Assembly: GCF_002240355.1 (NCBI RefSeq)
Contig: NZ_CP016353.1
Span: 4,999,001 to 5,063,000 of the forward strand
Origin: Prauserella marina
GTDB taxonomy: Bacteria > Actinomycetota > Actinomycetes > Mycobacteriales > Pseudonocardiaceae
Direction: 5' to 3'
Length of the DNA: 64,000 nt
In this document: piece after piece, positions 1 through 64,000 of the stretch
Layout: each line of letters begins with the position of its first letter
Numbering within the stretch: the stretch's first letter is position 1
Made by a program: the position numbers and the translations under genes
The notes under the pieces: generated by a model
Told to the model about the DNA's origin: nothing
Seen by the model: only the letters and a program-made list of their open reading frames with translations
Databases searched by the model: none

Positions 1-898
1 TGTTCTTGGCGACCCAGCGCATCGCGTAGGCGGCGGACCGGTCAACCTTGGAGGGGTCCTTGCCGGAGAACGCGCCACCACCGTGGCGAGCCATCCCGCC
101 GTAGGTGTCCACGATGATCTTGCGACCGGTCAGCCCCGCGTCGCCCATCGGACCGCCCACCACGAACCGGCCCGTCGGGTTGATCAGGATCTTGGGCTCC
201 TCGGCCTGCAAGCCGAGCGACTGGATCTCCGGCTTGATGACCTGCTCGGTCAAGTCGACGGCGAGCATCTTGTCGAGGTCGATGCCCTCGGCGTGCTGGC
301 TGGAGATCACCACCGTGTCGAGCCGCACCGGCTGGTCGCCCGCGTACTCGATGGTCACCTGAGTCTTGCCGTCGGGACGCAGGTAGGGAATCGTTCCGTT
401 CTTGCGGACCTCGGTGAGCCGCCTCGACAACCGGTGTGCCAGCGCGATCGGCAACGGCATCAACTCAGGAGTGTCCGAGCACGCATACCCGAACATCAAC
501 CCCTGATCACCAGCACCCTGCTTGTCCAAATCGTCGAGCGCGTTCTCCAACCGCGACTCATACGCCGTGTCCACACCCTGCGCGATATCCGGCGACTGCG
601 ACCCGATCGCCACATTCACCCCACACGACGTCCCGTCGAACCCCTTCGCCGACGAGTCGTACCCGATCTCCAGAACCTTCTCCCTCACCAGGTTCGGAAC
701 GTCGACGTAGGCATCCGTGGTCACCTCGCCGGCCACGTGCACCTGGCCGGTGGTGATCAACGACTCGACGGCGACCCTGCTACGCGGGTCCTTGGCGAGC
801 ATGGCATCCAGGATGGTGTCACTGATCGCGTCACACATCTTGTCCGGATGGCCTTCGGTGACGGACTCGCTGGTGAACAACCTTCGATTAGCAGTCAC
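1..898 (-). CDS. metK: S-adenosylmethionine synthase MetK, 3' end outside window
   Basis: Makes S-adenosylmethionine from methionine and ATP in the cytoplasm. About 299 codons are visible; the last quarter of the protein lies beyond base 1. The N-terminus reads [16 protein letters not shown], the family signature, and the protein leaves the window at [16 protein letters not shown], also a conserved MetK block. The GTG start at 898 is chosen because AAAGGAAA lies just upstream and the family N-terminus begins right after it. It lies 87 bases downstream of the betaine methyltransferase gene on the same strand. That gene consumes three SAM per betaine made, so co-transcription would match supply to demand. 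I saw no SAM riboswitch in the gap. Confidence 0.96.
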
Positions 899-985
899 AA
901 GTGTTTCCTTTGTCTGTCAGAGGCGAAAACACGCCAGGTTTCGTATCCGACGCGTTCGCCGCGCGTCGGCAAAGCACCCTCAGGC

Positions 986-2689
986 TCAGGAACGGATGTG
1001 GAAAATACCCCACGCGAGATTGCCGGCAAGCCCACCGTCGACCCAGTTTTTCAGCCCCACCTTCATGCGTGTCAGATATTCGGTACTAACGCTGCCGGAG
1101 ATGTCGTCGTTACGTCGCTCCGTTTCCGCCAGCACCCTGCCGTAATGCGTGGCCAACTGCGGGGTGTGGTCCTCGAAGTCGATGGACGACATCCCGAGCC
1201 GGTTGAACTCGCGCCGGTAGAATCCCGGAGATCCCATCGTTTCTAGGTGAAGCCGGTCGAGGATTGGCTTCAGCAGCGTCTTGTCACAGTCGTCGGCCGC
1301 CATAGGGTCGGTGAAGAGGAAGTCGCCCTTCGGCTTCAGCACCCTCGCGACCTCACGCAGCACCTGACCACGGTCTCCGCTGTGCAGCATGGCGTCCTGC
1401 GACCACACGACGTCGAATTCGTTGTCGTCGAAGGGCAGATCCTCGAAGGAGCCGTCGACGACGTCGATCAGCTCCGCCAGCCCAAGTTCCGCGTTGAACT
1501 GCCGGTTGCGCTCGTTCTCCACCTCGCTGAGGTTGAGACAAGTCACCTTGCAGCCGAACGTCTTCGCGAGATACCGCGCCGCACCGCCGTATCCCGAGCC
1601 GATGTCGAGCACGTGGCTGCCTGAGGTCAGCGTCAGTTTGCCCGCCATGCGTTCGACCGTGCGCCTGCTCGCAACCGCGATCTCCTCGTTCTCGCTCTCG
1701 TACAGTCCGACGTGGATGTCCTCGCCACCCCAGATGGAGTAGTAGAAATTGTCGGCGTCGCCGGAATTGTAGTAGTCGCGGGCAACGTTCACCGCCGCCG
1801 AATAGGTCGCCGAGTCGTCGGCTGGCTTGATGTAGCTCTTCTCCGCGACGTGGATGAGGAAGTCGGGGTCGTCGGCGCCGAAGGTCTCCTGGAAGTCACC
1901 GAACGTCTCGACCCGCTGGAAGCCGACCTCGCGCAGCAGCCTGCGCACATAGTCTTTCCGCAGCGGGAACATGTTGAGGTGGTACTGCGACTTGTCGGGG
2001 AACTGGTACCGGAAGCGCGCGAGTCCCTCGTCGACGTACTCCGGCTCGGCGGTGACCTCCTCGCCGCAGTAGTAGTAGGTGTGCTTGCTGGAAAAGCCGT
2101 TGTCCAGTATCGCGTCGTAGTTGCGCTGGTCGAGGATCAGGACGCCGTCGTGTTTGAGCACCGCGTAGAACTCGGCGAGCGCTTTGCGCCGGTCGCGTTC
2201 GGAGAAAAGGTGGGTGAACGAGTTTCCGAGGCACACGACCGCATCGAACTCGCCGTGTACGTCCCTGTTGAGCCATCGCCAGTCCGCGTGCACCACCTGG
2301 AGGATGTGTCCGCCGTAGTTGAGGCCGTTCTCGAACGCCTTGGCGAGCATTTCCGCGCTGCCGTCCACGCTGACCGTGTCGAAGCCGTCCTCTACGAGGC
2401 GAACAGAGTGGAAACCCGTTCCGGTCGCGACGTCCAGTACCGACTTCACCCCACGCGACTTCAGCAGATCGACGAAGAACTTGCCCTCGCTCTCGTAGCG
2501 CTTCTTCCAGTCGATCAGTTCGTCCCACTTCTCGACGAACCCGGTGACGTACTCGTCGGTGTAGTGGTCGGAATCGCGCACTTCCAGTGGATCCGCACCG
2601 AATTCCTGTTCTGGATGCGCCTGCGCCCGGCTTATGTCCGCTGCGGCGGCCACCGGTACGTCGGCCTCGCTCGCGACTGAGTCCTTCAT
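986..2689 (-). CDS. Fused glycine/sarcosine - dimethylglycine N-methyltransferase (betaine synthesis)
   Basis: Predicted to methylate glycine stepwise to sarcosine, dimethylglycine and glycine betaine, a compatible solute, using SAM. The 567-residue protein has two class I methyltransferase halves. The first carries SAM motif VLDVATGTGFHSVRL (about residue 85) and matches glycine/sarcosine methyltransferases. The second carries VLDIGSGYGGAARYLA (about residue 355) and matches sarcosine/dimethylglycine methyltransferases. A fusion in this order is known from Actinopolyspora halophila. The ATG at 2689 is preferred over an in-frame GTG five codons upstream, because that GTG sits inside the GGAGG ribosome binding site. 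metK follows in the same direction. The long upstream gap probably holds an osmotically controlled promoter (inference). Confidence 0.93.
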   Translation of the reverse strand: MKDSVASEADVPVAAAADISRAQAHPEQEFGADPLEVRDSDHYTDEYVTGFVEKWDELIDWKKRYESEGKFFVDLLKSRGVKSVLDVATGTGFHSVRLVEDGFDTVSVDGSAEMLAKAFENGLNYGGHILQVVHADWRWLNRDVHGEFDAVVCLGNSFTHLFSERDRRKALAEFYAVLKHDGVLILDQRNYDAILDNGFSSKHTYYYCGEEVTAEPEYVDEGLARFRYQFPDKSQYHLNMFPLRKDYVRRLLREVGFQRVETFGDFQETFGADDPDFLIHVAEKSYIKPADDSATYSAAVNVARDYYNSGDADNFYYSIWGGEDIHVGLYESENEEIAVASRRTVERMAGKLTLTSGSHVLDIGSGYGGAARYLAKTFGCKVTCLNLSEVENERNRQFNAELGLAELIDVVDGSFEDLPFDDNEFDVVWSQDAMLHSGDRGQVLREVARVLKPKGDFLFTDPMAADDCDKTLLKPILDRLHLETMGSPGFYRREFNRLGMSSIDFEDHTPQLATHYGRVLAETERRNDDISGSVSTEYLTRMKVGLKNWVDGGLAGNLAWGIFHIRS

Positions 2690-3527
2690 TGCGTTTCCCT
2701 CCACGTTCGGCCGGATTCGGAGTGCTATTCGTTCTCCTCGCGCGGCGCAGTCACAACACTTTTTCGTTTCCTCTCACTCGCGGGCCGGCATGCGGGAGCA
2801 CAGCGCACGTTCCAATTCGCCGGAAAAAGGCGCGCGAAAATCCAGGCCGACGACCGGCGGCCGACTGACTCGCGGCCGACGTAAAATTGCAGCCCGCAAC
2901 GCTCCTGAAGTGCAGCCGAGTTCGCAAGCCCTGTAGCGAACGCGGTGCCTCACCCCGACTCGGCGAGATTGCGGCTCATCCGCGCTGATCTCCGCAAAAC
3001 CGCCTCGACTCAATCTATTGAGTGGGATGTCAGGCTTCAATGGGTCAATTGCGTGAATAAGGATTTCACCCCGTGTATAGCGCGCATGCTCACGATCCGC
3101 ACTGGCGGGCGCAACGCGCACACGCGCCCGGGGGCCACCCGGGACAGGCATACCGTGTGGTCGAAGCGCTGCCACGACAACTTCTCACCAAGCCCTTGAC
3201 AGCACAACCAAGAGCAATGTGTCACAAACAACAGCTTCACTCGTTCAGTCCAGTCGATGCTACTGAAGGTTGCCCTGGGTTGCTATTCAGCCGATGCTTT
3301 AGTCCGCGAGTTTGACACGGACCCGCCCAGACGAGTTCGTAGCGTATCCAGCAACGTGTTGCGTATCGAACAACAACTCACCTGCCAGAAGCCATGGGTG
3401 AGCGGACGGCCACCGTGGGCGACGAACGTGGAGGTTGATCACGGGGCCCTCGACCGCGGTGCTCGGGCTCCCCCTGACCCTGCCGTCCCCTGCCGGCCAT
3501 CCCGGCACACGTGATAGCCAACGGGCG
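2690..3527. other. Intergenic region upstream of the betaine operon
   Basis: About 840 bases between the end of the E1-beta gene and the start of the betaine methyltransferase, both on the minus strand. Short open frames exist on both strands, but none has a convincing ribosome binding site, a recognisable domain or a natural position. The stretch around 2990-3075 is locally A/T-richer and is the most likely place for the betaine operon promoter. No RNA gene or clear terminator was recognised. Confidence 0.5.
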
Positions 3528-4586
3528 TTACGTCCTCGCCAATTCCCGCACGGCGCGCCGGATACGGTCTCTCGTCGGAAGCACCGCGTTTTCGAGTGAA
3601 CGCGCGTAGGGAATAGGAACGTCAGGAACACATACCCGTACCGGCGGTGCTTTCAGCAATGCGGGATTTCGTTCCACCACTCTTGCGATTACTTCGGCTG
3701 ATACTCCGTACGAGAGATAATCCTCGTCGACGACCAGCAATTTGCCGGTTCGTTCCACCGAATTGACAATGGTCTCGACATCCAGCGGAACGAGACTTCG
3801 CAAATCGATGACCTCGCATTCGACGCCGTCGGCGGAAACCGAATCGGCGACGTCGAGCGCGTGATGCACCGACAGGGCGAGGGTCACGATGGTGAGATCG
3901 GTGCCCGGTCTCACCGTCGCGGCCGCGCCGATGGGCGTGAGGAGGGCTTCCTCCGCGACATAGCCCTTCGCCCTGTGGTTCTCCGGCAGCCACGGCAGTC
4001 CCAGTACGCCTTTGTGGAAGAGGAACACGACCGGGTTCTCGTCCCGAATCGCCGACACCATCAGCCCTTTGGCATCGGCGGCCGTACTCGGCACGACGAC
4101 CTTCATCCCGGGAAGATGAGCGAAGGTACCCCACAGGCACTGCGAATGGGCCGCACCATCGGAGTAGCCACCACCGACCGCTGCCGTCAGCACCATCGGG
4201 ACCGTCACCGCGCCACCCGAGGAAAACCTCGCCTTGGCCATGGCGTTGTAGACCTGCCCGAGACACAAGCCGATGTCGTCGACGAAAGTCAGTTCCGCGA
4301 TGGGGCGCAGGCCGGCCAGCGCCGCACCGACCGCGGCGCCGACGAACGCGGTCTCCGAGACCGGTGTGTCCATCACCCTTGCCGGTCCGAACCTGTCGAG
4401 CAGCCCCGCCGTCACGGCGAAGGCGCCGCCGTGCACCCCGACGTTCTCACCGAGCACGAACACACCGGGATCGCGCAGCATCTCCTGCGCGATGGCCTCG
4501 GTGATCGCCTCGCCGGTGGTGAGCAGCCTTCCCGCCGAGACCGAGCCGCTGTCGGGGATGATGATCGCGCCTTTCGTGCTTGACAC
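3528..4586 (-). CDS. 2-oxoacid dehydrogenase E1 component, beta subunit
   Basis: Beta subunit of a thiamine-diphosphate 2-oxoacid or acetoin dehydrogenase E1 heterotetramer (352 residues, normal length). It has the transketolase-like pyrimidine-binding half with LGENVGVHGGAFAVTAGL and VMDTPVSETAFVGAAVGAA, then the C-terminal transketolase domain (LVVDEDYLSYG). The GTG start has AAGGA just upstream. It lies 33 bases behind the E1-alpha gene and forms an operon with it and an IclR regulator. No E2 or E3 gene lies beside it, so it must share an E2 encoded elsewhere or use another acceptor (inference). The substrate cannot be told from sequence. A second E1 pair lies at 54.6-56.6 kb. Confidence 0.9.
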   Translation of the reverse strand: MSSTKGAIIIPDSGSVSAGRLLTTGEAITEAIAQEMLRDPGVFVLGENVGVHGGAFAVTAGLLDRFGPARVMDTPVSETAFVGAAVGAALAGLRPIAELTFVDDIGLCLGQVYNAMAKARFSSGGAVTVPMVLTAAVGGGYSDGAAHSQCLWGTFAHLPGMKVVVPSTAADAKGLMVSAIRDENPVVFLFHKGVLGLPWLPENHRAKGYVAEEALLTPIGAAATVRPGTDLTIVTLALSVHHALDVADSVSADGVECEVIDLRSLVPLDVETIVNSVERTGKLLVVDEDYLSYGVSAEVIARVVERNPALLKAPPVRVCVPDVPIPYARSLENAVLPTRDRIRRAVRELART

Positions 4587-4619
4587 TGGGTCCTTGCCCG
4601 CGAGTCGTCCTCGCCGACC

Positions 4620-5594
4620 CTAGACGAAGACGTAGTCCAGAGCCGTCTCCGGCGAGGGTTCGCCGCCACGTCTCGCGAAGGCGATGGCGTCGGCGACCTT
4701 CTCCCGCGCTTGCTTGCGCACGAGCCTCACCACGTCGTCGTCCACCAAGCCCTCCGCCCGCAACCTCGCCTCATAGGCGGGAATCGGATCTCGTCCCGGC
4801 ACGGAGTCCAGGTCGAACCGGTATGCCTGGTCATCGCCCTGAGCGTGCCCCCACAACCGAAGGGTGCGGACCTCGACCAGGCTCGGGCCTTCTCCCGACC
4901 TCGCTCTCTCGACGGCGGACCTCGTCACGGCCTCGACCGCCTCGACCGAGTTGTCGTCGACAAGCTCGCCGGGAATGTCGTAGGCGAGCGCTCGCTCCAC
5001 ATGTGCAGGCACACTTGTCGAACTGATGTATGGCGCGGAAAACGCCCAATCGTTGTTCTCCACAACGAAGATGACGGGCAACGACCACACCGAGGCCAGG
5101 TTGAGCGATTCGTGGAAGACTCCCCTGTTGGCGGCACCGTCGCCGATGACGGCCACCGCGACCCGTCCGCCTCCTTGCCGCCGGAAAGCCAGCGCATGGC
5201 CCACGGCCGCCGGAAGCCCTTCTCCCGCGCTACCCGAGGAGCGAAAGTTTCTCGCGGGATCGACGAGGTGCTGATGACCTCCCCTTCCCCTCGCGAGCCC
5301 TTCCGTCCTGCCGAAGATCTCCGCGGCCAGCACACGCAACCGCACTCCGTGCGCGATGGCGAAATGGTGGGCACGGTGGGTCGCGGTGACGGCGTCACCC
5401 TCTTCCAGCGCGGCGCAGACCCCTACGGCCGCCGGTTCCTGACCGGCCGCGAGGTGCAGACGTCCCGGCACCGGACCCTCACTGAGGTCGAAGCGCGGCT
5501 TCTTGCCGATCGAATGCTCCCGCAGGAGCCCTTCCTCGAAGGTCCTGATCAACACCATGGCGCGGTAGAGAGTCAACCTGCCGTGTGGCTCCAT
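4620..5594 (-). CDS. 2-oxoacid dehydrogenase E1 component, alpha subunit
   Basis: Alpha subunit of a thiamine-diphosphate E1 enzyme, partner of the beta subunit downstream. The 324-residue protein contains the cofactor motif from GDGAANRGVFHESLNLAS to VENN and the early block LAAGQEPAAVGVCAALEEGD. The ATG at 5594 follows AGGAGA and replaces a longer possible frame that has no ribosome site. It lies about 80 bases behind an IclR-type regulator on the same strand, so the operon is probably regulator-E1alpha-E1beta. The motif FRSSGSAGEGLPAAVGHALA fits the acetoin/branched-chain type E1 family, but the substrate is not assigned. Confidence 0.9.
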   Translation of the reverse strand: MEPHGRLTLYRAMVLIRTFEEGLLREHSIGKKPRFDLSEGPVPGRLHLAAGQEPAAVGVCAALEEGDAVTATHRAHHFAIAHGVRLRVLAAEIFGRTEGLARGRGGHQHLVDPARNFRSSGSAGEGLPAAVGHALAFRRQGGGRVAVAVIGDGAANRGVFHESLNLASVWSLPVIFVVENNDWAFSAPYISSTSVPAHVERALAYDIPGELVDDNSVEAVEAVTRSAVERARSGEGPSLVEVRTLRLWGHAQGDDQAYRFDLDSVPGRDPIPAYEARLRAEGLVDDDVVRLVRKQAREKVADAIAFARRGGEPSPETALDYVFV

Positions 5595-5675
5595 CCGATC
5601 TCCTGCCGCCAAGCGAGTACTGTCGCCCCACCTGCCCGCACCCACAACTGCACCGATTTCAGATGGTGATAACCG

Positions 5676-6416
5676 TCAGCCGAAGAGCACGAGTGCCCTG
5701 CTCATCCGCCCCGCGGCCCGCTTGAGAGACTCGGCCTCCGCAGCGCCACGATGGCGATGCACGGGCCGGGAGATGGCGACCGCGCCGAGCACGCCCGGCG
5801 CCTGTACCGGCACGGCGACACACGCCGTGCCGAGCAGATACTCCTCCCGGTCGGTACTGATCTCCGCGCCTCGGCTCAGTTTCTCCTCCAGCACCCTCCT
5901 GTCGGTCAGGGTGTGCGGAGTCAGATCGAGCGGCCGATAACGCGAGAAGTAGTCGTCGCGCCCCTCTTTGTCCAAGCAGGACAGGATGCTCTTGCCGAAA
6001 GCGGTGGCGTGACCGGTCTCCTGCGTCCCCACCCACAGGTCGACCCTGCGCATGCGCGGACCGTCGGCGACGTCGACGAGCTCGATCTCTCCCTCGCGGT
6101 ACAGCGCGAAGTAGGCGGCGCTGCCCAGTTCGTCCCGCAGCGCGCTCAGCGTCGCTCGTCCCCTGACAACCGCCGCCTGAGTGATACTGCGCCTGCCGAG
6201 GGCGTCGACCCGGTCACCGATTACATATCCCTCTTCGATCTTGTCGAGATATCCCTCGTAAACCAAGGTGCGCAGCAGGTGGTACACGGTGGGCAGGCGC
6301 AGCCCGAGTGTCCTCGCGAGAGTTTTCGCGGGTACCGGGCGCTCGCTGGCTCCAACGAGATCGAGTAAGTGCAACGCACGCTGAACCGAGCCGATGAGGG
6401 TGGGGGCCTCACCCAC
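5676..6416 (-). CDS. IclR-family transcriptional regulator
   Basis: DNA-binding regulator of 246 residues. The N-terminal winged helix-turn-helix reads SVQRALHLLDLVGASERPVP then LARTLGLRLPTVYHLLRTL. The C-terminal IclR ligand domain follows (ALGRRSITQAAVVRGRATL to the end). The GTG start at 6416 has an almost perfect AGGAGGTG six bases upstream; a longer frame starting 13 codons earlier has none. It stands first in the operon with the E1 pair and probably controls it in response to a substrate or product (inference). An 18-bp palindrome lies about 140 bases upstream at 6555-6572, but its sequence looks more like a TetR-type site. Confidence 0.88.
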   Translation of the reverse strand: MGEAPTLIGSVQRALHLLDLVGASERPVPAKTLARTLGLRLPTVYHLLRTLVYEGYLDKIEEGYVIGDRVDALGRRSITQAAVVRGRATLSALRDELGSAAYFALYREGEIELVDVADGPRMRRVDLWVGTQETGHATAFGKSILSCLDKEGRDDYFSRYRPLDLTPHTLTDRRVLEEKLSRGAEISTDREEYLLGTACVAVPVQAPGVLGAVAISRPVHRHRGAAEAESLKRAAGRMSRALVLFG

Positions 6417-6554
6417 GGGACACCTCCTGAGGTTCGTCGCGAGCGCTTCAAGCATGCTGCCAGGCCCATCTCATGACAAGTGGCCAGGTCCGCACCACGC
6501 GCCACCCAGCACGGTCGCCGAAGGAACCGACGGGAAGGGCACGCCGACGCTCCG

Positions 6555-6572
6555 ATACCGAGCGCTCGGTAT
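6555..6572. promoter_or_regulatory. 18-bp perfect palindrome, candidate TetR-type operator
   Basis: ATACCGAGCGCTCGGTAT reads the same on both strands. The core ACCGAGCGCTCGGT resembles sites bound by TetR-family repressors. It is followed by an A/T-rich TATATGT element. It lies about 140 bases upstream of the IclR gene and about 490 upstream of the c-di-GMP-type gene. No TetR gene adjoins it; the only TetR in the window is at 53.7 kb, whose candidate site looks different. Confidence 0.5.
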
Positions 6573-6975
6573 ATGTCACTGACAGGTATGGACCACTGTC
6601 CACATTCGACACAGAAGCACTGTTCACCGTCGCGCCCACTCCGCGGAGGCGTCGCGAAGTGACATCGGCTCCGACCTTGTCCCACGAGCGGCGCCTCACC
6701 CGGACAAGGCACCCGGCACGGTCCGGTTCCCGTACCGGCATCCGATGCGCGACGCGCCCGCGCTCGTCAGGCGCGCCGGGACACCGGCCGAGGGGCGTCG
6801 CGTCGGCTCGCCCGGCGATCCGCTCCCGTACTCACGGCGGTTTCCGGCCTCCGCGTGTTCACCGGTGTGCAGGGACGCGTTTGCCCAGAACCCACCGCGG
6901 CCACGCCCTGGCGACACCTTGTCCTGAACCGTCGGCGCGATCCCGAGAAAAAGCCCGCCAACAGCACGAACGACC

Positions 6976-7004
6976 TTGATTCGACCTTTATCACTGTGTA
7001 ACGA
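6976..7004 (+). promoter_or_regulatory. Candidate sigma-70-like promoter for the EAL-CBS-GGDEF gene
   Basis: TTGATT (6976-6981) and TAACGA (6999-7004) are separated by 17 bases, roughly 60 bases upstream of the chosen GTG start. The match is moderate only. Confidence 0.3.
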
Positions 7005-7065
7005 TCGGCCTACTTTCACCGAATCGGCCCAGCTTGGGGATGGGTTTCTGGAGCGGGGAGTCGCT

Positions 7066-8751
7066 GTGAATCAGGTGCGCTTCGCGTTTCAGCCGCTGTA
7101 CAGCCTGCACACCGGGGCTGTCGTCGCGGTCGAAGCGCTGGCACGCCCTTCTGCCGGAGGAGTGGGCGAGTTACTCGGAGCGGCGCTGCGCCGGGGGCGC
7201 CTCGTCGAGGTCGACGTGAGCCTCGCCGCCCGCGCGGTCCGAGACGAGGCTCCACAGGCGACCCTGCTCCCCCTTCATCTAAACGTCACCGCGCTCACCG
7301 CTGCGGCACCGGAGGAGGCACTGCATCCGCTGTTCGACGCACTCGCCGAAACCAGCAAACGCCCACACGAGATCGTGCTGGAAGTCGGGCCGCCGTTTCA
7401 CGGCATCCCGCCCACCGTCCTGCTCGCCGGCCTTGGCAGGCTCGACGAGCTGGGGTTCCGCATCGCCTTCGACGGGCTCGGCGCTGGCGACCTGCCGCTG
7501 AACCTGCTCGCCGAGGCACCGGCCGACATGGTCAAAATCGACCGGACCGCGCTGCGCCGCCTTCCGGACGATCCGGCCACGGTCGCCCTTGTCGAGGCAC
7601 TCGTACATTTCGCGGCGCGGACGAACACGAGACTGGTCGCGACCGGGATCGAGACCGAGGCTCAACTCGACATCATCCGCAAGCTCGGGATCAGGATCGC
7701 GCAAGGACATCTGTTCGCGCCGGCCCGGCACGAGGTGATTTCGACAAGCACCAGCGCCTGGGTCGCCGGACCACTTCACGGACCCGCCGCGCCGCCGGTT
7801 CCCACCGGAGCGGGTGTGAAGGATTTCCTCCGCCCCGCAACGACTCTGCCCGCCGACGCGACCTGCGAACAGGTACGCAACGTGCTGATCGACCAGGACG
7901 CACCGACGGGAGTCGTCGGCGTCGACCACCGCGGCCGTCCACAGTGGTCGATCGACCGGAACCGGTTCCTGCTCGCGGTGACCGGACCGTTCGGGCACGC
8001 GCTGCACGCCAACCGGCCCGCGGGCAGGTTCGGGGACGCACCACACGTCATCAGGGACACGGCCAGCGCGTTGGAACTGCTCGACGTCATCGTCGACGCC
8101 GACTGGGAACGCAGAGGCGACGACATCGTGGTTGTCGACCGCACCGGAAAGTGCAGGGGCGTCGTCCTGGTCAACGAGATCGTGCGCGGAGTCGCCGAGG
8201 CGAAGATCGAGGAAGCGGCCGCGCTGAATCCGCTGACGCGACTACCCGGCAGCGATACCGTCGCCCGCGACGTCGACCGGCGGATCGCGGCGAGGCAGCC
8301 GCTCGTGGTCGGCTGGCTGGATGTCGACTCGTTCAAGAACATCAACGACACCGTGGGCTTCGCGGCCGGCGATGATCTGATCAGGGCACTCGGGCGCAAA
8401 CTGAGCGACCTCAGCGCCGGGCTCGGCGGGCTGACCGTGAGTCACGTCGGCGGGGACGACTTCCTTCTCGCCTGCGACGTCGACCGGATCACCACGATCG
8501 CCGACCGGCTGCTCGACGTCGCGTGGTCGGCCGAACATCTCGCGGTCACGCTGTCGCTGGCGACGCTTGTCTGCACGGGTTCCTCGGTCCGCTCCTACCG
8601 CGAGATCTCCCGGCTGCTCGCTCCGCTGAAAAAGCATGCCAAGGACGTGACGGGCTCCAGTTGGGTCAACAGCTGGCCTGGTACCGACCGGATCGAAGTG
8701 CTGCGCGGAATGCGACCGCAGGATGTGCCCCACCAGCGCCCCGCGAGCTGA
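7066..8751 (+). CDS. EAL-CBS-GGDEF protein with non-canonical catalytic motifs
   Basis: A 561-residue signalling protein. An N-terminal EAL-type domain (about residues 5-235) begins FAFQPLYSLHTGAVVAVEAL. A CBS-like pair follows (about 260-385), then a C-terminal GGDEF-type domain (about 395-545) containing LDVDSFKNINDTVGF. The GTG at 7066 is chosen because GGGGAG lies five bases upstream; an upstream TTG has no such site. Several catalytic positions differ from active enzymes. The usual DDFGTG of EAL phosphodiesterases reads FDGLGAG, the LEITE block reads LEVGP, and GGDEF reads GGDDF. The protein may therefore sense nucleotides rather than make or break c-di-GMP (inference). No membrane segments are seen. 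A strong terminator follows. Confidence 0.85.
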   Translation: MNQVRFAFQPLYSLHTGAVVAVEALARPSAGGVGELLGAALRRGRLVEVDVSLAARAVRDEAPQATLLPLHLNVTALTAAAPEEALHPLFDALAETSKRPHEIVLEVGPPFHGIPPTVLLAGLGRLDELGFRIAFDGLGAGDLPLNLLAEAPADMVKIDRTALRRLPDDPATVALVEALVHFAARTNTRLVATGIETEAQLDIIRKLGIRIAQGHLFAPARHEVISTSTSAWVAGPLHGPAAPPVPTGAGVKDFLRPATTLPADATCEQVRNVLIDQDAPTGVVGVDHRGRPQWSIDRNRFLLAVTGPFGHALHANRPAGRFGDAPHVIRDTASALELLDVIVDADWERRGDDIVVVDRTGKCRGVVLVNEIVRGVAEAKIEEAAALNPLTRLPGSDTVARDVDRRIAARQPLVVGWLDVDSFKNINDTVGFAAGDDLIRALGRKLSDLSAGLGGLTVSHVGGDDFLLACDVDRITTIADRLLDVAWSAEHLAVTLSLATLVCTGSSVRSYREISRLLAPLKKHAKDVTGSSWVNSWPGTDRIEVLRGMRPQDVPHQRPAS

Positions 8752-8765
8752 CCCGCGCCGGGGGC

Positions 8766-8806
8766 GAGTGCTCCGGTGCCGCTGGGGGTCCGGCACCGGA
8801 GCACTC
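8766..8806 (+). terminator. Strong hairpin terminator
   Basis: A 15-base stem, GAGTGCTCCGGTGCC with its exact complement, and an 11-base loop begin 14 bases after the stop codon of the EAL-CBS-GGDEF gene. There is no long T run, as is common in actinomycetes. Confidence 0.8.
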
Positions 8807-8862
8807 CTCATACCGGAGCATCCTCGGGGAGGGGTTGAGGACGCCCGGCGAGCACTACAAGA

Positions 8863-8909
8863 CATGAAACGAATTGCGATCGCTTCATGTTTCATGCTTA
8901 CGGCATGAA
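8863..8909. terminator. Nested inverted repeats, possible bidirectional terminator
   Basis: CATGAAAC (8863-8870) pairs with GTTTCATG (8889-8896). Overlapping it, TTCATGC (8891-8897) pairs with GCATGAA (8903-8909) and is followed by a T-rich run. The two pairings exclude each other. The site lies between convergent genes (ends at 8751 plus and 9087 minus). Confidence 0.45.
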
Positions 8910-9086
8910 TCTTTGATTTCCTAGGTCTCCGCCTCCGCTTCCGGTAACACCGAGACGCGCTCACCGGCACGCTCGAACCCCCATCGCAATGCCGAACCCC
9001 AGTGGATTCCGACTGTCCACATGGATGCGACGACCCGTCCACACCGGACATATCTACGAACAGCGACGTTCGAATCACCAACAGCG

Positions 9087-10208
9087 TCAAGGACGCGGCC
9101 GCTCGCCAGCCAACTCCCGGTACACCTCTGCTTGTCTCCGAAACTCCTCGGCTCGCCGCAGATCGTCCCAGTCGACAGTGCCGTCGAGCCGGTCGGCGAG
9201 GTAGTCCGCGTCATCGGCAAGCCGCACCAGTTCGAGCTCCGACTTTCCGGCAGCCGCGGCACGCGCCTTCTCCTCCACCATCGCCAATCCCGCCAACCGG
9301 GCATCGCCCGGCGGGACCGGAGCGGCGTGAAGTCGTGCGTCCCTGTCGAAGGTCTCTCGGACCTGCGCGGCGGCCCTGCCCAAAATCGCCGCGAGTGCCG
9401 ATGCGGAACCGACATCCGCGGGTCCGGCGATCGCGTCGAAATCGTCCCACAACGCGACCGTGGCGAACGGGCCGACCGAGTCGGCCGGATGCACCCAGTG
9501 ACCGTCGACCACGCTGGCGAACCCGTCGTCGGCATCGAGTTCGGATACGCGCGCCAGCGGGTCTCCCGAACTGTCCACAATGGTCGCCGCCAGCTCGTCG
9601 GCCCTTCTACGGGCCGAACTCTCCAGCGGCCCGGCCAGAAAATGGACCCGCTGCCTGCTTTGCCAGCAGCCGAGCCGGGCCCCGGTGGAGGCGGGGCCGC
9701 GCGCGACGAGTGCGGGCTCGTCCCGCTCGCCGCGTGGTGCGAGCAGACGCGCGCGGCCCGTGGTCAATGCGGCGACGTAGCTGGTGACGTGCGCCCGTTC
9801 GAAGTCACCGTATGGCGTGCTGTCCGCGCGGTGTTCGTCGACGCCGATCGGATAGTCACGTTTCAGCCGAAGCCACTCCTCAGGACTCACCTCGTCGTGA
9901 CACCGAACAGGTTGTTCAACGGCGTACAAACCCGGCGTATCCCCAATACGGTGATACGGCCGACGCAGATAGCCCGTCAACCGGCATCGTGCCTCATCAG
10001 CATCGCACGCCGCCGTTCGGATCTCCAAGTGCGCGACCCACAACCGGACGGCCCTGCCACGTCTGCGCCTCTCCCATTCTTCGATCTCCGCCCATTCTTT
10101 CCGCACCCGATGGGCTTCGGCGCTCAGATCGTCGCGTGCGTAGCACTCGGCCCGCCTGCGCGCCTCGGCGACCGCCAGCGAGACCCAGGCCAGATCCCCG
10201 TGACTCAT
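9087..10208 (-). CDS. Hypothetical protein (373 aa)
   Basis: Not recognised. The N-terminal 80 residues are rich in Arg and Glu (for example RVRKEWAEIEEWERRRRG) and look helical, possibly coiled coil. The middle contains SSGDPLARVSELDADDGFAS and DGHWVHPADSVGPFATVALW, and the C-terminus is again charged and helical. No signal peptide, membrane segment or catalytic motif is evident. The ATG at 10208 overlaps the upstream gene's stop as ATGA, showing translational coupling and fixing the start. It is the last gene of a three-gene minus-strand unit of unknowns, divergent from a pair of HTH-DUF5753 regulators. The coding pattern is typical of the host. Confidence 0.75.
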   Translation of the reverse strand: MSHGDLAWVSLAVAEARRRAECYARDDLSAEAHRVRKEWAEIEEWERRRRGRAVRLWVAHLEIRTAACDADEARCRLTGYLRRPYHRIGDTPGLYAVEQPVRCHDEVSPEEWLRLKRDYPIGVDEHRADSTPYGDFERAHVTSYVAALTTGRARLLAPRGERDEPALVARGPASTGARLGCWQSRQRVHFLAGPLESSARRRADELAATIVDSSGDPLARVSELDADDGFASVVDGHWVHPADSVGPFATVALWDDFDAIAGPADVGSASALAAILGRAAAQVRETFDRDARLHAAPVPPGDARLAGLAMVEEKARAAAAGKSELELVRLADDADYLADRLDGTVDWDDLRRAEEFRRQAEVYRELAGERPRP

Positions 10209-10627
10209 GGGAACCACTCGCCGTCGAGTCCGCGCAAGGCGCCTGACGCCAGTGCGAGCAACTCAGCTGTCAACTCCAGCACCGTCAGGCACTCGCAACA
10301 AAAACTGTTGCCGTGCCCATCGGCGAGCCAGAGCGTTTCCGGAGGCAACCGGTACCGCGGAATCGCACATTCCGCGCACACTCCGTCGCCGCCGACCACA
10401 CGCAGGACTCCCGAGGGAGGCTCGGGTTCTCCCCGCCTGCCGCCCTCGGCCGCCTCGGGGCGCGTCCCGTCCGCGCCAACGCCACGCGCGATCGTGTCGC
10501 GAGGCACGACGCCTCGGCCCGCGTCCCGCCAGTTCACGGCGGCACCTGGCCGCCCGCCCGGCCCTTCGATGTCACCACCGGAATCGCACGGCTGTTCGTC
10601 GCCCGGCATCGGTTCACGACGATCCAC
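10205..10627 (-). CDS. Hypothetical cysteine-containing protein (140 aa)
   Basis: Not recognised. The first 75 residues are Gly/Pro/Arg rich and probably disordered. The second half contains CAECAIPRY, followed about 20 residues later by NSFCCECLTVLELTAELLAL. This spacing suggests a small zinc-binding fold (inference). The start is either the GTG at 10627, overlapping the preceding small gene by 14 bases, or the ATG at 10609 five bases after that gene's stop. It is coupled to the downstream 373-residue gene by an ATGA overlap. Confidence 0.65.
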   Translation of the reverse strand: MDRREPMPGDEQPCDSGGDIEGPGGRPGAAVNWRDAGRGVVPRDTIARGVGADGTRPEAAEGGRRGEPEPPSGVLRVVGGDGVCAECAIPRYRLPPETLWLADGHGNSFCCECLTVLELTAELLALASGALRGLDGEWFP

Positions 10628-10859
10628 GGCGAGCCACCCTCTTCGTGCACCATTCCGGCGCGGTCTCGACCGCTACCAGCCACTGCCTGTGACGCCATCG
10701 CCACCAGCGCCGTAACCGCCTGCGTTCCCGCTTGACGTCGACGAGACGGACGCGGTGAACCCCGGCGGCGTCGGCGGACCGCGCCTCCTCGGGATTGCCG
10801 GCTCTCCGGTATTTCGTTGCACGCACCGGCCGCACCGGGACGTGTTCCTGCCACCCCAT
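10614..10859 (-). CDS. Small basic tryptophan-rich hypothetical protein (81 aa)
   Basis: Not recognised. The protein is strongly basic with an unusual run RRWWRWRHRQWLVAVETAPEW. The ATG at 10859 follows GGGGAG with six bases between, a good ribosome site, and the 3' end overlaps the next gene. Both facts support a real gene at the head of the three-gene unit. Its start lies about 125 bases from the TGTAGCGCGCTACA operator, so the divergent regulator may control it (inference). Confidence 0.55.
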   Translation of the reverse strand: MGWQEHVPVRPVRATKYRRAGNPEEARSADAAGVHRVRLVDVKRERRRLRRWWRWRHRQWLVAVETAPEWCTKRVARRGSS

Positions 10860-10985
10860 ATTTGGCTCCCCAGAGCTCGTACATGTGCTGAACCGGCGAC
10901 GCGACCGTGCACCAGGGGGTTTTCACGGCCGGCGTCGCCGGGGGCTAACGTGACAGGCGTCGAACTGTACGTAGCCACGATCAAA

Positions 10986-11015
10986 TGTAGCGCGCTACAC
11001 AGGTAGTACGCTACA
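10986..11015. promoter_or_regulatory. Two tandem operator-like palindromes upstream of the XRE gene
   Basis: The perfect palindrome TGTAGCGCGCTACA (10986-10999) is followed by a degenerate copy GGTAGTACGCTACA (11002-11015) that matches 11 of 14 bases. Their starts are 16 bases apart. An identical perfect copy lies at 13121-13134, past the second regulator gene. These are likely binding sites for one of the HTH-DUF5753 proteins encoded between them. Confidence 0.65.
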
Positions 11016-11077
11016 TCTTGGCGTGGCCTATTCGGGTGACACTGCTACGCGTCGCCCGGAAGCCGAGAGGTGGCGCC

Positions 11078-11965
11078 TTGGTCGAGGCCGGGAAAACGGC
11101 GGTCCGAAGGGCTATCGGACGCGAGCTCAAGCGAATGCGCAACGAGAAGGGCCTCAACCTGAAGGCTGCCACCGTAAGCACGAAGAAGACCCGGGACAAG
11201 GCACTGATGCAGGTCGAACGCGGGCGCAACCTGCCGCAACTCGCCGACATCGACGTGCTGCTCTCCACCTACGACCACAGCGAGCAGATCCCGCACTTCC
11301 GCGACGTCATCGGAGCGGCGAGCGGCAGGAAGGGCCTTCGCGATTGGTGGGAAGGCCGGTTGCCGCCGGGTTTCGTCCCCGAGTCCGCGAAGTTGCTCTA
11401 CAGCGGCGAAGCCTCGGCCATCGAGCTGTCGATCTACCAAACCCAGTTCGTTCCCGACTTCCTCCGTACCCCGGCCTACGCCGAGGTCATGGCACACGCG
11501 GACCATCCAGGTGCCGACGACGCGGAGATCCGGCTCTGGGTCGAGCTCTCCCAAGGCAGGCAGGAAGTACTCAACCGCGACGATCCACCGCGCGTGCGCT
11601 GCGTCGTCGACGAGGCGGTACTGCACAGGCAGGTCGGCGGACCCGACGTGCTCCGCGAGCAGATCGACTACCTTGTCGAGCTGGGTCACCGCCCGAACAT
11701 CGATATCCGGGTACTCCCCTTCGCCGGCGGCGCGAGCGCCGACACCGGGAGCTTCACGAGACTCGTGCTCATTCCCGAGCTCCCGAACTATCCCGGCCTG
11801 GCCCACGTCAAAGCCACCACACACGACATCTACCTCGAAGAACCGGAAGAAATCGCACCGTTCGACGAAGTGTTCGAGCTGCTGTCGGCGCAAGCGCTGC
11901 GGCCGGAGGAATCGAGGGATCTGCTGACGACGACCTCGGACCGAATCGGCGCCCGGCCGCACTGA
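11078..11965 (+). CDS. HTH-XRE regulator with DUF5753 domain
   Basis: An actinomycete regulator of 295 residues. An N-terminal helix-turn-helix (about residues 5-65) includes RRAIGRELKRMRNEKGLNLK. A DUF5753 domain follows, with SGEASAIELSIYQTQFVPDF, RQEVLNRDDPPRVRCVVDEA and RPNIDIRVLPFAGGA. The TTG at 11078 is preferred because AGAGGTGG lies just upstream. A TTG at 11018 in the same frame would start only two bases after the operator repeat. Such proteins often come with a small DUF397 gene; none is clear here. The operator palindromes just upstream suggest autoregulation. Confidence 0.85.
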   Translation: MVEAGKTAVRRAIGRELKRMRNEKGLNLKAATVSTKKTRDKALMQVERGRNLPQLADIDVLLSTYDHSEQIPHFRDVIGAASGRKGLRDWWEGRLPPGFVPESAKLLYSGEASAIELSIYQTQFVPDFLRTPAYAEVMAHADHPGADDAEIRLWVELSQGRQEVLNRDDPPRVRCVVDEAVLHRQVGGPDVLREQIDYLVELGHRPNIDIRVLPFAGGASADTGSFTRLVLIPELPNYPGLAHVKATTHDIYLEEPEEIAPFDEVFELLSAQALRPEESRDLLTTTSDRIGARPH

Positions 11966-12079
11966 GCAGCCTGCTCCATTCGCGCGTTCCTCCTCGCCAC
12001 GCTGCCTCTTCAGGATCATCGCGGCTAAAGTGACCGGCGAACGGTCCCAGCTCACAGCCACAAGAAAGAAGGCATCGTC

Positions 12080-12970
12080 GTGGTCGCGCCGACGCCCGCC
12101 GTGACAGCCGATTGGTTCGCCGGCCGCATGAGTACGTTGCGCAAGGCGAGCGGCGTCACTCCTGATCAACTCGCAGGGGCCCTCGACCGGAGCGCGTCGG
12201 GGGTCCGGCAGTTCGAGTCCTCGACCCGGCTCGCGAACAAGCGCTATATCAGGGTCGCCCTCGAACAACTCGGTCAACACCACCTGATCGAGCCTTACAC
12301 CCGGGTCGTCGAATCGGCCAAGGCGAAACCGTTGTGGTGGAAGGACATCATCCCCAAGGTCAAGAAGTCGCAGCGGCCTTCGGAGTTGCACGCGCTCGAA
12401 TTGCTGGTGAACTACGAGGCTTCGGCGACGGCACTGCACGTCTACGCTCCCCACTGCGTTCCCGATCTGTTGCAGACCACCGCCTATACCGACGCGCTGT
12501 GCGCGCTGAGCGAGCCACTGCTCGCGTCACTGCATCACGATTTGCAGCAGGGAAGACAGGCGATACTGCGCCAGGACGATTCACCCCGGCTGCACGTTTT
12601 ACTGGGCCAATCGGTGCTGCACAGGACAATTGGTTCCCCGAAGGTGATGCGCGAGCAACTTGCCGCCATGACCGAATGGGAGTCCCTTCCTCACGTCACG
12701 ATCAGGGTGCTTCCGACCGCCGCCGACGCGGGCGCCTCCGTCGAGAGCAATTTCTCGCTCATGGACATGGCCCCCGATCTCGACGACGATCCCGGCGCGG
12801 TCTTCGTCAAAACCCCTGCCGATTGGATTCACTTTCGCGATGCGGCCAAGATTGCCGGCTTCCGTTCCCGGTGGGAACTGCTGGAGACCCGAGCGCTCGA
12901 CGCGGAGACCTCGGCGAGCCTGATCGGCGAGGCCGCCCTCGCATTGTCCGAGCACCAAGCAAACCACTGA
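12080..12970 (+). CDS. Second HTH-XRE regulator with DUF5753 domain
   Basis: A 296-residue paralogue of the gene 114 bases upstream. The N-terminal helix-turn-helix reads MSTLRKASGVTPDQLAGALD then SASGVRQFESSTRLANKRYI. The DUF5753 region shows NYEASATALHVYAPHCVPDL and RQAILRQDDSPRLHVLLGQS. The GTG start has a GAAAGAAGG ribosome site. The helix-turn-helix of this copy is less typical than that of its neighbour. A 13-bp stem terminator follows the gene. Confidence 0.85.
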   Translation: MVAPTPAVTADWFAGRMSTLRKASGVTPDQLAGALDRSASGVRQFESSTRLANKRYIRVALEQLGQHHLIEPYTRVVESAKAKPLWWKDIIPKVKKSQRPSELHALELLVNYEASATALHVYAPHCVPDLLQTTAYTDALCALSEPLLASLHHDLQQGRQAILRQDDSPRLHVLLGQSVLHRTIGSPKVMREQLAAMTEWESLPHVTIRVLPTAADAGASVESNFSLMDMAPDLDDDPGAVFVKTPADWIHFRDAAKIAGFRSRWELLETRALDAETSASLIGEAALALSEHQANH

Positions 12971-13005
12971 ACACCTCACCCCGCGACGATCGCACCCCTT
13001 GTCAG

Positions 13006-13057
13006 GTTGGTGGCGCGGCCACATCCATTCGCATGGGCCCCTGACCGCGCCACCAAC
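13006..13057 (+). terminator. Hairpin terminator after the second regulator
   Basis: GTTGGTGGCGCGG (13006-13018) pairs exactly with CCGCGCCACCAAC (13045-13057) across a 26-base loop, 36 bases after the stop codon. Confidence 0.65.
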
Positions 13058-13120
13058 GGCTACCTGTTGCGGATGAACGGTCCTTGAACAGCAGCCGCGC
13101 CGAGCCTAACACGGGAGTCA

Positions 13121-13134
13121 TGTAGCGCGCTACA
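13121..13134. promoter_or_regulatory. Perfect copy of the TGTAGCGCGCTACA palindrome
   Basis: Identical to the operator at 10986-10999. It lies 150 bases past the second regulator and before the 3' end of the minus-strand GNAT gene, so no obvious promoter is served. The only candidate is a 23-codon plus-strand frame starting at 13192, which is too short to call. Confidence 0.6.
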
Positions 13135-13228
13135 CCGCGGCCTGACGCACTTATCGGACATAGCACCGACTGTTCGATCCATTGTGGAACATGAAAGACG
13201 CAGGCGTGGCGCCGAGTCCGGCTTGGCG

Positions 13229-13897
13229 TCACAAGTCTTCGTGCCCGGCAGGCCACCAGTGATTGAGCAGGCTCATCCTCGCTTCGAGCAACGCGGGATT
13301 CCGCAAATCCAGCACGTGCACCTCACGCCACGGGTAGAAACCGATCCGTTCGAGCATCCCCGCCATGCGAACGCTGGCCAGTTCCGCCGAGATCCGATCG
13401 GGTGACTGCCCCCTGAAATCCACGGGCGAGACCCTCGCCGCCGCGAGCCGCGCGGTCGGCGCGAGCGTGCGCAACGCGCCCGCGACGAGCGGACCGGCCA
13501 GCCCGTGCCCCCTCCAGTGCGTCGCGACCGTGACGTCGCGAAGTATCACCATCCGGGGCGGCCCCTTGCTGATCTGCTCGTCGAGCTCGGGATGCAGGTT
13601 GCCGTCCGTCGATTCCAGGACCGTTTCCGCGATGAACTCAAGGGCCCATTCGCCGAGAGCGATCGAATCGAGCAGATTCCGGTCCCGTTGCAGATCCGCG
13701 ATAACCAGGGAAATGTCGGCGACATGCCGCAACGGGGCCGGACACAAATCCAGATCCCAGACATCGGCGGAGACCTCCCATTGTTCGGGGAGGTGATCCT
13801 CGTCGTCGATGTGCCACCACAACCGTTCGTGCTTGATCGACAACCTGATGGAAAGCGGGTTCGCCGGCAGGTCGGGTGCATCAGGCGCCATTGTCAT
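13229..13897 (-). CDS. GNAT-fold acyltransferase-like protein
   Basis: A 222-residue protein. Its first 110 residues are not recognised. The stretch ILRDVTVATHWRGHGLAGPL is a good GNAT motif A, with the R-G-H-G acetyl-CoA pyrophosphate loop, and the remainder fits a GNAT C-terminal half (RMAGMLERIGFYPWREVHVL). The acceptor is unknown. The frame ends convergently against the regulator pair. A hairpin upstream at 13938-13969 separates it from the radical-SAM operon. The start could also be the ATG two codons downstream. Confidence 0.7.
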   Translation of the reverse strand: MTMAPDAPDLPANPLSIRLSIKHERLWWHIDDEDHLPEQWEVSADVWDLDLCPAPLRHVADISLVIADLQRDRNLLDSIALGEWALEFIAETVLESTDGNLHPELDEQISKGPPRMVILRDVTVATHWRGHGLAGPLVAGALRTLAPTARLAAARVSPVDFRGQSPDRISAELASVRMAGMLERIGFYPWREVHVLDLRNPALLEARMSLLNHWWPAGHEDL

Positions 13898-13937
13898 GCG
13901 GCCACCTCACTTGCGTTGTCGGCGCCGCGACCTACCG

Positions 13938-13969
13938 CGGTGTTCCCTTCCCGGGCGAAGGGAACACCG
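13938..13969 (-). terminator. Hairpin downstream of the radical-SAM operon
   Basis: CGGTGTTCCCTT pairs perfectly with AAGGGAACACCG around an 8-base loop. It lies 165 bases past the stop of the TsrM-like gene and 40 bases upstream of the GNAT gene. It could be the operon terminator or an element in the GNAT leader. Confidence 0.5.
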
Positions 13970-14133
13970 GCTCTCGGCAGGCCACGTCGTCTTCGTCCTC
14001 AGGCTCCGCCTTCGGACGTTGTTCCGTCAATCATTACGACGGACGCAAGCCAAGACCGTGACGTTCGAGTAACAAGATTTCGTGCCGCTCTTTCAACAGG
14101 AACCCAGAGTGAATATGTTTCACAAATCGAGCC

Positions 14134-15843
14134 TCATTCACCCGGACGCCGACCCGCCAATTCTACTTTCCGTATTCCCCTCATTACCTCTTCCCGCCTT
14201 GGCCAGTGCGACCAGAAAGCCCCCGTATATCCCAGTCGCACCGCTTGCACCAAAAACGGATTGTCGGCGAAATTGTCGTCATCGGGGGTCAGGCCCTCGA
14301 CGGTGGGCAGCATGACGCGGTGCCGGTCCCGCTCGGGAACGAGATCCCACAGCAGCCGGATCGTGTTCAGCCAGCGGCCGTTGGGCGAGGACAACGTCGA
14401 TTCGGGTTCCGGCAGCTCCGGCGAAAGGTAGTAGACCGGCCGGAAGCGGCCCGTCTCGTCGAACACGAACTGGCGCTCGTATTCGACCGTACTCACCGAC
14501 CCCTGGGGCCGCAGGACGATCGGGGTTCGCGCCGTGTCCGACTGCAATCCAGGCACCGTTCGCGTGCCCGCGCAGCGCTCCGCGAGCCGGATCCCGAGTG
14601 GTGAATGGGGAAACGCCCTGATGCCCAGGCTGTAGCCCACGACGGTGACCCCCAGCGCGAGTGTCCGCCTGACCGCCTCACGAAGCGTCTCCTCCGTCTC
14701 GCCAGGCATCCCGAGCAGCACCTCGACCATGACGGGTAGCCCGTACGAGGCGGCCATGCCGCAGACGGCTTCGGCGTCGGCGAACCGGTAGTACCGCGAG
14801 CCCCGCGCGGTGACCTTCCAATCGTCGAGCATTTCCTCGCGCACATGGTCTGGAGCGAGATTGATGCCCGCGCAGCCCGCCGCGGCGAGCAGGGCCATCA
14901 GTTCCTCGTCGAAAGGCGTCGGCTGGGCATACACCCACAGCCGGAGTTCGTGCAGCGGGGAGTGCCGGTCCCTTTCCTTGCGCCGGACGATCTCCGAAAG
15001 CACCGCCTTGCTGTGGGCGACGAGCAGGTTGAACTCGCTGTCGGTCGTGTGCAGGTCCCTGACCCCCTGCGCGACAAGGGACTCGATCTCGTCGACGACG
15101 GCGTCGACGGCCCTTCTCGTGAACGACGTACCTTTGGCATCGGGCTCGACGCAGTGGGCGCACGCGAAGGTGCACCCGTTCTTCGTCAGGATGTTGCCGA
15201 GCCCCCCTTCCCGGTAGTAGCGCAGATTGTCGACCTTCATCGGAACCCCCGACCTGCGGGTGTATCCGGTGGTCACGTTGATGGGGACGACGCCGATGTC
15301 CACCTTGGCTCGCTGTCCGCGCCGGCTTTCGAGGGGACGGCCACCGGTGATCCGCTCGACCCGGCCGTCGCCGTGATTGACGATCAGTCCCGGTATCTCG
15401 TCGGGTCTGCCGCCGTCGAGCAGGGTGTTCGCGAGCCGCACGACGAGGTGCTCTCCAGGGCCTTTGACCCCGAACGGGATGTCGAAATAGTCGACGAGCG
15501 CGAACGGCATCGAGGAGAACCCGACCCCGCCCGCGATGATCGGCGCCGCCGTCCCTTCCTTCACCGCCTCGATGATCTCCTTGTGGTCGCCGAGGAAAAC
15601 CCGTTGTTGCTGGGCGTAGATGGTGTCCGTATTGCGCACGGTCACGCCGACGAGCAAGGGCGAACGCCGGGCGAAATAGCGGGCGAGCACCGATCGCCAG
15701 TCGTGCCGCTCGAAGGTCAGGTCGACGACGTCGACGTCGAAGTCGTCCGCTTCCAGCGACGTGGTGAGGATGTCCAGTGCATACGGTGTGACGGGGGGAT
15801 GCACCAGATTGGGATTGATCAGTGTGACCAGCGCTTTACCCAT
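14134..15843 (-). CDS. Cobalamin-binding radical-SAM enzyme, TsrM-like (tryptophan 2-C-methyltransferase family)
   Basis: A 569-residue protein with an N-terminal B12-binding domain (INPNLVHPPVTPYALDILTT, then VTVRNTDTIYAQQQRVFLGD). The radical-SAM core has the cluster motif CTFACAHC (C-x3-C-x2-C, about residue 235), then DLHTTDSEFNLLVAHSKAVL and EVLLGMPGETEETL. These blocks and the order of domains match, from memory, TsrM of thiostrepton biosynthesis, which puts a methyl on C2 of tryptophan using methylcobalamin. The length is near that of TsrM. No thiopeptide genes are nearby. It stands last in a minus-strand group with an XRE gene (61 bases upstream) and an AraC gene. Indole-ring methylation is inferred from family similarity; the exact substrate is open. 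Confidence 0.85.
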   Translation of the reverse strand: MGKALVTLINPNLVHPPVTPYALDILTTSLEADDFDVDVVDLTFERHDWRSVLARYFARRSPLLVGVTVRNTDTIYAQQQRVFLGDHKEIIEAVKEGTAAPIIAGGVGFSSMPFALVDYFDIPFGVKGPGEHLVVRLANTLLDGGRPDEIPGLIVNHGDGRVERITGGRPLESRRGQRAKVDIGVVPINVTTGYTRRSGVPMKVDNLRYYREGGLGNILTKNGCTFACAHCVEPDAKGTSFTRRAVDAVVDEIESLVAQGVRDLHTTDSEFNLLVAHSKAVLSEIVRRKERDRHSPLHELRLWVYAQPTPFDEELMALLAAAGCAGINLAPDHVREEMLDDWKVTARGSRYYRFADAEAVCGMAASYGLPVMVEVLLGMPGETEETLREAVRRTLALGVTVVGYSLGIRAFPHSPLGIRLAERCAGTRTVPGLQSDTARTPIVLRPQGSVSTVEYERQFVFDETGRFRPVYYLSPELPEPESTLSSPNGRWLNTIRLLWDLVPERDRHRVMLPTVEGLTPDDDNFADNPFLVQAVRLGYTGAFWSHWPRREEVMRGIRKVELAGRRPGE

Positions 15844-15904
15844 CGATTCCTCCCGTGGCGTACCAGCGCGCGATTACGGCGTTGGTCAGCCGGGGAGGAA
15901 CGGG

Positions 15905-16207
15905 TCACCAGCGCAACCTGCGCCCGTAACGCACCGCGGCGGCCAGTTCCTCCGACGGAACGTCGAGGGCCACACTGAGCCAGCGGCGCCAGTAGGGCCC
16001 AGGGGTCCGTTTCCCGCGTTCCCAGCGCGCGACCTCGTCCCGGCTCACGCTCTGGTTGTGCGAAAGATCGACAAGTACGTCGGCGAGTTGGTACTGGGTG
16101 AGTCCTCGGCTTATCCGGCGGCGCCTGACCAGGTCCCAGATCGGCTCGTCACCGCCGAATCCCGGAGCGGACAGCCCGCGCCTCCCGGCTGACACGCCAT
16201 CGACCAT
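15905..16207 (-). CDS. Small XRE-type helix-turn-helix regulator
   Basis: About 100 residues, nearly all one helix-turn-helix: PIWDLVRRRRISRGLTQYQL, SRDEVARWERGKRTPG and RRWLSVALDVPSEELAAAV. The same layout (VARWERG...WLSVVLGLS) occurs at the N-terminus of the fused regulator at 52.3 kb, so the two belong to one subfamily. The ATG at 16207 is chosen. An alternative ATG at 16291 overlaps the AraC stop as ATGA and would add 28 residues. It lies between the AraC gene and the TsrM-like gene and probably controls the latter (inference). Confidence 0.75.
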   Translation of the reverse strand: MVDGVSAGRRGLSAPGFGGDEPIWDLVRRRRISRGLTQYQLADVLVDLSHNQSVSRDEVARWERGKRTPGPYWRRWLSVALDVPSEELAAAVRYGRRLRW

Positions 16208-16287
16208 AGGACGTCGCCGCCTCCGCAACGATCCGTCCTGCGCCCTGTTCTGTCCTTTTTGCGCATCGTCATAGATATACATAGTCA

Positions 16288-17262
16288 TCATCTGTGTAGG
16301 GTCTGCGACGGGGTCTCGTTGAACTTGCGTCGATATGAAGTGGCGAACCGGCCGAGGTGCATGAATCCCCAATGGCCGGCGACCTCGCCGACCGTGACCG
16401 TGTCGGATTGCGCCGCCCTGAGTTCGTCGTGCGCCCGCTGCAGACGCACGGCGCGCAAGAAGGCGCTCGGTGTCGTGTCGAGGTGCTTGCGGAATCCCTT
16501 CTGGAGTGCCCGCACGCTGACTCCGACTTCCTTCGCGAGGCTGCCCATGGTGTGGGCCAGCTCGGGGTGGTTTTCGATGACGTCCACCGCACGGCTGATG
16601 GCCCTCGACGGAGCGGGGAGAGCCTTGCCTTGCAGCATTCCCGTGTAGTTGCTCGCCTGCGCGAGCAGCAGGCCGCCCATCAGGTTCTGCTCCATCTGGT
16701 GCACGGACAGCGGGTGAGTCAGCAGGCTGTCCGGCCGATTGATCTCGGCCACGCAGAACATCAGGTAGTCGTACCAGGTACGGGCATATCCCGAAGCCAG
16801 GTTCATGCCGAGCTCGAACTCGATGGGTTTCGGCAGCGAGCGGTCGAGCAGGTCGGACAGCGTCGCCTCCAGCGCGGTGCGCTCCATGCGCAGGATGACG
16901 AGTTCCAGTTCCGCCGACAACCGCATGCCGAGCGGCTTGGTGGGGCCCGCGACGACGGCGGTTCCGGGTGATCCGGTGACGAACTGGTTGCCATACTGGA
17001 AAAGCCCGTTGCCGGTCAGCGGCGCCTGTACGACGTAGAAGGACTCAAGCTCGCCAGGATCGACCCGGACCGCTTCGCCGTACCCGATGTAGCTGAGGCC
17101 GACGTTGTCGAGTCGCTTCGAGTTCATCCTCGCGTCGAGTGTTCCTTCGTTGCCGGTGAGCTCCATGCGGTGGGCACAGAAGACACCGGCGACCGCCTCA
17201 CGGGTCACGTCGAGATCGCTGGAACGAAAGAGCTCGAACCGGTTGAGTGGTTTGTGAATCAT
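16288..17262 (-). CDS. AraC-family transcriptional regulator
   Basis: A 324-residue regulator. The N-terminal half is an AraC-binding-like cupin sensor (about residues 30-200; GLSYIGYGEAVRVDPGELES). The C-terminal half holds two helix-turn-helices: MGSLAKEVGVSVRALQKGFR, then TVGEVAGHWGFMHLGRFATS YRRKF. The layout resembles regulators of aromatic catabolism such as those for anthranilate or benzoate. An aromatic or indole effector would suit the neighbouring tryptophan-related genes, but this is inference. An inverted repeat at 17374-17390, about 110 bases upstream, is a candidate site. Confidence 0.87.
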   Translation of the reverse strand: MIHKPLNRFELFRSSDLDVTREAVAGVFCAHRMELTGNEGTLDARMNSKRLDNVGLSYIGYGEAVRVDPGELESFYVVQAPLTGNGLFQYGNQFVTGSPGTAVVAGPTKPLGMRLSAELELVILRMERTALEATLSDLLDRSLPKPIEFELGMNLASGYARTWYDYLMFCVAEINRPDSLLTHPLSVHQMEQNLMGGLLLAQASNYTGMLQGKALPAPSRAISRAVDVIENHPELAHTMGSLAKEVGVSVRALQKGFRKHLDTTPSAFLRAVRLQRAHDELRAAQSDTVTVGEVAGHWGFMHLGRFATSYRRKFNETPSQTLHR

Positions 17263-17373
17263 CAGTTCGCCGGGGAACGATCACGAAAAGCCGGCTCAGA
17301 CCTCCCCGCTCCACCTCCTCCCTCTCTAGCCTGTGCCGCGTCGCCGTCCGACGCATACCTCCAAACGGGTGCG

Positions 17374-17390
17374 ATTTGCTAACCGCAAAT
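17374..17390. promoter_or_regulatory. Inverted repeat upstream of the AraC gene
   Basis: ATTTGC and GCAAAT flank TAACC in an A/T-rich patch about 110 bases upstream of the AraC start. A possible autoregulatory site. Confidence 0.3.
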
Positions 17391-18216
17391 TGCAGATTTC
17401 AAAGTTTGTTCAGGGGTCGCGTCGTGACGAGAGCGGATTCCACGCGCACCAAGAAGTGGCGGTGTACCGCGAACCGGCGCGCCCGGACCCCGTTCGCGGC
17501 CACCGCGAGCCACACACGTCACCCTGCGGTTTCCACACAAAGCAACCATGGGCTCGAACTCTCGCTTTCGAGTGTTTTCGGGTGTTCGCGCCGGATACGC
17601 CGACGCGCTGTTTTCGGATCCGTCCATCCGCTTCATTTGATGTGGCGGAAATTCCAGCCGAAGCGGCACGCCGGCCTTCCGGAACCAGAACCGCCACGAT
17701 TCCTCCACATCGGATTTTCGAAAATAGGTGCCCTTCGGGCAGAGAACGCAGTAACATACACGCTTCGCGTCAGGTTTCCTCCTCTCGTGAAGGGGCCCAT
17801 CCGATTCCGCCCGCGCGCATTCCGGCAATTCCGGCGCCGCTCGCGAACGGCACGAGAATCCCAGGGGTGGAAATCTCGAAAACCCGCGACATGACATCTT
17901 TTTCGTCGGCCGAGGAAGGTGAACCAGGATGAATGTCCGCGTCGAATCGCCGGTCATCGGTTGTTCACCACCTCGTATTCGAGTTCACTGAGCAAACTAC
18001 ACGTATCAAAGCTTGTGTGCAATGTGCCGAGAGCATCATGCACAGGACACTTGGTGAACATTGTGCGCCACCTGGCCGGAGAACGACACCATGGCGGTGT
18101 CACGTTGCGCCCGATGCCCGCCGCCCTTGCTGCATTCAGGGGTGCCCGCATGGCAGTCGGCGCTGACAGGCACACATCAGGTGTCGGAGACGCGATGAAA
18201 CCGGAAAACCGCTGCG

Positions 18217-18231
18217 CCCCGGCCGCCGGGG
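18217..18231 (-). terminator. Short G/C hairpin after the lyase operon
   Basis: CCCCGG-CCG-CCGGGG begins directly after the stop codon of the last gene of the operon. It is short, so only a weak terminator candidate. Confidence 0.35.
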
Positions 18232-19602
18232 TCAGGCGACCGGTTCGAGCACGGCGGTGAACTGCCGCATCCGGCCTACCTGACGGACGACGCGGTATCC
18301 CCGCAGCGAACCCGCCTTGGCGGCGACCTCGCCAGCGACCTCGGCGACGTACTCAAGGTGATTGGCCGTGTAGACCCGGCGGGGCAGCGCGAACCGCACC
18401 AGTTCCCTTGGCGCGGGCAGATCTGGCCCGCCCTCGGGGTCAGGGCGCCCGAAAACCAGGGTGCCGAGTTCGGAAACCCGCACCGCACCGGCGAGGTACA
18501 ACTCGTTGGCCAGCGCCGTCGCGGGCAGCAGGGCGGGAGGAACGTGGCGGAGCAACCGGCCCGCGTCGACATAGACGGCATGACAACCGGTCGGCCGCAA
18601 CACCGGAAGCCCGGCCTGTTCCAGCAGTTCGGCGAACCACCGCGCCGACTCGGCCCGGTATCGCAGATAGCGGGGTTCGGTGACCTCGACGAGCCCCTGC
18701 GCGAGCGCGTCGAGGTCCCGGCCGGCCAGGCCGCCGTAGGTCGGAAAACCCTCCGTCTCGATGAGCTGGTCCCTGCACCGATCGGCGAGCCCGCTGTCGC
18801 GCACCGCGATGAGGCCGCCGATGTTCGCGACACCGTCCTTCTTCAAGCTGGCCCAGCATCCGTCGGCCAGGTCGAAGATCGCTCTCGCCACCGCTCGCGG
18901 TTCCAGGCCGGCGAGATCGGCCGAGCGCGTCGCGACCAGGTAGGCGTTCTCGGCGAACCGGGAGGCGTCGAGCAGCAACGGAATTCCGTACCGGTCGCAC
19001 AGAACCTTCGTCTCGCGCACGTTGGTCAGCGAAACCGGCTGACCACCGTTGGCGTTGTTGGTGATGGTGAGCACGACGCATCGCACGGCATCGCCTGCCG
19101 GGCCGGAGAGCAATGTCTTCAGCGCGGGAACATCGATGTTCCCGCCGAACGGGTTCGCCGCCCCGTCGGTGTGGCTCACCGGCAGGTCCACCGCCTCCGC
19201 GCCCGCGGCGAGCACGCTCGCCCTCGTACTGTCGAAGTGCGTGTTGGCCACCGAAAGATCTCCGTGCCCGAGCAGCCGGTGCAGCACTATCCTTTCCGCC
19301 GCCCTGCCCTGGTGTACGGGAAGAACCTCGGTGAAACCGGTCAGTTCACGCACGACGCTCTCGAACCGTTCGAAGGAACGTGCTCCCGCATAGGATTCAT
19401 CGCCGGACAGCAAAGCCGACCATTGAGCCGCCGACATCGCGGCCGTCCCGGAATCGGTCAGCAAGTCGATGGTGATCGCCTTCGCCGGTACCCGAAAAAG
19501 GTTGTATCCAGCGGAAACCAGTGCCGCGCGGCGTTCTTCGCCGCTGGGAAACGGGATCGGTTCTACGGCCTTGATCCGAAACGGTTCCATGAACGACGGC
19601 AT
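18232..19602 (-). CDS. Tryptophanase-like PLP beta-eliminating lyase
   Basis: A 456-residue member of the tryptophanase/tyrosine phenol-lyase family (fold type I), expected to split an amino acid into pyruvate, ammonia and a leaving group. Visible family blocks are VHQGRAAERI, TITNNANGGQPVSLTNVRET, DASRFAENAYLVATR, SLKKDGVANIGG (PLP lysine) and GFPTYGGLAGRD. The TPL phenol-binding Arg381 (MERG block) is replaced as in tryptophanase (SELGT). The residue before the final FTA is Gln447, where E. coli TnaA has His463 and TPL has Phe448, so the substrate is probably neither plain tryptophan nor tyrosine. It is the last gene of a catabolic operon, 21 bases behind the GlcF-like gene. The ATG follows GGGGAGG. 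Confidence 0.88.
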   Translation of the reverse strand: MPSFMEPFRIKAVEPIPFPSGEERRAALVSAGYNLFRVPAKAITIDLLTDSGTAAMSAAQWSALLSGDESYAGARSFERFESVVRELTGFTEVLPVHQGRAAERIVLHRLLGHGDLSVANTHFDSTRASVLAAGAEAVDLPVSHTDGAANPFGGNIDVPALKTLLSGPAGDAVRCVVLTITNNANGGQPVSLTNVRETKVLCDRYGIPLLLDASRFAENAYLVATRSADLAGLEPRAVARAIFDLADGCWASLKKDGVANIGGLIAVRDSGLADRCRDQLIETEGFPTYGGLAGRDLDALAQGLVEVTEPRYLRYRAESARWFAELLEQAGLPVLRPTGCHAVYVDAGRLLRHVPPALLPATALANELYLAGAVRVSELGTLVFGRPDPEGGPDLPAPRELVRFALPRRVYTANHLEYVAEVAGEVAAKAGSLRGYRVVRQVGRMRQFTAVLEPVA

Positions 19603-19623
19603 AGGTACCTCCCCTTGCCAGTC

Positions 19624-20712
19624 TCAGGCATCACCCTTTCGTTTGGATAGAGTCCAATCCCGCTGTGCCATGGCGAGCAATTCGGCGAGATGAATCGCGC
19701 GCACCGTGCTTCCCCTGCTCTTCAGTCCCTGCCGTAGTTGCCGGAGACAGCCCGGATTCACGGCGACGACGAAGTCGACCTCCGCCTCGGCGATGGCGTC
19801 GAGCTTGGGTGCGAGCACCCGCATGCTGTCCCGCTTGCGCAGCAACGAGTACGTGCCTGCCGCGCCGCAGCAGCCCGCCGCGCCCGGCAGTTCGACGTAG
19901 TCGGCGACGGCCCCGATCAGCGCTCTCGGTTCGGCGAACACGCCGAGCGCGTTCCTGAGGTGGCACGAGTCCTGCAACGCCACCCTGGCTCTCCTTCCGG
20001 CCACGCGTACCTCACCCGAGGGCACCACCTCGTGCTCGGCCAGGTACTCGGAGAACTCCTTGACCCTTTCCCTGCCGAGATGGGCGGCAAGGTGCGCCGC
20101 GCAGCCGCCCGCCGTCGTCACGATGACACCCGGCAGCCGGGCGCCGACGAGAGCCGCCATGGCTCCGCCGGTCCGCGAGTCACCGTTGTGCGCGTGCAGG
20201 GCACCACAACAGCCTTGTCCGGAGGGAGCGGCCAGTTCGCCCCGCAGCTCTCGCGCTGCCCTGCTGACCTCGGGGTAGAGGCCGCGTTCCACACAGCCGA
20301 GCAGCAGCGCGGCACCTCGCGGCTCCCCCTTTCCCCTCGCGTGTCCGCGGACCAGACCTTGCAGCCGCAGCAGCCACGCGCGCGAGACCAGTGCCATGAG
20401 CCAGCGCGCGAGAACTGGCCGCGCCGCGCCCTGCCATTGGTGATCACGCCACTGTTCCAGCAAGGTTCCGTACTCCACCCCGGCGGGACACACCGGCTCA
20501 CAGGCCCGGCAACCGAGACAGAACGACGATTGTTCGAGCGAGGCTGGGTCGGTGACGTCGAGGCGCCCTTCCTCAAGCGCCCTCATGAGCGTGATGCGCC
20601 CGCGCGGCGACGCGGCCTCGTCGCCCGTCAGCGCATAGGTCGGGCAGGCGGGAAGGCAGAACCCGCACGAGATGCACCTGCCGAGCTTCTCGGCGTCGAA
20701 AACGCCGCTCAC
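19624..20712 (-). CDS. GlcF-like iron-sulfur subunit of an FAD-linked oxidase
   Basis: A 362-residue electron-transfer subunit, partner of the GlcD-like flavoprotein upstream. Two 4Fe-4S motifs lie at the N-terminus (CISCGFCLPACPTY, then CLGCRACEPVCPAG). Two CCG-type cysteine-rich domains follow (QGCCGALHAHNGDS and AAGCCGAAGTYSLL), as in glycolate oxidase GlcF and other heterodisulfide-type proteins. The ATG overlaps the end of the GlcD-like gene as ATGA. It would pass electrons from a 2-hydroxy acid to the respiratory chain. The third GlcE subunit is missing, as in many actinomycete two-gene versions. Confidence 0.88.
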   Translation of the reverse strand: MSGVFDAEKLGRCISCGFCLPACPTYALTGDEAASPRGRITLMRALEEGRLDVTDPASLEQSSFCLGCRACEPVCPAGVEYGTLLEQWRDHQWQGAARPVLARWLMALVSRAWLLRLQGLVRGHARGKGEPRGAALLLGCVERGLYPEVSRAARELRGELAAPSGQGCCGALHAHNGDSRTGGAMAALVGARLPGVIVTTAGGCAAHLAAHLGRERVKEFSEYLAEHEVVPSGEVRVAGRRARVALQDSCHLRNALGVFAEPRALIGAVADYVELPGAAGCCGAAGTYSLLRKRDSMRVLAPKLDAIAEAEVDFVVAVNPGCLRQLRQGLKSRGSTVRAIHLAELLAMAQRDWTLSKRKGDA

Positions 20713-22091
20713 GACCCGAGCTTTCCCGGGTTGAGGATGGAGGCCGGATCGAAGGCCGCCTTGATCCTGCGCAGCAACGCGACCTGTTCCGGGCCGAGCC
20801 GGTCGAGCAAGTAGGGCAGTTTCGCCGCTCCGACACCGTGTTCGCCCGTGATGGTGCCGCCGAGTTCGATCGCGGCGGTGAAGATCTCCCCGAATGCCTT
20901 GTGCGCGCGCTCGACGGCGCCGGTATCGCCGGGATCGAGGACACAGGTGGGGTGCAGATTGCCGTCTCCCGCGTGCCCGAAGGTGGCGATGCGCAGCTCG
21001 TGTCTCTCGGCGATGTCGTCGATGCGGCCGACCATCTCCGCGAGTCTCGGTCTCGGCACGGTGGCGTCCTCCAGGATCGTGAGCGAGCCGAGCCTCGACA
21101 ACGCGGGCAGGGAACAGCGCCGCGCGGCCAGCAGCGCCTCGGCCGAGGTGATGTCGTCGGCCAGCGTGACCTCAAGCGCGCCCTCGGCCACGCATGCCTT
21201 GCCGATCCGGTCGATGTTCTCGGCGACCGCCTCGGCGGGCCCGTCATCGCCGAAGAGCAGCAACGCACCCGCGTCCGTACGCAGGCCGAGCCGCGCGAAC
21301 TCCTCGACGGCGCGTACGCATTTGCGGTCGAGGAACTCCAGCGTCGCCGGAAGGACGCCGGATTCGATGATCGCGGCGACCGCGCCACAGGCAGCCTCAA
21401 GCGAGGTGAAGTAGGCGACGCCGGTACCGCCGCCGGACGGGGCGGGGACGAGCGCGACGGTGGCCTCGGTCAGTACAGCCAGCGTGCCCTCCGAGCCGGT
21501 CAGCAGCCTGGTGAGGTCGTAGCCCGCGACGTCCTTCCACAACCGGCCGCCTGTGCGAATGATCTCCCCTGTCGGCAGCACGGCCTCAAGACCGAGCACG
21601 TAATTGCGGGTGACGCCGTATTTCAGGCCGCGAAGGCCGCCCGCGCACGTGGCGATGTTTCCGCCGACGGTCGACACCATTCTGCTCCCGGGATCGGGAA
21701 CATAACGCAATCCCCGCTTCTCGGCTGCCTCGGAAAGGGTGTTCGTCGTTACTCCTGGCTCGACCCTCGCGAGCAACTCGCCATCGCTGATCTCAAGAAT
21801 CCGGTTCAGCCTCGTCAGCACCAGCACGACGCCACCGTCGACGGGGACGGTGCCCGCGCACAGATTCGAGCCCGCGCCTCTCGGAACCACCGGCACCGAG
21901 TGTTCGGTGGCCAGTTTCAGTACGGCGGACACCTCCTCCGCGTCGCCGGGAAACACGACGGCGTCCGGTTCGGCGGAGAACAGGGGCGTGGCATCCCTGC
22001 TGTACGGAGCGAGCTCGCCGGGGCCGAGCCGGAGGTGCTGGTGGCCCACGATACGGGCGAGTTCGTCGGCGAACTCGGCGGTGAAGGGCAT
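20709..22091 (-). CDS. GlcD-like FAD-binding 2-hydroxyacid oxidase subunit
   Basis: A 460-residue flavoprotein of the FAD-binding type 4 (VAO/PCMH) family. The FAD-binding part contains PVVPRGAGSNLCAGTVPVDG and TVGGNIATCAGGLRGLKYG. The C-terminal substrate cap ends with TFGHAGDGNLHPTCV and GEHGVGAAKLPYL. It resembles glycolate and D-lactate dehydrogenases, so a D-2-hydroxy acid is the likely substrate. The ATG at 22091 begins one base after the stop of the FAH gene; a longer frame would run deep into that gene. It is coupled by ATGA overlap to the iron-sulfur subunit. Confidence 0.9.
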   Translation of the reverse strand: MPFTAEFADELARIVGHQHLRLGPGELAPYSRDATPLFSAEPDAVVFPGDAEEVSAVLKLATEHSVPVVPRGAGSNLCAGTVPVDGGVVLVLTRLNRILEISDGELLARVEPGVTTNTLSEAAEKRGLRYVPDPGSRMVSTVGGNIATCAGGLRGLKYGVTRNYVLGLEAVLPTGEIIRTGGRLWKDVAGYDLTRLLTGSEGTLAVLTEATVALVPAPSGGGTGVAYFTSLEAACGAVAAIIESGVLPATLEFLDRKCVRAVEEFARLGLRTDAGALLLFGDDGPAEAVAENIDRIGKACVAEGALEVTLADDITSAEALLAARRCSLPALSRLGSLTILEDATVPRPRLAEMVGRIDDIAERHELRIATFGHAGDGNLHPTCVLDPGDTGAVERAHKAFGEIFTAAIELGGTITGEHGVGAAKLPYLLDRLGPEQVALLRRIKAAFDPASILNPGKLGS

Positions 22092-22092
22092 C

Positions 22093-22941
22093 TCACGCCG
22101 ACCTACAGCGAGAACGTTGCCTGCCAAGCCCCGATATCTCGATCTCGACGATGTCGTCGTCACGGAGGTAGTCGAATCTGCCGGACAGCGCGACCCCTTC
22201 CGGAGTGCCGGTGTTGACGAGATCTCCCGGCTCCAGCACGAGGAACTGGGAAAGGTGCAGGATGATCTCCGCGACGCCGAAGATCATGTCCGAGGTCTTC
22301 GAATCCTGCCGGATCTCGCCGTTGACCCACGACCGGATCGCCAGCGCCTGCGGGTCGGGGATTTCGTCGGCAGGCACGAGCCAAGGGCCGACGGGGTTGA
22401 AGGTCTCGCACGACTTGCCCTTCGACCACTGCCCGCCCGGCCTGCCGAGCTGGAAAGCCCGCTCCGAGACATCGTTGGACGTGACGTAACCCGCGATGCA
22501 GGAGCGGGCTTCGGCCGGGGTCGCGAGGTAGCGCGCGGTCCTGCCGATCACGACGCCCAGCTCCACTTCCCAGTCGGTCTTGACCGAGCCCCGGGGGATG
22601 TGGATGTCGTCGTAGGGGCCGACAACGGTGTTGGGCGATTTGTGGAACAGCACGGGCTCGGCTGGAGGGTCGACCTCGGACTCCGCGGCGTGCGCGGCGT
22701 AGTTCAGTCCGATGCACAACACCGCGCCGGGCCGGGCGATCGGCGAGCCGACACGCTGGTCCCGGATGTCTATTGTGGGCAGTTCACCCGCCTCGATCGC
22801 CCTCGCGGTGAGCCGGAGCCCGTCCCAGCCGAGGAACGCGGCATCGATGTCGCCGGTCATTCCGGAAAGGTCGTAGTACTGTCCACCGTCGAATACGACA
22901 GGCCGCTCCTCGCCGGGATCACCGATCCGCAGGAACCTCAT
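22093..22941 (-). CDS. Fumarylacetoacetate hydrolase (FAH) family protein
   Basis: A 282-residue protein with the FAH-family C-terminal domain: VLCIGLNYAAHAAESEVDPP, metal-binding DWEVELGVVIG, then GKSCETFNPVGPWLV and GDLVNTGTPEGVAL. The family hydrolyses carbon-carbon bonds of acyl-pyruvates or isomerises and decarboxylates related acids, using Mg or Mn. The chemistry here is unassigned. Its place between an M81-family enzyme and a 2-hydroxyacid oxidase suggests handling of a 2,4-dioxo or hydroxy-oxo acid intermediate (inference). It overlaps the upstream gene as ATGA. Confidence 0.9.
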   Translation of the reverse strand: MRFLRIGDPGEERPVVFDGGQYYDLSGMTGDIDAAFLGWDGLRLTARAIEAGELPTIDIRDQRVGSPIARPGAVLCIGLNYAAHAAESEVDPPAEPVLFHKSPNTVVGPYDDIHIPRGSVKTDWEVELGVVIGRTARYLATPAEARSCIAGYVTSNDVSERAFQLGRPGGQWSKGKSCETFNPVGPWLVPADEIPDPQALAIRSWVNGEIRQDSKTSDMIFGVAEIILHLSQFLVLEPGDLVNTGTPEGVALSGRFDYLRDDDIVEIEISGLGRQRSRCRSA

Positions 22942-24431
22942 CGGGACTCCCCGATGTCGAAAGTCGTACTCTCGAAAGGAAACATCGGCCGCCTCCGGTG
23001 CTGGTAGGTGAAGCGGCCGAGGTTCATCGCGGTGACGCCGTCCGTGTCGACGACGACCATTTTGGCCGCGATGGGCGTGTACGCCGCGCGTGGTGAGTTG
23101 ACCCCTTTGGCGACGACGATGTGGTAATCACGCGGGTCGACGCCGACGCTGAGAAACTGCCGAAGGCTGGAGTTCATGATCGGCTTCGACGTCAGCACGA
23201 GCGTGTGCCCGTCGGTCGTGTCGACCACGGCCGTCGGCCCCATGTCGAAGTACCGGAACCCGCCGTGCACCGCCCCGGACTCCTCGAAGTGGCCGTCCGC
23301 CAGAACTCTGATCGTTCCCCGTACCGCGACGGGGGAACCCGCCGAATGCTCAAGCTTCGCGCCAACGCACAGCGATACCTCGTTGCCGACTCCCGCAGAT
23401 TCGCATTGGCGCACCGATTCCGGATCCCACAACGTCTGCGCCAGCGAGCGGAGACCGCGCTTGCACACTGCTTCGAGTATCGCCGTCGAGTCACCCGGCG
23501 CCCCGCCACCGATGTTGTCACCGACGTCCAGGAGCACCACCGGAGCACCCGCCTCGTGCTCGGCGGCGTCGAGCGCCGCGTCGACGTCCAGTCCGTGCGC
23601 CTGTAGTTCCTCCCGCTCGTTCCACACCTCAAGGGCGAGTTCCTCCACCGCGGCGCGGGCCGTCGAACGATCGCCGTCGTGGATCGCGAGACACGACATG
23701 CCCATATCCGGCACGTCGGCGTACGGGAATCCCTCGACGACGCTCGCCGAGAGCATCCCCGGCCGGGCGGCCACCCTCTCCGCTTTCGCGACGAGGCTCG
23801 ACATCGGCCGCTCGGCTGTGTCCTGGCGGGCGATGTTGACGACGAGCGGAAGCCGCACCAGCTCCTGCACCGGCCGGATCTCACCCGATGCGGTCCTGGC
23901 GAGCAGATCGACGCACCGGATCCCCTTCTCCGCGGCGTCGACATGCGGATTGGTCTGATAGACAAGGGTGATGGTCAGGGCATCGACCAACCGCCGCGAG
24001 ACGTTCGCGTGGAGATCGAGAACCGCGCCGACCGGCAGCTCGGCGCCGACGACCGCTCTCACCCTGCTCGCGATCTCGCCGTCCGCGTCGAGGAAGCCCT
24101 CCGCGACCGCGGCGCCGTGCACGTTCAACAGCACGCCGTCCCACGGCCCGTTGTCACGCAGCGCTTCGAGCATCTCCCCGACGACCGACTCGAAGACATC
24201 GGAGGTGATCGCGCCGGCCGGATTGACGAAACCGAAGACCAGCGGCACGATCTCCACGCCGGCCCGGGCGCCGCCTTCCAGATACCCGCCGATGGTGGCC
24301 CCGGAATCCGCGTACTGATCGACGATTTGCTCGCCGCGGAGGATCCCGCCCGCCGCGAACATGTCGCGGTCCGCCTTGACCGGCGAGAAGGTATTGGCCT
24401 CGTGGAAAAGGCCAAGTACGGCGAATCTCAC
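22938..24431 (-). CDS. M81-family (MlrC-like) metalloprotein
   Basis: A 497-residue member of the M81/MlrC family, named after the microcystin-degradation enzyme but widespread beside amino-acid and aminotransferase genes. Seen are GLFHEANTFSPVKADRD near the N-terminus, AVLDLHANVSRRLVDAL, and LLDVGDNIGGGAPGDSTAIL. The His and Asp residues in these blocks are candidate zinc ligands. A GTG at 24431, one base after the RidA stop and eight bases behind GGAGG, is preferred to the GTG three codons upstream. The true reaction is unknown; amide or imide hydrolysis is the usual guess. Confidence 0.85.
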   Translation of the reverse strand: MRFAVLGLFHEANTFSPVKADRDMFAAGGILRGEQIVDQYADSGATIGGYLEGGARAGVEIVPLVFGFVNPAGAITSDVFESVVGEMLEALRDNGPWDGVLLNVHGAAVAEGFLDADGEIASRVRAVVGAELPVGAVLDLHANVSRRLVDALTITLVYQTNPHVDAAEKGIRCVDLLARTASGEIRPVQELVRLPLVVNIARQDTAERPMSSLVAKAERVAARPGMLSASVVEGFPYADVPDMGMSCLAIHDGDRSTARAAVEELALEVWNEREELQAHGLDVDAALDAAEHEAGAPVVLLDVGDNIGGGAPGDSTAILEAVCKRGLRSLAQTLWDPESVRQCESAGVGNEVSLCVGAKLEHSAGSPVAVRGTIRVLADGHFEESGAVHGGFRYFDMGPTAVVDTTDGHTLVLTSKPIMNSSLRQFLSVGVDPRDYHIVVAKGVNSPRAAYTPIAAKMVVVDTDGVTAMNLGRFTYQHRRRPMFPFESTTFDIGESR

Positions 24432-24432
24432 T

Positions 24433-24816
24433 TCACGCACCTCCGAAAGCGACGACGTCGATCTCGAACTTGATCCGGTCTCCCAGACAGTTGGCTATCG
24501 TCGTCCTCGCCGGCAACGGCGGGGTGAAGTACTCACGATAGATCCGGTTGAACTCGGGCACGTCGCCCGAATTCTGCACGTAGGCGTTCACCTTCACCAC
24601 ATCGCCGAGCGAAAGTCCCCCGCGAGCCAGTACGGCGCGGACGTTCTCGATGGACCTCCGCATCTCCTGTTCAAATGTGCCCGTCACGATCACGCCGTTG
24701 TCGACGGAAGCCTGACCGGACACGAAGACGAACCCTCCCGCCGACCTGCACGGCGAGAACGGCGCGGCATCGCCGTTGTGCTCCGCTGCTGCCGCGGGCT
24801 CCGTTGGCATCGTCAT
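24433..24816 (-). CDS. ridA: RidA-family enamine/imine deaminase
   Basis: A 127-residue RidA (YjgF/YER057c/UK114) protein. Family blocks are GGFVFVSGQASVDNG, SIENVRAVLARGGLSLGDVV and LPARTTIANCLG, whose Arg is the conserved carboxylate binder. These proteins speed the hydrolysis of reactive 2-aminoacrylate and other enamines released by PLP enzymes. That fits its place between an aminotransferase-type gene and, later in the operon, a PLP beta-lyase that would produce aminoacrylate. The first 20 residues are variable. The start lies three bases after the aminotransferase stop. Confidence 0.92.
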   Translation of the reverse strand: MTMPTEPAAAAEHNGDAAPFSPCRSAGGFVFVSGQASVDNGVIVTGTFEQEMRRSIENVRAVLARGGLSLGDVVKVNAYVQNSGDVPEFNRIYREYFTPPLPARTTIANCLGDRIKFEIDVVAFGGA

Positions 24817-24819
24817 GTT

Positions 24820-26088
24820 TCACGCCCGATCGGTCAGCGTCTTGTCGAATCGGGTCAGAGCGGCGTCCAATTCGTCCGCGCCATGACAGGCGGAGACGTA
24901 CCACACCCCGCGTCCCGCGACCCACAGGCCGTGCGCGACCAGCTCGGGAACGAGGCGCGCATAGCGGTCCAGATCCAGCGACTGGAGCGACCGGTAGTCC
25001 GTGACCTCAGCCGTACCGAAGGAGACGTGGAAAGCCATCGGCAGTCCCTCGACCCTCAGCGGAAGATCATGTGCCTCGCCTATTCCGCGCAGTCCGTCCA
25101 TGAGCGCACCTCCGTGGGAGGCGATCCGTTCGTAAGGTGGACTGTCCATCAGATGGGAGACCGTGGCATGGGTCGCGGCCATCGCGACGACGGATCCGTT
25201 GAAAGTCCCGGAGTGGTTGACACCACCTTTGTCGAAGAGCTCCATCAACTCGGCCCTGCCCGCGAGTGCCGAGGCGGGCCAGCCTCCCGCCATGGCCTTT
25301 CCGTAGGTGGCGAGGTCGGGCACGACCCCATACCGGGCGGCCGCTCCCCCCAGCCCCAACCGGAATCCTGAGATCACCTCGTCGAAGATCAGGACGACGC
25401 CGTGCTTCGAGCAGAGAGCGCGCACCGCGTCCAGATATCCGGGCGCGGGCTCGATGACTCCGGCATTGATCATGATCGGCTCCATGATCACCGCCGCGAC
25501 GTCGGGCTCCTCCTCGATGGCACGCGCGAAGCGTTCCTCGTCGTTCCACGGAACGAACGCGAAATCGTCGAGATGACCGGGAAGCTGCCCCACGCTCGCT
25601 GTTCCCCAGCCGAGGGAGCCCTCCGCGGCCAGCACGTTGTCCAGCCAGCCGTGGTAGTGGCCCTCGAAGCGGATCACCCGCTTCCTTCCCGTAGCCGCCC
25701 TCGCCAATCGCAGCGCGGCCTGCACCGACTCGGTTCCCGAAACACCGAAGCGCACCATGTCCGGCCAGCCGAGCGCTTCGCAGACCACTTCGGACGCCTC
25801 GACCTCCAGCTTGTGCTGCCCGCCGAAGATGAGCCCCCGCTCGCACGCGGAGCTCACCGCCTCGACCAGGTGGCGAGGCGCGTGTCCGAGGAAGTTCGGC
25901 CCCTGTCCCAACAGGTAGTCGACGTAGTTCTCACCATCCACGTCGTACAGCCAGGCGTCCCTTGCGTACTCGATGAAGACTTGCGGGCCGCCGAGCCGCA
26001 CGTTCGAGTGCACTCCACCCGGTGTGCGCACCAAAGCACGCTCTCGGAGTTCGTGTGAACGGGCGAGAAGCTGAGCCGCATCGCTCAT
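24820..26088 (-). CDS. Class III PLP aminotransferase / glutamate-1-semialdehyde aminomutase-like
   Basis: A 422-residue fold type I, class III enzyme. Motifs are TPGGVHSNVRLGGPQVFIEY, FGVSGTESVQAALRLARAAT, FEGHYHGWLD, IFDEVISGFRLGLGGAAARY and LATYGKAMAGGWP, which holds the PLP lysine. It most resembles HemL-type aminomutases but stands in a catabolic operon, not with haem genes, so it probably transaminates or moves an amino group on a different substrate. It is the first gene of the operon running down to 18232. The ATG follows GGAGACC. It is divergent from an IclR regulator. Confidence 0.9.
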   Translation of the reverse strand: MSDAAQLLARSHELRERALVRTPGGVHSNVRLGGPQVFIEYARDAWLYDVDGENYVDYLLGQGPNFLGHAPRHLVEAVSSACERGLIFGGQHKLEVEASEVVCEALGWPDMVRFGVSGTESVQAALRLARAATGRKRVIRFEGHYHGWLDNVLAAEGSLGWGTASVGQLPGHLDDFAFVPWNDEERFARAIEEEPDVAAVIMEPIMINAGVIEPAPGYLDAVRALCSKHGVVLIFDEVISGFRLGLGGAAARYGVVPDLATYGKAMAGGWPASALAGRAELMELFDKGGVNHSGTFNGSVVAMAATHATVSHLMDSPPYERIASHGGALMDGLRGIGEAHDLPLRVEGLPMAFHVSFGTAEVTDYRSLQSLDLDRYARLVPELVAHGLWVAGRGVWYVSACHGADELDAALTRFDKTLTDRA

Positions 26089-26318
26089 GAGGTCTCCGTT
26101 CTGACCGAAGCTGCGGGAACCGTCCGTGCCTGCCGAGCCCCAGTAGTTTTAGACAATGAAACCGGAGGATCGTTTTCCAGTTCACGCTACGACGCCCCCG
26201 GGAGAGCGTCAAGGGGCCGGAATGGCTCGTTCGCAGGCCGAGCAGGCCCAGCATCCCGTAACGAGGCGAGCTTCCAACGCGACTTCGACTGCTGGCCCCC
26301 TGCTTCGAGCGAGCAGTC

Positions 26319-26341
26319 CGGCTAGGATTCTGAAATAGCCG
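26319..26341. promoter_or_regulatory. Inverted repeat upstream of the IclR gene
   Basis: CGGCTA and TAGCCG are separated by 11 bases, ending 18 bases before the IclR start codon. This is a candidate autoregulatory operator in the divergent control region (26089-26359). A second element, TGAAAC-N10-TTTTCC at 26157-26178, resembles the half-sites of the motif repeated at 30.4-38.7 kb but with wider spacing. Confidence 0.4.
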
Positions 26342-26359
26342 ATCCGATTTCGAGAGGGA

Positions 26360-27199
26360 GTGATTACGCTGGCACGCCGCAGGAACCAGGCGCAGGGTCA
26401 TGGCGCCGATGAGATCTCGACGAGCGAGGAGCGTGACTACACGGTCCGAGCCGTGGAACGAGTCTGCTCCATCCTGAATCTGTTGCAGGAATCCATCGAC
26501 GGGGTGTCCCTCATCGAAGTCGGGCAGGCCACGGAACTACCCAAGTCCTCCGCGTTCCGCTACCTGTGGACCCTCGAGGTGCATCGGTACGTGGAACGGG
26601 ACGAGCAGACCGGCCTCTACCGGCTGGGACTCGGGTTCGTCGGCATGCAGTCACGGCATCTTGAGGTGCTCCGCGAGCGCGCGAGGCCATGGCTGGAGGA
26701 GCTCAGGGACGACTTCGAGGAGACAACGAATCTGGGGATCCTCGACGGAGACCACGTCATCTACGTCGACATCGTGGAGAGCCGCCACAAGGTGCGACTC
26801 GCGGCATCACGAGGTGACCGCGACCCGCTGCACTCCACCGCGCTGGGCAAAGCGATCGCGTCGCAATTGCCGGACTCGCGGGTGCGCGACCTGCTCGACC
26901 GCACCGGCATGGAACGGCAATCGGACAACACCATCACCTCCATCGACGCGTACATGGACGAAATCGCCAAGGTTCGCAGGCTCGGTTACGCCGTCGACAA
27001 CGGTGAGAACGCGGCTGACGGACGCTGTATCGCGGCACCGCTACTGGGGACGCACCTTCCCGCCGCGCTCAGCATCAGCGCCCCGGCGGCCCGGTTCACG
27101 CTGAAGGATGTCGAGAAGGCGGCCAGGAAGCTGCTCGACGTGGCTGAGCAGATCACCACCAACCCGGCAACCTCGACCGAGACAGATGGGGAGGCCTAG
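26360..27199 (+). CDS. IclR-family transcriptional regulator
   Basis: A 279-residue regulator. The winged helix-turn-helix reads AVERVCSILNLLQESIDGVS then IEVGQATELPKSSAFRYLWT. The ligand domain contains ESRHKVRLAASRGDRDPLHS and ADGRCIAAPLLGTHLPAALS. It is divergent from the seven-gene catabolic operon and is its likely regulator. The GTG at 26360 is directly abutted by GAGAGGGA, so the true start could be a few codons later. No other regulator lies between here and 52 kb, so it might also serve the next island (inference). Confidence 0.9.
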   Translation: MITLARRRNQAQGHGADEISTSEERDYTVRAVERVCSILNLLQESIDGVSLIEVGQATELPKSSAFRYLWTLEVHRYVERDEQTGLYRLGLGFVGMQSRHLEVLRERARPWLEELRDDFEETTNLGILDGDHVIYVDIVESRHKVRLAASRGDRDPLHSTALGKAIASQLPDSRVRDLLDRTGMERQSDNTITSIDAYMDEIAKVRRLGYAVDNGENAADGRCIAAPLLGTHLPAALSISAPAARFTLKDVEKAARKLLDVAEQITTNPATSTETDGEA

Positions 27200-27206
27200 C
27201 GTTTGA

Positions 27207-27262
27207 GCCACTCGAATGCCCGCATCACCGCCAAGCGGACGATGGCTGGGCATTCGAGTGGC
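27207..27262. terminator. Bidirectional hairpin terminator
   Basis: GCCACTCGAATGCCC (27207-27221) pairs perfectly with GGGCATTCGAGTGGC (27248-27262). It sits between the convergent IclR gene and the aldo-keto reductase gene. Confidence 0.7.
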
Positions 27263-27284
27263 CCGTCGCGGCTGGAAGCGTCGG

Positions 27285-28253
27285 TCACGTCAGCCGTACC
27301 CCATCCAGCAGTTCGCCCGCACGTTCGATAACCTCAGGAGAAACTTCCAGGTCACTCACGGCAATATTGGAGTCCAGTTGCGATTGTGTCGACGCGCCAA
27401 TCACGGCCGTCGTCACGGCATCCCGCCCCAGACACCACTTCAACGCCAGCTGCGAGGCAGTCAAACCACACGAGCCGGCGAAATCCTTGAAATGCTGAAC
27501 AGCATTCAACAGATCCATCTTGAAATAGCGATCGAACATCCACCTGCCGTCTCCGGCCGCACGACTCCCCTCCGGGACCATACGCCCGGACGCATACTTG
27601 CCTGTCAACACGCCATGGGCCAACGACGCAAAGGCGACGACTCCCAAGCCTTGACGGTCACAGGCGGAGATATCCGCAATTTCATGTTGTCTCCACAACA
27701 ATGAATAATGCAACTGATTACTAATTGGCGAGTTCCAATTTCGCTCGCGACAGAGATCCATAACCTCATCGACCTGCTTGCCATCCCACTCCGAAACACC
27801 CCAGTATATTATCTTCCCACTAACCGTCAAGTCGTGCATTACCGCCACAGTCTCTTCCAGAGGGCTGTCCGGATCAAATCTATGACATTGGTAGACGTCG
27901 ATATAATCCAAATTCAATCGCCGGAGAGAGTTGTTCACCTCCTCCAATACATGTTTTCTCGAAAGCCCACGCCTGAGAACTCCAGGGCCGACCGGGGCGT
28001 ACACTTTCGTGGCGACGACATACTCTTCCCTTGGAAGCTGCGCCAGCGCTCTCCCGAGGACAATCTCCGCCTGACCTTCATTACCTTCAGGATAAACATT
28101 TGCGGTATCGAACAGGTTCACGCCAGAATCGAAAGCTCGACAGGTCCGCGATACGGCCTCCTCGCTCCCACCTTCTCCGCCATGCGTCAACCAAGTGCCC
28201 AAAGATATCTCGGAAACCTTCAAGCCCCATTTTCCAACTCGTCGATACTTCAA
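27285..28253 (-). CDS. Aldo/keto reductase
   Basis: A 322-residue NADPH-dependent oxidoreductase of the aldo/keto reductase fold, closest to the potassium-channel-beta/YghZ type. Motifs are YRRVGKWGLKVSEISLGTWL, FDSGVNLFDTANVY (catalytic Asp and Tyr), YVVATKVY (Lys) and LDYIDVYQCHRFDP (His), then GRDAVTTAVIGAST for the cofactor phosphate. The start is a TTG six bases behind AAGGGTGG. The third-position base use is clearly more A/T than in the preceding operon, and this change marks the left edge of an apparently acquired segment. The substrate is unknown. Confidence 0.9.
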   Translation of the reverse strand: MKYRRVGKWGLKVSEISLGTWLTHGGEGGSEEAVSRTCRAFDSGVNLFDTANVYPEGNEGQAEIVLGRALAQLPREEYVVATKVYAPVGPGVLRRGLSRKHVLEEVNNSLRRLNLDYIDVYQCHRFDPDSPLEETVAVMHDLTVSGKIIYWGVSEWDGKQVDEVMDLCRERNWNSPISNQLHYSLLWRQHEIADISACDRQGLGVVAFASLAHGVLTGKYASGRMVPEGSRAAGDGRWMFDRYFKMDLLNAVQHFKDFAGSCGLTASQLALKWCLGRDAVTTAVIGASTQSQLDSNIAVSDLEVSPEVIERAGELLDGVRLT

Positions 28254-28361
28254 GATCAGCCACCCTTTCCCGCAGCATCAACATGTTTCTAGCATATGAT
28301 GCATACCGAGAATAAGGCGGCTTCTTATACCGCGCATTCGAATCTCGCTAAACTTTGGAGG

Positions 28362-29456
28362 TCAAGCTTGCGAGCAGCGGAATAGCGGCGCCAGTCGGTC
28401 AACCTGCTCTTCCAGGGAATCAACACTGGTTTGAATAGGCCAGCCTTTCGGAACCGCAGTTCGCCCGAGATCTTTCCAGCCCGCGCCCGATAGGATCAAT
28501 GTTGGGGTGTCCCTTTCGCTGATCACACCCCTCTCGACGTCACGTATAAGCGCAGCCACCGTTACCGCCGCCGCAGGCTCAACAAATATCCCCTCACAGC
28601 TCGCCATTAGTGCCTGGGCTTGAAAAATCGCCTCGTCACTAACAGTGACCCCCCAGCCCTCACTGGCCCTGACCGCACCTGCCGCCATAGCGCCATCGGG
28701 CGGTGAAGGGATCTGCAACGCAGATACCATACTTTCACAACGGTCTAATACCGGATCTGCAAGTTCGCCGTCAAGAAAACGAACCACCGGTGCACAACCA
28801 CGTGGCTGGCACGCAACAACCCTTGCCGGTAGATTGCGAGACCTCAGACCGCGGGCCACTCCTGCCAACAACCCACCTCCCCCTACCGGAACATATACAT
28901 GCGTAGTCTCCGGAGCCTGCTCGGACAACTCATAAGATATGGTGTCCACTCCACGCATTCCATCCTGATTAAACCTGTGTGCAGTAATTCCAAGAAATAG
29001 ATTATGCCGCTTCGCGGAGCGAAGTACCACATCCACAACTCCCTCGATTGCTCGGGCCGTCGAGTTGTTCCCAATATTCTCCACGGCCAAAACATCCACC
29101 CGGTACGGAGCCAGAGAAAGTAGCTTCTGCGCTGGCGCCGAAGAAACGAGACACAGTACACCCGCCAGTCCAACCCTCGCACCGTACGCTGCCATCGCGA
29201 CTCCAGCGTTACCGGAGGAGGTCGCGATCCATCCCGATTTCCCCTGTTCCCGCGCGAGCGACAACGACACTGCGGCGATTCTGTCCTTGTAGGATCCAGT
29301 CGGATTACACGACTCGTCCTTCACGAAAACATCTGGAATTCCGATGTTCTCGGCGAGTGACCGGAGTCGCAGCAGCGGAGTATCCCCCTCCCCGAGGCTG
29401 ACCATCTCGCCAGCCACGGGGAGATCGGAGCGATACCTGTCAAGGCCGGTCCGCAT
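28362..29456 (-). CDS. Threonine-synthase-like PLP enzyme (fold type II)
   Basis: A 364-residue PLP enzyme of the threonine synthase/threonine dehydratase family. The PLP lysine is in DESCNPTGSYKDRIAAVSLS, the phosphate loop is PVGGGGLLAG, and ATSSGNAGVAMAAYGARVGL is also typical. It lacks the long N-terminal domain of housekeeping threonine synthase. The ATG at 29456 has AAGAAGGG upstream and overlaps the deacylase gene by 17 bases, so the two are coupled. A deacylase plus a threonine-dehydratase-like enzyme recalls the eutB/eutE (doeB) genes of ectoine use. The rest of that pathway is absent, so this is only a hint. Confidence 0.85.
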   Translation of the reverse strand: MRTGLDRYRSDLPVAGEMVSLGEGDTPLLRLRSLAENIGIPDVFVKDESCNPTGSYKDRIAAVSLSLAREQGKSGWIATSSGNAGVAMAAYGARVGLAGVLCLVSSAPAQKLLSLAPYRVDVLAVENIGNNSTARAIEGVVDVVLRSAKRHNLFLGITAHRFNQDGMRGVDTISYELSEQAPETTHVYVPVGGGGLLAGVARGLRSRNLPARVVACQPRGCAPVVRFLDGELADPVLDRCESMVSALQIPSPPDGAMAAGAVRASEGWGVTVSDEAIFQAQALMASCEGIFVEPAAAVTVAALIRDVERGVISERDTPTLILSGAGWKDLGRTAVPKGWPIQTSVDSLEEQVDRLAPLFRCSQA

Positions 29457-30348
29457 TATGCCCTTCTTCCACGTCACACGCAGGTTTACCCAGCACGAAC
29501 AAGACATCACCAGGGGCGATTCTGGCTTTCCTACGAATGAACATGACTATCCCGTCCTCAGGTGCTTTTACCGACGCGACGGCTCCGCCATCGATCCCAT
29601 AGACCTTCCCAAGAAGATCTCCCGCAGAGACAGAGGCACCCCCTCGTGCGTTCTGAACAAAGAAGCCACCCTCATCCGCCGTTGCTCCCGCGCTCAGATC
29701 TCCATCTCCACGTACCCGCCGAGCCACGGCAGCGCGCTCCGGCGACCACGTGTTCGGGAGGAACCCGAACGCCGCCATGACCGAGTACACTCCGTCGACG
29801 TATGACTCGAGTTCGGAGCAAAGTACACTGCCACCCCCCGAACACTCGACATAAATCGCTGGAATGCCGAGATCAGCAGCAACGGTGAGGGTTCTACCCA
29901 TCGCAACTTGCGAATGCTCCCAGATCAGCGGCGCACCGAACGCTCGGGCGGCACGCTCGGATTCGACCGGAGCACCTCGATTCGCTGCAAAGCCGGCAAA
30001 AAACGGCATCTCGTAGGCGACGCCGGCGGAGTGAAGGTCGATGAGCAGATCAGCTCCCTGGATCACCTCCCTCGTGATCGCGGCCGCCAGTACAGATGTC
30101 CGATCTCCCCCGCCCGCTCCGGGAAACGACCGCGCCAGGTCGGCACCGGACCGCGGATCGACCCTTGCCTCCGCCTCCCACGCATAAGGATTGGCGGGAG
30201 CGAGGGCCCTAACCGACCCCCGGAATGACATGCCGCCGAGCTCGCTGACGACCCGTTTGACCGCCAACACGCCTTCACTCTCATCTCCATGAATACCACC
30301 GATAAGCGCAAGCGTCGGCCCCGGAAGGACGCCGGAAAGCTCGAACAC
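29440..30348 (-). CDS. Succinylglutamate desuccinylase/aspartoacylase-family zinc deacylase
   Basis: A 302-residue M14-like zinc amidase. The ligands are visible as His20 and Glu23 in GGIHGDESEG and His106 in LLIDLHSAG. The C-terminus is a small barrel (AGDLLGKVYGIDGGAVASVK, APEDGIVMFI), as in the DoeB/AstE branch. Such enzymes remove acyl groups from amino acids such as N-acetyl-diaminobutyrate, N-succinylglutamate or N-acetylaspartate. The GTG start lies five bases behind GGGAGGAG. It is coupled to the PLP enzyme downstream and divergent from an NAD-epimerase gene. Two copies of the TGAAAC motif lie in the shared upstream region. Confidence 0.87.
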   Translation of the reverse strand: MFELSGVLPGPTLALIGGIHGDESEGVLAVKRVVSELGGMSFRGSVRALAPANPYAWEAEARVDPRSGADLARSFPGAGGGDRTSVLAAAITREVIQGADLLIDLHSAGVAYEMPFFAGFAANRGAPVESERAARAFGAPLIWEHSQVAMGRTLTVAADLGIPAIYVECSGGGSVLCSELESYVDGVYSVMAAFGFLPNTWSPERAAVARRVRGDGDLSAGATADEGGFFVQNARGGASVSAGDLLGKVYGIDGGAVASVKAPEDGIVMFIRRKARIAPGDVLFVLGKPACDVEEGHNADRP

Positions 30349-30409
30349 CCGTGCTCCTCCCGGGAGAACGCGATCGCATCTGCCGATGATCTACACACCC
30401 CCTCGATAA

Positions 30410-30425
30410 TGAAACACGTATTCCA
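30410..30425. promoter_or_regulatory. Operator-like motif, copy 1
   Basis: TGAAACACGTATTCCA, preceded by ATAA. It is nearly palindromic about the central ACGT. It lies 62 bases upstream of the deacylase GTG. Confidence 0.5.
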
Positions 30426-30539
30426 CGTTATCGCGCAGAGGGTCGATCCCGCTAGTACTCAGGCGCGCGTCGAGCTGGCCCACGGGATGCGCACCATTGC
30501 GTTTCCAGCACTTGCCACCAACCATGTGAGCTCACATAA

Positions 30540-30555
30540 TGAAACACACGTTCCA
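30540..30555. promoter_or_regulatory. Operator-like motif, copy 2
   Basis: TGAAACACACGTTCCA, in the same leading context (ATAA) as copy 1 exactly 130 bases away. It lies 43 bases upstream of the NAD-epimerase start. The divergent promoter region therefore holds one copy near each gene. Confidence 0.5.
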
Positions 30556-30597
30556 TCTACTGCCGGTTCCAACGATGACCAGGAAGTGTGTTATCTC

Positions 30598-31665
30598 ATG
30601 CGGATACTCATCACCGGAGCTACCGGACGAGTGGGCGCCAACCTCGTCCACAGGCTCGCCGGCTCAGGGGCTCATGTCCGTGCCATGGTGCAACCAGGCG
30701 ACCCGAACTCGTCGAAACTGGCGGAGTTCCGCGATGTCGAGATCACCGAGGCGGACCTGCTCGATCAAGATGCGATCAATGCGGCCTGTCGCGACGTGAC
30801 GCACGTCGTGCACCTTGCAGCGCAACTCGTCCGAGGGACGACCCCGGTCGACAGGTTCTACGACATCAACGCCTTCGGAACACTGCGCCTGCTGGAAGGC
30901 GTGCTCAACCACGGAGCGTCGATTCAACGGTTCGTACTCGCAAGTTCCGACGGAACCTACTGCCCAGGGGCCCCTCCATCCGTTCCCCTCACTGAGGAAT
31001 CCAAGCAGGAACCGGCCGACTACTATGGAACAGGCAAGCTGCTCGGAGAAGTAATCCTTCGGAACCACGGCGTCCAGTTCGACCTACCCTGGTCCATAGT
31101 CCGCTTCGCGACCGTCGTCAGCCCGGAGGAAGCACCTCGAATGTTTCGGCTCGGGTTCTGGAAGGCAATATTCGAGTGGGAGAAGCTAGGAAAAGACACC
31201 CACCTCTGGCCACTTTTCAAGCGCCATCAGGGACTCCTTGACCTCCTGGCAGAACAAACGCGCGGGCTGGACGACGAAGTCGCGGTCGCACTGGTCGGGC
31301 CCGGCGACGAACCATGGTCGCTCAGTATGGTCGATGTTCGCGACGCCGTCGAAGGAGTCTATCTTTCCCTCACTTCACCGTCGGCTGTCGGAAAGGCCTT
31401 TAACATCGCCGCTGCCCAGCCCACCAGTCACATTGAAGGCGCAAGGGAGATTTCCGACTTTTTCCGAGTCGAGAACAAAATTGTTCCAATGCCATTCGCA
31501 CATAGAATCGAGATGTCGATCACCGCCGCCCAAACAGATCTCCAGTTCGCACCGCGCCACGACTTTCGGTCGATGCTGCGAAGCTCGACAGGTAAGACAG
31601 TATCCCAGCGAGATGTGTTTGTGCCTGCCGAGGCTCGTTCGGGAGTCGCTTCCACTTGGACCTGA
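30598..31665 (+). CDS. NAD-dependent epimerase/dehydratase family protein (copy A)
   Basis: A 355-residue extended SDR. The Rossmann motif is ITGATGRVGANLVHRLAGSG and the catalytic YxxxK lies in ADYYGTGKLLGEVIL, with the Ser/Thr in LASSDGTYCPG. The C-terminal part (MVDVRDAVEGVYLSLTSPSA) fits sugar-nucleotide or sugar-acid epimerases. It is clearly paralogous to the gene at 41837-42913, sharing for example GATGRVGAN, DVTHVVHLAA and PADYYGT. ATG at 30598 is preferred; the much longer frame upstream crosses the operator region. The substrate is not assigned. Confidence 0.87.
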   Translation: MRILITGATGRVGANLVHRLAGSGAHVRAMVQPGDPNSSKLAEFRDVEITEADLLDQDAINAACRDVTHVVHLAAQLVRGTTPVDRFYDINAFGTLRLLEGVLNHGASIQRFVLASSDGTYCPGAPPSVPLTEESKQEPADYYGTGKLLGEVILRNHGVQFDLPWSIVRFATVVSPEEAPRMFRLGFWKAIFEWEKLGKDTHLWPLFKRHQGLLDLLAEQTRGLDDEVAVALVGPGDEPWSLSMVDVRDAVEGVYLSLTSPSAVGKAFNIAAAQPTSHIEGAREISDFFRVENKIVPMPFAHRIEMSITAAQTDLQFAPRHDFRSMLRSSTGKTVSQRDVFVPAEARSGVASTWT

Positions 31666-32009
31666 GCGACCTGTGGCCTGCCGAACCAAGGAGAATCCTG
31701 AGCAGCGGCAAGATGTGATCAACTCGGACGTGGTGAGGCCCGCTCGGGACACGAAATACCTCGCGCGCCGTGTCGCGACGCCCCAGGCATGAGCTTCCCA
31801 TTTCCAGCGGAGAGCTCCACGTCCGTTGGCCGCACAGACCGAACAACTTGATAGCCGCTCAAACGCGGTTCAGCTCACGCCTGTCGCTTCGATAGCTGCC
31901 GAACGTAATCTCGCTCAACCTGAAAAAGACCCCTCCTGAGCTGAAGCCGATGCCTGCTAGGACGGATACCAGGCAGAGTGCTCGCACAACCGGGAGGGGA
32001 ACTCAAACG
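31666..32009. other. Intergenic region before the NeuC-like gene
   Basis: About 340 bases with no supported gene. It ends with GGGAGGGG, the ribosome site of the NeuC-like gene. No repeat, transposase fragment or hairpin could be identified with confidence. Confidence 0.4.
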
Positions 32010-33170
32010 GTGACCACCATACGAGGGGTCTGCATCTTCACCGGATCGCGTGCCGACTACGGACCGTTGCGTCCGGTGATATCGGCAGTCGCGAATGACA
32101 GAGAACTGGATCTGTCGATAATTGCGAGCGGTGGCCATCTAATCGCCCAACAAGGTTCAACGGTCGACCAGATAGAAGCAGACGGATTCCAAGTCGACGA
32201 AACAATTGACATGGTCTTGGCCAGCGATAACGCGGTAGGTGTCGCGAAATCATTCGGCCTAGGAATGATTGGTTACGCCGATTCAATACGAAGAATCAGT
32301 CCCGAAATACTCGTCGTTCTAGGCGATCGATATGAAGCGCTCGCGATCACCATATGCGCCACCCTGCAAAGAATTCCTGTCGCTCACATAGCCGGCGGAG
32401 AGGTAACAAAAGGCTCCATAGACGACCCGATAAGAAACGCGATAACCCAGCTTTCGTCCCTACACTTCGTCGCGACAGAAATGGCCAGAGATAGAGTCGT
32501 AAGTATGGGCGCGGCGAGATGGTCTGTACACAACACCGGTTCACCAAGTATCGACACCATCAAGAATCTTCAGTTTCTTCCGAGAGATCAATTGTTCGCA
32601 TCATTAGAAATCCAGCCCAAGAAAGATATATTCCTCATAACCTATCACCCGGTCACCGCTGATCCGCACTCAGGTCGCGCAGGCATAATCGGACTTGTCG
32701 AAGCTTTGCAAAAATTTCCAAATGTCACATCTATCTTCACTGAGTCGAATATAGATGACGGCGGTTCAGAAATATCCGAACTTATCCATAGATTCGTCTC
32801 AACAAACCCCGAACACGCAGTCCTGGTGAAATCCTTGGGTCAGGAAAGCTATCTCAGTCTTCTTCACGCCTCGACCGCAGTGATCGGAAATTCGTCGAGT
32901 GGTCTATCGGAAGCTCCAGCGCTTCAAACGCCGACCGTCAATATCGGACCACGCCAATCAGGGCGACCACGTGCCGACTCTGTAATCGACTGCGGAACCG
33001 ACGCAGCCGAAATCGAGCATGCCATACGGCGTGCAACTTCGCCGTCAAATGCCGACATTCTTTCAAGAACGAAGTCACCATATGGAATTGGCAATGCCGC
33101 CAAGGAAATAGTGTCAAAGCTGAGGTCGACCGATCTGAGCAAGCTCCAACGCTCATTCAATATCGAATGA
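32010..33170 (+). CDS. Hydrolysing UDP/GDP-N-acetylglucosamine 2-epimerase, NeuC/LegG-like
   Basis: A 386-residue enzyme expected to release a 2-epimerised N-acetyl-mannosamine-type sugar from its nucleotide. Motifs are CIFTGSRADYGPLRPVISAV, VVLGDRYEALAITICATLQR, PVAHIAGGEVTKGSIDDPIR and VIGNSSSGLSEAPALQTPTV. These place it with NeuC and LegG rather than with WecB. The GTG at 32010 lies ten bases behind GGGAGGGG. The codon use is very A/T-rich for this DNA, a sign of transfer. It stands alone on the plus strand. Its natural partners (LegB, LegC, NeuD and PtmE-like genes) lie 11-20 kb away. Confidence 0.9.
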   Translation: MTTIRGVCIFTGSRADYGPLRPVISAVANDRELDLSIIASGGHLIAQQGSTVDQIEADGFQVDETIDMVLASDNAVGVAKSFGLGMIGYADSIRRISPEILVVLGDRYEALAITICATLQRIPVAHIAGGEVTKGSIDDPIRNAITQLSSLHFVATEMARDRVVSMGAARWSVHNTGSPSIDTIKNLQFLPRDQLFASLEIQPKKDIFLITYHPVTADPHSGRAGIIGLVEALQKFPNVTSIFTESNIDDGGSEISELIHRFVSTNPEHAVLVKSLGQESYLSLLHASTAVIGNSSSGLSEAPALQTPTVNIGPRQSGRPRADSVIDCGTDAAEIEHAIRRATSPSNADILSRTKSPYGIGNAAKEIVSKLRSTDLSKLQRSFNIE

Positions 33171-33189
33171 AAGTAATCCACAGTCCATC

Positions 33190-33999
33190 TCAGAACATAC
33201 TCGGTGCAGCCGCTAACAGACTCCTCGTGTAGTCATGGTTCGGCTCCTCGCATACCTGCGTTGTATCACCCTCTTCTACTATCGTGCCACCATACATGAC
33301 AGCCGTTCTGTCAGCCAGGAACCGAATCGCTCTCATATCGTGAGAAATCAGAAGGAAGGACAAGTCTGCCGATTCCTTTAGGCTACGCAGCAGGTTCAGA
33401 ATCTGTGCTTGAACCGATACGTCAAGCGCTGATGTGGGTTCGTCGGCAACGATAACACTAGGTTTCACTGCCAATGCTCGCGCCACGGCAACCCGTTGCA
33501 GCTGTCCGCCTGACAAACTTCTGACCGGACGAGAACCAATACTCGGTGACAAACCGACACTTTCCAGCAAGTTTCGTACCGTTTCACGCTGACTATCGCG
33601 ATCGCCTATCCGTTGCACGCGCAGTGGGTCAGCGATAACAGCGCTCACAGAAAGCCGAGAATTCAACGACGATCTAGGATCTTGAAAAACCATCGAGGTA
33701 ACGCCGCCAAGAAAACGATGTCTGGCATCGTTCCGAATCTGGTAGATATCCGTCCCTTGAAACAAGACGGTTCCCGACCGCGGACGTAGCAAACCAAGGA
33801 GAACACGTGACAGCGTTGTCTTTCCCGATCCCGATTCACCGATAAGCCCCACGGTTTCTCCTGGGCGCACATCGAGCGAAACATCATCCAATGCCTTCAT
33901 GCGCACGCCTCGCCGCGAATAATCAACCGAGACACCCTGCGCTCGCAGGATCGGCATTATCTGCTCGTCATGTATCTTCTCTACCGCAGAAGAAACCAT
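33190..33999 (-). CDS. Oligopeptide-type ABC transporter ATPase (DppF-like)
   Basis: A 269-residue ATPase with Walker A GLIGESGSGKTTLSRVLLG, signature LSGGQLQRVAVARALA, Walker B VIVADEPTSALD and a switch His (LLISHDM). It is the second ATPase of a Dpp/Opp-type importer. The ATG at 33999 follows ACGGAG; a longer frame would overlap the other ATPase gene. It is the last gene of the five-gene transporter operon and ends 19 bases from the convergent NeuC-like gene. The usual C-terminal cysteine-rich oligopeptide extension is short or absent. Confidence 0.92.
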   Translation of the reverse strand: MVSSAVEKIHDEQIMPILRAQGVSVDYSRRGVRMKALDDVSLDVRPGETVGLIGESGSGKTTLSRVLLGLLRPRSGTVLFQGTDIYQIRNDARHRFLGGVTSMVFQDPRSSLNSRLSVSAVIADPLRVQRIGDRDSQRETVRNLLESVGLSPSIGSRPVRSLSGGQLQRVAVARALAVKPSVIVADEPTSALDVSVQAQILNLLRSLKESADLSFLLISHDMRAIRFLADRTAVMYGGTIVEEGDTTQVCEEPNHDYTRSLLAAAPSMF

Positions 34000-34015
34000 C
34001 GACAAACTCCGTCTC

Positions 34016-35044
34016 TCAAACGGCCAGAATCTCGGAACTATAATCATCGTCGATCCTGCGCGGATGATGGCACGCAACGTTCCTACCGTCGCCAATCCAT
34101 AGGTCGGGAGACACGGTGCACTCGTCGCCGGCCAACGCACAACGAGACTGAAATCGGCACCCCACCGGGAAGTCTTTCGGTTGTTCTACATGCCCCGGAA
34201 TGACCACCAGCTCTTCAGCGCCGTGCTCAAGACTTCTGCTTGCCGCCACAAGTCCAGTGGTATAGGGGTGGGTCGGGCGCGCGAAGAGTTCCCGCGTACC
34301 GCCTTCCTCCACCACCTGCCCTGCATACATGACAACTGTTCGGTCAGCCAGGCTCGAAACTAGAGCCAGATCGTGACTTATAAAGACTAAGGCAAATCCA
34401 CGTTCTACCTGCAAACGTCGAAGGAGAGCGACGATTTGCGCCTGAACGGTCAGGTCAAGTGCGGTCGTAGGTTCGTCCGCTATCACCAGCTCTGGCTCGC
34501 GAGCCAGAGCCAGAGCAATGAGAACTCGCTGTCGCTGTCCACCCGACAACTGGTACGGCTTGGCCTTCATGAACCGGGAGGTCTCGTCAAGTCCTACAGA
34601 AACCAGCAGTTCTTCCGGTTGTTGGCCGGCTCCCAATCGACACACTTGTCGAAGCTGTGCGCCGATGGACATCCCCGGATTCAGGCTTGTCAAAGCATCT
34701 TGGTAGATGATCCCGATCCGATCGCCGCGTAGGGAGCGGGCTGACTTCTTATCCAAGGCATGGACGTCCATGCCTTGGAACGTCACGTGTCCGTCAACGA
34801 CGGCAGTCGTCGGAAGCAAATTCGCTATACTCAGGCCAAGCAGTGATTTTCCACAACCCGACTCGCCGACCACCGCGACGCACTCGCCCCGATCAACCGT
34901 TAATCCCACTCGATCCAAGACAGGTACTCTTCCATATCGTTCAGGAAACCTAACCGACAAGTCGGAGATCCTGAGTATTGGCGTCTTTACCTTGTCCGCC
35001 AATGAGAGTTCGCGTCCCTGCGGCCTTGCACCTAAAATTGTCAT
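34016..35044 (-). CDS. Oligopeptide-type ABC transporter ATPase (DppD-like)
   Basis: A 342-residue ATPase with Walker A VVGESGCGKSLLGLSIANLL, signature QLSGGQRQRVLIALALAREP and Walker B LVIADEPTTALDLT. The C-terminal oligopeptide-transporter extension has the Cys-rich FPVGCRFQSRCALAGDEC, which in relatives can hold an iron-sulfur cluster. The ATG overlaps the end of the permease gene as ATGA, which fixes the start. Confidence 0.93.
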   Translation of the reverse strand: MTILGARPQGRELSLADKVKTPILRISDLSVRFPERYGRVPVLDRVGLTVDRGECVAVVGESGCGKSLLGLSIANLLPTTAVVDGHVTFQGMDVHALDKKSARSLRGDRIGIIYQDALTSLNPGMSIGAQLRQVCRLGAGQQPEELLVSVGLDETSRFMKAKPYQLSGGQRQRVLIALALAREPELVIADEPTTALDLTVQAQIVALLRRLQVERGFALVFISHDLALVSSLADRTVVMYAGQVVEEGGTRELFARPTHPYTTGLVAASRSLEHGAEELVVIPGHVEQPKDFPVGCRFQSRCALAGDECTVSPDLWIGDGRNVACHHPRRIDDDYSSEILAV

Positions 35045-35922
35045 CGTGACCTCAATCGTCGGCCAATAGCTTCCGAAAACCGATTGATAGTGAGCACTGT
35101 AGCCACTATGAATAAACCTGGCATAACCGTCACCCACCATGCGCCAGTATCAATAACGCCCTGACCATCATGAATGATATTTCCCCAAGACGGTGCTGGC
35201 GGCTTGATGCCGGCGCCAATAAAGGATAGTGCCGCTTCCGCAACAATAGCATCTGCCATCACAACGGTGAAATACACCAGTATCGGTCCTGCGGCGTTTG
35301 AGCCGATGTGATAGCCTACAAGCCTAACTCTTTTTGTTCCGATGAGCCGGGCAGCAGTGACATAGTCCTCGCCATATTCCGCGAACAACGCTGCTCTAAC
35401 CACTCTCGTCATCGATGGCGTGTATATTATCGCCAACACGATCACAGTTGTCGTCAGACTTGGTCCGATAGCGGCGGCGAGCACAATCGCGAGAAGCACT
35501 CCGGGGAAAGCGAGACCAACGTCTGTAAGTCGCATTATCGTTTCGCCAAGCCATTTCGGCCCGACCACGGATACGGCACCGAGCGCAGCGCCACACACTA
35601 GCGCGGCCACCGCTGACACGACTGCGACAAGAAGACTCAGGCGGGCTCCATATAGGATACGTACAGCAACATCTCGTCCCAATTGGTCAGTCCCGAACCA
35701 ATGATTCAAGCTGGGGCCCGCCAGCACGGCATTTGAGTCGGTAGCCGTAGGCGATTTTGTCGTGACCAAAGGAAGAACGACAAGAACGAAAGTGCTGATC
35801 AGCATTATACTAATCACCCAGCGGCCAAGAACGTCACCCGCAATCCATCGCCCGAGTCGGCCTATGGAGAAGCGACCTTCATACCGGGCACCGGTTCCAG
35901 TAGCGAGACTGTCAGCCGTCAT
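35041..35922 (-). CDS. ABC transporter permease (DppC-like)
   Basis: A 293-residue inner-membrane permease. An N-terminal helix (WVISIMLISTFVLVVLPLVT) is followed by the NHWFGTDQLGRDVAVRILYG block typical of DppC. The transport domain then has about five further helices and the EAA-loop-like stretch FAEYGEDYVTAARLIGTKRV. ATGA overlaps at both ends couple it to the other permease and the ATPase. Confidence 0.93.
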   Translation of the reverse strand: MTADSLATGTGARYEGRFSIGRLGRWIAGDVLGRWVISIMLISTFVLVVLPLVTTKSPTATDSNAVLAGPSLNHWFGTDQLGRDVAVRILYGARLSLLVAVVSAVAALVCGAALGAVSVVGPKWLGETIMRLTDVGLAFPGVLLAIVLAAAIGPSLTTTVIVLAIIYTPSMTRVVRAALFAEYGEDYVTAARLIGTKRVRLVGYHIGSNAAGPILVYFTVVMADAIVAEAALSFIGAGIKPPAPSWGNIIHDGQGVIDTGAWWVTVMPGLFIVATVLTINRFSEAIGRRLRSR

Positions 35923-36941
35923 CCGTTACTCGCCTCCACACTGCGGGGGTTCAAGAGCATCTGGACTATGTCGACCACAAGATTGACAACGACAAATGTT
36001 GTGGCACCCACGATAGCCACGCCGCGAACCACGCCAAGGTCGCTGTTATTCACAGCTGTGACAAGCAATGTACCCATTCCGGGAAGATTAAAGACGACCT
36101 CCACGAGTACCGCACCGGACATCAACGCACCCACGTAGACGCCAATGACCGTGATCGGCGTAATCAGCGCGTTCCTGAGAACATTCCGGAATATCACGAC
36201 GCGCCATGCGACTCCCGCCCCTATTGCTGTCCTGACATAGTCCTTCGCGAGTTCGTCAGCCATCGACGCCCGGACGACTCTCGTCAGCGCCGCGGTAAAC
36301 GGCAGGGAAAGCACGACAGCAGGCCCAATAATCGACGAGAACCAGTATGAGAACCCTTGTTGCATCGGAACATATCCACCCGACGGCAAGACGCCTAACG
36401 CAACAGCAAAGACCTGAATAAACAGGAGGCCAACCCAGAATGGAGGGGAGGCTTGCATAATAGCCGCTGCCGTGCCGATCGTTCGGTCCACCATACGCCC
36501 GTCAGAACGAGCGGCGATGGTACCAATCAGCAGCGAGACCGTCACAGCGATAACTGTCGCGAAAACAACCAGTTGCAGGGTCACCGGAAACGCCATGCCT
36601 ATCAGCGTGTTGACGGATTCAGAGTGCGCAACGGAGTCGCCGAGCCGAAAATGAACCAGTTCGGTGAGGAATCTCCAAAAACGGACGGGTAGGGGGTCAT
36701 TCAGTCCGTTCTCTTCCGCAAATCTGGCCCGGCTTTCAGGATCCGAGAAGAGCCCCATTTTTGCCATGGCCGGATCGTTTGGCGAGAGATCGACAGTCAC
36801 AAACACCAGAAACGAAACACCGAGGAGGATGACCGGAGCTATACACAGCCTTCGGGCTAGGAAACGAACACCGATTATACGGCTGCTGGATCGGCGTCGT
36901 TCGTCGGTTCCGACAGGCCGCGAAGAAGTAGATGCAGTCAC
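35919..36941 (-). CDS. ABC transporter permease (DppB-like)
   Basis: A 340-residue permease of the DppB type. The first transmembrane helix (FLARRLCIAPVILLGVSFLV) is followed by VDLSPNDPAMAK, a large periplasmic segment and the transport domain with the loop DELAKDYVRTAIGAGVAWRV. The GTG start has GGGAGG upstream. It begins 35 bases behind the substrate-binding protein gene. Its N-terminal 25 residues are Ser/Arg rich and cytoplasmic. Confidence 0.93.
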   Translation of the reverse strand: MTASTSSRPVGTDERRRSSSRIIGVRFLARRLCIAPVILLGVSFLVFVTVDLSPNDPAMAKMGLFSDPESRARFAEENGLNDPLPVRFWRFLTELVHFRLGDSVAHSESVNTLIGMAFPVTLQLVVFATVIAVTVSLLIGTIAARSDGRMVDRTIGTAAAIMQASPPFWVGLLFIQVFAVALGVLPSGGYVPMQQGFSYWFSSIIGPAVVLSLPFTAALTRVVRASMADELAKDYVRTAIGAGVAWRVVIFRNVLRNALITPITVIGVYVGALMSGAVLVEVVFNLPGMGTLLVTAVNNSDLGVVRGVAIVGATTFVVVNLVVDIVQMLLNPRSVEASNG

Positions 36942-36976
36942 GCGCTGACCTCCCGCTTGCCCTTTAACATGATGAT

Positions 36977-38602
36977 CTAGCTTTTCACCCGTACGTCATC
37001 AAGCGGGAATCCGATGTGTCCCAGTGGTCGGAAATTCTCGAGACTCGACGACCAGCCAGTGATTTGACGTTTCCATACGAGCGTCGCAAAGGGAACCTCG
37101 TCTTGCACACCCTCCTGCACCTTGGATAATGCGTTCTTTCGCTCTTCCTCATTTCCGGCAGCAACAGCCTCATCCAGATCGGCCTCTATCTGCCGGAGCT
37201 GCTCTGTATCCCAATGAGAGACTGTTCGAGGGAAAGCTCCATAGTATACGTATCGGAGATAGAATTCCGCCGTCGGATTGAAGATGTCAGAGGCGCCCGC
37301 TAGCACCACGGCGTGAAACTCCCCTTTGGACATTCGCGACGGTATGGCGCCCGGCGCACCTGGGACAATGCTTGGGTTGAGACCAAGTGACCGCAGGTTC
37401 TCCTCGATGATCGGCCCCTGTGATGCCACGTAGTCCGTCGACACGATTCCGATACTCATCGGCTCCCCGTCTGCGACACCAGCTTGGCGGAGCAATGACT
37501 TCGCATGCTGGGGATCGTAACGGTAAACTGTCGAAGGCCGCGTGTAGTCTGGATCATCGGGCTGTATCTGACCAGCCCACGCAGGTTCGGCCAGACCAAA
37601 GAAGGTCGACTTCACTATCGCATCCCGATCGATGCCGTAGAGAATAGCTTGACGGGCAAGTTTGTTATCGAAAGGAGCCTTCTTACAGTTGAAGCAGAAG
37701 AAGATGCGGAAGTCGCCTTTGACTGCTTCGACGCCGACAGCCGACTCCTCGGACAAGCTGTCCACCGATGCGCCAGGCACGTCCTGGATCACCTGAGCGT
37801 TACCTGTTTTCAGGCCGGCAACGCGCGCCGCCGAATCGGTAGCGACCTTGATCTCGACGTTCTGAAATTCAATGTGCCGCTGTCCGGAATATTTCCCGTA
37901 CTTCCTTAGATTGAGCTGTTGCCCGGATACCCCGGATACAACTTGGTATGGCCCAGTTCCGACGGGTGACATCTTGACCGCGTCCGAGGATGCGTTGACC
38001 GCCTTCCTCGACATCACTTTGACGAGCGACAGTCGTTGCACCAGCAGAGTGGTCGGATGCTGTAGACGCAGGGTCACCTCATAGGTCCCCGTGCTCCTCG
38101 CCTCCTGGATGAACGACAAGAACTGGCTGCGGAACCCCGGCGTGTTGGGATCCTTGATCCGTTCAATCGTAAAGACCACGTCATCGGCCGTGAGCGGGCT
38201 TCCATCATGGAAAGTCACGTCTTCCCGCAACGCGATGCGGTACGTTGTCGGGTCAACTTCCTCTGGCAGCGAAGCTGCCAGCTCCGGCGTGGGATCTCCG
38301 ACGGGCCGATACTGCCCAGTCCGGTACAACGATTCATAGATGAGATCATTTATCGCGATAGTGGTCGCGAAGACCGTGCTCGTCGGGTCCAAATTATCGA
38401 ATTGGTCTGACATCATCGCCGAGATTCTCTCGCTGTCGATCGCGCCCGCCGCGCCCTCCGGCGTCTCACTGGTGCACGCAGACAGAAGTCCTCCGAAGGT
38501 GAAAGCTCCCAAACCCAATCCGCCGAGCTGCAGCACACCTCGGCGAGTTAACGTGCCGTCAGCGGCCAACAGGGGAACGGTTCTCTGCGCACTACGGTCC
38601 AT
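36977..38602 (-). CDS. ABC transporter substrate-binding lipoprotein (family 5)
   Basis: A 541-residue extracellular solute-binding protein of the peptide/nickel/glycoside type. The signal sequence has a twin-arginine (LTRRGVLQLGGLGLGAF) and ends in the lipobox LLSAC, so it is a Tat-exported lipoprotein. Family blocks include YRIALREDVTFHDGSPLTAD and YGIDRDAIVKSTFFG. The ATG at 38602 follows AAAGG. It is the first gene of the importer operon. A copy of the TGAAAC-N4-ATTTCA motif lies about 50 bases upstream. The ligand is unknown; the neighbours suggest an acylated amino acid, peptide or sugar-like compound. Confidence 0.92.
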   Translation of the reverse strand: MDRSAQRTVPLLAADGTLTRRGVLQLGGLGLGAFTFGGLLSACTSETPEGAAGAIDSERISAMMSDQFDNLDPTSTVFATTIAINDLIYESLYRTGQYRPVGDPTPELAASLPEEVDPTTYRIALREDVTFHDGSPLTADDVVFTIERIKDPNTPGFRSQFLSFIQEARSTGTYEVTLRLQHPTTLLVQRLSLVKVMSRKAVNASSDAVKMSPVGTGPYQVVSGVSGQQLNLRKYGKYSGQRHIEFQNVEIKVATDSAARVAGLKTGNAQVIQDVPGASVDSLSEESAVGVEAVKGDFRIFFCFNCKKAPFDNKLARQAILYGIDRDAIVKSTFFGLAEPAWAGQIQPDDPDYTRPSTVYRYDPQHAKSLLRQAGVADGEPMSIGIVSTDYVASQGPIIEENLRSLGLNPSIVPGAPGAIPSRMSKGEFHAVVLAGASDIFNPTAEFYLRYVYYGAFPRTVSHWDTEQLRQIEADLDEAVAAGNEEERKNALSKVQEGVQDEVPFATLVWKRQITGWSSSLENFRPLGHIGFPLDDVRVKS

Positions 38603-38653
38603 CTCGTGACCTTTCACAAGTAAGCGCCACCCCTCCAGCGTCGCCACGGGGAC

Positions 38654-38669
38654 TGAAACGCCTATTTCA
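38654..38669. promoter_or_regulatory. Operator-like motif, copy 3
   Basis: TGAAACGCCTATTTCA, the same form (TGAAAC-N4-RTTYCA) as the copies at 30410 and 30540. It lies 52 bases upstream of the importer start codon. Confidence 0.5.
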
Positions 38670-39105
38670 TTGAAGACTATGAGTTGAAAACGCGAGAGTC
38701 AACACTTTGAAGACGAGGAGCATTGTGTCCGAGACCTGACCGGAGAGGTACTTTCCTCGCAGCAATTTGCTGAACGCAAACCGCCGTAGTGACGGCGTCG
38801 CGAGATCTTCCGACCGGGTGGCTCGGCCTCGACCAATGCCACCAAGAACGAAGGCGGATGCCCACCGGTAATTCATGACAATCTCACGCGTCTTCTCGTC
38901 GGCAAGACGGGAGACGCGCTGAACTCCGGTCGGCGCTGCGCATCAACCTTCCGAACACACGAAACTGTTAAACCTCGCCCTGACGACGCCTCGCCCCAGA
39001 GAAACAGATCCGAAAGCCGTGATAGCGCGGCCGTTTCTCGGCAGCTTGCTGAGAGTCGACGTGTGGAAGCTCGCCTGATGCCCACAATCGGCAAACCACG
39101 GTTTT

Positions 39106-39127
39106 AAGGTCGCACTATTGCGACCTT
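39106..39127. promoter_or_regulatory. 22-bp perfect inverted repeat
   Basis: AAGGTCGCA and TGCGACCTT flank CTAT. It lies 128 bases upstream of the SnoaL-like gene. It could be a repressor site or an RNA hairpin in the leader; there is no T run for a typical terminator. Confidence 0.45.
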
Positions 39128-39255
39128 GACGTGTCGCTAACACACTGCAACAATCAAACTTTCCCAGCTTGCCCGCGACCGCTACGGTAATCCGGGTCGC
39201 CAAAGTATCGACGATACGCCGCTATTGGCTCGATATCAGCAGAGAGGAAGCTCTT

Positions 39256-39711
39256 ATGGGCACGGAAACCGACAACCTGGCTCTCGCACGTAGGGCATTA
39301 TCCCACCTGGACACTAAATTCAGTCGCCGTGAATCAAATATTTTACAACCACTCTTCGATAGCTTTTCGGAAGACGCGGTGTTCTGGGTGCCTTGCGAAC
39401 CGAACACGCCACGCTATGGCGAACCGGCACGAGGGAAACAGCAGATAATTGATCTGTTCATGTCGGATCCCGACTTTTTCGAAGGCGTCGATATCGAACG
39501 CCCTGTTGAATTCATCGGCGATGGCGACAGAATCGTCGCCACCTTCGCACTTCGCTACACAATCCGCCGAACAGGTGCTTCATACCGCGGGAAAGAAGTA
39601 GCCCTCATCATGGACTTTAAGGACGGCCAGATTGTTCGAATGACCGAGATTCAAGACATGTCCGCCTGGTCGCAAGCATACCCGGCGGATGCGGGTATGC
39701 TTGCAAACTGA
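39256..39711 (+). CDS. SnoaL-like / NTF2-fold protein
   Basis: A 151-residue cone-barrel protein of the SnoaL/NTF2 superfamily: FSEDAVFWVPCEPNTPRYGE, RGKQQIIDLFMSDPDFFEGV, then DRIVATFALRYTIRRTG and ALIMDFKDGQIVRMTEIQD. Members isomerise, hydrate or bind small molecules. No catalytic pair is certain here. The ATG at 39256 follows AGAGGAAG. It is a single plus-strand gene between two minus-strand operons and has A/T-rich codons. Confidence 0.85.
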   Translation: MGTETDNLALARRALSHLDTKFSRRESNILQPLFDSFSEDAVFWVPCEPNTPRYGEPARGKQQIIDLFMSDPDFFEGVDIERPVEFIGDGDRIVATFALRYTIRRTGASYRGKEVALIMDFKDGQIVRMTEIQDMSAWSQAYPADAGMLAN

Positions 39712-39825
39712 GCCGCTGGACCCAGCATACGCTGCAGCGACACTATCTTGCGGTAGCATCTGGCTCCATGTTGCGGCCGCAAGATGTGGCGCTGAGCTTT
39801 AACCTCATATTCCTACACCACTTCC

Positions 39826-39843
39826 TGGAAACTGTGTTTTCCA
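39826..39843. repeat. Palindrome TGGAAAC-TGTG-TTTTCCA
   Basis: An 18-base imperfect palindrome, ten bases past the 3' end of the SDR gene. The half-sites resemble the TGAAAC-N4-RTTYCA motif, but its place between converging genes (ends at 39711 and 39853) suits a terminator equally well. Confidence 0.35.
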
Positions 39844-39852
39844 ATTAGTTCG

Positions 39853-40650
39853 TCACCACGCAGTCCAGCCGCCATCCACCACGAGCTCAGTTCCAGTAAT
39901 GAAGCTTGCGTCGTCCGACAGCAGAAAATGGACGGCATTGGCGACCTCTTCCGCGCGACCGAGTCGTCCAAGCGGCGTTGCTTCATCGAAGCTGGCCACT
40001 AATTGCGTGTCCATATCTCGAAAACGTTCAACCTGAATCATTCCGGGAGAGACTGTGTTCACGCGTATTCCCATCCCCGCAGCGGCAACTCCCAGTTCTC
40101 TTGACAGCATTCGCACCGCGCCTTTTCCTGCCGCATATGCGACGCCTCGCACGGGCCCGGCAGGTGTATCACCTGGTATCGCATCGCCATAGAACTTATT
40201 GTTCAGCGCCACGGAACCGTACACTGATGCAATATTGACTATCGCACCCGATCGGGCCTCACGCATTCGACTCATGGCTTCAAATGAAAGAAACGCTGTC
40301 GCTTCAACATTGAGTGCGAAGTTTGCTCGCCACTCCTCCAGACTCTGCGCAAGTAGCGGCGCAAGATAGGTATCTCCGGCATTGTTCACCAACGCATCCA
40401 GAGGAACAGCCATCCTATCGACGTAGGTCATGATGTGTGCTCTGCCGACTTCCGTGGTGACGTCCGCCTGCACAGGAACCGCATACCCCCCTTCGTTTTG
40501 GATGACCTCGACCGTTTCGTCAAGGCAGTCCTTGCGGCGGCCGATAATCAAGCATCCGTACCCGTGCTTGGCAAGACGAATCGCCGTGGCTTTTCCGATC
40601 CCTGTTCCACCGCCAGTGATGACGGCGAGCTTGTCGAACTTGGCGTTCAC
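39853..40650 (-). CDS. Short-chain dehydrogenase/reductase (copy A)
   Basis: A 265-residue classical SDR. It has AVITGGGTGIGKATAIRLAK (cofactor loop), NNAGDTYLAPL, IVNIASVYGSVAL (catalytic Ser), VAYAAGKGAVRMLSREL (Tyr-x3-Lys) and ITGTELVVDGGW. The GTG at 40650 overlaps the upstream oxidoreductase stop as GTGA with AGGCGAG before it, so a start eight codons earlier is less likely. It is paralogous to the SDR at 43000-43809; both have the unusual NI(A/G)SVYGS(V/L) block and a matching insertion after it. It probably oxidises a sugar or polyol hydroxyl (inference). Confidence 0.92.
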   Translation of the reverse strand: MNAKFDKLAVITGGGTGIGKATAIRLAKHGYGCLIIGRRKDCLDETVEVIQNEGGYAVPVQADVTTEVGRAHIMTYVDRMAVPLDALVNNAGDTYLAPLLAQSLEEWRANFALNVEATAFLSFEAMSRMREARSGAIVNIASVYGSVALNNKFYGDAIPGDTPAGPVRGVAYAAGKGAVRMLSRELGVAAAGMGIRVNTVSPGMIQVERFRDMDTQLVASFDEATPLGRLGRAEEVANAVHFLLSDDASFITGTELVVDGGWTAW

Positions 40651-41615
40651 GAGACTCGCCTGATCGAACTGCACTTTTCCAAAAGCGCGGCGCTGCGAAC
40701 GGCATCGACTGCTTCATCTGTCGTTATCGCATAGGGTCGGTCGTTGACGGTCGAGTTGATGAAATGATCTAACTCTGCCCGGAGTGCACCCTGAATACTT
40801 CCTCGCGCTTCGGGCCATGCCAGGCAGTCAGGATTATCCACCCGCCCAGGCGTGTACACAGCGACTCCGTCAGAGCTCCAAGCCGCTTGGGCCACCCCGG
40901 ATTCCCCATGCACCTTCAGGTCCCATCGCGGAGCCGCGCCTTCTGGTAGCGTCCATCCCGCTGCGAGGTGAAACCCCGCACCTGTGCTGAGAACGCCGGT
41001 CGCGGCAAACGCCGCGGCCCCTGACGCAGATTCGATCAATTGCGCACCGTCGACTTCGGCGATCACTCCGCCGGTCAGCCACTGTATGGTGTCGATATCA
41101 TGAATGGCCAAGTGCCACAGAGGGTTTGTCGTCGCCGACACTCGTTCACCGAGGCCTCGCGGTCCCCAGGTCGAAGTCGTAAGCATCACCGGCGCCCCGA
41201 GATCGCCCGATTCAACTGCGTCGGCCACCGCCAGGTACCGCGGGTAGAAGCGCGTCAAGTGTGCCGTCATCAGGCCGACCCGGCGCCTCTCTGCCAATTC
41301 AACCATCGACATGGCATCGTCGACCGTCGTGGCAAGCGGCTTTTCGACAAGTACCGATATGCCGGCTTCGATGGCCATCGAAGCCGGCACGCGGTGGGCC
41401 GAGTCCGGAGTAGCGATTATGGCAACATCGGGTTTGAGTTCTGCCAGGGCTCGCGATAGATCAGTGAATCCTGGGGCGCCGAGATCGGCGGCGACAACTC
41501 CGACTCGGGCAATGTCGAGATCAACAACGCCACAGAGTGTAGCGGTGTCCGAATGCTTGACCGCTTTCGCGTGCAGGCCGCCCATGAGCCCTGCACCGAC
41601 TACGAGGACTCTCAT
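40647..41615 (-). CDS. Gfo/Idh/MocA-family oxidoreductase
   Basis: A 322-residue NAD(P)-dependent sugar or inositol dehydrogenase type protein. The N-terminal Rossmann fold starts MRVLVVGAGLMGGLHAKAVK, and ISVLVEKPLATTVDDA gives the EKP motif. The C-terminal half contains LWHLAIHDIDTIQWLTGG, with the His-x3-Asp catalytic pattern. The ATG at 41615 is chosen over an upstream ATG at 41636 because the Rossmann strand begins directly there. GTGA overlap couples it to the SDR downstream. Confidence 0.9.
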   Translation of the reverse strand: MRVLVVGAGLMGGLHAKAVKHSDTATLCGVVDLDIARVGVVAADLGAPGFTDLSRALAELKPDVAIIATPDSAHRVPASMAIEAGISVLVEKPLATTVDDAMSMVELAERRRVGLMTAHLTRFYPRYLAVADAVESGDLGAPVMLTTSTWGPRGLGERVSATTNPLWHLAIHDIDTIQWLTGGVIAEVDGAQLIESASGAAAFAATGVLSTGAGFHLAAGWTLPEGAAPRWDLKVHGESGVAQAAWSSDGVAVYTPGRVDNPDCLAWPEARGSIQGALRAELDHFINSTVNDRPYAITTDEAVDAVRSAALLEKCSSIRRVS

Positions 41616-41836
41616 TGTCGGTGTCCCACCTTCCATGCGAACTAGCGCGCTGCCCGCCCGTATCCTCGGCGGGGCGCGATTCTGGTCAATTCGGAACGAT
41701 GGTTTCACTGTAACCAACGCATCGATCACATGGAAGACCGCGTCACGTCAGAACGCCCCGTGGGTGAGCTGTCGTGATCCGGGAAGACCGCGCCGCCAGG
41801 CACGGTGATGTATTCGCAGAGATAAGGGACGCGCTC

Positions 41837-42913
41837 TCACCCCCCGGAAAGCCGGGAAAGCATACTCGCCGATCCTTCATCGGTCTTGACGAAGTCCCGG
41901 GCTTCTGTCGGGTTGGCGGCCGCCGTCCTCACCATGTCCGCATAGCTGTACATCGGCCGATATCCGATCCACCTGCGCGCAGCGCAGATATCGATTTCGA
42001 GGCGCCACGTCAGGGGCAACCTGACAACGTGCCATGGCACATCGAACGCGTGCGCTACGACCGAAGCACCTGTCAACGAACCGACCGGTTCGGCGGCCGC
42101 GATGTTGAATGCCCGACCGAGCGCACCTCGCTGAGTCAGTGCCTTCCACACCGCCTCCGCCGCGTCGCGGACATCGACCACACTTAGTGTCCATTGGCCT
42201 TCCGGGCCTGTCAGCGCCACAGCCGCATCGGCTGGGGCATTGCCGACCGCATCATCGAACACGGCAGTAAGTTGCGGCTGGTCACGGAACAATGGCCACA
42301 GGGTACTCCGGCGCCCCTGGTTCTGTTGTGTCTTCAGCCAACCGCGCAAGAAACTCAACCTATATATCTCAGGTGATTCCTCGGGGCTGAGCACAGTGCC
42401 AAATCGTAAAACCGAATATGGTATATCGAACTGATGAGCACGATTTTGCAGAACTATTTCGCTCATCAACTTACTGGTACCGTAGTAGTCGGCCGGATTC
42501 TGCGCCAAATCTTCGGTCAAGGGTGTTTTCGGAGGGTCCGCGGGTCGGTACGTAGAATCGGTACTGGCCAACACGAATCTTTCGATCCGCCCGCCAGAAC
42601 CCAATACTCCCTCCAGCAGGCGGACCGTGCCCAGCACGTTGACGTCGTGGAAATCCTCCACAGACACATTGTCAAGCACCATCAAGGCGGCGAGGTGCAC
42701 GACGTGCGTCACACCATCACACGCCCGGTTAATTGCTACCTGATCACGCAGGTCGGCTTCCGCCACTTCTACACCCGTGAGACGTTCCAGTTTTGACAGC
42801 CTTCGAGTTCCCGGAGTGACCATGGCTCTCACTGCCACCCCCCGATCGGCCAACTTCTTGACCACATTCGCACCGACCCGGCCCGTGGCGCCAGTCACGA
42901 GAACTTTCACCAC
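41837..42913 (-). CDS. NAD-dependent epimerase/dehydratase family protein (copy B)
   Basis: A 358-residue extended SDR, paralogue of the gene at 30598. It shows LVTGATGRVGANVVKKLADR, THVVHLAALMVL, LASTDSTYRPADPP and the YxxxK in PADYYGTSKLMSEIVLQN. The C-terminal blocks VVDVRDAAEAVWKAL and AFNIAAAEPVGSLTGA also align with copy A. Two adjacent GTG codons follow GGAGGAG; the first is used here. It lies between an SDR gene and a Gfo/Idh gene, so it may act in the same sugar pathway. Confidence 0.88.
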   Translation of the reverse strand: MVKVLVTGATGRVGANVVKKLADRGVAVRAMVTPGTRRLSKLERLTGVEVAEADLRDQVAINRACDGVTHVVHLAALMVLDNVSVEDFHDVNVLGTVRLLEGVLGSGGRIERFVLASTDSTYRPADPPKTPLTEDLAQNPADYYGTSKLMSEIVLQNRAHQFDIPYSVLRFGTVLSPEESPEIYRLSFLRGWLKTQQNQGRRSTLWPLFRDQPQLTAVFDDAVGNAPADAAVALTGPEGQWTLSVVDVRDAAEAVWKALTQRGALGRAFNIAAAEPVGSLTGASVVAHAFDVPWHVVRLPLTWRLEIDICAARRWIGYRPMYSYADMVRTAAANPTEARDFVKTDEGSASMLSRLSGG

Positions 42914-42961
42914 TCACTCCTCCACTCAGGGCTGAAAGGATCGCAGCCATCTATTCGAAAT

Positions 42962-42980
42962 GAGGAAATTCTCTTTCCTC
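42962..42980 (-). terminator. Hairpin downstream of the SDR gene
   Basis: GAGGAAA and TTTCCTC flank TTCTC, 20 bases past the SDR stop and about 50 upstream of the epimerase gene. A weak terminator or attenuator between the sugar operon and the genes after it. Confidence 0.4.
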
Positions 42981-42999
42981 TTTAAGTCGATGATTCGCG

Positions 43000-43809
43000 C
43001 TACCAGATCGACCATCCTCCGTCGACGGTCCACTCCGCGCCCGTGACGAACGACGCCTCTTCACAGGCCAGAAAAGCAACCACCGCCGCGATGTCCTCCG
43101 GTCTGCCAAGCCTCCCGAGAGGCGTCGCCCCACAAAAACGATCGATCAATTCGGGAGCGACGGGACGTTCCGGCGTCTTGATCATTCCCGGTGCGACGGT
43201 GTTGACCCGGACGTTCCAGCGTCCGCCCACGACGGCGAGGTCTCTTGTCAGCGCGGCCAACCCGCCTTTGGAGGCGTGGTAGGCGGGCACTCGCACGGGT
43301 CCGGACGCTCCGTCCCGCGGATACACGTCCTCGGGGTAGAAACGACTGTCGAGACCCAGCGAGCCGTACACCGAGCCGATGTTGATCACCGAACCGCCGC
43401 CGAACTCCTTCATGCGCTCGATCCCCCACGCGGAGAGCACAGCGACGGCAACGAGGTTCGTCTCCAGTTCGGCCATCCACACGTCACTCGACTGGCCGAA
43501 CACGGGCATCGGAGTCGAGCGGGCCGCGCAGTTGACGACGAGACCGAGAGGTGTCCCGTGGTCCTCGGCCAGCCCGGTCAGCGTCGATCTGCCTTCCTCC
43601 GTCGAGATATCGCAGACGACGGAGCGGACAGCCCCCTCCGGAGCACCGATGACCGCCTCGGTCTTCTCCAGGTCCTCGGCTTCGAGGCCGGCGATGAGGC
43701 ATCGCCATCCACGCTCGACAAGCGTCCTGACGATCGCGTGTCCGATCCCTCGTCCGCCTCCCGTCACCACAGCCAATCGGGCGGTCGCACCAGGCCGAGT
43801 TTCATCCAT
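43000..43809 (-). CDS. Short-chain dehydrogenase/reductase (copy B)
   Basis: A 269-residue classical [57 protein letters not shown] (catalytic Ser), VPAYHASKGGLAALTRDLAV (Tyr-x3-Lys) and SFVTGAEWTVDGGWSIW. It is paralogous to the gene at 39853, sharing an insertion between the Ser and the Tyr. The ATG follows GAGGAGA and lies 20 bases behind the LegC-like gene, so it is probably the last gene of the sugar-nucleotide operon. The normal NNAG motif reads NCAA. Confidence 0.91.
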   Translation of the reverse strand: MDETRPGATARLAVVTGGGRGIGHAIVRTLVERGWRCLIAGLEAEDLEKTEAVIGAPEGAVRSVVCDISTEEGRSTLTGLAEDHGTPLGLVVNCAARSTPMPVFGQSSDVWMAELETNLVAVAVLSAWGIERMKEFGGGSVINIGSVYGSLGLDSRFYPEDVYPRDGASGPVRVPAYHASKGGLAALTRDLAVVGGRWNVRVNTVAPGMIKTPERPVAPELIDRFCGATPLGRLGRPEDIAAVVAFLACEEASFVTGAEWTVDGGWSIW

Positions 43810-43829
43810 GCCGTCTCCTCATCTTGCGC

Positions 43830-44960
43830 TCAAACAGTCGTGAACAGACCTTCAACCGCCTTGATCACGGTCATCCGGTCGTCTTCGGAGAGTCCCGGCG
43901 AACTGGGAATGGAGATTCCCCTCGCGTAGATCCGTTCGGCTACTTCCCCTCCGAGCCGTTCAACGCCTCGGTAGGGGGCCTGCCGATGCAACGGCGGCCA
44001 TAACCGACGCGCCCGCACGCCCGCCGCTTCGAGTTCGGCCACCGCGTCCACGGGTTCGACGGACTCGGGCAGCAGCACGGAATAGAGCCAGTACGAGGGC
44101 TCGGCCCACGGCGCGTGCGGCGGCAGTGTCAACGGCAGCGCGGCAAACCGATCGGCGTAAGTCGCGGCCCCCGCTCGCTTTGCCGCGAGAATGGCGGGTA
44201 GCTGTTCAAGTTGAGCAACCCCGACCGCCGCATTGAGGTTGGTCATCCGGTAGTTGTAGCCGACGGTGTCGTGGAGGTAGCCGCCTTCCCCAGCCTTCGC
44301 CTGGTTGATGAGATGGCGTGCCTGTTCGGCTTTCTCCGCCTCTGGCGAGACGATCATCCCGCCGCCCCCGGTCGTGATTATCTTGTTGCCGTTGAAGGAA
44401 AAGCAGCCGAAGTCGCCGACCGTACCGACCTGTCCGCCACCGGAATCGCCATCGTTCCAGGCCGAACCGAGCGCTTCCGCCGCGTCCTCGACGACGCGGA
44501 TGCCGAACCGCTCTTTGAGCCTCAGCAGCGGCTCCAGGAACGCCGGATGCCCCAGCACATGCACGACCTCGACGATGTCGGGTATTCGCTCACCCACGCG
44601 CGCCCTGCGTACCACCTCGTCGTGGAGTCGTTCGGTGTCCATGTTCCAGCTCGCGGACTCACTGTCCACAAACAATAGGTCCGCACCGGTGTAGGTGGCG
44701 GCGTTGGCCGAGGCTATGAAGGTGAAGTCCGATACCGCGACCAACGTGCCGGGACGTGCTCCGGACAGCCTCAGCGCCACGTGCAGAGCCGCTGTTCCGG
44801 TCCCACAGGCCACCGCGTGAGGAGAACCCAATGCATGCCCGAATTCGCGTTCGAATCTGCCGACGAAGGGACCGACCGCCGAGACATATCCCGTTTCAAT
44901 GCATTCCAGCAGATACCGCGCCTCGTTTCCGGGAAACCGGGGATCGACGAGCGGGATCAC
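43830..44960 (-). CDS. LegC-like DegT/DnrJ/EryC1 sugar aminotransferase
   Basis: A 376-residue PLP aminotransferase that would aminate C4 of a 4-keto-6-deoxy sugar nucleotide. Family blocks are YVSAVGPFVGRFEREFGHAL, ACGTGTAALHVALRLSG, VVEDAAEALGSAW, and FSFNGNKIITTGGGGMIVS with the PLP lysine. The GNKIITTGGGG block is typical of the LegC/PglE branch. The GTG at 44960 overlaps the LegB-like stop as GTGA, with GAGG eight bases upstream. Substrate by context is the 4-keto product of the LegB-like dehydratase (inference). Confidence 0.92.
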   Translation of the reverse strand: MIPLVDPRFPGNEARYLLECIETGYVSAVGPFVGRFEREFGHALGSPHAVACGTGTAALHVALRLSGARPGTLVAVSDFTFIASANAATYTGADLLFVDSESASWNMDTERLHDEVVRRARVGERIPDIVEVVHVLGHPAFLEPLLRLKERFGIRVVEDAAEALGSAWNDGDSGGGQVGTVGDFGCFSFNGNKIITTGGGGMIVSPEAEKAEQARHLINQAKAGEGGYLHDTVGYNYRMTNLNAAVGVAQLEQLPAILAAKRAGAATYADRFAALPLTLPPHAPWAEPSYWLYSVLLPESVEPVDAVAELEAAGVRARRLWPPLHRQAPYRGVERLGGEVAERIYARGISIPSSPGLSEDDRMTVIKAVEGLFTTV

Positions 44961-45952
44961 CGGTGATACCTCGTGACCCGTCGACCGTCGACTCTCGGCG
45001 CCAGCCACTTGACCGTCTCGGCCAGGCCGTCCGAAAGGGACCGTGTCGGATGCCAGCCGAGCCGTTCCGCGGCCAGCGCCGGTTCGGAAAGCAGCGTAAG
45101 GACTTCGCTTGCCTCCGGGCGCACGCGTTGCCGGTCCACGATCGCCGTCGCCTCGCTCTTGGTCACGTCGCGGCACAGGTCGAAGAGCTCCCCGATCGAA
45201 TGGGCTTGTCCCGTCCCCAGCTGGACGAGGCTGCCTGCGGGGAGGGGAGCACAGGCCATCCTGACGAAGCCATCCACCGTGTCCGAGACAAAGGTGAAGT
45301 CCCTTTGCGGAGAAAGGCTTCCCAGCTCGACCTCGTCCACTCCGGACAGTAATTGTCCCAGGATCGTGGGAATGACGGCACGAGCAGACTGTCGAGGGCC
45401 GTAGGTGTTGAACGGACGAAGTGTCACGACCTGGGTTTCGAATGAACGGGCGTACGCTTCGCAGAACTGATCGGCTGCGATTTTCGAGGCCGCGTACGGC
45501 GATTGCCCGCAGAGCGGATGTGTTTCCCTGATCGGTACGCTCTCGGGCGTACCGTACACCTCGCTCGTCGAGGTGTGGATCATCCGTATCTCGTCCGCGT
45601 CCCGCACCGCCTCCAGCACGTTGAGCGTTCCGACCACATTGGTGTCCACGAAAGACTCTGGTGCCTGATAGCTGTACGGGATCGCAATCAGCGCGGCGAG
45701 ATGGAACACGATGTCCATCCCCGAAACGATGTCCCTGACCGTGCGCCCGTCCCGGATGTCTCCGAGCCGCAGGTCGAGGCTGTCCAACCGGTCCGGATCG
45801 AGATCCTCCAGCCAACCGTGATTGCCATTGGAGTTGTAGAGGCAGAAGGCACGTACCTCAGCCCCTTCGTCCAGCAAGCGTTCGACGAGATGGCTGCCGA
45901 TGAAACCGTCGGCACCCGTCACCAATACCCGCTTACCCGCGAGTTTCTCCAC
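44957..45952 (-). CDS. LegB-like NAD-dependent sugar-nucleotide 4,6-dehydratase
   Basis: A 331-residue extended SDR. The Rossmann motif is VLVTGADGFIGSHLVERLLD. Then come HTSTSEVYGTPESVPIRETH, the catalytic SPYAASKIAADQFCEAYA and RDFTFVSDTVDGFVRMA. These match the LegB branch, which removes water from an N-acetylglucosamine nucleotide to give the 4-keto-6-deoxy sugar. The GTG at 45952 follows GGAGGAG with five bases between. It lies between the NeuD-like and LegC-like genes, in the order expected for diacetamido-trideoxyhexose synthesis. Confidence 0.92.
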   Translation of the reverse strand: MEKLAGKRVLVTGADGFIGSHLVERLLDEGAEVRAFCLYNSNGNHGWLEDLDPDRLDSLDLRLGDIRDGRTVRDIVSGMDIVFHLAALIAIPYSYQAPESFVDTNVVGTLNVLEAVRDADEIRMIHTSTSEVYGTPESVPIRETHPLCGQSPYAASKIAADQFCEAYARSFETQVVTLRPFNTYGPRQSARAVIPTILGQLLSGVDEVELGSLSPQRDFTFVSDTVDGFVRMACAPLPAGSLVQLGTGQAHSIGELFDLCRDVTKSEATAIVDRQRVRPEASEVLTLLSEPALAAERLGWHPTRSLSDGLAETVKWLAPRVDGRRVTRYHR

Positions 45953-45965
45953 ATCGACTCCTCCG

Positions 45966-46616
45966 CTACCGAGGGTTCTCACCCGTGGCCGATCCCAGTT
46001 CTCTCGCCGGTACGCCGACGACACACGTGTCCGGAGGAACGTCACGGGTGACGACGGCTCCCGCGCCGACGACCGCCCTGTCCCCTACCCTGACGTCACC
46101 CATGACGATCGATCCCATGCCGAACATGACTTCTCTTCCGATGCGCGACCGAGCGCCGATCATGACGTTTCCCGCGATGGCCGTGTGATCGCCGACGACA
46201 CAGTCGTGCCCGACGATCGCGTTGATATTGACGACCACATGACTTCCGACGACGGCTCCGTACTGGATGTGCGAGCACTCCGCTACCAGCGAGCCCGGTC
46301 CGACGACCGCACGCCGGTCCACCCACGCCGCGGAGTGGATCAAGCGAGCGGGTTCCAATCCCGCCGCATCCGCCGTCGCCGCAAGCTTGCCCCGGAGTTC
46401 CGGTGCGCCGACACCGATCAGGTACGCGGCGTCGATTCCGGCGAGGACCTCATCGCCCCCGAGTACCGTGACCCCCTCGACCTCGGGGGCATCGTCGTTC
46501 GCGACGAACCCCAGAAGTTCGTAGCTTCCCGGCGCGTTCTCCGCGTCCTCAATGAGCCCGATGATCTGCCTGGCGAACTCTCCCGCGCCGAGCACCACCA
46601 GGCGCTGCACATTCAT
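45966..46616 (-). CDS. NeuD/PglD-type hexapeptide acyltransferase
   Basis: A 216-residue sugar O/N-acyltransferase. The N-terminal Rossmann-like half reads RLVVLGAGEFARQIIGLIED. The left-handed beta-helix contains NINAIVGHDCVVGDHTAIAG, whose His is the catalytic base, and ends VPPDTCVVGVPARELGS. It would acylate the 4-amino group made by the LegC-like enzyme, using acetyl-CoA or, given the ketosynthase and hydroxyacyl dehydrogenase nearby, perhaps a longer acyl group (inference). The ATG at 46616 follows AAAGG. Confidence 0.91.
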   Translation of the reverse strand: MNVQRLVVLGAGEFARQIIGLIEDAENAPGSYELLGFVANDDAPEVEGVTVLGGDEVLAGIDAAYLIGVGAPELRGKLAATADAAGLEPARLIHSAAWVDRRAVVGPGSLVAECSHIQYGAVVGSHVVVNINAIVGHDCVVGDHTAIAGNVMIGARSRIGREVMFGMGSIVMGDVRVGDRAVVGAGAVVTRDVPPDTCVVGVPARELGSATGENPR

Positions 46617-46654
46617 TCGGCCGCCTTTCGTCGTTGCTGATCCGGATTCCATCG

Positions 46655-49066
46655 CTACCTCGTACGCATTCGCCAGTTGCTCCGCGACCTCGGCATGATG
46701 TCGTCGCCCTCGTTGTCGTGCGCGAGGTGGACCGAGAACAGATTCACCGTCGCGGGCTCGGTCAGCGCATGGGAGAGCACGTCCGCGTCGACGGTCCTGA
46801 TCGCCTCGTGCCGGATCGTCGTGCCTCCCCACACCTGTTGCCATGGGGGTTCGACGAACGAGAGAAGCGACATCTGGGCGTCGGCCGTCGCCGCGTGCTG
46901 TAGTTCGCGGTAAGACCGGATGATGGAGAAGGCGCCGTTGAGCAGGAAGAAGATGCTCACGTTCGCGGTGATCCGGCCGGATTCGAACCGCAGTTGCTGC
47001 GCGAGGCTCGGCAGGAACGAGGGGACCAACCTCGCCGCCCCGTCTCCGATGAACCCGAGAATGTTCTCCGGTCCGCTCAACGCCACCGTGGGGATCGCGA
47101 GCAGCGCGTCGCCCATCAAGGCTCTTCCGTACCAGCCCGAGAACCCTGGTCCTGTGCGCGGCAGGTTGCGAACCGCGGAGATACCGCCTCGGCCCACGTC
47201 GTAGAACCCGGTGTAGGAATAACCTTGCCGCTCCACCAGGTCTCCGATGACGGAACGCAGCCTCGTGAAGAAGTGCTCGTGACTCATCGGTATCGAGGGA
47301 ACCCTCGCCAACGGGTCGCCCTCGGCTCTTCGCGCCCGTTCCGCCGCTGCCGCACGATGCCGGAGGACATGTGGATCGGGGTTGATTCGCTCCGAGAGGC
47401 GCCGCAGGAACGACGACAGTCGTTCGGTGACGGCGACATCGGTGAACGGCGAGACATGACCGGGAGTGTCGGTGAGCTGGACCACCCTGACCTCGTCGTG
47501 CAAAGCTTTGTCACTGAACGGGGTCGAGAGATCGGGGACCTTGCTCTTGAGGAAGAAGAGGGCGTGCTCGTCATAGGGCAGCAGGCGCCCGTCCGGATGC
47601 AGCAGCCGCCACACCGAGGTCGAGCAGCCGTACACGCTCATGGTTCCGAGGAACTCGTCGACGATGCCGCCGCGGTGGTATCTGGCCACGGTTCCCGGTC
47701 TTGCCAGCGAATCGACCAGCGCGATGCCGGTTCGTGCCGCGAGGTCGTAGACGAGTTCCCTTTCCTCCTCGTCGAGTTTTCCGCATTGGCAGACGATGAC
47801 GCTCTGCTGGTTGTTGAGGATGTCGGCGACGGTGTCGACAGTGTCCTCGTCGACGGTGGGAGTCGAGACCTCCCGCCCTGCCGGCAGGTGGACCTCACCG
47901 CCGGTATGCCGCAACACTGAAGGCGAGGCGAGCAGCACGACAGGCCCTCGTCGCTCGTGATACGCGGCGAACGCCGAAGCAAGGTCCTCGTCGATGCGGT
48001 CGGGATCGGTCAGGTGAAAACACGGAACACCGTAGGCGTCGAGGACGGCCTTGCCGTTCTCGTGATCGTGAACGGTGCCCTGGAAAGGCTGCCAGGTGCC
48101 GGGTTCGGTCTCCCCGAACACGATGAAACCACGTGACTGGGAATCACGCAGGTTCGCCAACGTGCCCCTGAGTTCATCCACCATCCCGGCGGTGACGACG
48201 ATCAGATACGGAGCGTCGTACAGTTGCCAACGCGCGAGGGCACCGCAGGCGAGGCTGTGCTCGCTGGGTCCGCGAAGCACCGGGTTTCCGCTCGCTCTCG
48301 CGATGGAAGCGGCATCCTGGATGAGCTTCGAGACGATGGAGCCGGTGAAGAAATGGAGCGCCCACGCGGTGCCTGCTTGCGCCGTGAGAAATCCGGTCAG
48401 CGCGGCCGCCATGGTGGCGGGCGGATCGCTTTCGGTCACCATCGCCTTCGGGTTGACATGCCGCGCCTGCACCAGGTCGGTGAACGAGCAGATTGTCTCC
48501 GCCGCGAGTACCCATTGCTCCGCCGGTGTCTCCCTGGCATTGCCGACGGTGCGCGCGTAGACGCGATCAACGCCTAGCTTGTCGTAAACGACAACGGAGT
48601 ACGGCGAAACACTGACTCCGAGCCGGTCCCGAATTCCGCGCACGACCTCCTGAACCCGGTCGAGCCGTTCCTCCGGGTCCGCACCCCGCACGGTCCTCGT
48701 CGCCTCGACGAGGAACAACACGGTGGGCCCCGAGGTCCATGGCCTCCGGCCTTCTTCCCGTGCCTCCTCGGGCGGCGGGACGACCCGGGCCAGTCGTGCC
48801 TCGAGTTCTTCGAGGCGGGGCGCCTCGATCACCTCGATACCGGTCTCAGGGGAAAGGTTGTCGTCGAGGAAGGCACTCGCGGATTCGGTGAGTTCGTGGC
48901 ACACATCCGGCCACGAATCGCCGGGCGGTGAGGGTGTGACCGCCGCACCGCCGACCCGCACCTGTCTGCCCAGTGCGGCGAGCGCGCTCTCGACGGTGTC
49001 GAGGAAGAACGAACTGTCGCTGACGGCCGCGACCAGAACGGGCCGGTCGCGTCGGGGAGCTTGCAT
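46655..49066 (-). CDS. Large unusual thiamine-diphosphate-dependent enzyme
   Basis: About 803 residues. The first 190 or so are not recognised (VAAVSDSSFFLDTVESALAA...). A ThDP pyrimidine-binding-like domain follows, with GPSEHSLACGALARWQLYDA, whose Glu would activate the cofactor. A middle domain comes next (CQCGKLDEEERELVYDLAAR). The C-terminal ThDP-diphosphate domain has NILGFIGDGAARLVPSFLPS and FFLLNGAFSIIRSYREL, a GDG...N motif with NG in place of NN. It resembles acetolactate synthase and 2-oxoacid decarboxylases only in outline, and I see no clear FAD site. By context it could add a two-carbon or acyl unit to a sugar intermediate. ATG at 49066 (behind GAGG) or 49078. Confidence 0.75.
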   Translation of the reverse strand: MQAPRRDRPVLVAAVSDSSFFLDTVESALAALGRQVRVGGAAVTPSPPGDSWPDVCHELTESASAFLDDNLSPETGIEVIEAPRLEELEARLARVVPPPEEAREEGRRPWTSGPTVLFLVEATRTVRGADPEERLDRVQEVVRGIRDRLGVSVSPYSVVVYDKLGVDRVYARTVGNARETPAEQWVLAAETICSFTDLVQARHVNPKAMVTESDPPATMAAALTGFLTAQAGTAWALHFFTGSIVSKLIQDAASIARASGNPVLRGPSEHSLACGALARWQLYDAPYLIVVTAGMVDELRGTLANLRDSQSRGFIVFGETEPGTWQPFQGTVHDHENGKAVLDAYGVPCFHLTDPDRIDEDLASAFAAYHERRGPVVLLASPSVLRHTGGEVHLPAGREVSTPTVDEDTVDTVADILNNQQSVIVCQCGKLDEEERELVYDLAARTGIALVDSLARPGTVARYHRGGIVDEFLGTMSVYGCSTSVWRLLHPDGRLLPYDEHALFFLKSKVPDLSTPFSDKALHDEVRVVQLTDTPGHVSPFTDVAVTERLSSFLRRLSERINPDPHVLRHRAAAAERARRAEGDPLARVPSIPMSHEHFFTRLRSVIGDLVERQGYSYTGFYDVGRGGISAVRNLPRTGPGFSGWYGRALMGDALLAIPTVALSGPENILGFIGDGAARLVPSFLPSLAQQLRFESGRITANVSIFFLLNGAFSIIRSYRELQHAATADAQMSLLSFVEPPWQQVWGGTTIRHEAIRTVDADVLSHALTEPATVNLFSVHLAHDNEGDDIMPRSRSNWRMRTR

Positions 49067-49094
49067 CGATGTCCTCATCTCTCGAAGCGATCGG

Positions 49095-49961
49095 TCAACG
49101 CGCGTACTCGTGGAATCCGCGCCCGGTCTTCTTGCCGAGCAAGCCCGCGTCGACCATGCGCAACAGCAACGGCGGCGGGGAATAGTGCGGTTCTCTGAAC
49201 TCGGCGTGCAGCGACTCGGCGACGGCGTTGATCACGTCAAGTCCGATCATGTCGACCAGCCGCAGTGGCCCCATCGGATGGGCACAGCCCAGCCGCATCC
49301 CGCTGTCGATGTCCTCAGCCGACGCGAATCCGGACTCCAGCATCCTGATCGCGGACAACAGATACGGGATGAGCAGCGCGTTGACCATGAAGCCCGCCCT
49401 GTCCGGTGAACGCACCACCTGCTTGCCCAGCTTCTCGGTCACGAACGACGCGATCCTCGTGACCGTGTCCTCCTCGGTGAGCAGAGAGGGAACGATCTCG
49501 ACCAGCGGCAGTACCGGGGCCGGGTTGAAGAAATGGGTTCCGACGACGTGGCCTGCCCGTTCCGTCGCCCTGCCGAGCTTCATGATCGGTGTCGCGGAGG
49601 TGTTCGTCGCGAGGATCGCCCTTTGGTCGTCGACCACTTTGTCCAGTGCTCTGAAGACCTGTACCTTGACGGCCTCGTCCTCCAGCACCGACTCGATGAC
49701 GATCTGCCGGTCGGCAAGTGCGTCGAGATCCGCGGTGAACGACAAGCGCTCCAGCGCGCCGTCGCGGTCCTGCTCGGTCAGCTTTCCCTTGCGCAGCGCG
49801 TGATCGAGTGATCTCACGATTCGTGCCCGGCCGCGTTCGGCCGACGCGGGGGAGGTCACGCACACCACGACATCCAGTCCGGCGAGCGCGCAGATCTCGG
49901 CGATGCCTGCGCCCATCGTTCCGCAGCCGACAAGCCCAACCCTTTCCGGTGCCGCGCTCAC
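49095..49961 (-). CDS. 3-hydroxyacyl-CoA dehydrogenase (FadB2/Hbd-like)
   Basis: A 288-residue NAD(P)-dependent enzyme interconverting 3-oxoacyl and 3-hydroxyacyl thioesters. The cofactor loop is VGLVGCGTMGAGIAEICALA, the catalytic His-Glu block is VVGTHFFNPAPVLPLVEIVP, and the C-terminal domain has GCAHPMGPLRLVDMIGLDVI. It is of single-domain length, like 3-hydroxybutyryl-CoA dehydrogenase. The GTG at 49961 overlaps the ketosynthase stop as GTGA. Directly after a KAS III gene in a sugar operon, it may reduce an acetoacetyl-type product to a 3-hydroxyacyl donor (inference). Confidence 0.92.
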   Translation of the reverse strand: MSAAPERVGLVGCGTMGAGIAEICALAGLDVVVCVTSPASAERGRARIVRSLDHALRKGKLTEQDRDGALERLSFTADLDALADRQIVIESVLEDEAVKVQVFRALDKVVDDQRAILATNTSATPIMKLGRATERAGHVVGTHFFNPAPVLPLVEIVPSLLTEEDTVTRIASFVTEKLGKQVVRSPDRAGFMVNALLIPYLLSAIRMLESGFASAEDIDSGMRLGCAHPMGPLRLVDMIGLDVINAVAESLHAEFREPHYSPPPLLLRMVDAGLLGKKTGRGFHEYAR

Positions 49962-50971
49962 GCCGACCACCGCAGCAGGCACGAGCCGATCGACATGCCA
50001 CCGCCGAACGCTGCGAGCAGTACCAGTTCACCGTCGGCGAGTTCGCCCGCGCGGTTCGCCTCGTCGAGAGTCACCGGTATGCAGGCACTACCGACGTTGC
50101 CGTAGCGTTCGAGCGATCGATGCGTTGTCGCGTTGGGCATCGCCAGCCTCTCCACGAGCTCGGCGAGCAGATTTCCGTTGGGCTGATGCGGGACGATGTG
50201 GTCGATCTGCTCACCCGTGGCCCCCGCCTGGTGCAGCAGATCCGCCACCGCGAGTGGCACCTGGTCGAGTACGAATTCGGAGACCCGCCTTCCGCGCATC
50301 GTGAAGTAGTGGGCCCCCGCGTCCACGGTCTCGTGCGACGTCGGCAGCCTGCTGCCCCCCGCGGCGACCTTGATCAGTTCGTTGGCGTCACCGCGCATGC
50401 GCAGGCGAGCGTCGACGATTCCGTACGACATCGGTGCGGGGCCGAGCACGACGGCACCCGCGCCGTCACCGAGCAGGACCGAGGTCGCCCTGTCGTCGTA
50501 GTTGAGGATGCGCGAGTAGACGTCGGCTCCGATGACGAGCGCATACGTTCCCGGATTCATGAGCAGCAGCGCTCTGGTCAGTTCGAGTCCGTACACGAAT
50601 CCGCTGCACACGACGTTGATGTCGAAGCAGGCCGCGTCGTAGGCGCCGAGCTCGTGTTGCACCAGCGCGGAGGTTGGCGGCTGCGGCGAGTCCGGAGTGG
50701 ACGTCGCGACGACCAGGTAGCTCAATCGATCCGCTCCGATTCCGGCCTGGTCGAGAGCCGATTCGGCGGCCAGAGTCGCGAGATCCGACGTCGCCTCAGT
50801 CGGAGCCGCGTAGCGCCTGGCCCGGATCCGGGTCTTGCGCTCGATCCATTCCGCCGTCACTCCCGCTCTCTCGGCGACCCAATCGTTGGACACCTCGTCC
50901 TTCGGCAGGTACGAACCGGTTCCGAGAACCCCGACGGACTGCCTGGTGTTCCTGTTCTCCTGTGTACTCAC
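49958..50971 (-). CDS. 3-oxoacyl-ACP synthase III (KAS III) family protein
   Basis: A 337-residue FabH-type condensing enzyme with the full triad: Cys in FDINVVCSGFVYGLELTRAL, His in HIVPHQPNGNLL and Asn in RYGNVGSACIPVTL. It begins SVGVLGTGSYLPKDEVSNDW. Such enzymes join an acyl-CoA to malonyl-ACP, and some relatives in secondary metabolism act instead as acyltransferases, including onto sugars. The GTG at 50971 overlaps the nucleotidyltransferase stop, and GAGAGGAC lies upstream. Its presence inside a sugar-nucleotide operon, with no other fatty-acid gene except the hydroxyacyl dehydrogenase, is unusual. Confidence 0.92.
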   Translation of the reverse strand: MSTQENRNTRQSVGVLGTGSYLPKDEVSNDWVAERAGVTAEWIERKTRIRARRYAAPTEATSDLATLAAESALDQAGIGADRLSYLVVATSTPDSPQPPTSALVQHELGAYDAACFDINVVCSGFVYGLELTRALLLMNPGTYALVIGADVYSRILNYDDRATSVLLGDGAGAVVLGPAPMSYGIVDARLRMRGDANELIKVAAGGSRLPTSHETVDAGAHYFTMRGRRVSEFVLDQVPLAVADLLHQAGATGEQIDHIVPHQPNGNLLAELVERLAMPNATTHRSLERYGNVGSACIPVTLDEANRAGELADGELVLLAAFGGGMSIGSCLLRWSA

Positions 50972-52014
50972 ACCTGTCCTCTCGCTTGAGCCAATTCGTT
51001 GGGCCTGCCGATGTCCTGCCAGTGCTCGCGGAGTTTCCACAGCCCGACGGGCAGCCCCTCGGAAAGGCAGTCGTCGAACAGCGCTGTTATCGGGAACAGC
51101 TCGCCCGCGGGGATACGTGCGAGCAGACGTGGCTCCATGACGTAGATCCCCGCGTTGACCGGCCAGGACGAGGTCGGTTTTTCGACCATCCTGACCAGAT
51201 TTCCCGACTCGGATTCCAGTACTCCGAACGGAACCTGGTGCCGGTATTCGGTCATGGCGATGGTCGCGACGACCTCCCGGCTCGCGTGGGCATCCATCAG
51301 TTCGCCGACCGCGAACTCGGTGACCAGATCTCCGTTCATGACGAGCAACGGTTCGGTCGGTTCGTAGCCGAGTTCGCCGATCAGCCGCAGCGGACCGCCG
51401 GTTCCGAGCGGCAGCTCCGGATCCTCTCTGAGGTATTCGATCTCGCAGCCGAATCGTGCTCCGTCGTCGAAATGCTCTTCGATGATCTTGCTCAGATAGT
51501 TCACGGAAAGGAAGATCTTCTCGATTCCGGAGCCAACGAGATGGAGAACCAACCGTTCCAGAATTGGCCTGCCCGCGACCGGGAGCATCGGTTTCGGAAT
51601 GTGATCGGTCAGCGCACCGAGCCGCGTTCCCCTGCCGCCGGCCATGATCACGGCCCAGTTCTTCAGCCGGTTGATCCCCGACAGTTCCCGCTCGGCGTGA
51701 ACTCCGACAATCCTGCCATGTTCGTCGACAACCGGAATCTCGGACAGTTTGAGCGCGCGCATCAGATCCAGCACCTCGGCCCGCCCCTCCGTGGACTTGA
51801 CGGAGACGACCGGGGAATGCATCAGCGGGTAAGCCGGCGCACCGAGCGGGGTGCCTCGAAGCAGCGCGCGCGTGATGTCGACCTGGCTGACCGATCCGAG
51901 CAACCTGCCGCCGGCGTCGGCGACGAAGACACGTTCGACGCATTGCCCGTCAATTGTGGAAAGCGCTGATCTGACGGACGCTTCCCGACCGATCAGCAGG
52001 TCAGCGAAATGCAT
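50968..52014 (-). CDS. PtmE-like nucleotidyltransferase with paired CBS domains
   Basis: A 348-residue protein. Two CBS repeats (about residues 1-115; RVFVADAGGRLLGSVSQVDI, IPVVDEHGRIVGVHAERELS) precede a sugar-phosphate nucleotidyltransferase domain with IMAGGRGTRLGALTDHIPKP, MLPVAGRPILERLV and LLVMNGDLVTEF. This architecture is that of Campylobacter PtmE, which activates glucosamine-1-phosphate with GTP for legionaminic acid synthesis. It is the first gene of the operon, with AAAGGAGA before the ATG. It is divergent from the fused XRE regulator. Nucleotide and sugar specificity are inferred. Confidence 0.9.
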   Translation of the reverse strand: MHFADLLIGREASVRSALSTIDGQCVERVFVADAGGRLLGSVSQVDITRALLRGTPLGAPAYPLMHSPVVSVKSTEGRAEVLDLMRALKLSEIPVVDEHGRIVGVHAERELSGINRLKNWAVIMAGGRGTRLGALTDHIPKPMLPVAGRPILERLVLHLVGSGIEKIFLSVNYLSKIIEEHFDDGARFGCEIEYLREDPELPLGTGGPLRLIGELGYEPTEPLLVMNGDLVTEFAVGELMDAHASREVVATIAMTEYRHQVPFGVLESESGNLVRMVEKPTSSWPVNAGIYVMEPRLLARIPAGELFPITALFDDCLSEGLPVGLWKLREHWQDIGRPNELAQARGQV

Positions 52015-52259
52015 TGTTTCTCCTTTTGGCCGGCACCCGGGCCGTCGGCACGCTCGACGACAAGCCTTCGCCAGCGGCGGCGACAGCGGCCAGGGGTCGA
52101 GTTCAAGCCCATTGGCGGATTGACGAGATCGACCCGATCCAGAGCGGATTCGGTGCCCTGGTTCGCGAAATCGACAGCAACAGGGCGCGAAACGGACTGA
52201 CCGCGGTGTGCCGGACCGCTAGCGTCAAAGGTACGAAGCCCACGAAGGAGCGAGCGGTC

Positions 52260-53645
52260 ATGGAAGGCGTATCCGACGAACCGATCTCACAACTCATCCG
52301 ATCCGCGCGAAGGCGACGGCAACTCAGCCAGTACACCCTCGCGAGAGAACTCTCGACGGTGTCGGGCAAACCGACCGTCACCCGTGACCTTGTGGCGAGG
52401 TGGGAACGTGGACACCAGATCCCCCGTTACGGTTCACGGCAATGGCTTTCGGTCGTGCTCGGCCTTTCCCAGGAACGGCTCGACGCCGCCGCGGCGGCCT
52501 CACGGCGCAGGACGCGGCTCGGTCACGCGGTCGTCACCAACAACGCCCCCGTCAAGCCGGGGCCTGCCCGGCGCGCACAGGGCACTCCCGCTTTGCTTCC
52601 CGTTTTCCGCTCACGGGTGCAGGCGGGCATCCTGGCGGCGGCGCTGCTGAATCCGCACCGGTCGTTCAGCCTTTCCGAACTCGCCGAGCACGCGGGTGGC
52701 TCGCTTGCCTCCGTCGACAAGGAAAGCAGGTTGCTTGAGGTAGCGGGCATCCTCACCAGCAGGACGGAGGGAACGATCCGGCTCATGCGGGCAGCCGATA
52801 CGGGCCCGATGGTGCGGCCACTGACCGAACTCATCAAGACGAGCTACGGAGTACCGCAGATCATCGGCGAGGAGTTCGGCAGGTTGGCAGGGGTGGCGAG
52901 GATTCTGCTCGGCGGTGTGTGGGCCGAGCGGTTCGCGGGCATTCCCGGCCCCGCGCCGGACAGCATCGAGGTCCTGATCATCACCGCGCGGGCGGAGGAT
53001 GTCGACCAAGGCACTGTCGGTGCCGCCGCTCGGCGGGCACAAGGCAGACTCCGGTGTCCCGTGCACGTGTCGGTACGCCCGCTCGACCCCAGGCTCGACT
53101 ACCTCCAGATCCCCCACCAGCGAGCCAACCAGCCGGTGGTCGAGGTGGCACCGGTGCGACCGAAGCACCCCGGCGCGACGGGAGCACCGTGGCCGGACGG
53201 TCGCCAGGCGGTGACGAAGCTCGTGAGCGCTGGGCAGCTTGAGATGGTCGGCGGCCCGGCCACCGACCACCGGCCGTTCCTTCGGCTCGCCGAACTGCAC
53301 ATCGGGGCCGCGGAACAGCTCATCGACACCTCACCGCCTTCGGCGTTCCTGCTGCTGTCGGAATCGGCACAGCTCATCGCCTCGGCGCTGCTTGTGCACC
53401 AGGGGCTGCGCCCGGCGACGGGGGCGGCGGAACACGTACCCGGGGACGTGGTCACCGCTCAGTTCGGACACCAGTTCTCGCAGGTCGAGTTGCTCAGGCA
53501 ACGGTCGAAGGAGTTGCGCAATCCCATCAGCAGGGACAGCCACGTGACCAACGAAGAGGTGAAGACCTACCTGGCGACGACGAGGTCCTTACTCTCCGTC
53601 TCGCACAATGTCATCGGCTCGGTCGGCACGTTCAGCGTGCAGTGA
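52260..53645 (+). CDS. XRE regulator fused to winged-helix and degenerate MNT/HEPN-like domains
   Basis: A 461-residue protein. An XRE helix-turn-helix (residues 1-75) contains QLIRSARRRRQLSQYTLARE and RDLVARWERGHQIPR. A winged helix follows (about 110-185; SFSLSELAEHAGGSLASVDK). Next is a segment shaped like an MNT nucleotidyltransferase, WAERFAGIPGPAPDSIEVLI, where the usual Asp-x-Asp is lost (SIEV). A C-terminal all-helical part resembles a HEPN domain (AEQLIDTSPPSAFLLLSESA, ELRNPISRDSHVTNEE). MNT/HEPN assignment is by pattern, not by search. The ATG lies nine bases behind GGAG. It is divergent from the sugar-nucleotide operon and may regulate it. Confidence 0.75.
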   Translation: MEGVSDEPISQLIRSARRRRQLSQYTLARELSTVSGKPTVTRDLVARWERGHQIPRYGSRQWLSVVLGLSQERLDAAAAASRRRTRLGHAVVTNNAPVKPGPARRAQGTPALLPVFRSRVQAGILAAALLNPHRSFSLSELAEHAGGSLASVDKESRLLEVAGILTSRTEGTIRLMRAADTGPMVRPLTELIKTSYGVPQIIGEEFGRLAGVARILLGGVWAERFAGIPGPAPDSIEVLIITARAEDVDQGTVGAAARRAQGRLRCPVHVSVRPLDPRLDYLQIPHQRANQPVVEVAPVRPKHPGATGAPWPDGRQAVTKLVSAGQLEMVGGPATDHRPFLRLAELHIGAAEQLIDTSPPSAFLLLSESAQLIASALLVHQGLRPATGAAEHVPGDVVTAQFGHQFSQVELLRQRSKELRNPISRDSHVTNEEVKTYLATTRSLLSVSHNVIGSVGTFSVQ

Positions 53646-53652
53646 CGACCAG

Positions 53653-53677
53653 GCACCGCCGGGATCCCCGGCGGTGC
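53653..53677. terminator. Hairpin terminator between convergent genes
   Basis: GCACCGCCGGG and CCCGGCGGTGC pair perfectly around ATC, eight bases after the stop of the fused regulator. It faces the TetR gene ending at 53732. Confidence 0.8.
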
Positions 53678-53731
53678 GACCGTCCGAAAAGGACTTCCTG
53701 GTCGATACGAACAACGCTGTGCCCGTTCCGC

Positions 53732-54334
53732 TCACGCGCGCTGATCGCCCTCAGCCGATTCCACACCGTGCAGGTACAGGTCGAGCAGTTGATCGGCGAC
53801 CTCAAGGTATCCGAGCTCGCCACCCGGCCGATACCATTGATATGACCAATTGGTCATGCCGAAGAAGGCCAGCGTCGCCGTTCTCACCGGCACGTTCCTG
53901 AACAGGCCCTGCCGGATACCCGCGGTGATCAACGATTCCACCAGCCACAGGTAGCGATCCCTGCTCCTGATGATGTCGGTTCGCTGTGGCTCGGGAATGT
54001 CCCTGTGGTGTTCGAAGAACACCCTCAGGTAGCCCGGACTGGTGTCCATGATCTCAAGGATGTCGGCGATGACATGCCGCAATCCCTCGCGAGGATCGGA
54101 ATCCGAGGCGACGTGCTCCTCCAGCTTGCCCAGCACACTGGACATCAGGTCGTTGTGGATCCACACCAGGATCTCGGCCTTGCTCCGCACGTAGTGGTAC
54201 AGAGTCGGCTTGCGCAACCCGACCGCCTCGGCGATGTCGTCCATGCCGGTGTCGTGGTAGCCCTTCTCGTCGAAGAGCCTCGCCGCGGCGCTCACGATCG
54301 CGGCGGTGCGCCGTGTTGCCTCGGCGGTGGTCAT
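53732..54334 (-). CDS. TetR-family transcriptional regulator
   Basis: A 200-residue repressor. The N-terminal helix-turn-helix reads AAARLFDEKGYHDTGMDDIA then EAVGLRKPTLYHYVRSKAEI. The C-terminal ligand domain resembles that of acyl-CoA-responsive TetR proteins such as KstR2-type regulators. It is the terminal gene beside the acyl-CoA operon (34 bases after the lipoyl gene, same strand) and its likely repressor. Just upstream of its own start lies CGCAT-CGT-ATGCG (54338-54350). A 20-bp palindrome marks the operon's distant promoter at 60209-60228. Confidence 0.92.
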   Translation of the reverse strand: MTTAEATRRTAAIVSAAARLFDEKGYHDTGMDDIAEAVGLRKPTLYHYVRSKAEILVWIHNDLMSSVLGKLEEHVASDSDPREGLRHVIADILEIMDTSPGYLRVFFEHHRDIPEPQRTDIIRSRDRYLWLVESLITAGIRQGLFRNVPVRTATLAFFGMTNWSYQWYRPGGELGYLEVADQLLDLYLHGVESAEGDQRA

Positions 54335-54368
54335 GTTCGCATCGTATGCGCACCGTTCCGGTAAAGGA

Positions 54369-54602
54369 CTAGGGGTCGATTCTGACGATGGGCTGGCCGA
54401 CGGTGAGTTCGTCGCCTTCCTCGACCAGCAGCTCAGTGACGGTCCCGGCGATCTGACTGACGATCTCCTGGGTCACCTTGTCCGTTTCCGCCTCGGCGAC
54501 GGGCTCATCAACGGCCACCTGGTCCCCGACCTGCTTGTACCACTTCAGCAGGACGACCTCCTCTGTCGTCAGGCCCCATTTGGGCACCACGATCTCGCTC
54601 AT
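54369..54602 (-). CDS. Free-standing lipoyl-domain protein
   Basis: A 77-residue protein that is a single lipoyl/biotinyl domain: VPKWGLTTEEVVLLKWYKQV, then VAEAETDKVTQEIVSQIAG, with the lipoyl lysine in ETDKV. The subunit-binding and acyltransferase domains of a normal E2 are absent. The ATG overlaps the end of E1-beta as ATGA, so it is translated with E1. It probably swings the acyl group made by E1 to an acceptor supplied elsewhere, or serves a reaction that needs no E2 transferase (inference). The gene is complete, with a clear stop, not a fragment. Confidence 0.9.
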   Translation of the reverse strand: MSEIVVPKWGLTTEEVVLLKWYKQVGDQVAVDEPVAEAETDKVTQEIVSQIAGTVTELLVEEGDELTVGQPIVRIDP

Positions 54603-55585
54603 CCGGTTGCCTCCTCGGTCACGAGCCGCACGGCGGCGACCACGTCGTCGATCTGCGGGAAGTACGCGGTGCCCAAGTGGGGCGGGAAGGGCACCGGCGC
54701 GAAGACGGGACTCACGAGTCTCGGCGCCGCTCGCAACGCACCGAACCCCTCGCAGGCGGCCAGCCTGACGACCTCGGAGCCGACGCTGCACGGGCCGGTG
54801 GCGTCCTGGACGACGACGAGCCGCCCGGTACGGCCGACGGACGAGAGGATGCTCTTCTTGTCGAGCGGTGACAGGGTACGCAGGTCCAGCACCTCGGCAT
54901 CGACACCCTCGTCGGCCAACGCGACGGCGGCGGCATCGGCCCTCGGCACCGTTCCACCCCAGCACACCAGGGTCACGTCCTCGCCGCGGCGACGCACGGC
55001 CGCCCGGCCGAGCGGTGTCACCACGTCGTCGTCGCCGACCTCGCCCCTGACCGACCACTGCCCCGCGCTCTCGACCACGACGACCGGATCGGGATCCCTG
55101 ATAGCCGCCTTGAGCAGTCCCTTGGCTTCGGAGGGCGTTCCGCCCCACACGACTTTGAGGCCGGGAACTCCGGCGACCCACGCCTCCAGGTTCTGCGAAT
55201 GCTGCGGCCCAGAACCGAGATGGGCACCGCACATCGTGCGAAACGTCAACGGAACCGAGCAGTGGCCCATCGACATGTACGACATCTTCGCGGCCTGGTT
55301 CACCAACTGGTCCATGGCCAGCGTGATGAAATCGAAGAACATGACCTCCACGATCGGCCGCAGCCCGGTCATCGCGGCACCGACCGCCATCCCGGTGAGT
55401 GTCGCCTCGCTGATCGGGGTGTCCCTGACCCTCGTCGGACCGAACTCGTCGAGTAGTCCCTTGCTCGCCCCGAACGGCCCGCCGGGCGCCGCGACATCCT
55501 CGCCGAACAACACGACGCTCGGGTCGCGCCGCAGCTCTTCCGACAGTCCCGAGTTGATCGCCTGCCAGTACTTGAGCCTGCTCAT
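54599..55585 (-). CDS. 2-oxoacid dehydrogenase E1 component, beta subunit (second locus)
   Basis: A 328-residue E1-beta subunit: VVLFGEDVAAPGGPFGASKG, RVRDTPISEATLTGMAVGAA, FFDFITLAMDQLVNQAAKMS and CGAHLGSGPQHSQNLEAWVA. It differs clearly from the copy at 3528. The ATG at 55585 shares its A with the stop of E1-alpha (TGATG). The C-terminal transketolase domain (LVVVQDATGPCSVGSEVVRL) is intact. It sits in an operon with acyl-CoA enzymes, so the 2-oxo acid probably arises from or feeds an acyl-CoA pathway. Confidence 0.92.
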   Translation of the reverse strand: MSRLKYWQAINSGLSEELRRDPSVVLFGEDVAAPGGPFGASKGLLDEFGPTRVRDTPISEATLTGMAVGAAMTGLRPIVEVMFFDFITLAMDQLVNQAAKMSYMSMGHCSVPLTFRTMCGAHLGSGPQHSQNLEAWVAGVPGLKVVWGGTPSEAKGLLKAAIRDPDPVVVVESAGQWSVRGEVGDDDVVTPLGRAAVRRRGEDVTLVCWGGTVPRADAAAVALADEGVDAEVLDLRTLSPLDKKSILSSVGRTGRLVVVQDATGPCSVGSEVVRLAACEGFGALRAAPRLVSPVFAPVPFPPHLGTAYFPQIDDVVAAVRLVTEEATG

Positions 55586-56553
55586 CACGCCCCCGTCCGA
55601 TCGCGGTACACGTGCGCCGTCAACGCTTCGGCCCGCGCCGGGAGCTGGTCGCGGGCCCATTCGACGGCAAGGGCGATCTTGTCGGCGCATTCCTCGTCGA
55701 TAACCTTGAGCGAATCGGTTGGCAGCCCCGACTCCTCGGCGCGGGCGGCCAGCACCGTCAGCGGATCGCGCTCGCGCCACGCCTCGACCTCCGATTTGTC
55801 CCGGTACCGCTGCGCGTCTCCTTCGAAATGACCGTGCCAGCGGTAGGTGCGGCATTCGAGCAGCGCGGGCCCCCCGCCCTCGCGGGCCCGCGCGACCGCC
55901 TTCTCCGCCGCGGCTCTCACCGCGAGCACGTCGTTGCCGTCGAGTGTCTCGGCCGGAATCCGGTGGGGAGCGGCATAGTCGGCGACATTCGTGGCACGCA
56001 GGTGCACACCGACGGGGGTCATCTCGGCGTAGCCGTTGTTCTCGCAGACGAAGATCATGGGAAGCTGCCACAGCGCGGCCAAGTTGAGCGATTCGTGCAC
56101 GACACCTTCCGCGACGGCCCCTTCACCGAAGAACGCGACCGACACCTTCCGCCCGCCGAGCATCGAGGCCGACAGAGCGCCGCCGAGCGCGATCGGAACA
56201 CAGGCGCCGACGATGGCGTTCGCGCCGAGGATGCCGACGTCAGGATCGGCGACGTGCATCGAACCGGATCTGCCGCCGCAGTAGCCCTCTGCACTTCCGA
56301 AGATCTCCGCGAACATCGCCTCGACCCTCGCGCCCTTGGCGACGCAGTGCCCGTGTCCCCTGTGCGTCGTCGTGATGTGGTCTTGCCGCCCGAGTACGTC
56401 GCACACTCCCGCGGCGACCGCCTCCTGCCCGATCGACAGGTGCAGGAATCCGGCGAGCTCACCGTCGGCGAGCAATCGTCCGGCCGCGGTCTCGAACCGC
56501 CGGATCAACGACATGGTGCGGTAGAGCCGCTCCACGAGTTCGAGGTCAGCCAT
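55585..56553 (-). CDS. 2-oxoacid dehydrogenase E1 component, alpha subunit (second locus)
   Basis: A 322-residue E1-alpha subunit: FLHLSIGQEAVAAGVCDVLG, TTHRGHGHCVAKGARVEAMF, GRSGSMHVADPDVGILGANA and EGVVHESLNLAALWQLPMIF followed by VCENN. The cofactor motif reads GEGA where most relatives have GDGA; the Glu could still bind the metal. It overlaps the hot-dog protein gene by eight bases and E1-beta by one. The high similarity to acetoin-dehydrogenase type E1 is by motif only. Confidence 0.92.
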   Translation of the reverse strand: MADLELVERLYRTMSLIRRFETAAGRLLADGELAGFLHLSIGQEAVAAGVCDVLGRQDHITTTHRGHGHCVAKGARVEAMFAEIFGSAEGYCGGRSGSMHVADPDVGILGANAIVGACVPIALGGALSASMLGGRKVSVAFFGEGAVAEGVVHESLNLAALWQLPMIFVCENNGYAEMTPVGVHLRATNVADYAAPHRIPAETLDGNDVLAVRAAAEKAVARAREGGGPALLECRTYRWHGHFEGDAQRYRDKSEVEAWRERDPLTVLAARAEESGLPTDSLKVIDEECADKIALAVEWARDQLPARAEALTAHVYRDRTGA

Positions 56554-56974
56554 CGCTTCGCGCTCCCCGTGACACCGACGATCCGGACGGCACCGCGACC
56601 ACCGCGTGGCCGGGGGTGCACAGATCCCCGTCCTGGTTGTGTTCCTCCAGGTCGACCGTCACGAGCTGGAACGCGCCATCCGGCTCGGAGCCGGTCACCG
56701 TGCCGGTCACCGTCAGCACGTCGCCCGCGACGGCGATCCCTCTGTTGGTCCACCGCAACGTACGCAGCGTGGCGCCATCCCCTGCCCAGGCGAGCACGGC
56801 GTTGGCGAGAAAACAGCCGTGCAGATGCGACTGGACGAGTACCTCCGGATACCCCTCCGACCGCGCGTATGCGGTGTCGTAGTGGATCCGGTGGGCATTC
56901 CAGGTCACCGCGCTGAACCGGAAGAGCTGAACATGGTTCGTCCGCACGGTGTAGGGCGTGATCCGACCGGTCAT
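56546..56974 (-). CDS. MaoC-like hot-dog protein, C-terminal-type subunit
   Basis: A 142-residue single hot-dog domain. The block LFRFSAVTWNAHRIHYDTAY carries the hydratase-2-like Asn-x-His...Asp/Tyr pattern of enoyl-CoA or mesaconyl-CoA/HTD2-type hydratases. QSHLHGCFLANAVLAWAG follows. It lies seven bases after a gene for a second hot-dog subunit, and the pair probably forms one heteromeric acyl-CoA hydratase or dehydratase, as in HadAB-like systems. It overlaps the E1-alpha start by eight bases. Confidence 0.85.
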   Translation of the reverse strand: MTGRITPYTVRTNHVQLFRFSAVTWNAHRIHYDTAYARSEGYPEVLVQSHLHGCFLANAVLAWAGDGATLRTLRWTNRGIAVAGDVLTVTGTVTGSEPDGAFQLVTVDLEEHNQDGDLCTPGHAVVAVPSGSSVSRGARSDG

Positions 56975-56981
56975 CGTGTCA

Positions 56982-57461
56982 TCACCTCGCGATGAAGGAC
57001 TCGTGGCAGGTCACCAGGGCCCTGCCCGCATCGGTCGTGAAGCGCCGGAGGATCCGCAACAGAAGCAGAGGACCCGTTCGTCCTTCCTTCATCCGCACAT
57101 CGGTGAGGCTCGTGTGGACGACCACCGCCGTGCCCGCCGGGACGGGCGCATGGAACTCCAGTTCCTGCCCCGCACCCATCAGGCGCACCCCTTCGAGCGG
57201 AAGCCCCCTCGTGTCCTCTGCCGCGGTTCCGTCGCCGTCGAGTTCGTCGTCGGGCACACCGGCCCCCCAGCCCATGACGGAGCTGAGGAACGTGGGAGGC
57301 GCGAGCACCGCGCCCGTCACGTCTCGCCGCTCCGGCTGTCCCGTCACCACCGCGAACCTGGCGATGTCCCTCCCGTCCAGGACGCCGAGCCGTTCGGCTC
57401 GCTCCCTGCCGAGTTCGGCACGCAGCGCCTCGGCATGCTTTTCCAAGTCCGCGACCGTCAC
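56982..57461 (-). CDS. MaoC-like hot-dog protein, N-terminal-type (FAS1_DH-like) subunit
   Basis: A 159-residue protein like the N-terminal half of two-domain hydratases: DIARFAVVTGQPERRDVTGA, VLAPPTFLSSVMGWG, GAGQELEFHAPVPAGTAVVV and DVRMKEGRTGPLLLLRIL. It lacks the catalytic His/Asp of its partner and likely binds the acyl chain. The GTG at 57461 overlaps the CoA ligase stop as GTGA. The short gap to the catalytic subunit gene supports one complex. Confidence 0.82.
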   Translation of the reverse strand: MTVADLEKHAEALRAELGRERAERLGVLDGRDIARFAVVTGQPERRDVTGAVLAPPTFLSSVMGWGAGVPDDELDGDGTAAEDTRGLPLEGVRLMGAGQELEFHAPVPAGTAVVVHTSLTDVRMKEGRTGPLLLLRILRRFTTDAGRALVTCHESFIAR

Positions 57462-59017
57462 AACGGCCCCCAGCCGAGCGTCGCCTCGCGCAACACCTTC
57501 TTCTCGATCTTGCCGATGGAAGTCTTGGGAAGGCCGTCGAGCACCTCGACGAGCCAGGGAACCTTGAACTTGGCCATGTGCCCCGCGCAGTACTCCTTCA
57601 CGTCCTCCGTCGTCACGTCCGCTCCCGGCTCCAGCACGACGAACGCGACCGGAACCTCGTCCCTGATGCTGTGTGCGACGGACACGACGGCCGCTTCGAC
57701 GACACCGGGGCAGGTCAACAGCACGTGCTCGACCTCGCTCGCCGACACGTTCTCCCCCGCGACCTTGATGACGTCTTTTCTGCGATCGAAGAAGTGAACG
57801 TAGCCGCGTTCGTCGAAGTACCCGTTGTCCCCCGTGTAGAGCCAGCCGTCCCTGAGCGCGTCGGCGGTCGCTTTCGGATCCTCGTAGTAGCCCGCCATCA
57901 GGGTTCGCCCAGGAACACCGCTCACGATGATCTCGCCGACCCGCCCCTTGGCGACGTCGACGCCGTCCTCGTCCACGATGCGCACCTGCCGGTCGAGTGT
58001 GGGCAGGCCGATCGACGGCCAGCGGCGCTCCCCGTGAACGGGTGCGATCGTCACGATGGTCATCGCCTCCGACAACCCGTATCCGTTGGTCAACTCGACC
58101 GCGTAGCGGCTTTCGAACTCCGCTTTCTCCTCGTCGAGCACGTTGATGGCGTACATGACCCTGCGCACCGAGTGCCGCTTGTCCGTTTCCTTCTTCGGTT
58201 GCGCCAGCAAGGTGCGCACCTGCATCGCCACGAGCGACAGCGCCGTCGCCCTCCTGGCCCTGACGTGTTCCCAGAACCTGCTCGCGCTGTATTCGGCAAG
58301 CAACACACACGTGGCGCCGACCGTGAGCGACGACAGGATGGTGACCGTCTGGGCGTTGACGTGGAAGGCGGGCAACGCCGTGAGACATCGGTCTTCGGGC
58401 ACGAGACCGAGGATGCGCCACTCCCGTTCGCCCGCGTACAGGCAATTCCCGTGAGTCAGCATCACGGCTTTCGGCCGCGCGGTCGTGCCCGACGTGAACA
58501 GCAACTCGGCAACGTCGTCGGGATTCAACGGCACCTCGGGTGGTGTCGGCTCGCTCGCCAGCAGGTTCGCGAATGGCAGCCACTCGCCCTGTGCGGCGGT
58601 CAGCAGAACCCGCAGGCGCACGGCAGGCAGTTCGTCCACAACGGACTCTAGCGCCTCGCGGCGTTCCTCGTCGGTCACCACGGCGACCGCATCGGAGAAG
58701 GAAACGACGTGCCGCATCTCCGTCGCGGTCGAGGCACTGTTGGCCGGAACGACGACCGCGCCGATCCAGGCAAGGCCGAACCAGCACAACAGGAACTCGG
58801 GGCAGTTCGGCAGCTGGACGACGACCTTGTCGCCCTTGCCGATCCCGCGGTCGGCGAAGCCCGCGGCGACTCGGCGCACCTGCTCGACGAAGCCGCGGTA
58901 GCTCGTTTCGACGGCGGAACCGTCCTTCTCGACGAAAACGAGGAAGGTCTTGTCCCCGAACCGGTGCTCGCGCTCCCTGAGCAGATCACGCAGCGTGCGG
59001 TTGCCCACGATGTCCAT
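57458..59017 (-). CDS. Acyl-CoA synthetase (AMP-forming)
   Basis: A 519-residue ANL-family ligase that would activate a carboxylic acid to its CoA ester. Motifs are LLFTSGTTARPKAVMLTHGN (P-loop), NGYGLSEAMTIVTIAPV, YTGDNGYFDERGYVHFFDRR KD and the C-terminal PKTSIGKIEKKVLRE with the catalytic lysine. The length is normal. It follows the acyl-CoA dehydrogenase gene by 23 bases and starts the activation step of the operon. The acid is unknown; features resemble the CaiC and fatty-acid CoA ligase groups. Confidence 0.92.
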   Translation of the reverse strand: MDIVGNRTLRDLLREREHRFGDKTFLVFVEKDGSAVETSYRGFVEQVRRVAAGFADRGIGKGDKVVVQLPNCPEFLLCWFGLAWIGAVVVPANSASTATEMRHVVSFSDAVAVVTDEERREALESVVDELPAVRLRVLLTAAQGEWLPFANLLASEPTPPEVPLNPDDVAELLFTSGTTARPKAVMLTHGNCLYAGEREWRILGLVPEDRCLTALPAFHVNAQTVTILSSLTVGATCVLLAEYSASRFWEHVRARRATALSLVAMQVRTLLAQPKKETDKRHSVRRVMYAINVLDEEKAEFESRYAVELTNGYGLSEAMTIVTIAPVHGERRWPSIGLPTLDRQVRIVDEDGVDVAKGRVGEIIVSGVPGRTLMAGYYEDPKATADALRDGWLYTGDNGYFDERGYVHFFDRRKDVIKVAGENVSASEVEHVLLTCPGVVEAAVVSVAHSIRDEVPVAFVVLEPGADVTTEDVKEYCAGHMAKFKVPWLVEVLDGLPKTSIGKIEKKVLREATLGWGPL

Positions 59018-59040
59018 TGACCCCGTCCTCTCCGGTGTCG

Positions 59041-60186
59041 TCAGTCGCGCGCGGAAAGGCCGAGCAGATTACGGGCGATCATCCATCGATGAATCTCCGC
59101 GGTCCCGTGACCGATCCGCCAGACCCGGACCTGCCGGTAGAAACTCTGGATCGGAAGTTCCTTGCTGTAGCCGAGTCCGCCGAGAATCTGGAGGCAGCGA
59201 TCGGTGACCCGTTGCGCCATCTCGGTCGCGTACAGCTTCGCCATGAACGCCTCGTTCTCGCAGTCCTCGCCCTCGTCGGCAAGCCACGCCGCGCGATAGG
59301 TCAGCATGCGAGCCGCTTCGAGCTCGGTGACCGAATCGGCGAGCATCCACTGAACAGCCTGCCTTGTCGCGATCGGCTTTCCCCAGGTCACCCTGCGCTT
59401 CGCCCATTCGACCGCGATATCGACACAACGCCGCGCGATGCCCAACTGATAGGCGGCGATCTTCAGCCGTCCATGGGTGAGTTGCGAGGTCGCCAGTTTC
59501 CACCCTCCGCCGACCTCGCCGAGCCGGTTTGCGTCGGGCACGACGCAGTCGGTGAACGTCAGTTCGTGCGGTTCCCAGTCGTCGCCCATGGTGGGAATGG
59601 GACGGGAGAGTTCGAATCCGGGAGTTCCCTTGTCGACGAGGAAGCAGGTGACCCCCCTGGCGCCCTTCGCGGGGTCGATCGTGGCGAACAGGATGACGAA
59701 GTCGGCCCGCTCGGCGTGTGAGATGAAAGTCTTGGTTCCGTTGATGACCCAGTCGTCGCCGTCGCGGACAGCCGTCGTCCGCAACGCCGCGACGTCCGAT
59801 CCACCGCCTGGTTCGGTGAACGCATAACAGCACCGCCGGTCCTCCTTGACCACCGGATACAGAAAGCGTGCTTTCTGGTCTTCCGTGCCGTGGTAGAGCA
59901 CGGGCTCGGGACTGCCACCGAACTCGAACATCGCCGGGTGCTTGAACAGCTCCTCCGCGACCAGACACGAAGCCAGCACCCCCATGCCCTGTCCGCCGTA
60001 CTCCTCGGGGACATCGAGCGCCCAGAACCCCTGCCGACGCGCCCTGTTCTCCAACGCGGTCCGCGTCGCGGCGTCGAATCGGCCCGCCAGCAGGAAATCC
60101 TGTTCGAGCGGCATGAGTTCCTTCTCCCGGAACCGCCGGACGGATTCGACGAACATGGCCAGCTCGTCGGGAATGGAGAACTCCAC
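59041..60186 (-). CDS. Acyl-CoA dehydrogenase family protein
   Basis: A 381-residue flavoprotein of the acyl-CoA dehydrogenase fold. Motifs are CYAFTEPGGGSDVAALRTTA, GTKTFISHAERADFVIL, VDIAVEWAKRRVTWGKPI and ILGGLGYSKELPIQSFYRQV. Near the end it reads IGHGTAEIHRWMIARNLLG, where many relatives have the catalytic Glu of IYEGT. No Glu is obvious at the alternative isovaleryl-type position either, so the base is uncertain. It is the first gene of the operon and starts 23 bases from the 20-bp palindrome that probably binds the TetR regulator. Confidence 0.9.
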   Translation of the reverse strand: MEFSIPDELAMFVESVRRFREKELMPLEQDFLLAGRFDAATRTALENRARRQGFWALDVPEEYGGQGMGVLASCLVAEELFKHPAMFEFGGSPEPVLYHGTEDQKARFLYPVVKEDRRCCYAFTEPGGGSDVAALRTTAVRDGDDWVINGTKTFISHAERADFVILFATIDPAKGARGVTCFLVDKGTPGFELSRPIPTMGDDWEPHELTFTDCVVPDANRLGEVGGGWKLATSQLTHGRLKIAAYQLGIARRCVDIAVEWAKRRVTWGKPIATRQAVQWMLADSVTELEAARMLTYRAAWLADEGEDCENEAFMAKLYATEMAQRVTDRCLQILGGLGYSKELPIQSFYRQVRVWRIGHGTAEIHRWMIARNLLGLSARD

Positions 60187-60539
60187 GACATCTCACCCCT
60201 TCTTCGCCTCGACCGACCAGTCGGTCGACTCAGAATCGCAGCGACTTGCACGTCGGTCAAGATGACCGAGCTGTCATTTTTCGTTGATAAAACGGACTTC
60301 TGGCATTTCTGGAATCGATCAAGGCAGCGTAGTGCGATCGTCACTCGACCAGCGGGTCGAGAACGACATCGATCGAGTGGCAGCAACTCTCGATTTCAGT
60401 ACATGAAACATCGATGTCGCGGATTGGTCAAGAGTGGGGTGGAACATCATGAACACGCTCGCCCGAGCGGGCAACCGGTCCCCGTCCGAAGCACGGCGAC
60501 CAGCAGTGCCGCCCTCACCGCGCTCACCAGCGACGACCG
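60187..60539. other. Intergenic region with the acyl-CoA operon promoter
   Basis: About 350 bases between the acyl-CoA dehydrogenase start and the end of an SDR gene. It contains the 20-bp palindrome at 60209-60228 and an A/T-rich patch around 60270-60300 that probably holds promoter elements. No gene is supported. Confidence 0.55.
60209..60228. promoter_or_regulatory. 20-bp perfect-arm palindrome, likely TetR operator
   Basis: TCGACCGAC and GTCGGTCGA flank CA. It lies 22 bases upstream of the acyl-CoA dehydrogenase start codon, so bound repressor would block transcription. The form ACCGAC-N2-GTCGGT is typical of TetR-family sites. The TetR gene at the far end of the same operon is the obvious candidate. 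Confidence 0.65.
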
Positions 60540-61271
60540 TCAACGACCACCGCTGACGTCCACAAAGGACCCGGTAACGTAGGAAGCATCCTCCGAAAGC
60601 AGCCAGGCGATCGTGGCGGCGACCTCCTCGGGGGTGCCGCCCCTGCCCATCGGGACCGTCGGCGCCAGTTCGGCGACCCTGTCCGGCCTCCCGCCGCTCG
60701 CGTGGATCCCGGTCCTGATCAGCCCAGGGCGCACCGCGTTGACCCGGATGCCACGCGCCGCGACCTCCTTCGCCAGACCCGTCGTCAACGCCTCGACCGC
60801 GGCCTTCGACGCCGCGTAGTCCACGTATTCTCCGGCGGCTCCCAGTACGGCCGCCCTGGACGACACGTTGACGATCGCCGAACCCTCCGGCATGCGCCGG
60901 ACGGCCTCCCGCGCGCACAGGAACGCGCCGAGTACGTTCACGCCGACCATCCGCCGGATCCGTTCACCGCTCAGCTCGGCGACCGTGGCCTTCGGCGCGA
61001 CGACGCCCGCGTTGTTGACAAGGCCCCGGACAGGTCCGAGTTCGACTTCCGCACGGTCGAAGAGCGCCATGACCTCGGCCTCGACCGCCACGTCCGCCCG
61101 TACCGTGATCGCCTTCGCGCCGGTGGCGCGGCATGCCCCGGCGACTCGCTCGGCGGCGGCGCCATCATCGCGGAACCCGACGCACACGTCCCATCCCCTT
61201 CCGGCGAGAAGGCGAGCCGTCGCCGCCCCGATTCCTCTTCCACCGCCGGTGATGATCACAAGTCCGGTCAT
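60540..61271 (-). CDS. Short-chain dehydrogenase/reductase
   Basis: A 243-residue classical [58 protein letters not shown] (catalytic Ser), [16 protein letters not shown] (Tyr-x3-Lys) and [13 protein letters not shown]. It has no close similarity to the two sugar-region SDRs. It is divergent from the Nudix gene with only 29 bases between, so the promoters overlap. FabG-like or sugar/steroid oxidoreductase activity is equally possible. Confidence 0.93.
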
Positions 61272-61300
61272 GGCGCAAGTATCGCGCCTACCATGGTCGG

Positions 61301-61918
61301 ATGTCCCAGGGAGCCCGCGGCGTCCAGCACGCCCGCGACACCGTCGCGCAGGCGTTGCGCGCCTTCACCCCGGCAACGGCCGAAGCTCCCGGCAGGCGCG
61401 CCGCCGTCGCCATCACACTCGTCGCCAACGAGGGAGAGCTCGGCTTCTGGCTCACCCGGCGAGTGGCGACCCTGCGCGCGCACGCGGGTCAGTTCGCGCT
61501 CCCAGGTGGCAGGCTCGACGACGGCGAGGACACGACAACGGCCGCGCTCAGGGAACTGCACGAGGAGATCGGCGTCCGGCTCGGCCCAGCCGACGTGCTC
61601 GGCAGGCTCGACGACTACGTGACCAGGTCCGGATATGTCATCACCCCGGTCGTGGTGTGGGCGGGAGCGCCGCCGGAACCGCGCCCGAACCCCGACGAGG
61701 TGGCGAGGGTGTTCTGGATCCCGCTCTCCGACCTCGACGTGGAGCCCCGGTTCGTCAGCATCCCCGAATCCGACCGGCCGGTGATCCAGCTCCCGCTGCT
61801 CGACACCTACCTGCACGCACCGACCGGTGCCGTGCTCTACCAGTTTCGCGAGGTGGTGCTGCGCGGAAGGCCGACCAAGGTCGGGCATCTCGAACAGCCC
61901 GTGTTCGCCTGGCGGTGA
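61301..61918 (+). CDS. Nudix hydrolase, CoA-pyrophosphatase-like
   Basis: A 205-residue Nudix protein. The Nudix box [22 protein letters not shown] is complete (G-x5-E-x7-R-E-x2-E-E-x-G), preceded by [10 protein letters not shown]. The preceding sequence ([18 protein letters not shown]) and length resemble CoA pyrophosphatases such as YeaB/NudL, which would suit the neighbouring acyl-CoA genes. This assignment is tentative. It is divergent from the SDR gene and followed by a DUF2237 gene. Confidence 0.9.
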
Positions 61919-61968
61919 TCGGCGATCCTGAGCTGCCGCCGACACCAGGTACGTGCCAGGCTGGAACG

Positions 61969-62361
61969 ATGACAACCGATCGCAACGTGCTCGGTGGAGA
62001 ACTGGAGCCATGCGGGACAGACCCCGTCACCGGCTTCTACCGCGACGGATGCTGCAACACGGGACCGGAGGACCTCGGCAGCCACACCGTGTGCGCGGTC
62101 GTCTCGGCCGAGTTCCTCGCCCATCAGCAAGCTGTCGGCAACGATCTGGTCACCGCGCGCCCCGAATACGGCTTCGTCGGCTTGACTCCCGGCGACCGAT
62201 GGTGTGTCGGCGCCTCCCGGTGGCTGGAGTCCTACGAAGCGGGTGCCGCCCCGCCGGTCTTACTCGCCGCGACCAACGAGAAGGCCACCGAGGTGATCCC
62301 TCTCTCCGCGCTGCGGGAGCACGCGGTCGACGTACCCGCCGATCCCGGTGGATTGCTGTGA
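61969..62361 (+). CDS. DUF2237 family protein
   Basis: A 130-residue protein of a conserved family of unknown function. Visible blocks are NVLGGELEPCGTDPVTGFYR, DGCCNTGPEDLGSHTVCAVV, PEYGFVGLTPGDRWCVGASR and ATNEKATEVIPLSALREHAV. The conserved cysteines and the WC motif suggest a metal or redox site, but no function is proven. The ATG at 61969 lies 50 bases after the Nudix stop, so the two are probably co-transcribed. Confidence 0.9.
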   Translation: MTTDRNVLGGELEPCGTDPVTGFYRDGCCNTGPEDLGSHTVCAVVSAEFLAHQQAVGNDLVTARPEYGFVGLTPGDRWCVGASRWLESYEAGAAPPVLLAATNEKATEVIPLSALREHAVDVPADPGGLL

Positions 62362-62466
62362 AGCCTCGTTGACGGCCCGACGCACGAACCGGCAGCAGAA
62401 TCCACGCTCCGTTCAATCCGTCGTGGATGAGTCGGGTTCGAGGTGGATCCGGTGTCGAGCCGCGAG

Positions 62467-63447
62467 TCACCGGTGAGGGCTGACGCGCGTGCCGGTGTTG
62501 TCGGTCATTGAACTGGTGCCACCGGACGGGTCGCCGTGACCCGGTCCCGACACCGGACCGCCACTCGGCCCGTCTACATCTCCGTACCGAAGGAAACCAC
62601 CGGGCTTGATGTTCTCGGCGGGGATGACGTCGAGCCCGGTCACCTTGCCCGCGACCTTGCCGCTCACCGTGAGGATCTTCGCCAGGATGTCACCCAGCTT
62701 GCCGAGCAACGGCGAGACCTCGCGGATGGTCTCCAGCAGTTTCTTGAGCAGGTCGGCGATCTTGGTCGCCCACTTCGAGATGGCGGTCACCGCCCGCGCC
62801 ACCACGACCGGCGTTCCGAAACCCAGCGAGAAGACCGTTTCCAGCACCCAGGAAATGAGCTTTCCCACCAGATCCGCGATCAGACCACGGACGGTTTCCC
62901 TGACGAAGCTGACCACCTCGCCCATGATCATCACGACGGTGCTGACCGAACCGGCGACCGAAGCCGCGCCCGCGAGGGTCTCTTCCTGTTCCTCACAGGA
63001 CGCCCGGTATGCGTTGGCGCCACCACCGGTCCATCCCGCCGTACCGGTTTTCACCGCGTTCGCGAAGTCGACCCGCGTTCCCTCAAGCCGGGTCGCGACG
63101 TTTCCCCACGTTTCCGAGTACGACTGAATCACCGGCGGATCGCCGCACACCGAATCCAGCATGTCCTTCAGCGGCTGGATGTGCTCCATCAAGAACGAGG
63201 CGACCGACGACATGAGCCAACCGAACGGGTCGATGGCCGCGGCGGCACTCTCCGCGGCGAGGTCGAGCGCGCCGAGTCCACCCTGGACCCAGTTTCCGTC
63301 TTCGATGTCGTTGAACGTATCGTTCGCCGGCTCGGCGATGCCGATTCCGCCCGCGTACCCGCATTCGCCGTTTCCTACGGTGAACGGGCCGGGACCGGGA
63401 CCATCCTGAGGCGCGTCCGCGACGAGCGAGTTACCGTCTGGCATCAT
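62467..63447 (-). CDS. WXG100-like ESX-associated protein
   Basis: A 326-residue actinomycete protein with a WXG100-like helical hairpin. The central turn is TAGWTGGGANAYRASCEEQE, giving the W-x-G, within a helical region of about residues 60-190. The following hydrophobic stretch (VSTVVMIMGEVVSFVRETVR, then LVGKLISWVLETVFSLGF) may insert into membrane or pack in a helical bundle. The C-terminus is Gly/Pro rich and disordered. It is probably a type VII secretion substrate or toxin-carrier-like protein without a clear toxin domain. Its start overlaps the small gene upstream as ATGA. Confidence 0.75.
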   Translation of the reverse strand: MMPDGNSLVADAPQDGPGPGPFTVGNGECGYAGGIGIAEPANDTFNDIEDGNWVQGGLGALDLAAESAAAAIDPFGWLMSSVASFLMEHIQPLKDMLDSVCGDPPVIQSYSETWGNVATRLEGTRVDFANAVKTGTAGWTGGGANAYRASCEEQEETLAGAASVAGSVSTVVMIMGEVVSFVRETVRGLIADLVGKLISWVLETVFSLGFGTPVVVARAVTAISKWATKIADLLKKLLETIREVSPLLGKLGDILAKILTVSGKVAGKVTGLDVIPAENIKPGGFLRYGDVDGPSGGPVSGPGHGDPSGGTSSMTDNTGTRVSPHR

Positions 63448-63749
63448 TCACCGGCCTTGAACGTATCGACGATGCCGTCCTCGGTCCCCAGGTAGCTTTC
63501 CGAGGCGTTGCGCACCTTTTCGGCGGTCGCGTTCATGGCCTCGACCGCCTCGTCGAGCGCATCGATTCCCTGTTGCTCGACCTGATCGAGCAACAGCCGG
63601 AACGGCTGGCACAGGGTGCCGTACGCGCCGGTGGGCATACTGACCCGCTGAGCGGCTTCGACCGCTTCCATGATCCCTTCCGCACAGCCGTCGAGCCGTG
63701 TGGCATGGGCAGCCAGGTCGGAACCCAGCTCAAAACCGCCGTCTGGCAT
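63444..63749 (-). CDS. EspC/DUF2580-like small ESX-associated protein
   Basis: A 101-residue all-helical protein. GSDLAAHATRLDGCAEGIME and FRLLLDQVEQQGIDALDEAV form two helices, and the end (SESYLGTEDGIVDTFKAGE) matches the Y-x3-D/E-like tail of type VII secretion associated proteins. It is coupled by ATGA overlap to the larger WXG100-like gene, with which it probably forms a secreted pair. Confidence 0.78.
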   Translation of the reverse strand: MPDGGFELGSDLAAHATRLDGCAEGIMEAVEAAQRVSMPTGAYGTLCQPFRLLLDQVEQQGIDALDEAVEAMNATAEKVRNASESYLGTEDGIVDTFKAGE

Positions 63750-63772
63750 GACATCCCCCTCGTGATGAAAAG

Positions 63773-64000
63773 TCAGGAAAGAATCGAACGACCGCCGAAA
63801 TCGTCGTCGTCATCGTCGGCGCGATCCCGGCGAGGTCGCGATGGCGGATCGTCTTCTGGTGGTTGGGGGAACTGTGCCCTCGCATCGCGGAAAACCTTGT
63901 TCACCGCCTGATCTTCCGTACCGACGGTCTCGGTCATCGCCTGCCGCAACAAGCCGGGGAGGCGGGATTGCGCCATCCGCACGGTACGCATGACCTGCCG
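63773..64000 (-). CDS. C-terminal part of a YbaB/EbfC-like protein, cut by window end
   Basis: The frame runs out of the window at 64000. The visible end (VMRTVRMAQSRLPGLLRQAM, then acidic DDDDDDFGGRSILS) resembles the YbaB/EbfC-like nucleoid-protein relatives found at the head of many actinomycete ESX-associated gene groups. An internal ATG at 63991 could be a start, but the residues before it continue the helix, so truncation is more likely. It precedes the EspC-like gene by 23 bases. Confidence 0.5.
   Translation of the reverse strand, partial: RQVMRTVRMAQSRLPGLLRQAMTETVGTEDQAVNKVFRDARAQFPQPPEDDPPSRPRRDRADDDDDDFGGRSILS

Follow-up and report, generated by a model that had tools for sequence, protein, structure and literature searches.

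A PigD-family enzyme and a probably truncated legionaminic-type sugar route in a gene cluster common to Prauserella marina and Jiangella

In the window, the whole 64,000-nucleotide stretch of Prauserella marina DNA analysed here, a block of seven genes joining amino-sugar enzymes to carbon-chain enzymes forms the middle of a cluster of about 47 kb (13.2-60.2 kb of the window), about 37 genes of which have counterparts in Jiangella. The functional neighbourhood of the block is much larger than the seven genes. The product of the cluster is probably a small molecule made from a modified amino sugar and a short carbon chain, with a rare ThDP-dependent joining reaction of the Stetter type. We give about an even chance to the reading that this block is the central part of a biosynthetic cluster of the natural-product type, where a sugar module and a chain module feed one small molecule. 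Gene content, family membership, synteny and the lack of NeuB and NeuA in the cluster come from the analysis itself, and each reaction proposed below is inferred from what is known of the enzyme family. The cluster, common to Jiangella and the lineage of the window, is a concrete target for a new natural product.

The seven-gene block and the probable end of the sugar route

All seven open reading frames lie on the minus strand and, with corrected starts, in the order given by the first-pass annotation. They encode a PtmE/LegX-like CBS-domain sugar-1-phosphate nucleotidyltransferase (50968-52014; CBS and NTP_transferase domains), a beta-ketoacyl synthase III (KAS III; 49958-50971; PRK09352, 307 bits, cut-off 249), an enzyme of the 3-hydroxybutyryl-CoA dehydrogenase type (HBD; 49095-49961; PRK07819, 460 bits, cut-off 319), a ThDP enzyme of the PigD (Stetter-type) family (46655-49066), a NeuD/PglD-type amino-sugar N-acyltransferase (45966-46616; TIGR03570 NeuD_NnaD, 168 bits, cut-off 161), a LegB-type nucleotide-hexosamine 4,6-dehydratase (44957-45952; TIGR04180, 408 bits, cut-off 475) and a LegC-type PLP aminotransferase (43830-44960; DegT_DnrJ_EryC1; TIGR04181, 364 bits, cut-off 420). 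From ptmE to legC the gaps are -4 (GTGA), -4 (GTGA), 28, 38, 13 and -4 (GTGA) nucleotides. The GTGA overlaps and short gaps described earlier are thus present, none of the gaps exceeding 38 nucleotides, and the families match the proposed PtmE, KAS III, HBD, NeuD, LegB and LegC types. The block runs on into the gene of an SDR oxidoreductase (43000-43809, minus strand; adh_short), which begins 20 nucleotides past legC.

The best NCBIfam model for PtmE is a mannose-1-phosphate guanylyltransferase, with a score far below cut-off, and the two models named above are the best for LegB and LegC, both matched somewhat below their curated cut-offs. The PDB relatives of NeuD are PglB, VioB, QdtC, PglD and perosamine N-acetyltransferase, 4-amino-sugar N-acyltransferases being nearest, and its GHD motif is invariant among the orthologues. 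The NeuC/LegG-like gene placed 11 kb away was also recovered: a NeuC/LegG-type hydrolysing 2-epimerase (31950-33170, plus strand) scores above the cut-off of TIGR03568 NeuC_NnaA (424 bits, cut-off 236), and its gene ends 10.7 kb from legC on the opposite strand. Its closest PDB entry is 5ZLR, a GDP/UDP-diacetylbacillosamine 2-epimerase (hydrolysing), at 305 bits. Two further proteins of the NAD-dependent epimerase/dehydratase family (PF01370) are encoded at 41837-42913 (minus strand) and 30598-31665 (plus strand).

From these families, PtmE would provide a nucleotide hexosamine, the nucleotide probably being GDP, LegB would convert it to a 4-keto-6-deoxy sugar and LegC would then put in the 4-amine. 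NeuD would acylate the LegC product, and NeuC would then remove the nucleotide with epimerisation at C2. The route would end at a free 2,4-diamino-2,4,6-trideoxy-mannose-type sugar, not at legionaminic acid.

Profile searches found neither NeuB nor NeuA in the window, which confirmed their claimed absence, and neither was found in the five Jiangella genomes. Weak NeuB matches in Jiangella (24-26 bits) were rejected, as the match in one genome (L012) encodes a DAHP synthase and the others, judged by their scores and the part of the profile matched, were taken to be DAHP synthases too. In the genome of the window, NeuB and NeuA do occur, both as single copies and both in a distinct pseudaminic acid locus some 2 Mb from the window (C1:185-205 kb). 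This locus holds a PseI of 451 bits, over its cut-off, and a CTP-transferase (CMP-transferase). The window genes could in principle borrow these two enzymes and feed a legionaminic-type acid. However, the pseudaminic acid locus contains a PseB of its own as well as a PseC-like aminotransferase and, more weakly matched, PseH- and PseG-like genes, and the Jiangella genomes carrying the same cluster have neither enzyme, and we consider such borrowing very unlikely. Because Jiangella lacks NeuB and NeuA and the copies in the genome of the window belong to a separate locus, the most likely end point of the sugar route is the free diamino sugar. The proposed front half of a GDP-legionaminic-type pathway without its NeuB/NeuA continuation is thereby borne out.

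The carbon-chain module and its ThDP enzyme

The ThDP protein had been called novel, a description that did not hold, as it matches the PigD model of NCBIfam (NF053552) over 650 residues with 662 bits. Since the cut-off of 950 is not reached, it is a family relative of PigD and not an equivalog. It had no Pfam family match and no match in the PDB by phmmer, and an AlphaFold model built from four sequences had a mean pLDDT of 44.9, too low for a fold search. E269 (the putative catalytic glutamate, in the NEHS region), G674-D675-G676 and N710 (the GDG...N motif) are invariant in eight ThDP sequences.

KAS III retains its Cys-His-Asn motifs, with these residues invariant among the orthologues, and its PDB relatives are FabH enzymes. 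Upstream of the block, on the same strand, lie genes for PDH-type E1-alpha, E1-beta and a free lipoyl-domain protein (54369-56553; family searches), MaoC-type dehydratase subunit B (56546-56974; weak PF13452/PF01575 matches), FAS1-like/MaoC-type dehydratase subunit A (56982-57461; PF13452, 50 bits), an acyl-CoA ligase (57458-59017; AMP-binding) and an acyl-CoA-dehydrogenase homologue (59041-60186). In the last, the usual catalytic Glu (IYEGT) is replaced by His (IGHGT), which counts against the step proposed for it below.

KAS III, HBD and the MaoC pair would together yield a short 2-enoyl thioester. The PigD-family enzyme, judged from its sequence, may then add the acetyl unit of pyruvate to it in a Stetter 1,4-addition. 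With crotonyl as the enoyl unit, the product would be a 3-methyl-4-oxopentanoyl thioester, which the acyl-CoA-dehydrogenase homologue might next modify and NeuD may pass to the sugar 4-amine. Both the crotonyl unit and NeuD as the acceptor of the Stetter product are the weakest points of this scheme; the latter we regard as plausible, with the balance tilted slightly against it. HBD enzymes yield (S)-3-hydroxyacyl thioesters and MaoC enzymes usually handle the (R)-forms, so the linear order of the chain steps is not certain. An N-acylated sugar built with the chain genes is possible. The fullest version of the scheme, in which a Stetter-derived gamma-keto acyl thioester reaches the 4-amine of the nucleotide diamino sugar via NeuD and NeuC frees the acylated sugar, which is then built into small molecules of a new class that also carry a 2-methylindole-type unit, is offered tentatively, and we are rather doubtful of it.

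Conservation of the cluster and competing readings

In five Jiangella genomes, the chain genes, the two MaoC subunits and the acyl-CoA-dehydrogenase homologue, which directly follows the ThDP gene, stand directly upstream of NeuD-LegB-LegC, in a run whose last gene is NeuC. In support of the first-pass annotation, the KAS III, HBD and ThDP genes adjoin the sugar genes in these genomes, with two exceptions for KAS III, which lies about 17 kb away in J. gansuensis and was not seen in J. asiatica, on a truncated contig. Jiangrines are known from J. gansuensis, and no evidence ties them to the cluster. Identities in all five genomes are 71-74% for LegB, 64-65% for LegC, 59-61% for HBD, 56-62% for MaoC subunit A, 64-70% for subunit B and 77-80% for the acyl-CoA-dehydrogenase homologue. 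PtmE is 59-60% identical in four of them, beside the same divergent gene as in the window (52026-53645, plus strand), which had no NCBIfam match and is of XRE type by its sequence; this gene adjoins the ptmE orthologue in all four complete Jiangella loci. The SDR orthologue (62-67%) directly follows LegC in three Jiangella genomes and is absent from two, all five have a relative of the epimerase/dehydratase at 41837-42913 between LegC and NeuC, and the one at 30598-31665 has a 60-64% orthologue in four loci.

The cluster also contains a B12/radical-SAM tryptophan 2-C-methyltransferase of the TsrM type (14134-15843, minus strand; TIGR04428, 937 bits, cut-off 500) and a tryptophanase-family lyase (18232-19602, minus strand; PRK13238, 537 bits, cut-off 285), whose closest PDB entries are tryptophanases. 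The former is 62-64% identical in four Jiangella genomes and a third lineage (G844), and for the latter the identities across Jiangella and G844 are 70-76%. Both genes lie near the chain module in G844, whereas no PtmE, LegB, LegC, NeuD or NeuC was found there within an 80-kb stretch. HBD and MaoC subunit B fall within the Jiangella ranges there, the acyl-CoA-dehydrogenase homologue is 81-82% identical, the E1-alpha/E1-beta/lipoyl genes are 70-73% identical in the same order, and the acyl-CoA ligase is 70% identical, as against 36-38% in Jiangella. Because G844 has the module without sugar genes in the 80-kb stretch, the chain enzymes are an independent module and not, as had been suggested, a replacement standing in the place of NeuB and NeuA.

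The same observation counts against two modules feeding one molecule, since the chain module does not need the sugar, and it favours a reading that we hold possible without preferring it: the chain module serves a tryptophan-derived part, in which a 2-methylindole-type unit arises through TsrM and the tryptophanase homologue and receives the Stetter acyl chain, while NeuD only acetylates a separate sugar decoration. The window, G844 and all four complete Jiangella loci indeed have the TsrM-type gene, the tryptophanase homologue and the chain module together. On the other side, Jiangella has the chain genes immediately ahead of NeuD-LegB-LegC in a single run, with the TsrM and tryptophanase genes separate from it and on the opposite strand, and no joining enzyme was identified. 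The position and strand of NeuC, the matches to the LegB, LegC and PigD models below cut-off and the catabolic look of the importer, IclR, M81 and RidA genes likewise speak against the two-module reading.

This catabolic look could mean that the locus serves mainly uptake and breakdown, a compound being brought in by the Dpp/Opp-type ABC importer (33190-38647, minus strand; two ATPases, two permeases and a binding protein matching binding-protein families, with 39-64% orthologues in the Jiangella loci) and degraded by peptidase-, RidA-, ligase-, HBD- and MaoC-type enzymes. The locus does contain the importer, the IclR regulator, the M81 peptidase, RidA, the acyl-CoA ligase and the E1 genes, for the most part conserved. 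We nevertheless consider this improbable, as PtmE, LegB, LegC, NeuD, KAS III and the TsrM-type methyltransferase are biosynthetic types and some loci lack the M81, RidA, AstE, PALP and aldo-keto reductase genes. Still less credible is the surface glycan of the first-pass annotation, bearing a 3-hydroxybutyryl or chain-extended amino sugar. The presence of KAS III and HBD next to amino-sugar genes would suit a 3-hydroxyacyl donor, and there are known 3-hydroxybutyramido sugars, modified viosamine for example (our literature searches gave no confirmation). However, family searches recognised no glycosyltransferase among the genes of the cluster in the window, NeuC is of the hydrolysing type and strips off the nucleotide, and the MaoC pair and the PigD-family enzyme would take the chain beyond 3-hydroxybutyryl.

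Comparison with known systems

Literature searches on 2-methylindole with tryptophanase, on trehangelin, on viosamine and anthrose and on the enzyme combination gave no matching cluster. With the Campylobacter GDP-legionaminic acid pathway, in which the roles of PtmE, LegB, LegC, LegH and LegG have been described (PMC13317340), the cluster shares PtmE-, LegB-, LegC- and LegG/NeuC-type genes and an N-acyltransferase. It differs in having no LegI (NeuB) or LegF (NeuA), like the Jiangella genomes, in the NeuD/PglD type of its acyltransferase and in the built-in carbon-chain module. The truncated legionaminic route would put the same sugar enzymes to a use other than nonulosonic acid. The TsrM-type gene scores above the cut-off of the family of TsrM of thiostrepton; here it is paired with the chain module and a tryptophanase homologue, and no thiopeptide genes were recognised.

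Few natural Stetter-type enzymes are known (PMC11533139); PigD of prodigiosin biosynthesis transfers the acetyl group of pyruvate onto 2-enoyl thioesters (PMC8341465). The ThDP enzyme shares with PigD the model match and the putative catalytic Glu and GDG...N motif, but is 33-36% identical to the PigD-like proteins of prodigiosin-type clusters and, with the five Jiangella sequences, forms its own clade, apart from prodigiosin PigD and from the Saccharopolyspora-type relative. The latter (G012, G053; probably SeAAS) is the nearest other clade found, at 40-42% identity; its gene neighbours encode an aminotransferase, an acyl carrier protein and a ketosynthase, and neither sugar nor TsrM genes occur among them. 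The gene list of the window shows no prodiginine neighbourhood (PigE-type, acyl carrier protein, polyketide synthase), such as is seen with plasmid relatives; in its place stand the likely substrate makers KAS III, HBD and the MaoC pair, with a possible acyl acceptor enzyme beside them, and a new substrate class is therefore directly testable.

Gene block and sugar route

All seven genes are encoded on the minus strand (43830-52014), and their order agrees with the first-pass annotation: ptmE, KAS III, HBD (3-hydroxybutyryl-CoA dehydrogenase type), the ThDP enzyme, neuD, legB and legC. With corrected starts, the inter-gene gaps were -4, -4, 28, 38, 13 and -4 nt, each of the three -4 junctions being a GTGA overlap, and an SDR gene follows 20 nt past legC; starts outside the block came from a simple codon-usage caller. 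Pfam and NCBIfam backed every family assignment in the block, except that the ThDP protein had no Pfam match. The NeuC gene (31950-33170) encodes a hydrolysing-type epimerase (424 bits, cut-off 236), whose closest solved relative is a GDP/UDP-diacetylbacillosamine 2-epimerase (hydrolysing), and the closest solved relatives of NeuD are 4-amino-sugar N-acyltransferases. Among the family matches obtained, no glycosyltransferase was recognised in the window's cluster. In both J. gansuensis and J. asiatica, the ORF immediately before HBD appears glycosyltransferase-like.

The sole NeuB of the window's genome (C1:194683-195402) and its sole NeuA-type gene (C1:197972-198337) sit in a separate pseudaminic acid locus (L008, G000 C1:185000-204900), about 2 Mb from the cluster (assuming a circular contig). 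This NeuB is PseI (451 bits, above cut-off), and its neighbours are PseB (482 bits, over cut-off), a PseC-like aminotransferase (402 bits, cut-off 423.5) and, with weaker matches, PseH- and PseG-like genes. In the Jiangella genomes carrying the cluster, we found no NeuA, and NeuB-family matches reached merely 24-26 bits; the one read out was a DAHP synthase. In Jiangella, then, the cluster's sugar route does not end in a nonulosonic acid, and the same most likely holds for the window's organism. What the first-pass annotation observed was confirmed, and the truncated legionaminic-type route is real.

Conservation in Jiangella and separability of the chain module

By tblastn, about 37 of the window's genes, in the 13.2-60.2 kb interval, had same-locus counterparts in J. 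aurantiaca and J. ureilytica (orthology called by best local match and position), about 35-80% identical and in rearranged blocks. Two more Jiangella genomes, including J. gansuensis, also have the cluster. The run shared by J. ureilytica and J. aurantiaca is KAS III-HBD-ThDP-ACAD (acyl-CoA-dehydrogenase homologue)-MaoC subunit A-MaoC subunit B-NeuD-LegB-LegC-SDR-epimerase-NeuC; in J. ureilytica, HBD and ThDP are separated by one extra ORF and a gap of roughly 1.4 kb. The Jiangella genome G559 has the J. aurantiaca-type run minus the SDR gene; in J. gansuensis the run starts at HBD, lacks the SDR gene and has KAS III about 17 kb off; in J. asiatica it also starts at HBD, and KAS III was not seen on the truncated contig. 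These runs show that the system reaches beyond 43830-52014 and includes the ACAD, MaoC-pair, NeuC and epimerase genes of the window. A divergent XRE-type gene adjoins PtmE in all four complete Jiangella loci.

Several further features were observed. In J. aurantiaca (L025, G152 C91:110000-129999, about 11.7-14.4 kb), the stretch from the ABC ATPase genes to KAS III contains putative CitE-, MaoC- and CoA-transferase-like ORFs; those in J. ureilytica are shorter and apparently broken. At 27.2-43.0 kb of the window, G+C falls to 0.57 against about 0.65 on the flanks and GC3 is mostly 0.5-0.67 against 0.75-0.88 on either side; this is possibly a separately acquired piece, although its genes do have Jiangella counterparts. 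A 220-residue protein (13229-13891), with a weak PHROG match alone (E 0.023), has Jiangella cluster counterparts at 54-62% and a second copy in G559. Outside the shared cluster, 3528-6455 holds a probable second E1-beta/E1-alpha type pair adjoining an IclR-like gene.

A genome search with the ThDP alignment returned a strong match in G844, from the window's family and a different genus. Its order ACAD-ligase-MaoC-A-MaoC-B-E1a-E1b-lipoyl is that of the window; next come a single AroB-like gene, the ThDP gene and another ACAD, and KAS III and HBD are close by. In the 80 kb examined, PtmE, LegB, NeuD and NeuC had no match, and the best LegC relative reached 32% identity. The chain module is therefore separable from the sugar module. 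The chain enzymes form a module of their own and do not stand in for NeuB and NeuA. The AroB-related cyclase of G844 (L064, C1:2705166-2706347), between the lipoyl and ThDP genes, scored 204 bits with the dehydroquinate synthase model (cut-off 333), and a DegT aminotransferase lies about 17 kb beyond it; together they are perhaps another amino-ring partner replacing the sugar module.

The constant partners of the chain module in the window, the four complete Jiangella loci and G844 are a TsrM-type tryptophan 2-C-methyltransferase (14134-15843; 937 bits, cut-off 500) and a tryptophanase homologue (18232-19602), which together could make 2-methylindole. In G844 they (64% and 70%, respectively) lie about 20 kb beyond the chain genes.

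The ThDP enzyme and proposed chain chemistry

Setting aside Saccharopolyspora-type relatives and the window's own genome, full-length relatives of the ThDP enzyme were found in a single genome among 399 sampled from its order and in five Jiangella genomes when the class was sampled; the phylum sample of 397 genomes gave none. A pattern that detects only close relatives, run over 84,980 species genomes, matched three Jiangella species.

KAS III, HBD and the MaoC pair would produce a 2-enoyl thioester, for which crotonyl is the simplest guess, as substrate for the ThDP enzyme. The chemistry of PigD relatives is addition of pyruvate's acetyl unit to 2-enoyl thioesters (PMC8341465), which the ThDP enzyme may by analogy carry out here. 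The ACAD homologue reads IGHGT where its relatives have IYEGT; with His at the catalytic Glu position, it should not simply be taken for a dehydrogenase. The resulting acyl thioester might then pass via NeuD to the sugar, as gene order suggests, but G844 makes this less likely. Overall, the interpretation in the first-pass annotation found partial support: its truncated sugar route stood, but the chain enzymes are a separate module and the ThDP enzyme is related to PigD. Residues 153-802 of the ThDP protein match the prodigiosin PigD model of NCBIfam at 662 bits (cut-off 950), making it a PigD relative; it retains the GDG...N motif and a putative catalytic Glu. In the tree, where long branches leave the deeper order unsure, it and its Jiangella counterparts make up a clade distinct from the Saccharopolyspora-type and prodigiosin-cluster relatives.

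Follow-up and report, generated by a model that had tools for sequence, protein, structure and literature searches.

The window, the whole 64,000-nucleotide stretch of Prauserella marina DNA that was analysed, encodes a 461-residue protein in which two DNA-binding domains are joined to catalytically dead MNT and HEPN domains. A direct-repeat operator precedes its gene and recurs before a short paralog of its first domain elsewhere in the window. The features referred to below are as follows.

52260-53645, forward strand: XRE-wHTH-pseudoMNT-pseudoHEPN regulator gene (461-residue translation of the open reading frame, aligned with orthologs)
52284-52511, forward strand: XRE helix-turn-helix, residues 9-84 (PF01381 in 18/18 members; 3jxb_C by VIA-align)
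52614-52790, forward strand: winged helix, residues 119-177 (PF12840 in 9/18; 3pqk by VIA-align)
52851-53147, forward strand: pseudo-MNT, residues 198-296, with the former GSx..DxD at 219-237 changed to GV..SxE (36 fused and 31 stand-alone proteins aligned)
53253-53615, forward strand: pseudo-HEPN, residues 332-452 (2hsb, Z 15.1; residue counts)
53496-53543, forward strand: residues 413-428, with the lost RNxxEY position (416-421) and a new R425-D426 motif (residue counts)
52162-52199, forward strand: operator upstream of the fused gene, a direct repeat of two 14-bp units with a spacing of 22 bp (upstream-region comparison, matrix, spacing test)
52220-52225, forward strand: TAGCGT, a -10-like box 20 bp past the operator (promoter scan)
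52090-52104, no strand assigned: second conserved element, CCAGGGGTCGAGTTC, linked to the divergent sugar-nucleotide gene
50968-52014, reverse strand: divergent CBS and NTP_transferase gene (PF00571, PF00483)
15905-16207, reverse strand: short XRE-only paralog, with an uncertain start (16207, or 16195 with GTG; XRE domains 48% identical)
16229-16265, reverse strand: second copy of the direct-repeat operator, upstream of the short XRE gene, with TATGGT 20 bp after it at 16208-16203 (fused-promoter matrix)
14134-15843, reverse strand: B12 radical SAM tryptophan 2-C-methyltransferase, downstream of the short XRE gene (TIGR04428, 937 bits, cutoff 500)
18232-19602, reverse strand: tryptophanase/beta-eliminating lyase-like gene (PF01212, NF009709)

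At full identity the regulator gene is single in the P. marina genome; a full-length paralog with 35% identity lies 557 kb away, and the short XRE protein is encoded within the window. This paralog (L019:1423-2790) has the same four-domain layout and likewise lacks the DxD motif. Seventeen full-length orthologs (53-80% identity) from Prauserella, Qaidamihabitans, Amycolatopsis and Jiangella were aligned end to end (alignment A1), and in the window protein as in all 17 orthologs the domains form one chain, not the two separate adjacent genes of HEPN/MNT toxin-antitoxin systems. The A1 profile was searched against 396 phylum and 394 class genomes. The fused set numbers 36 distinct proteins: the window protein, its 17 orthologs and 18 proteins from whole genomes, including the paralog, with duplicates removed. 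All 36 formed a single clade in a FastTree phylogeny of the wHTH-MNT region (local support 0.768; root arbitrary), whose hosts belong to Pseudonocardiaceae and to a second family, presumably Jiangellaceae.

Searched alone against Pfam and NCBIfam, the window protein returned weak XRE and ArsR matches and nothing else, and phmmer against PDB sequences found one weak ArsR chain and no other match; the MNT and HEPN parts were detected via relatives alone. The first domain is a lambda-repressor-like helix-turn-helix: PF01381 matched all 18 family members at E<=1 (best 3.2e-5; the window protein by itself under the Pfam cutoff), and its model superposed on 3jxb_C over 67 residues (Z 11.2, 1.7 Å; VIA-align). 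The winged helix was matched by PF12840 in nine and by PF12802 in two of 18 members and superposed on 3pqk over 85 residues (Z 10.0, 3.4 Å; VIA-align). An AlphaFold model of the full chain was of moderate confidence (pLDDT 73.4, pTM 0.38), as was one of residues 186-461 (pLDDT 75, pTM 0.54), with the expected elements present.

The MNT segment of the window protein had no Pfam match by itself, but aligned unambiguously with stand-alone wHTH-MNT proteins that keep GS..DxD. The fused profile picked up these proteins with E down to 1.5e-41, and among them Polbeta was matched by 8/23 and NTP_transf_2 by 6/23. Structure was less telling: Foldseek against the PDB gave no match at E<=0.001 with either the whole chain or the MNT-HEPN piece, the MNT antitoxin 8xeo_B (E 0.12, TMt 0.55) was level with unrelated alpha-beta folds, and the stand-alone MNT alignment found weak MNT chains at best among PDB sequences (2rff, E 0.015; 5yep, E 0.28). 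Since the fold search was weak, the MNT assignment is grounded in sequence. Ser220, Asp235 and Asp237 are each kept in 31/31 stand-alone MNT proteins, and in the fused set Asp235 and Asp237 are found in none of 36 and Ser220 in one, so that the loss of the catalytic Asp pair claimed by the original prediction is borne out and the GSx10DxD active site is gone. Residue 237 is instead Glu or Gln (16 proteins each), His (two), Val or Leu (one each). Around the former pocket, W221 and G227 are invariant, and G219 (34/36) and R224 (35/36) nearly so.

For the C-terminal part, the model superposed on the HEPN protein 2hsb over 117 residues (Z 15.1, 2.4 Å; VIA-align), and HepT entries scored lower (7ae9: Z 10.0, 122 residues, 3.3 Å). 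ANT(4') and AadA were among the two-domain structural matches of the MNT-HEPN part. The fold comparison that had been proposed for both segments thus upheld HEPN, but not MNT on structure alone. PF05168 matched 14/17 stand-alone HEPN homologs (best E 2.2e-6), while their alignment found no significant HEPN chain among PDB sequences. The profile search of each segment recovered PF01381 and PF12840 and, through the stand-alone homologs, Polbeta/NTP_transf_2 and PF05168, and the proposed single chain of XRE, winged helix, MNT and HEPN is confirmed by profiles, stand-alone relatives and the 17 orthologs.

Stand-alone HEPNs retain D..R, GGH and RNxxEY, and these positions are gone in the fused proteins. 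Comparing 23 stand-alone entries, some of them fragments, with the 36 fused proteins, D368 was found in 21/23 versus 0/36, R371 in 22/23 versus 2/36, R416 in 23/23 versus 0/36, and Y421, the AMP-acceptor Tyr, in 21/23 versus 1/36; the His of GGH (column 391) was present in 19/23 and fell outside the eight commonest residues of the fused set. The window protein reads SKELRN at 416-421, without the Arg, and neither Rx4-6H nor RNxxEY supplies a catalytic Arg. The string RNPISRDSH had originally been put forward as the HEPN motif. As an Rx4-6H motif it was rejected: residue 428 is His in 14/36, Arg in 19, Gln in two and Thr in one, and the homologous Arg position is 416. Within the same string, however, Arg425-Asp426 has been gained in the former active-site loop of 35/36 fused proteins. 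We regard the four-domain architecture and the loss of both enzyme sites as secure, with hardly any room for doubt.

The chain might still be a working single-chain toxin-antitoxin protein, or an enzyme nucleotidylating RNA or protein from a relocated active site. A remodelled MNT site is conceivable because residue 234 is Asp or Glu in 32/36, though 16/36 have Gln at 237, where its partner would lie, and HEPN toxins lacking the Rx4-6H motif can remain toxic (PMC3710099). With Asp235 and Asp237 absent throughout, and the Asp, Arg, His, Arg and Tyr positions of HEPN lost, we consider a working enzyme very improbable and treat both halves as dead.

The nearest relatives of the fused proteins are two-gene wHTH-MNT/HEPN operons. 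Elsewhere these two parts are encoded by adjacent genes, wHTH-MNT first, whose reading frames touch or overlap in many loci, and several genomes with a fused protein, G565 and G500 among them, carry such a pair as well. The actinobacterial wHTH-MNT and HEPN pairs have RNxxEY instead of Rx4-6H (L053, L051, L091-L099 and L106-L119) and are apparently an undescribed branch of HEPN/MNT modules.

A head-to-tail repeat was found upstream of all 18 fused genes compared. In the window it reads TTCGCGAAATCGAC-N8-GGCGCGAAACGGAC and is the sole match in its own genome at up to three mismatches. The spacing of its units is 22 bp for the window and the four relatives closest to it, and 21 bp for the other 13. 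In a consensus-free test (at least 9/12 identities), spacing 21 was recovered in 12/18 and spacing 22 in 5/18 promoters, compared with 0-3/18 for other spacings from 15 to 30. A matrix was built from 16 fused-promoter sites, leaving out two near-duplicates. Across the 64 kb, the site before the fused gene scored 46.2, followed by 10.6 at 16229-16265 on the reverse strand and by 10.4 for the first site read in a shifted register, and five 64-kb Markov sequences peaked at -1.3 to 7.4. Apart from that overlap, no further operator copies scoring near the two sites were found in the window.

To score whole loci, the best match in the 200 bp preceding the XRE domain was ranked against other windows of the same locus, using a larger pseudocount. 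The matrix gave p<0.02 in 16/17 fused-gene promoters, missing L104; these fused loci are partly in the training set (the window, L100, which matches L016, and L101, which matches L015), and the short XRE genes lie outside it. The same matrix, made from fused promoters alone, gave p<0.02 in 16/21 short-XRE promoters, missing L104, L105, L128, L130 and L135 (L105 and L139 overlap, and L105 alone was counted). Three loci that have the tryptophan methyltransferase and neither XRE protein (L136-L138) scored no higher than 3.5, 9.4 and 15.1 at any position of their 8.5-9 kb. The operator is thus very probably common to fused and short-XRE promoters. L100 and L102, two loci of the Jiangella type, have it in the space between the short XRE gene and the methyltransferase gene, which are divergent there.

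A TANNNT box begins 20-22 nt after the repeat in 17/17 fused promoters of the first set, which includes the window, and in 17/17 of L001-L017, with two Jiangella loci in both sets. In short-XRE promoters, a strict TANNNT at 20 was found in 6/17, and most of the others by eye carry a degenerate box one base further on. By eye, the fused promoters lack a good -35 box, and the operator borders on the -35 position or overlaps it, which suggests that it stands in for the -35 region, as with activators leaning on RNA polymerase. The same overlap could mean that the protein represses its own gene like most XRE antitoxins (HigA and others rank near the top of the structural matches to the first domain), and that the constant distance between operator and -10 box is no more than a consequence of blocking the -35 region. 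The sites of repressors can vary in position, however, and an activator is a better match for both the strictly kept distance of 20-22 bp, seen in every fused promoter scanned, and the missing -35 box, so that we judge repression unlikely. Because the distance between repeat and -10 box is fixed, activation is the likeliest polarity, one that we hold with some confidence.

The short XRE gene heads a tryptophan 2-methyltransferase operon, and the recognition region RDxVARWERG is common to the fused regulator and the short XRE paralog in most loci. Among 60 relatives, the regulator and the methyltransferase occurred together in five genomes, the regulator alone in one (an 86% complete genome) and the enzyme alone in three (p 5.9e-5); among the 394 class genomes the corresponding numbers were 16, two and zero (p 1.3e-26). 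These p-values are inflated because the genomes are related, most of the class set belonging to one family. An assignment of the regulator to the sugar-nucleotide operon alone was rejected as too narrow, since the tryptophan methyltransferase co-occurs with it. The methyltransferase, short XRE, AraC and tryptophanase-like genes (14134-19602) stay together across two actinobacterial families. The product of this gene group is possibly of a 2-methylindole type; no literature linking tryptophan 2-C-methyltransferase with tryptophanase was found.

On its other side, the regulator faces the CBS and nucleotidyltransferase gene, which we take to be PtmE-like. The original prediction had placed the regulator divergent from a sugar-nucleotide operon, and this arrangement holds in the window and in 13/17 orthologous loci; in the remaining four the divergent gene is absent next door. 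The second conserved element, CCAGGGGNCGNNTT, is intergenic in the window and the same 13 loci and missing there from the four loci without the divergent gene; CCAGGGGTCGAGTTC has a single exact match in the genome. The element may serve as promoter or leader for the divergent gene, or as a site for the winged helix. The locus at 28000-52014 has conserved ends and swapped cargo: the gene sets behind the divergent nucleotidyltransferase differ between orthologous loci, with NeuC-like, LegB/LegC-like, threonine synthase-like and oligopeptide transporter-like genes as examples. Amid the sugar-nucleotide genes of the window, 46655-49078 encodes an 807-residue protein that matches NCBIfam PigD (prodigiosin MAP pathway) with 662 bits, under the cutoff of 950. 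Third-position GC of the open reading frames called in 27200-43000 is about 0.66-0.71; because this lies below the flanks (about 0.8), it suggests an imported segment.

These observations suggest that an entire selfish module of two genes has become the regulator of a specialised metabolism locus. The two genes of a wHTH-MNT/HEPN module would have merged to encode a single chain, which acquired an XRE domain at its N terminus and lost the activity of both enzymes. The XRE domain would read the head-to-tail repeat, whose units lie 21-22 bp or two helical turns apart abutting the -35 region, at two targets, the protein's own promoter and that of the short XRE paralog and tryptophan 2-methyltransferase; control of the divergent gene may be added to these. 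With nearly the same recognition region and no effector part, the short XRE protein would share or compete for the operator. The dead MNT-HEPN part would serve oligomerisation and probably offer an effector-binding cleft. We consider it probable that a domesticated, enzymatically dead MNT-HEPN pair is the effector or oligomerisation part of an XRE activator, with ligand and polarity both inferred.

Sensing in particular is an evenly balanced matter. The original prediction saw a repurposed toxin-antitoxin module used as a sensor; fusion, inactivity of both halves, origin from an MNT-HEPN pair and a role in gene control all stand, but dimerisation alone fits as well as a sensor does. The MNT-HEPN part could then be a scaffold without an effector site, holding two XRE domains and two winged helices on the repeat. 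HepT and MntA do oligomerise, and MntA D39E/D41E, which has lost AMP transfer and keeps binding, still forms the hetero-octamer (PMC7641770); the missing catalytic residues of both fused halves fit a scaffold too. Against this, the near-invariant pocket residues and the new Arg-Asp in the former active-site loop exceed what a scaffold needs, and we find a purely structural role rather doubtful. A more specific proposal, speculative and improbable as a whole, makes the pair the receptor half of the activator: the former AMP-transfer cleft with its Arg-Asp would bind a metabolite of the locus (a 2-methyltryptophan or 2-methylindole product, or a nucleotide sugar), coupling the tryptophan-methylation operon to the sugar-nucleotide genes, and the receptor-less XRE paralog on the same operator would set the threshold.

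With its DNA-binding domains and a conserved operator, the fused protein probably works like a one-component regulator derived from a HEPN/MNT toxin-antitoxin system and is not itself a member of that class. Like the regulator as proposed here, phage lambda CII-type activators are helix-turn-helix proteins that bind a direct repeat at the -35 region, with units about one helical turn apart versus two in the present operator. The two-gene wHTH-MNT and HEPN operons have the same order as the fused chain, but they lack XRE, consist of separate genes and keep DxD and RNxxEY. HepT/MntA systems such as SO_3166/SO_3165 have homologous folds with MNT before HEPN, and the matching DxD moves AMP to a Tyr near the HEPN motif (PMC7641770). 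In contrast, the fused proteins are single chains with two DNA-binding domains set in a metabolic locus, and they lack DxD in 36/36, the HEPN Arg in 36/36 and the Tyr in 35/36.

GlnD/GlnE, kanamycin nucleotidyltransferase, ANT and AadA also combine an MNT-like and an inactive HEPN-like domain in a single chain (PMC3710099), but those enzymes keep an active nucleotidyltransferase, whereas the regulator has a dead one and DNA-binding domains. MtlR-type repressors likewise use an inactive HEPN in gene control and are described as non-DNA-binding (PMC3710099), unlike the present chain with its XRE and winged helix. The XRE-wHTH-pseudoMNT-pseudoHEPN layout was not found described in titles and abstract openings of the literature on HEPN/MNT fusions, HEPN regulators, pseudoenzymes and domesticated toxin-antitoxin systems. 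Domestication of HEPN-MNT modules has been proposed for enzymes and inactive HEPN repressors (PMC3710099). The present case goes beyond those proposals: neither enzyme is still active, and the pair is coupled to an XRE domain and a winged helix, with a conserved operator besides. The path from a mobile toxin-antitoxin pair to a dedicated regulator can therefore be traced residue by residue, and the case offers testable predictions in the operator, in the short XRE paralog with its copy of that operator and in the tryptophan 2-methylation genes as the core of a candidate regulon.
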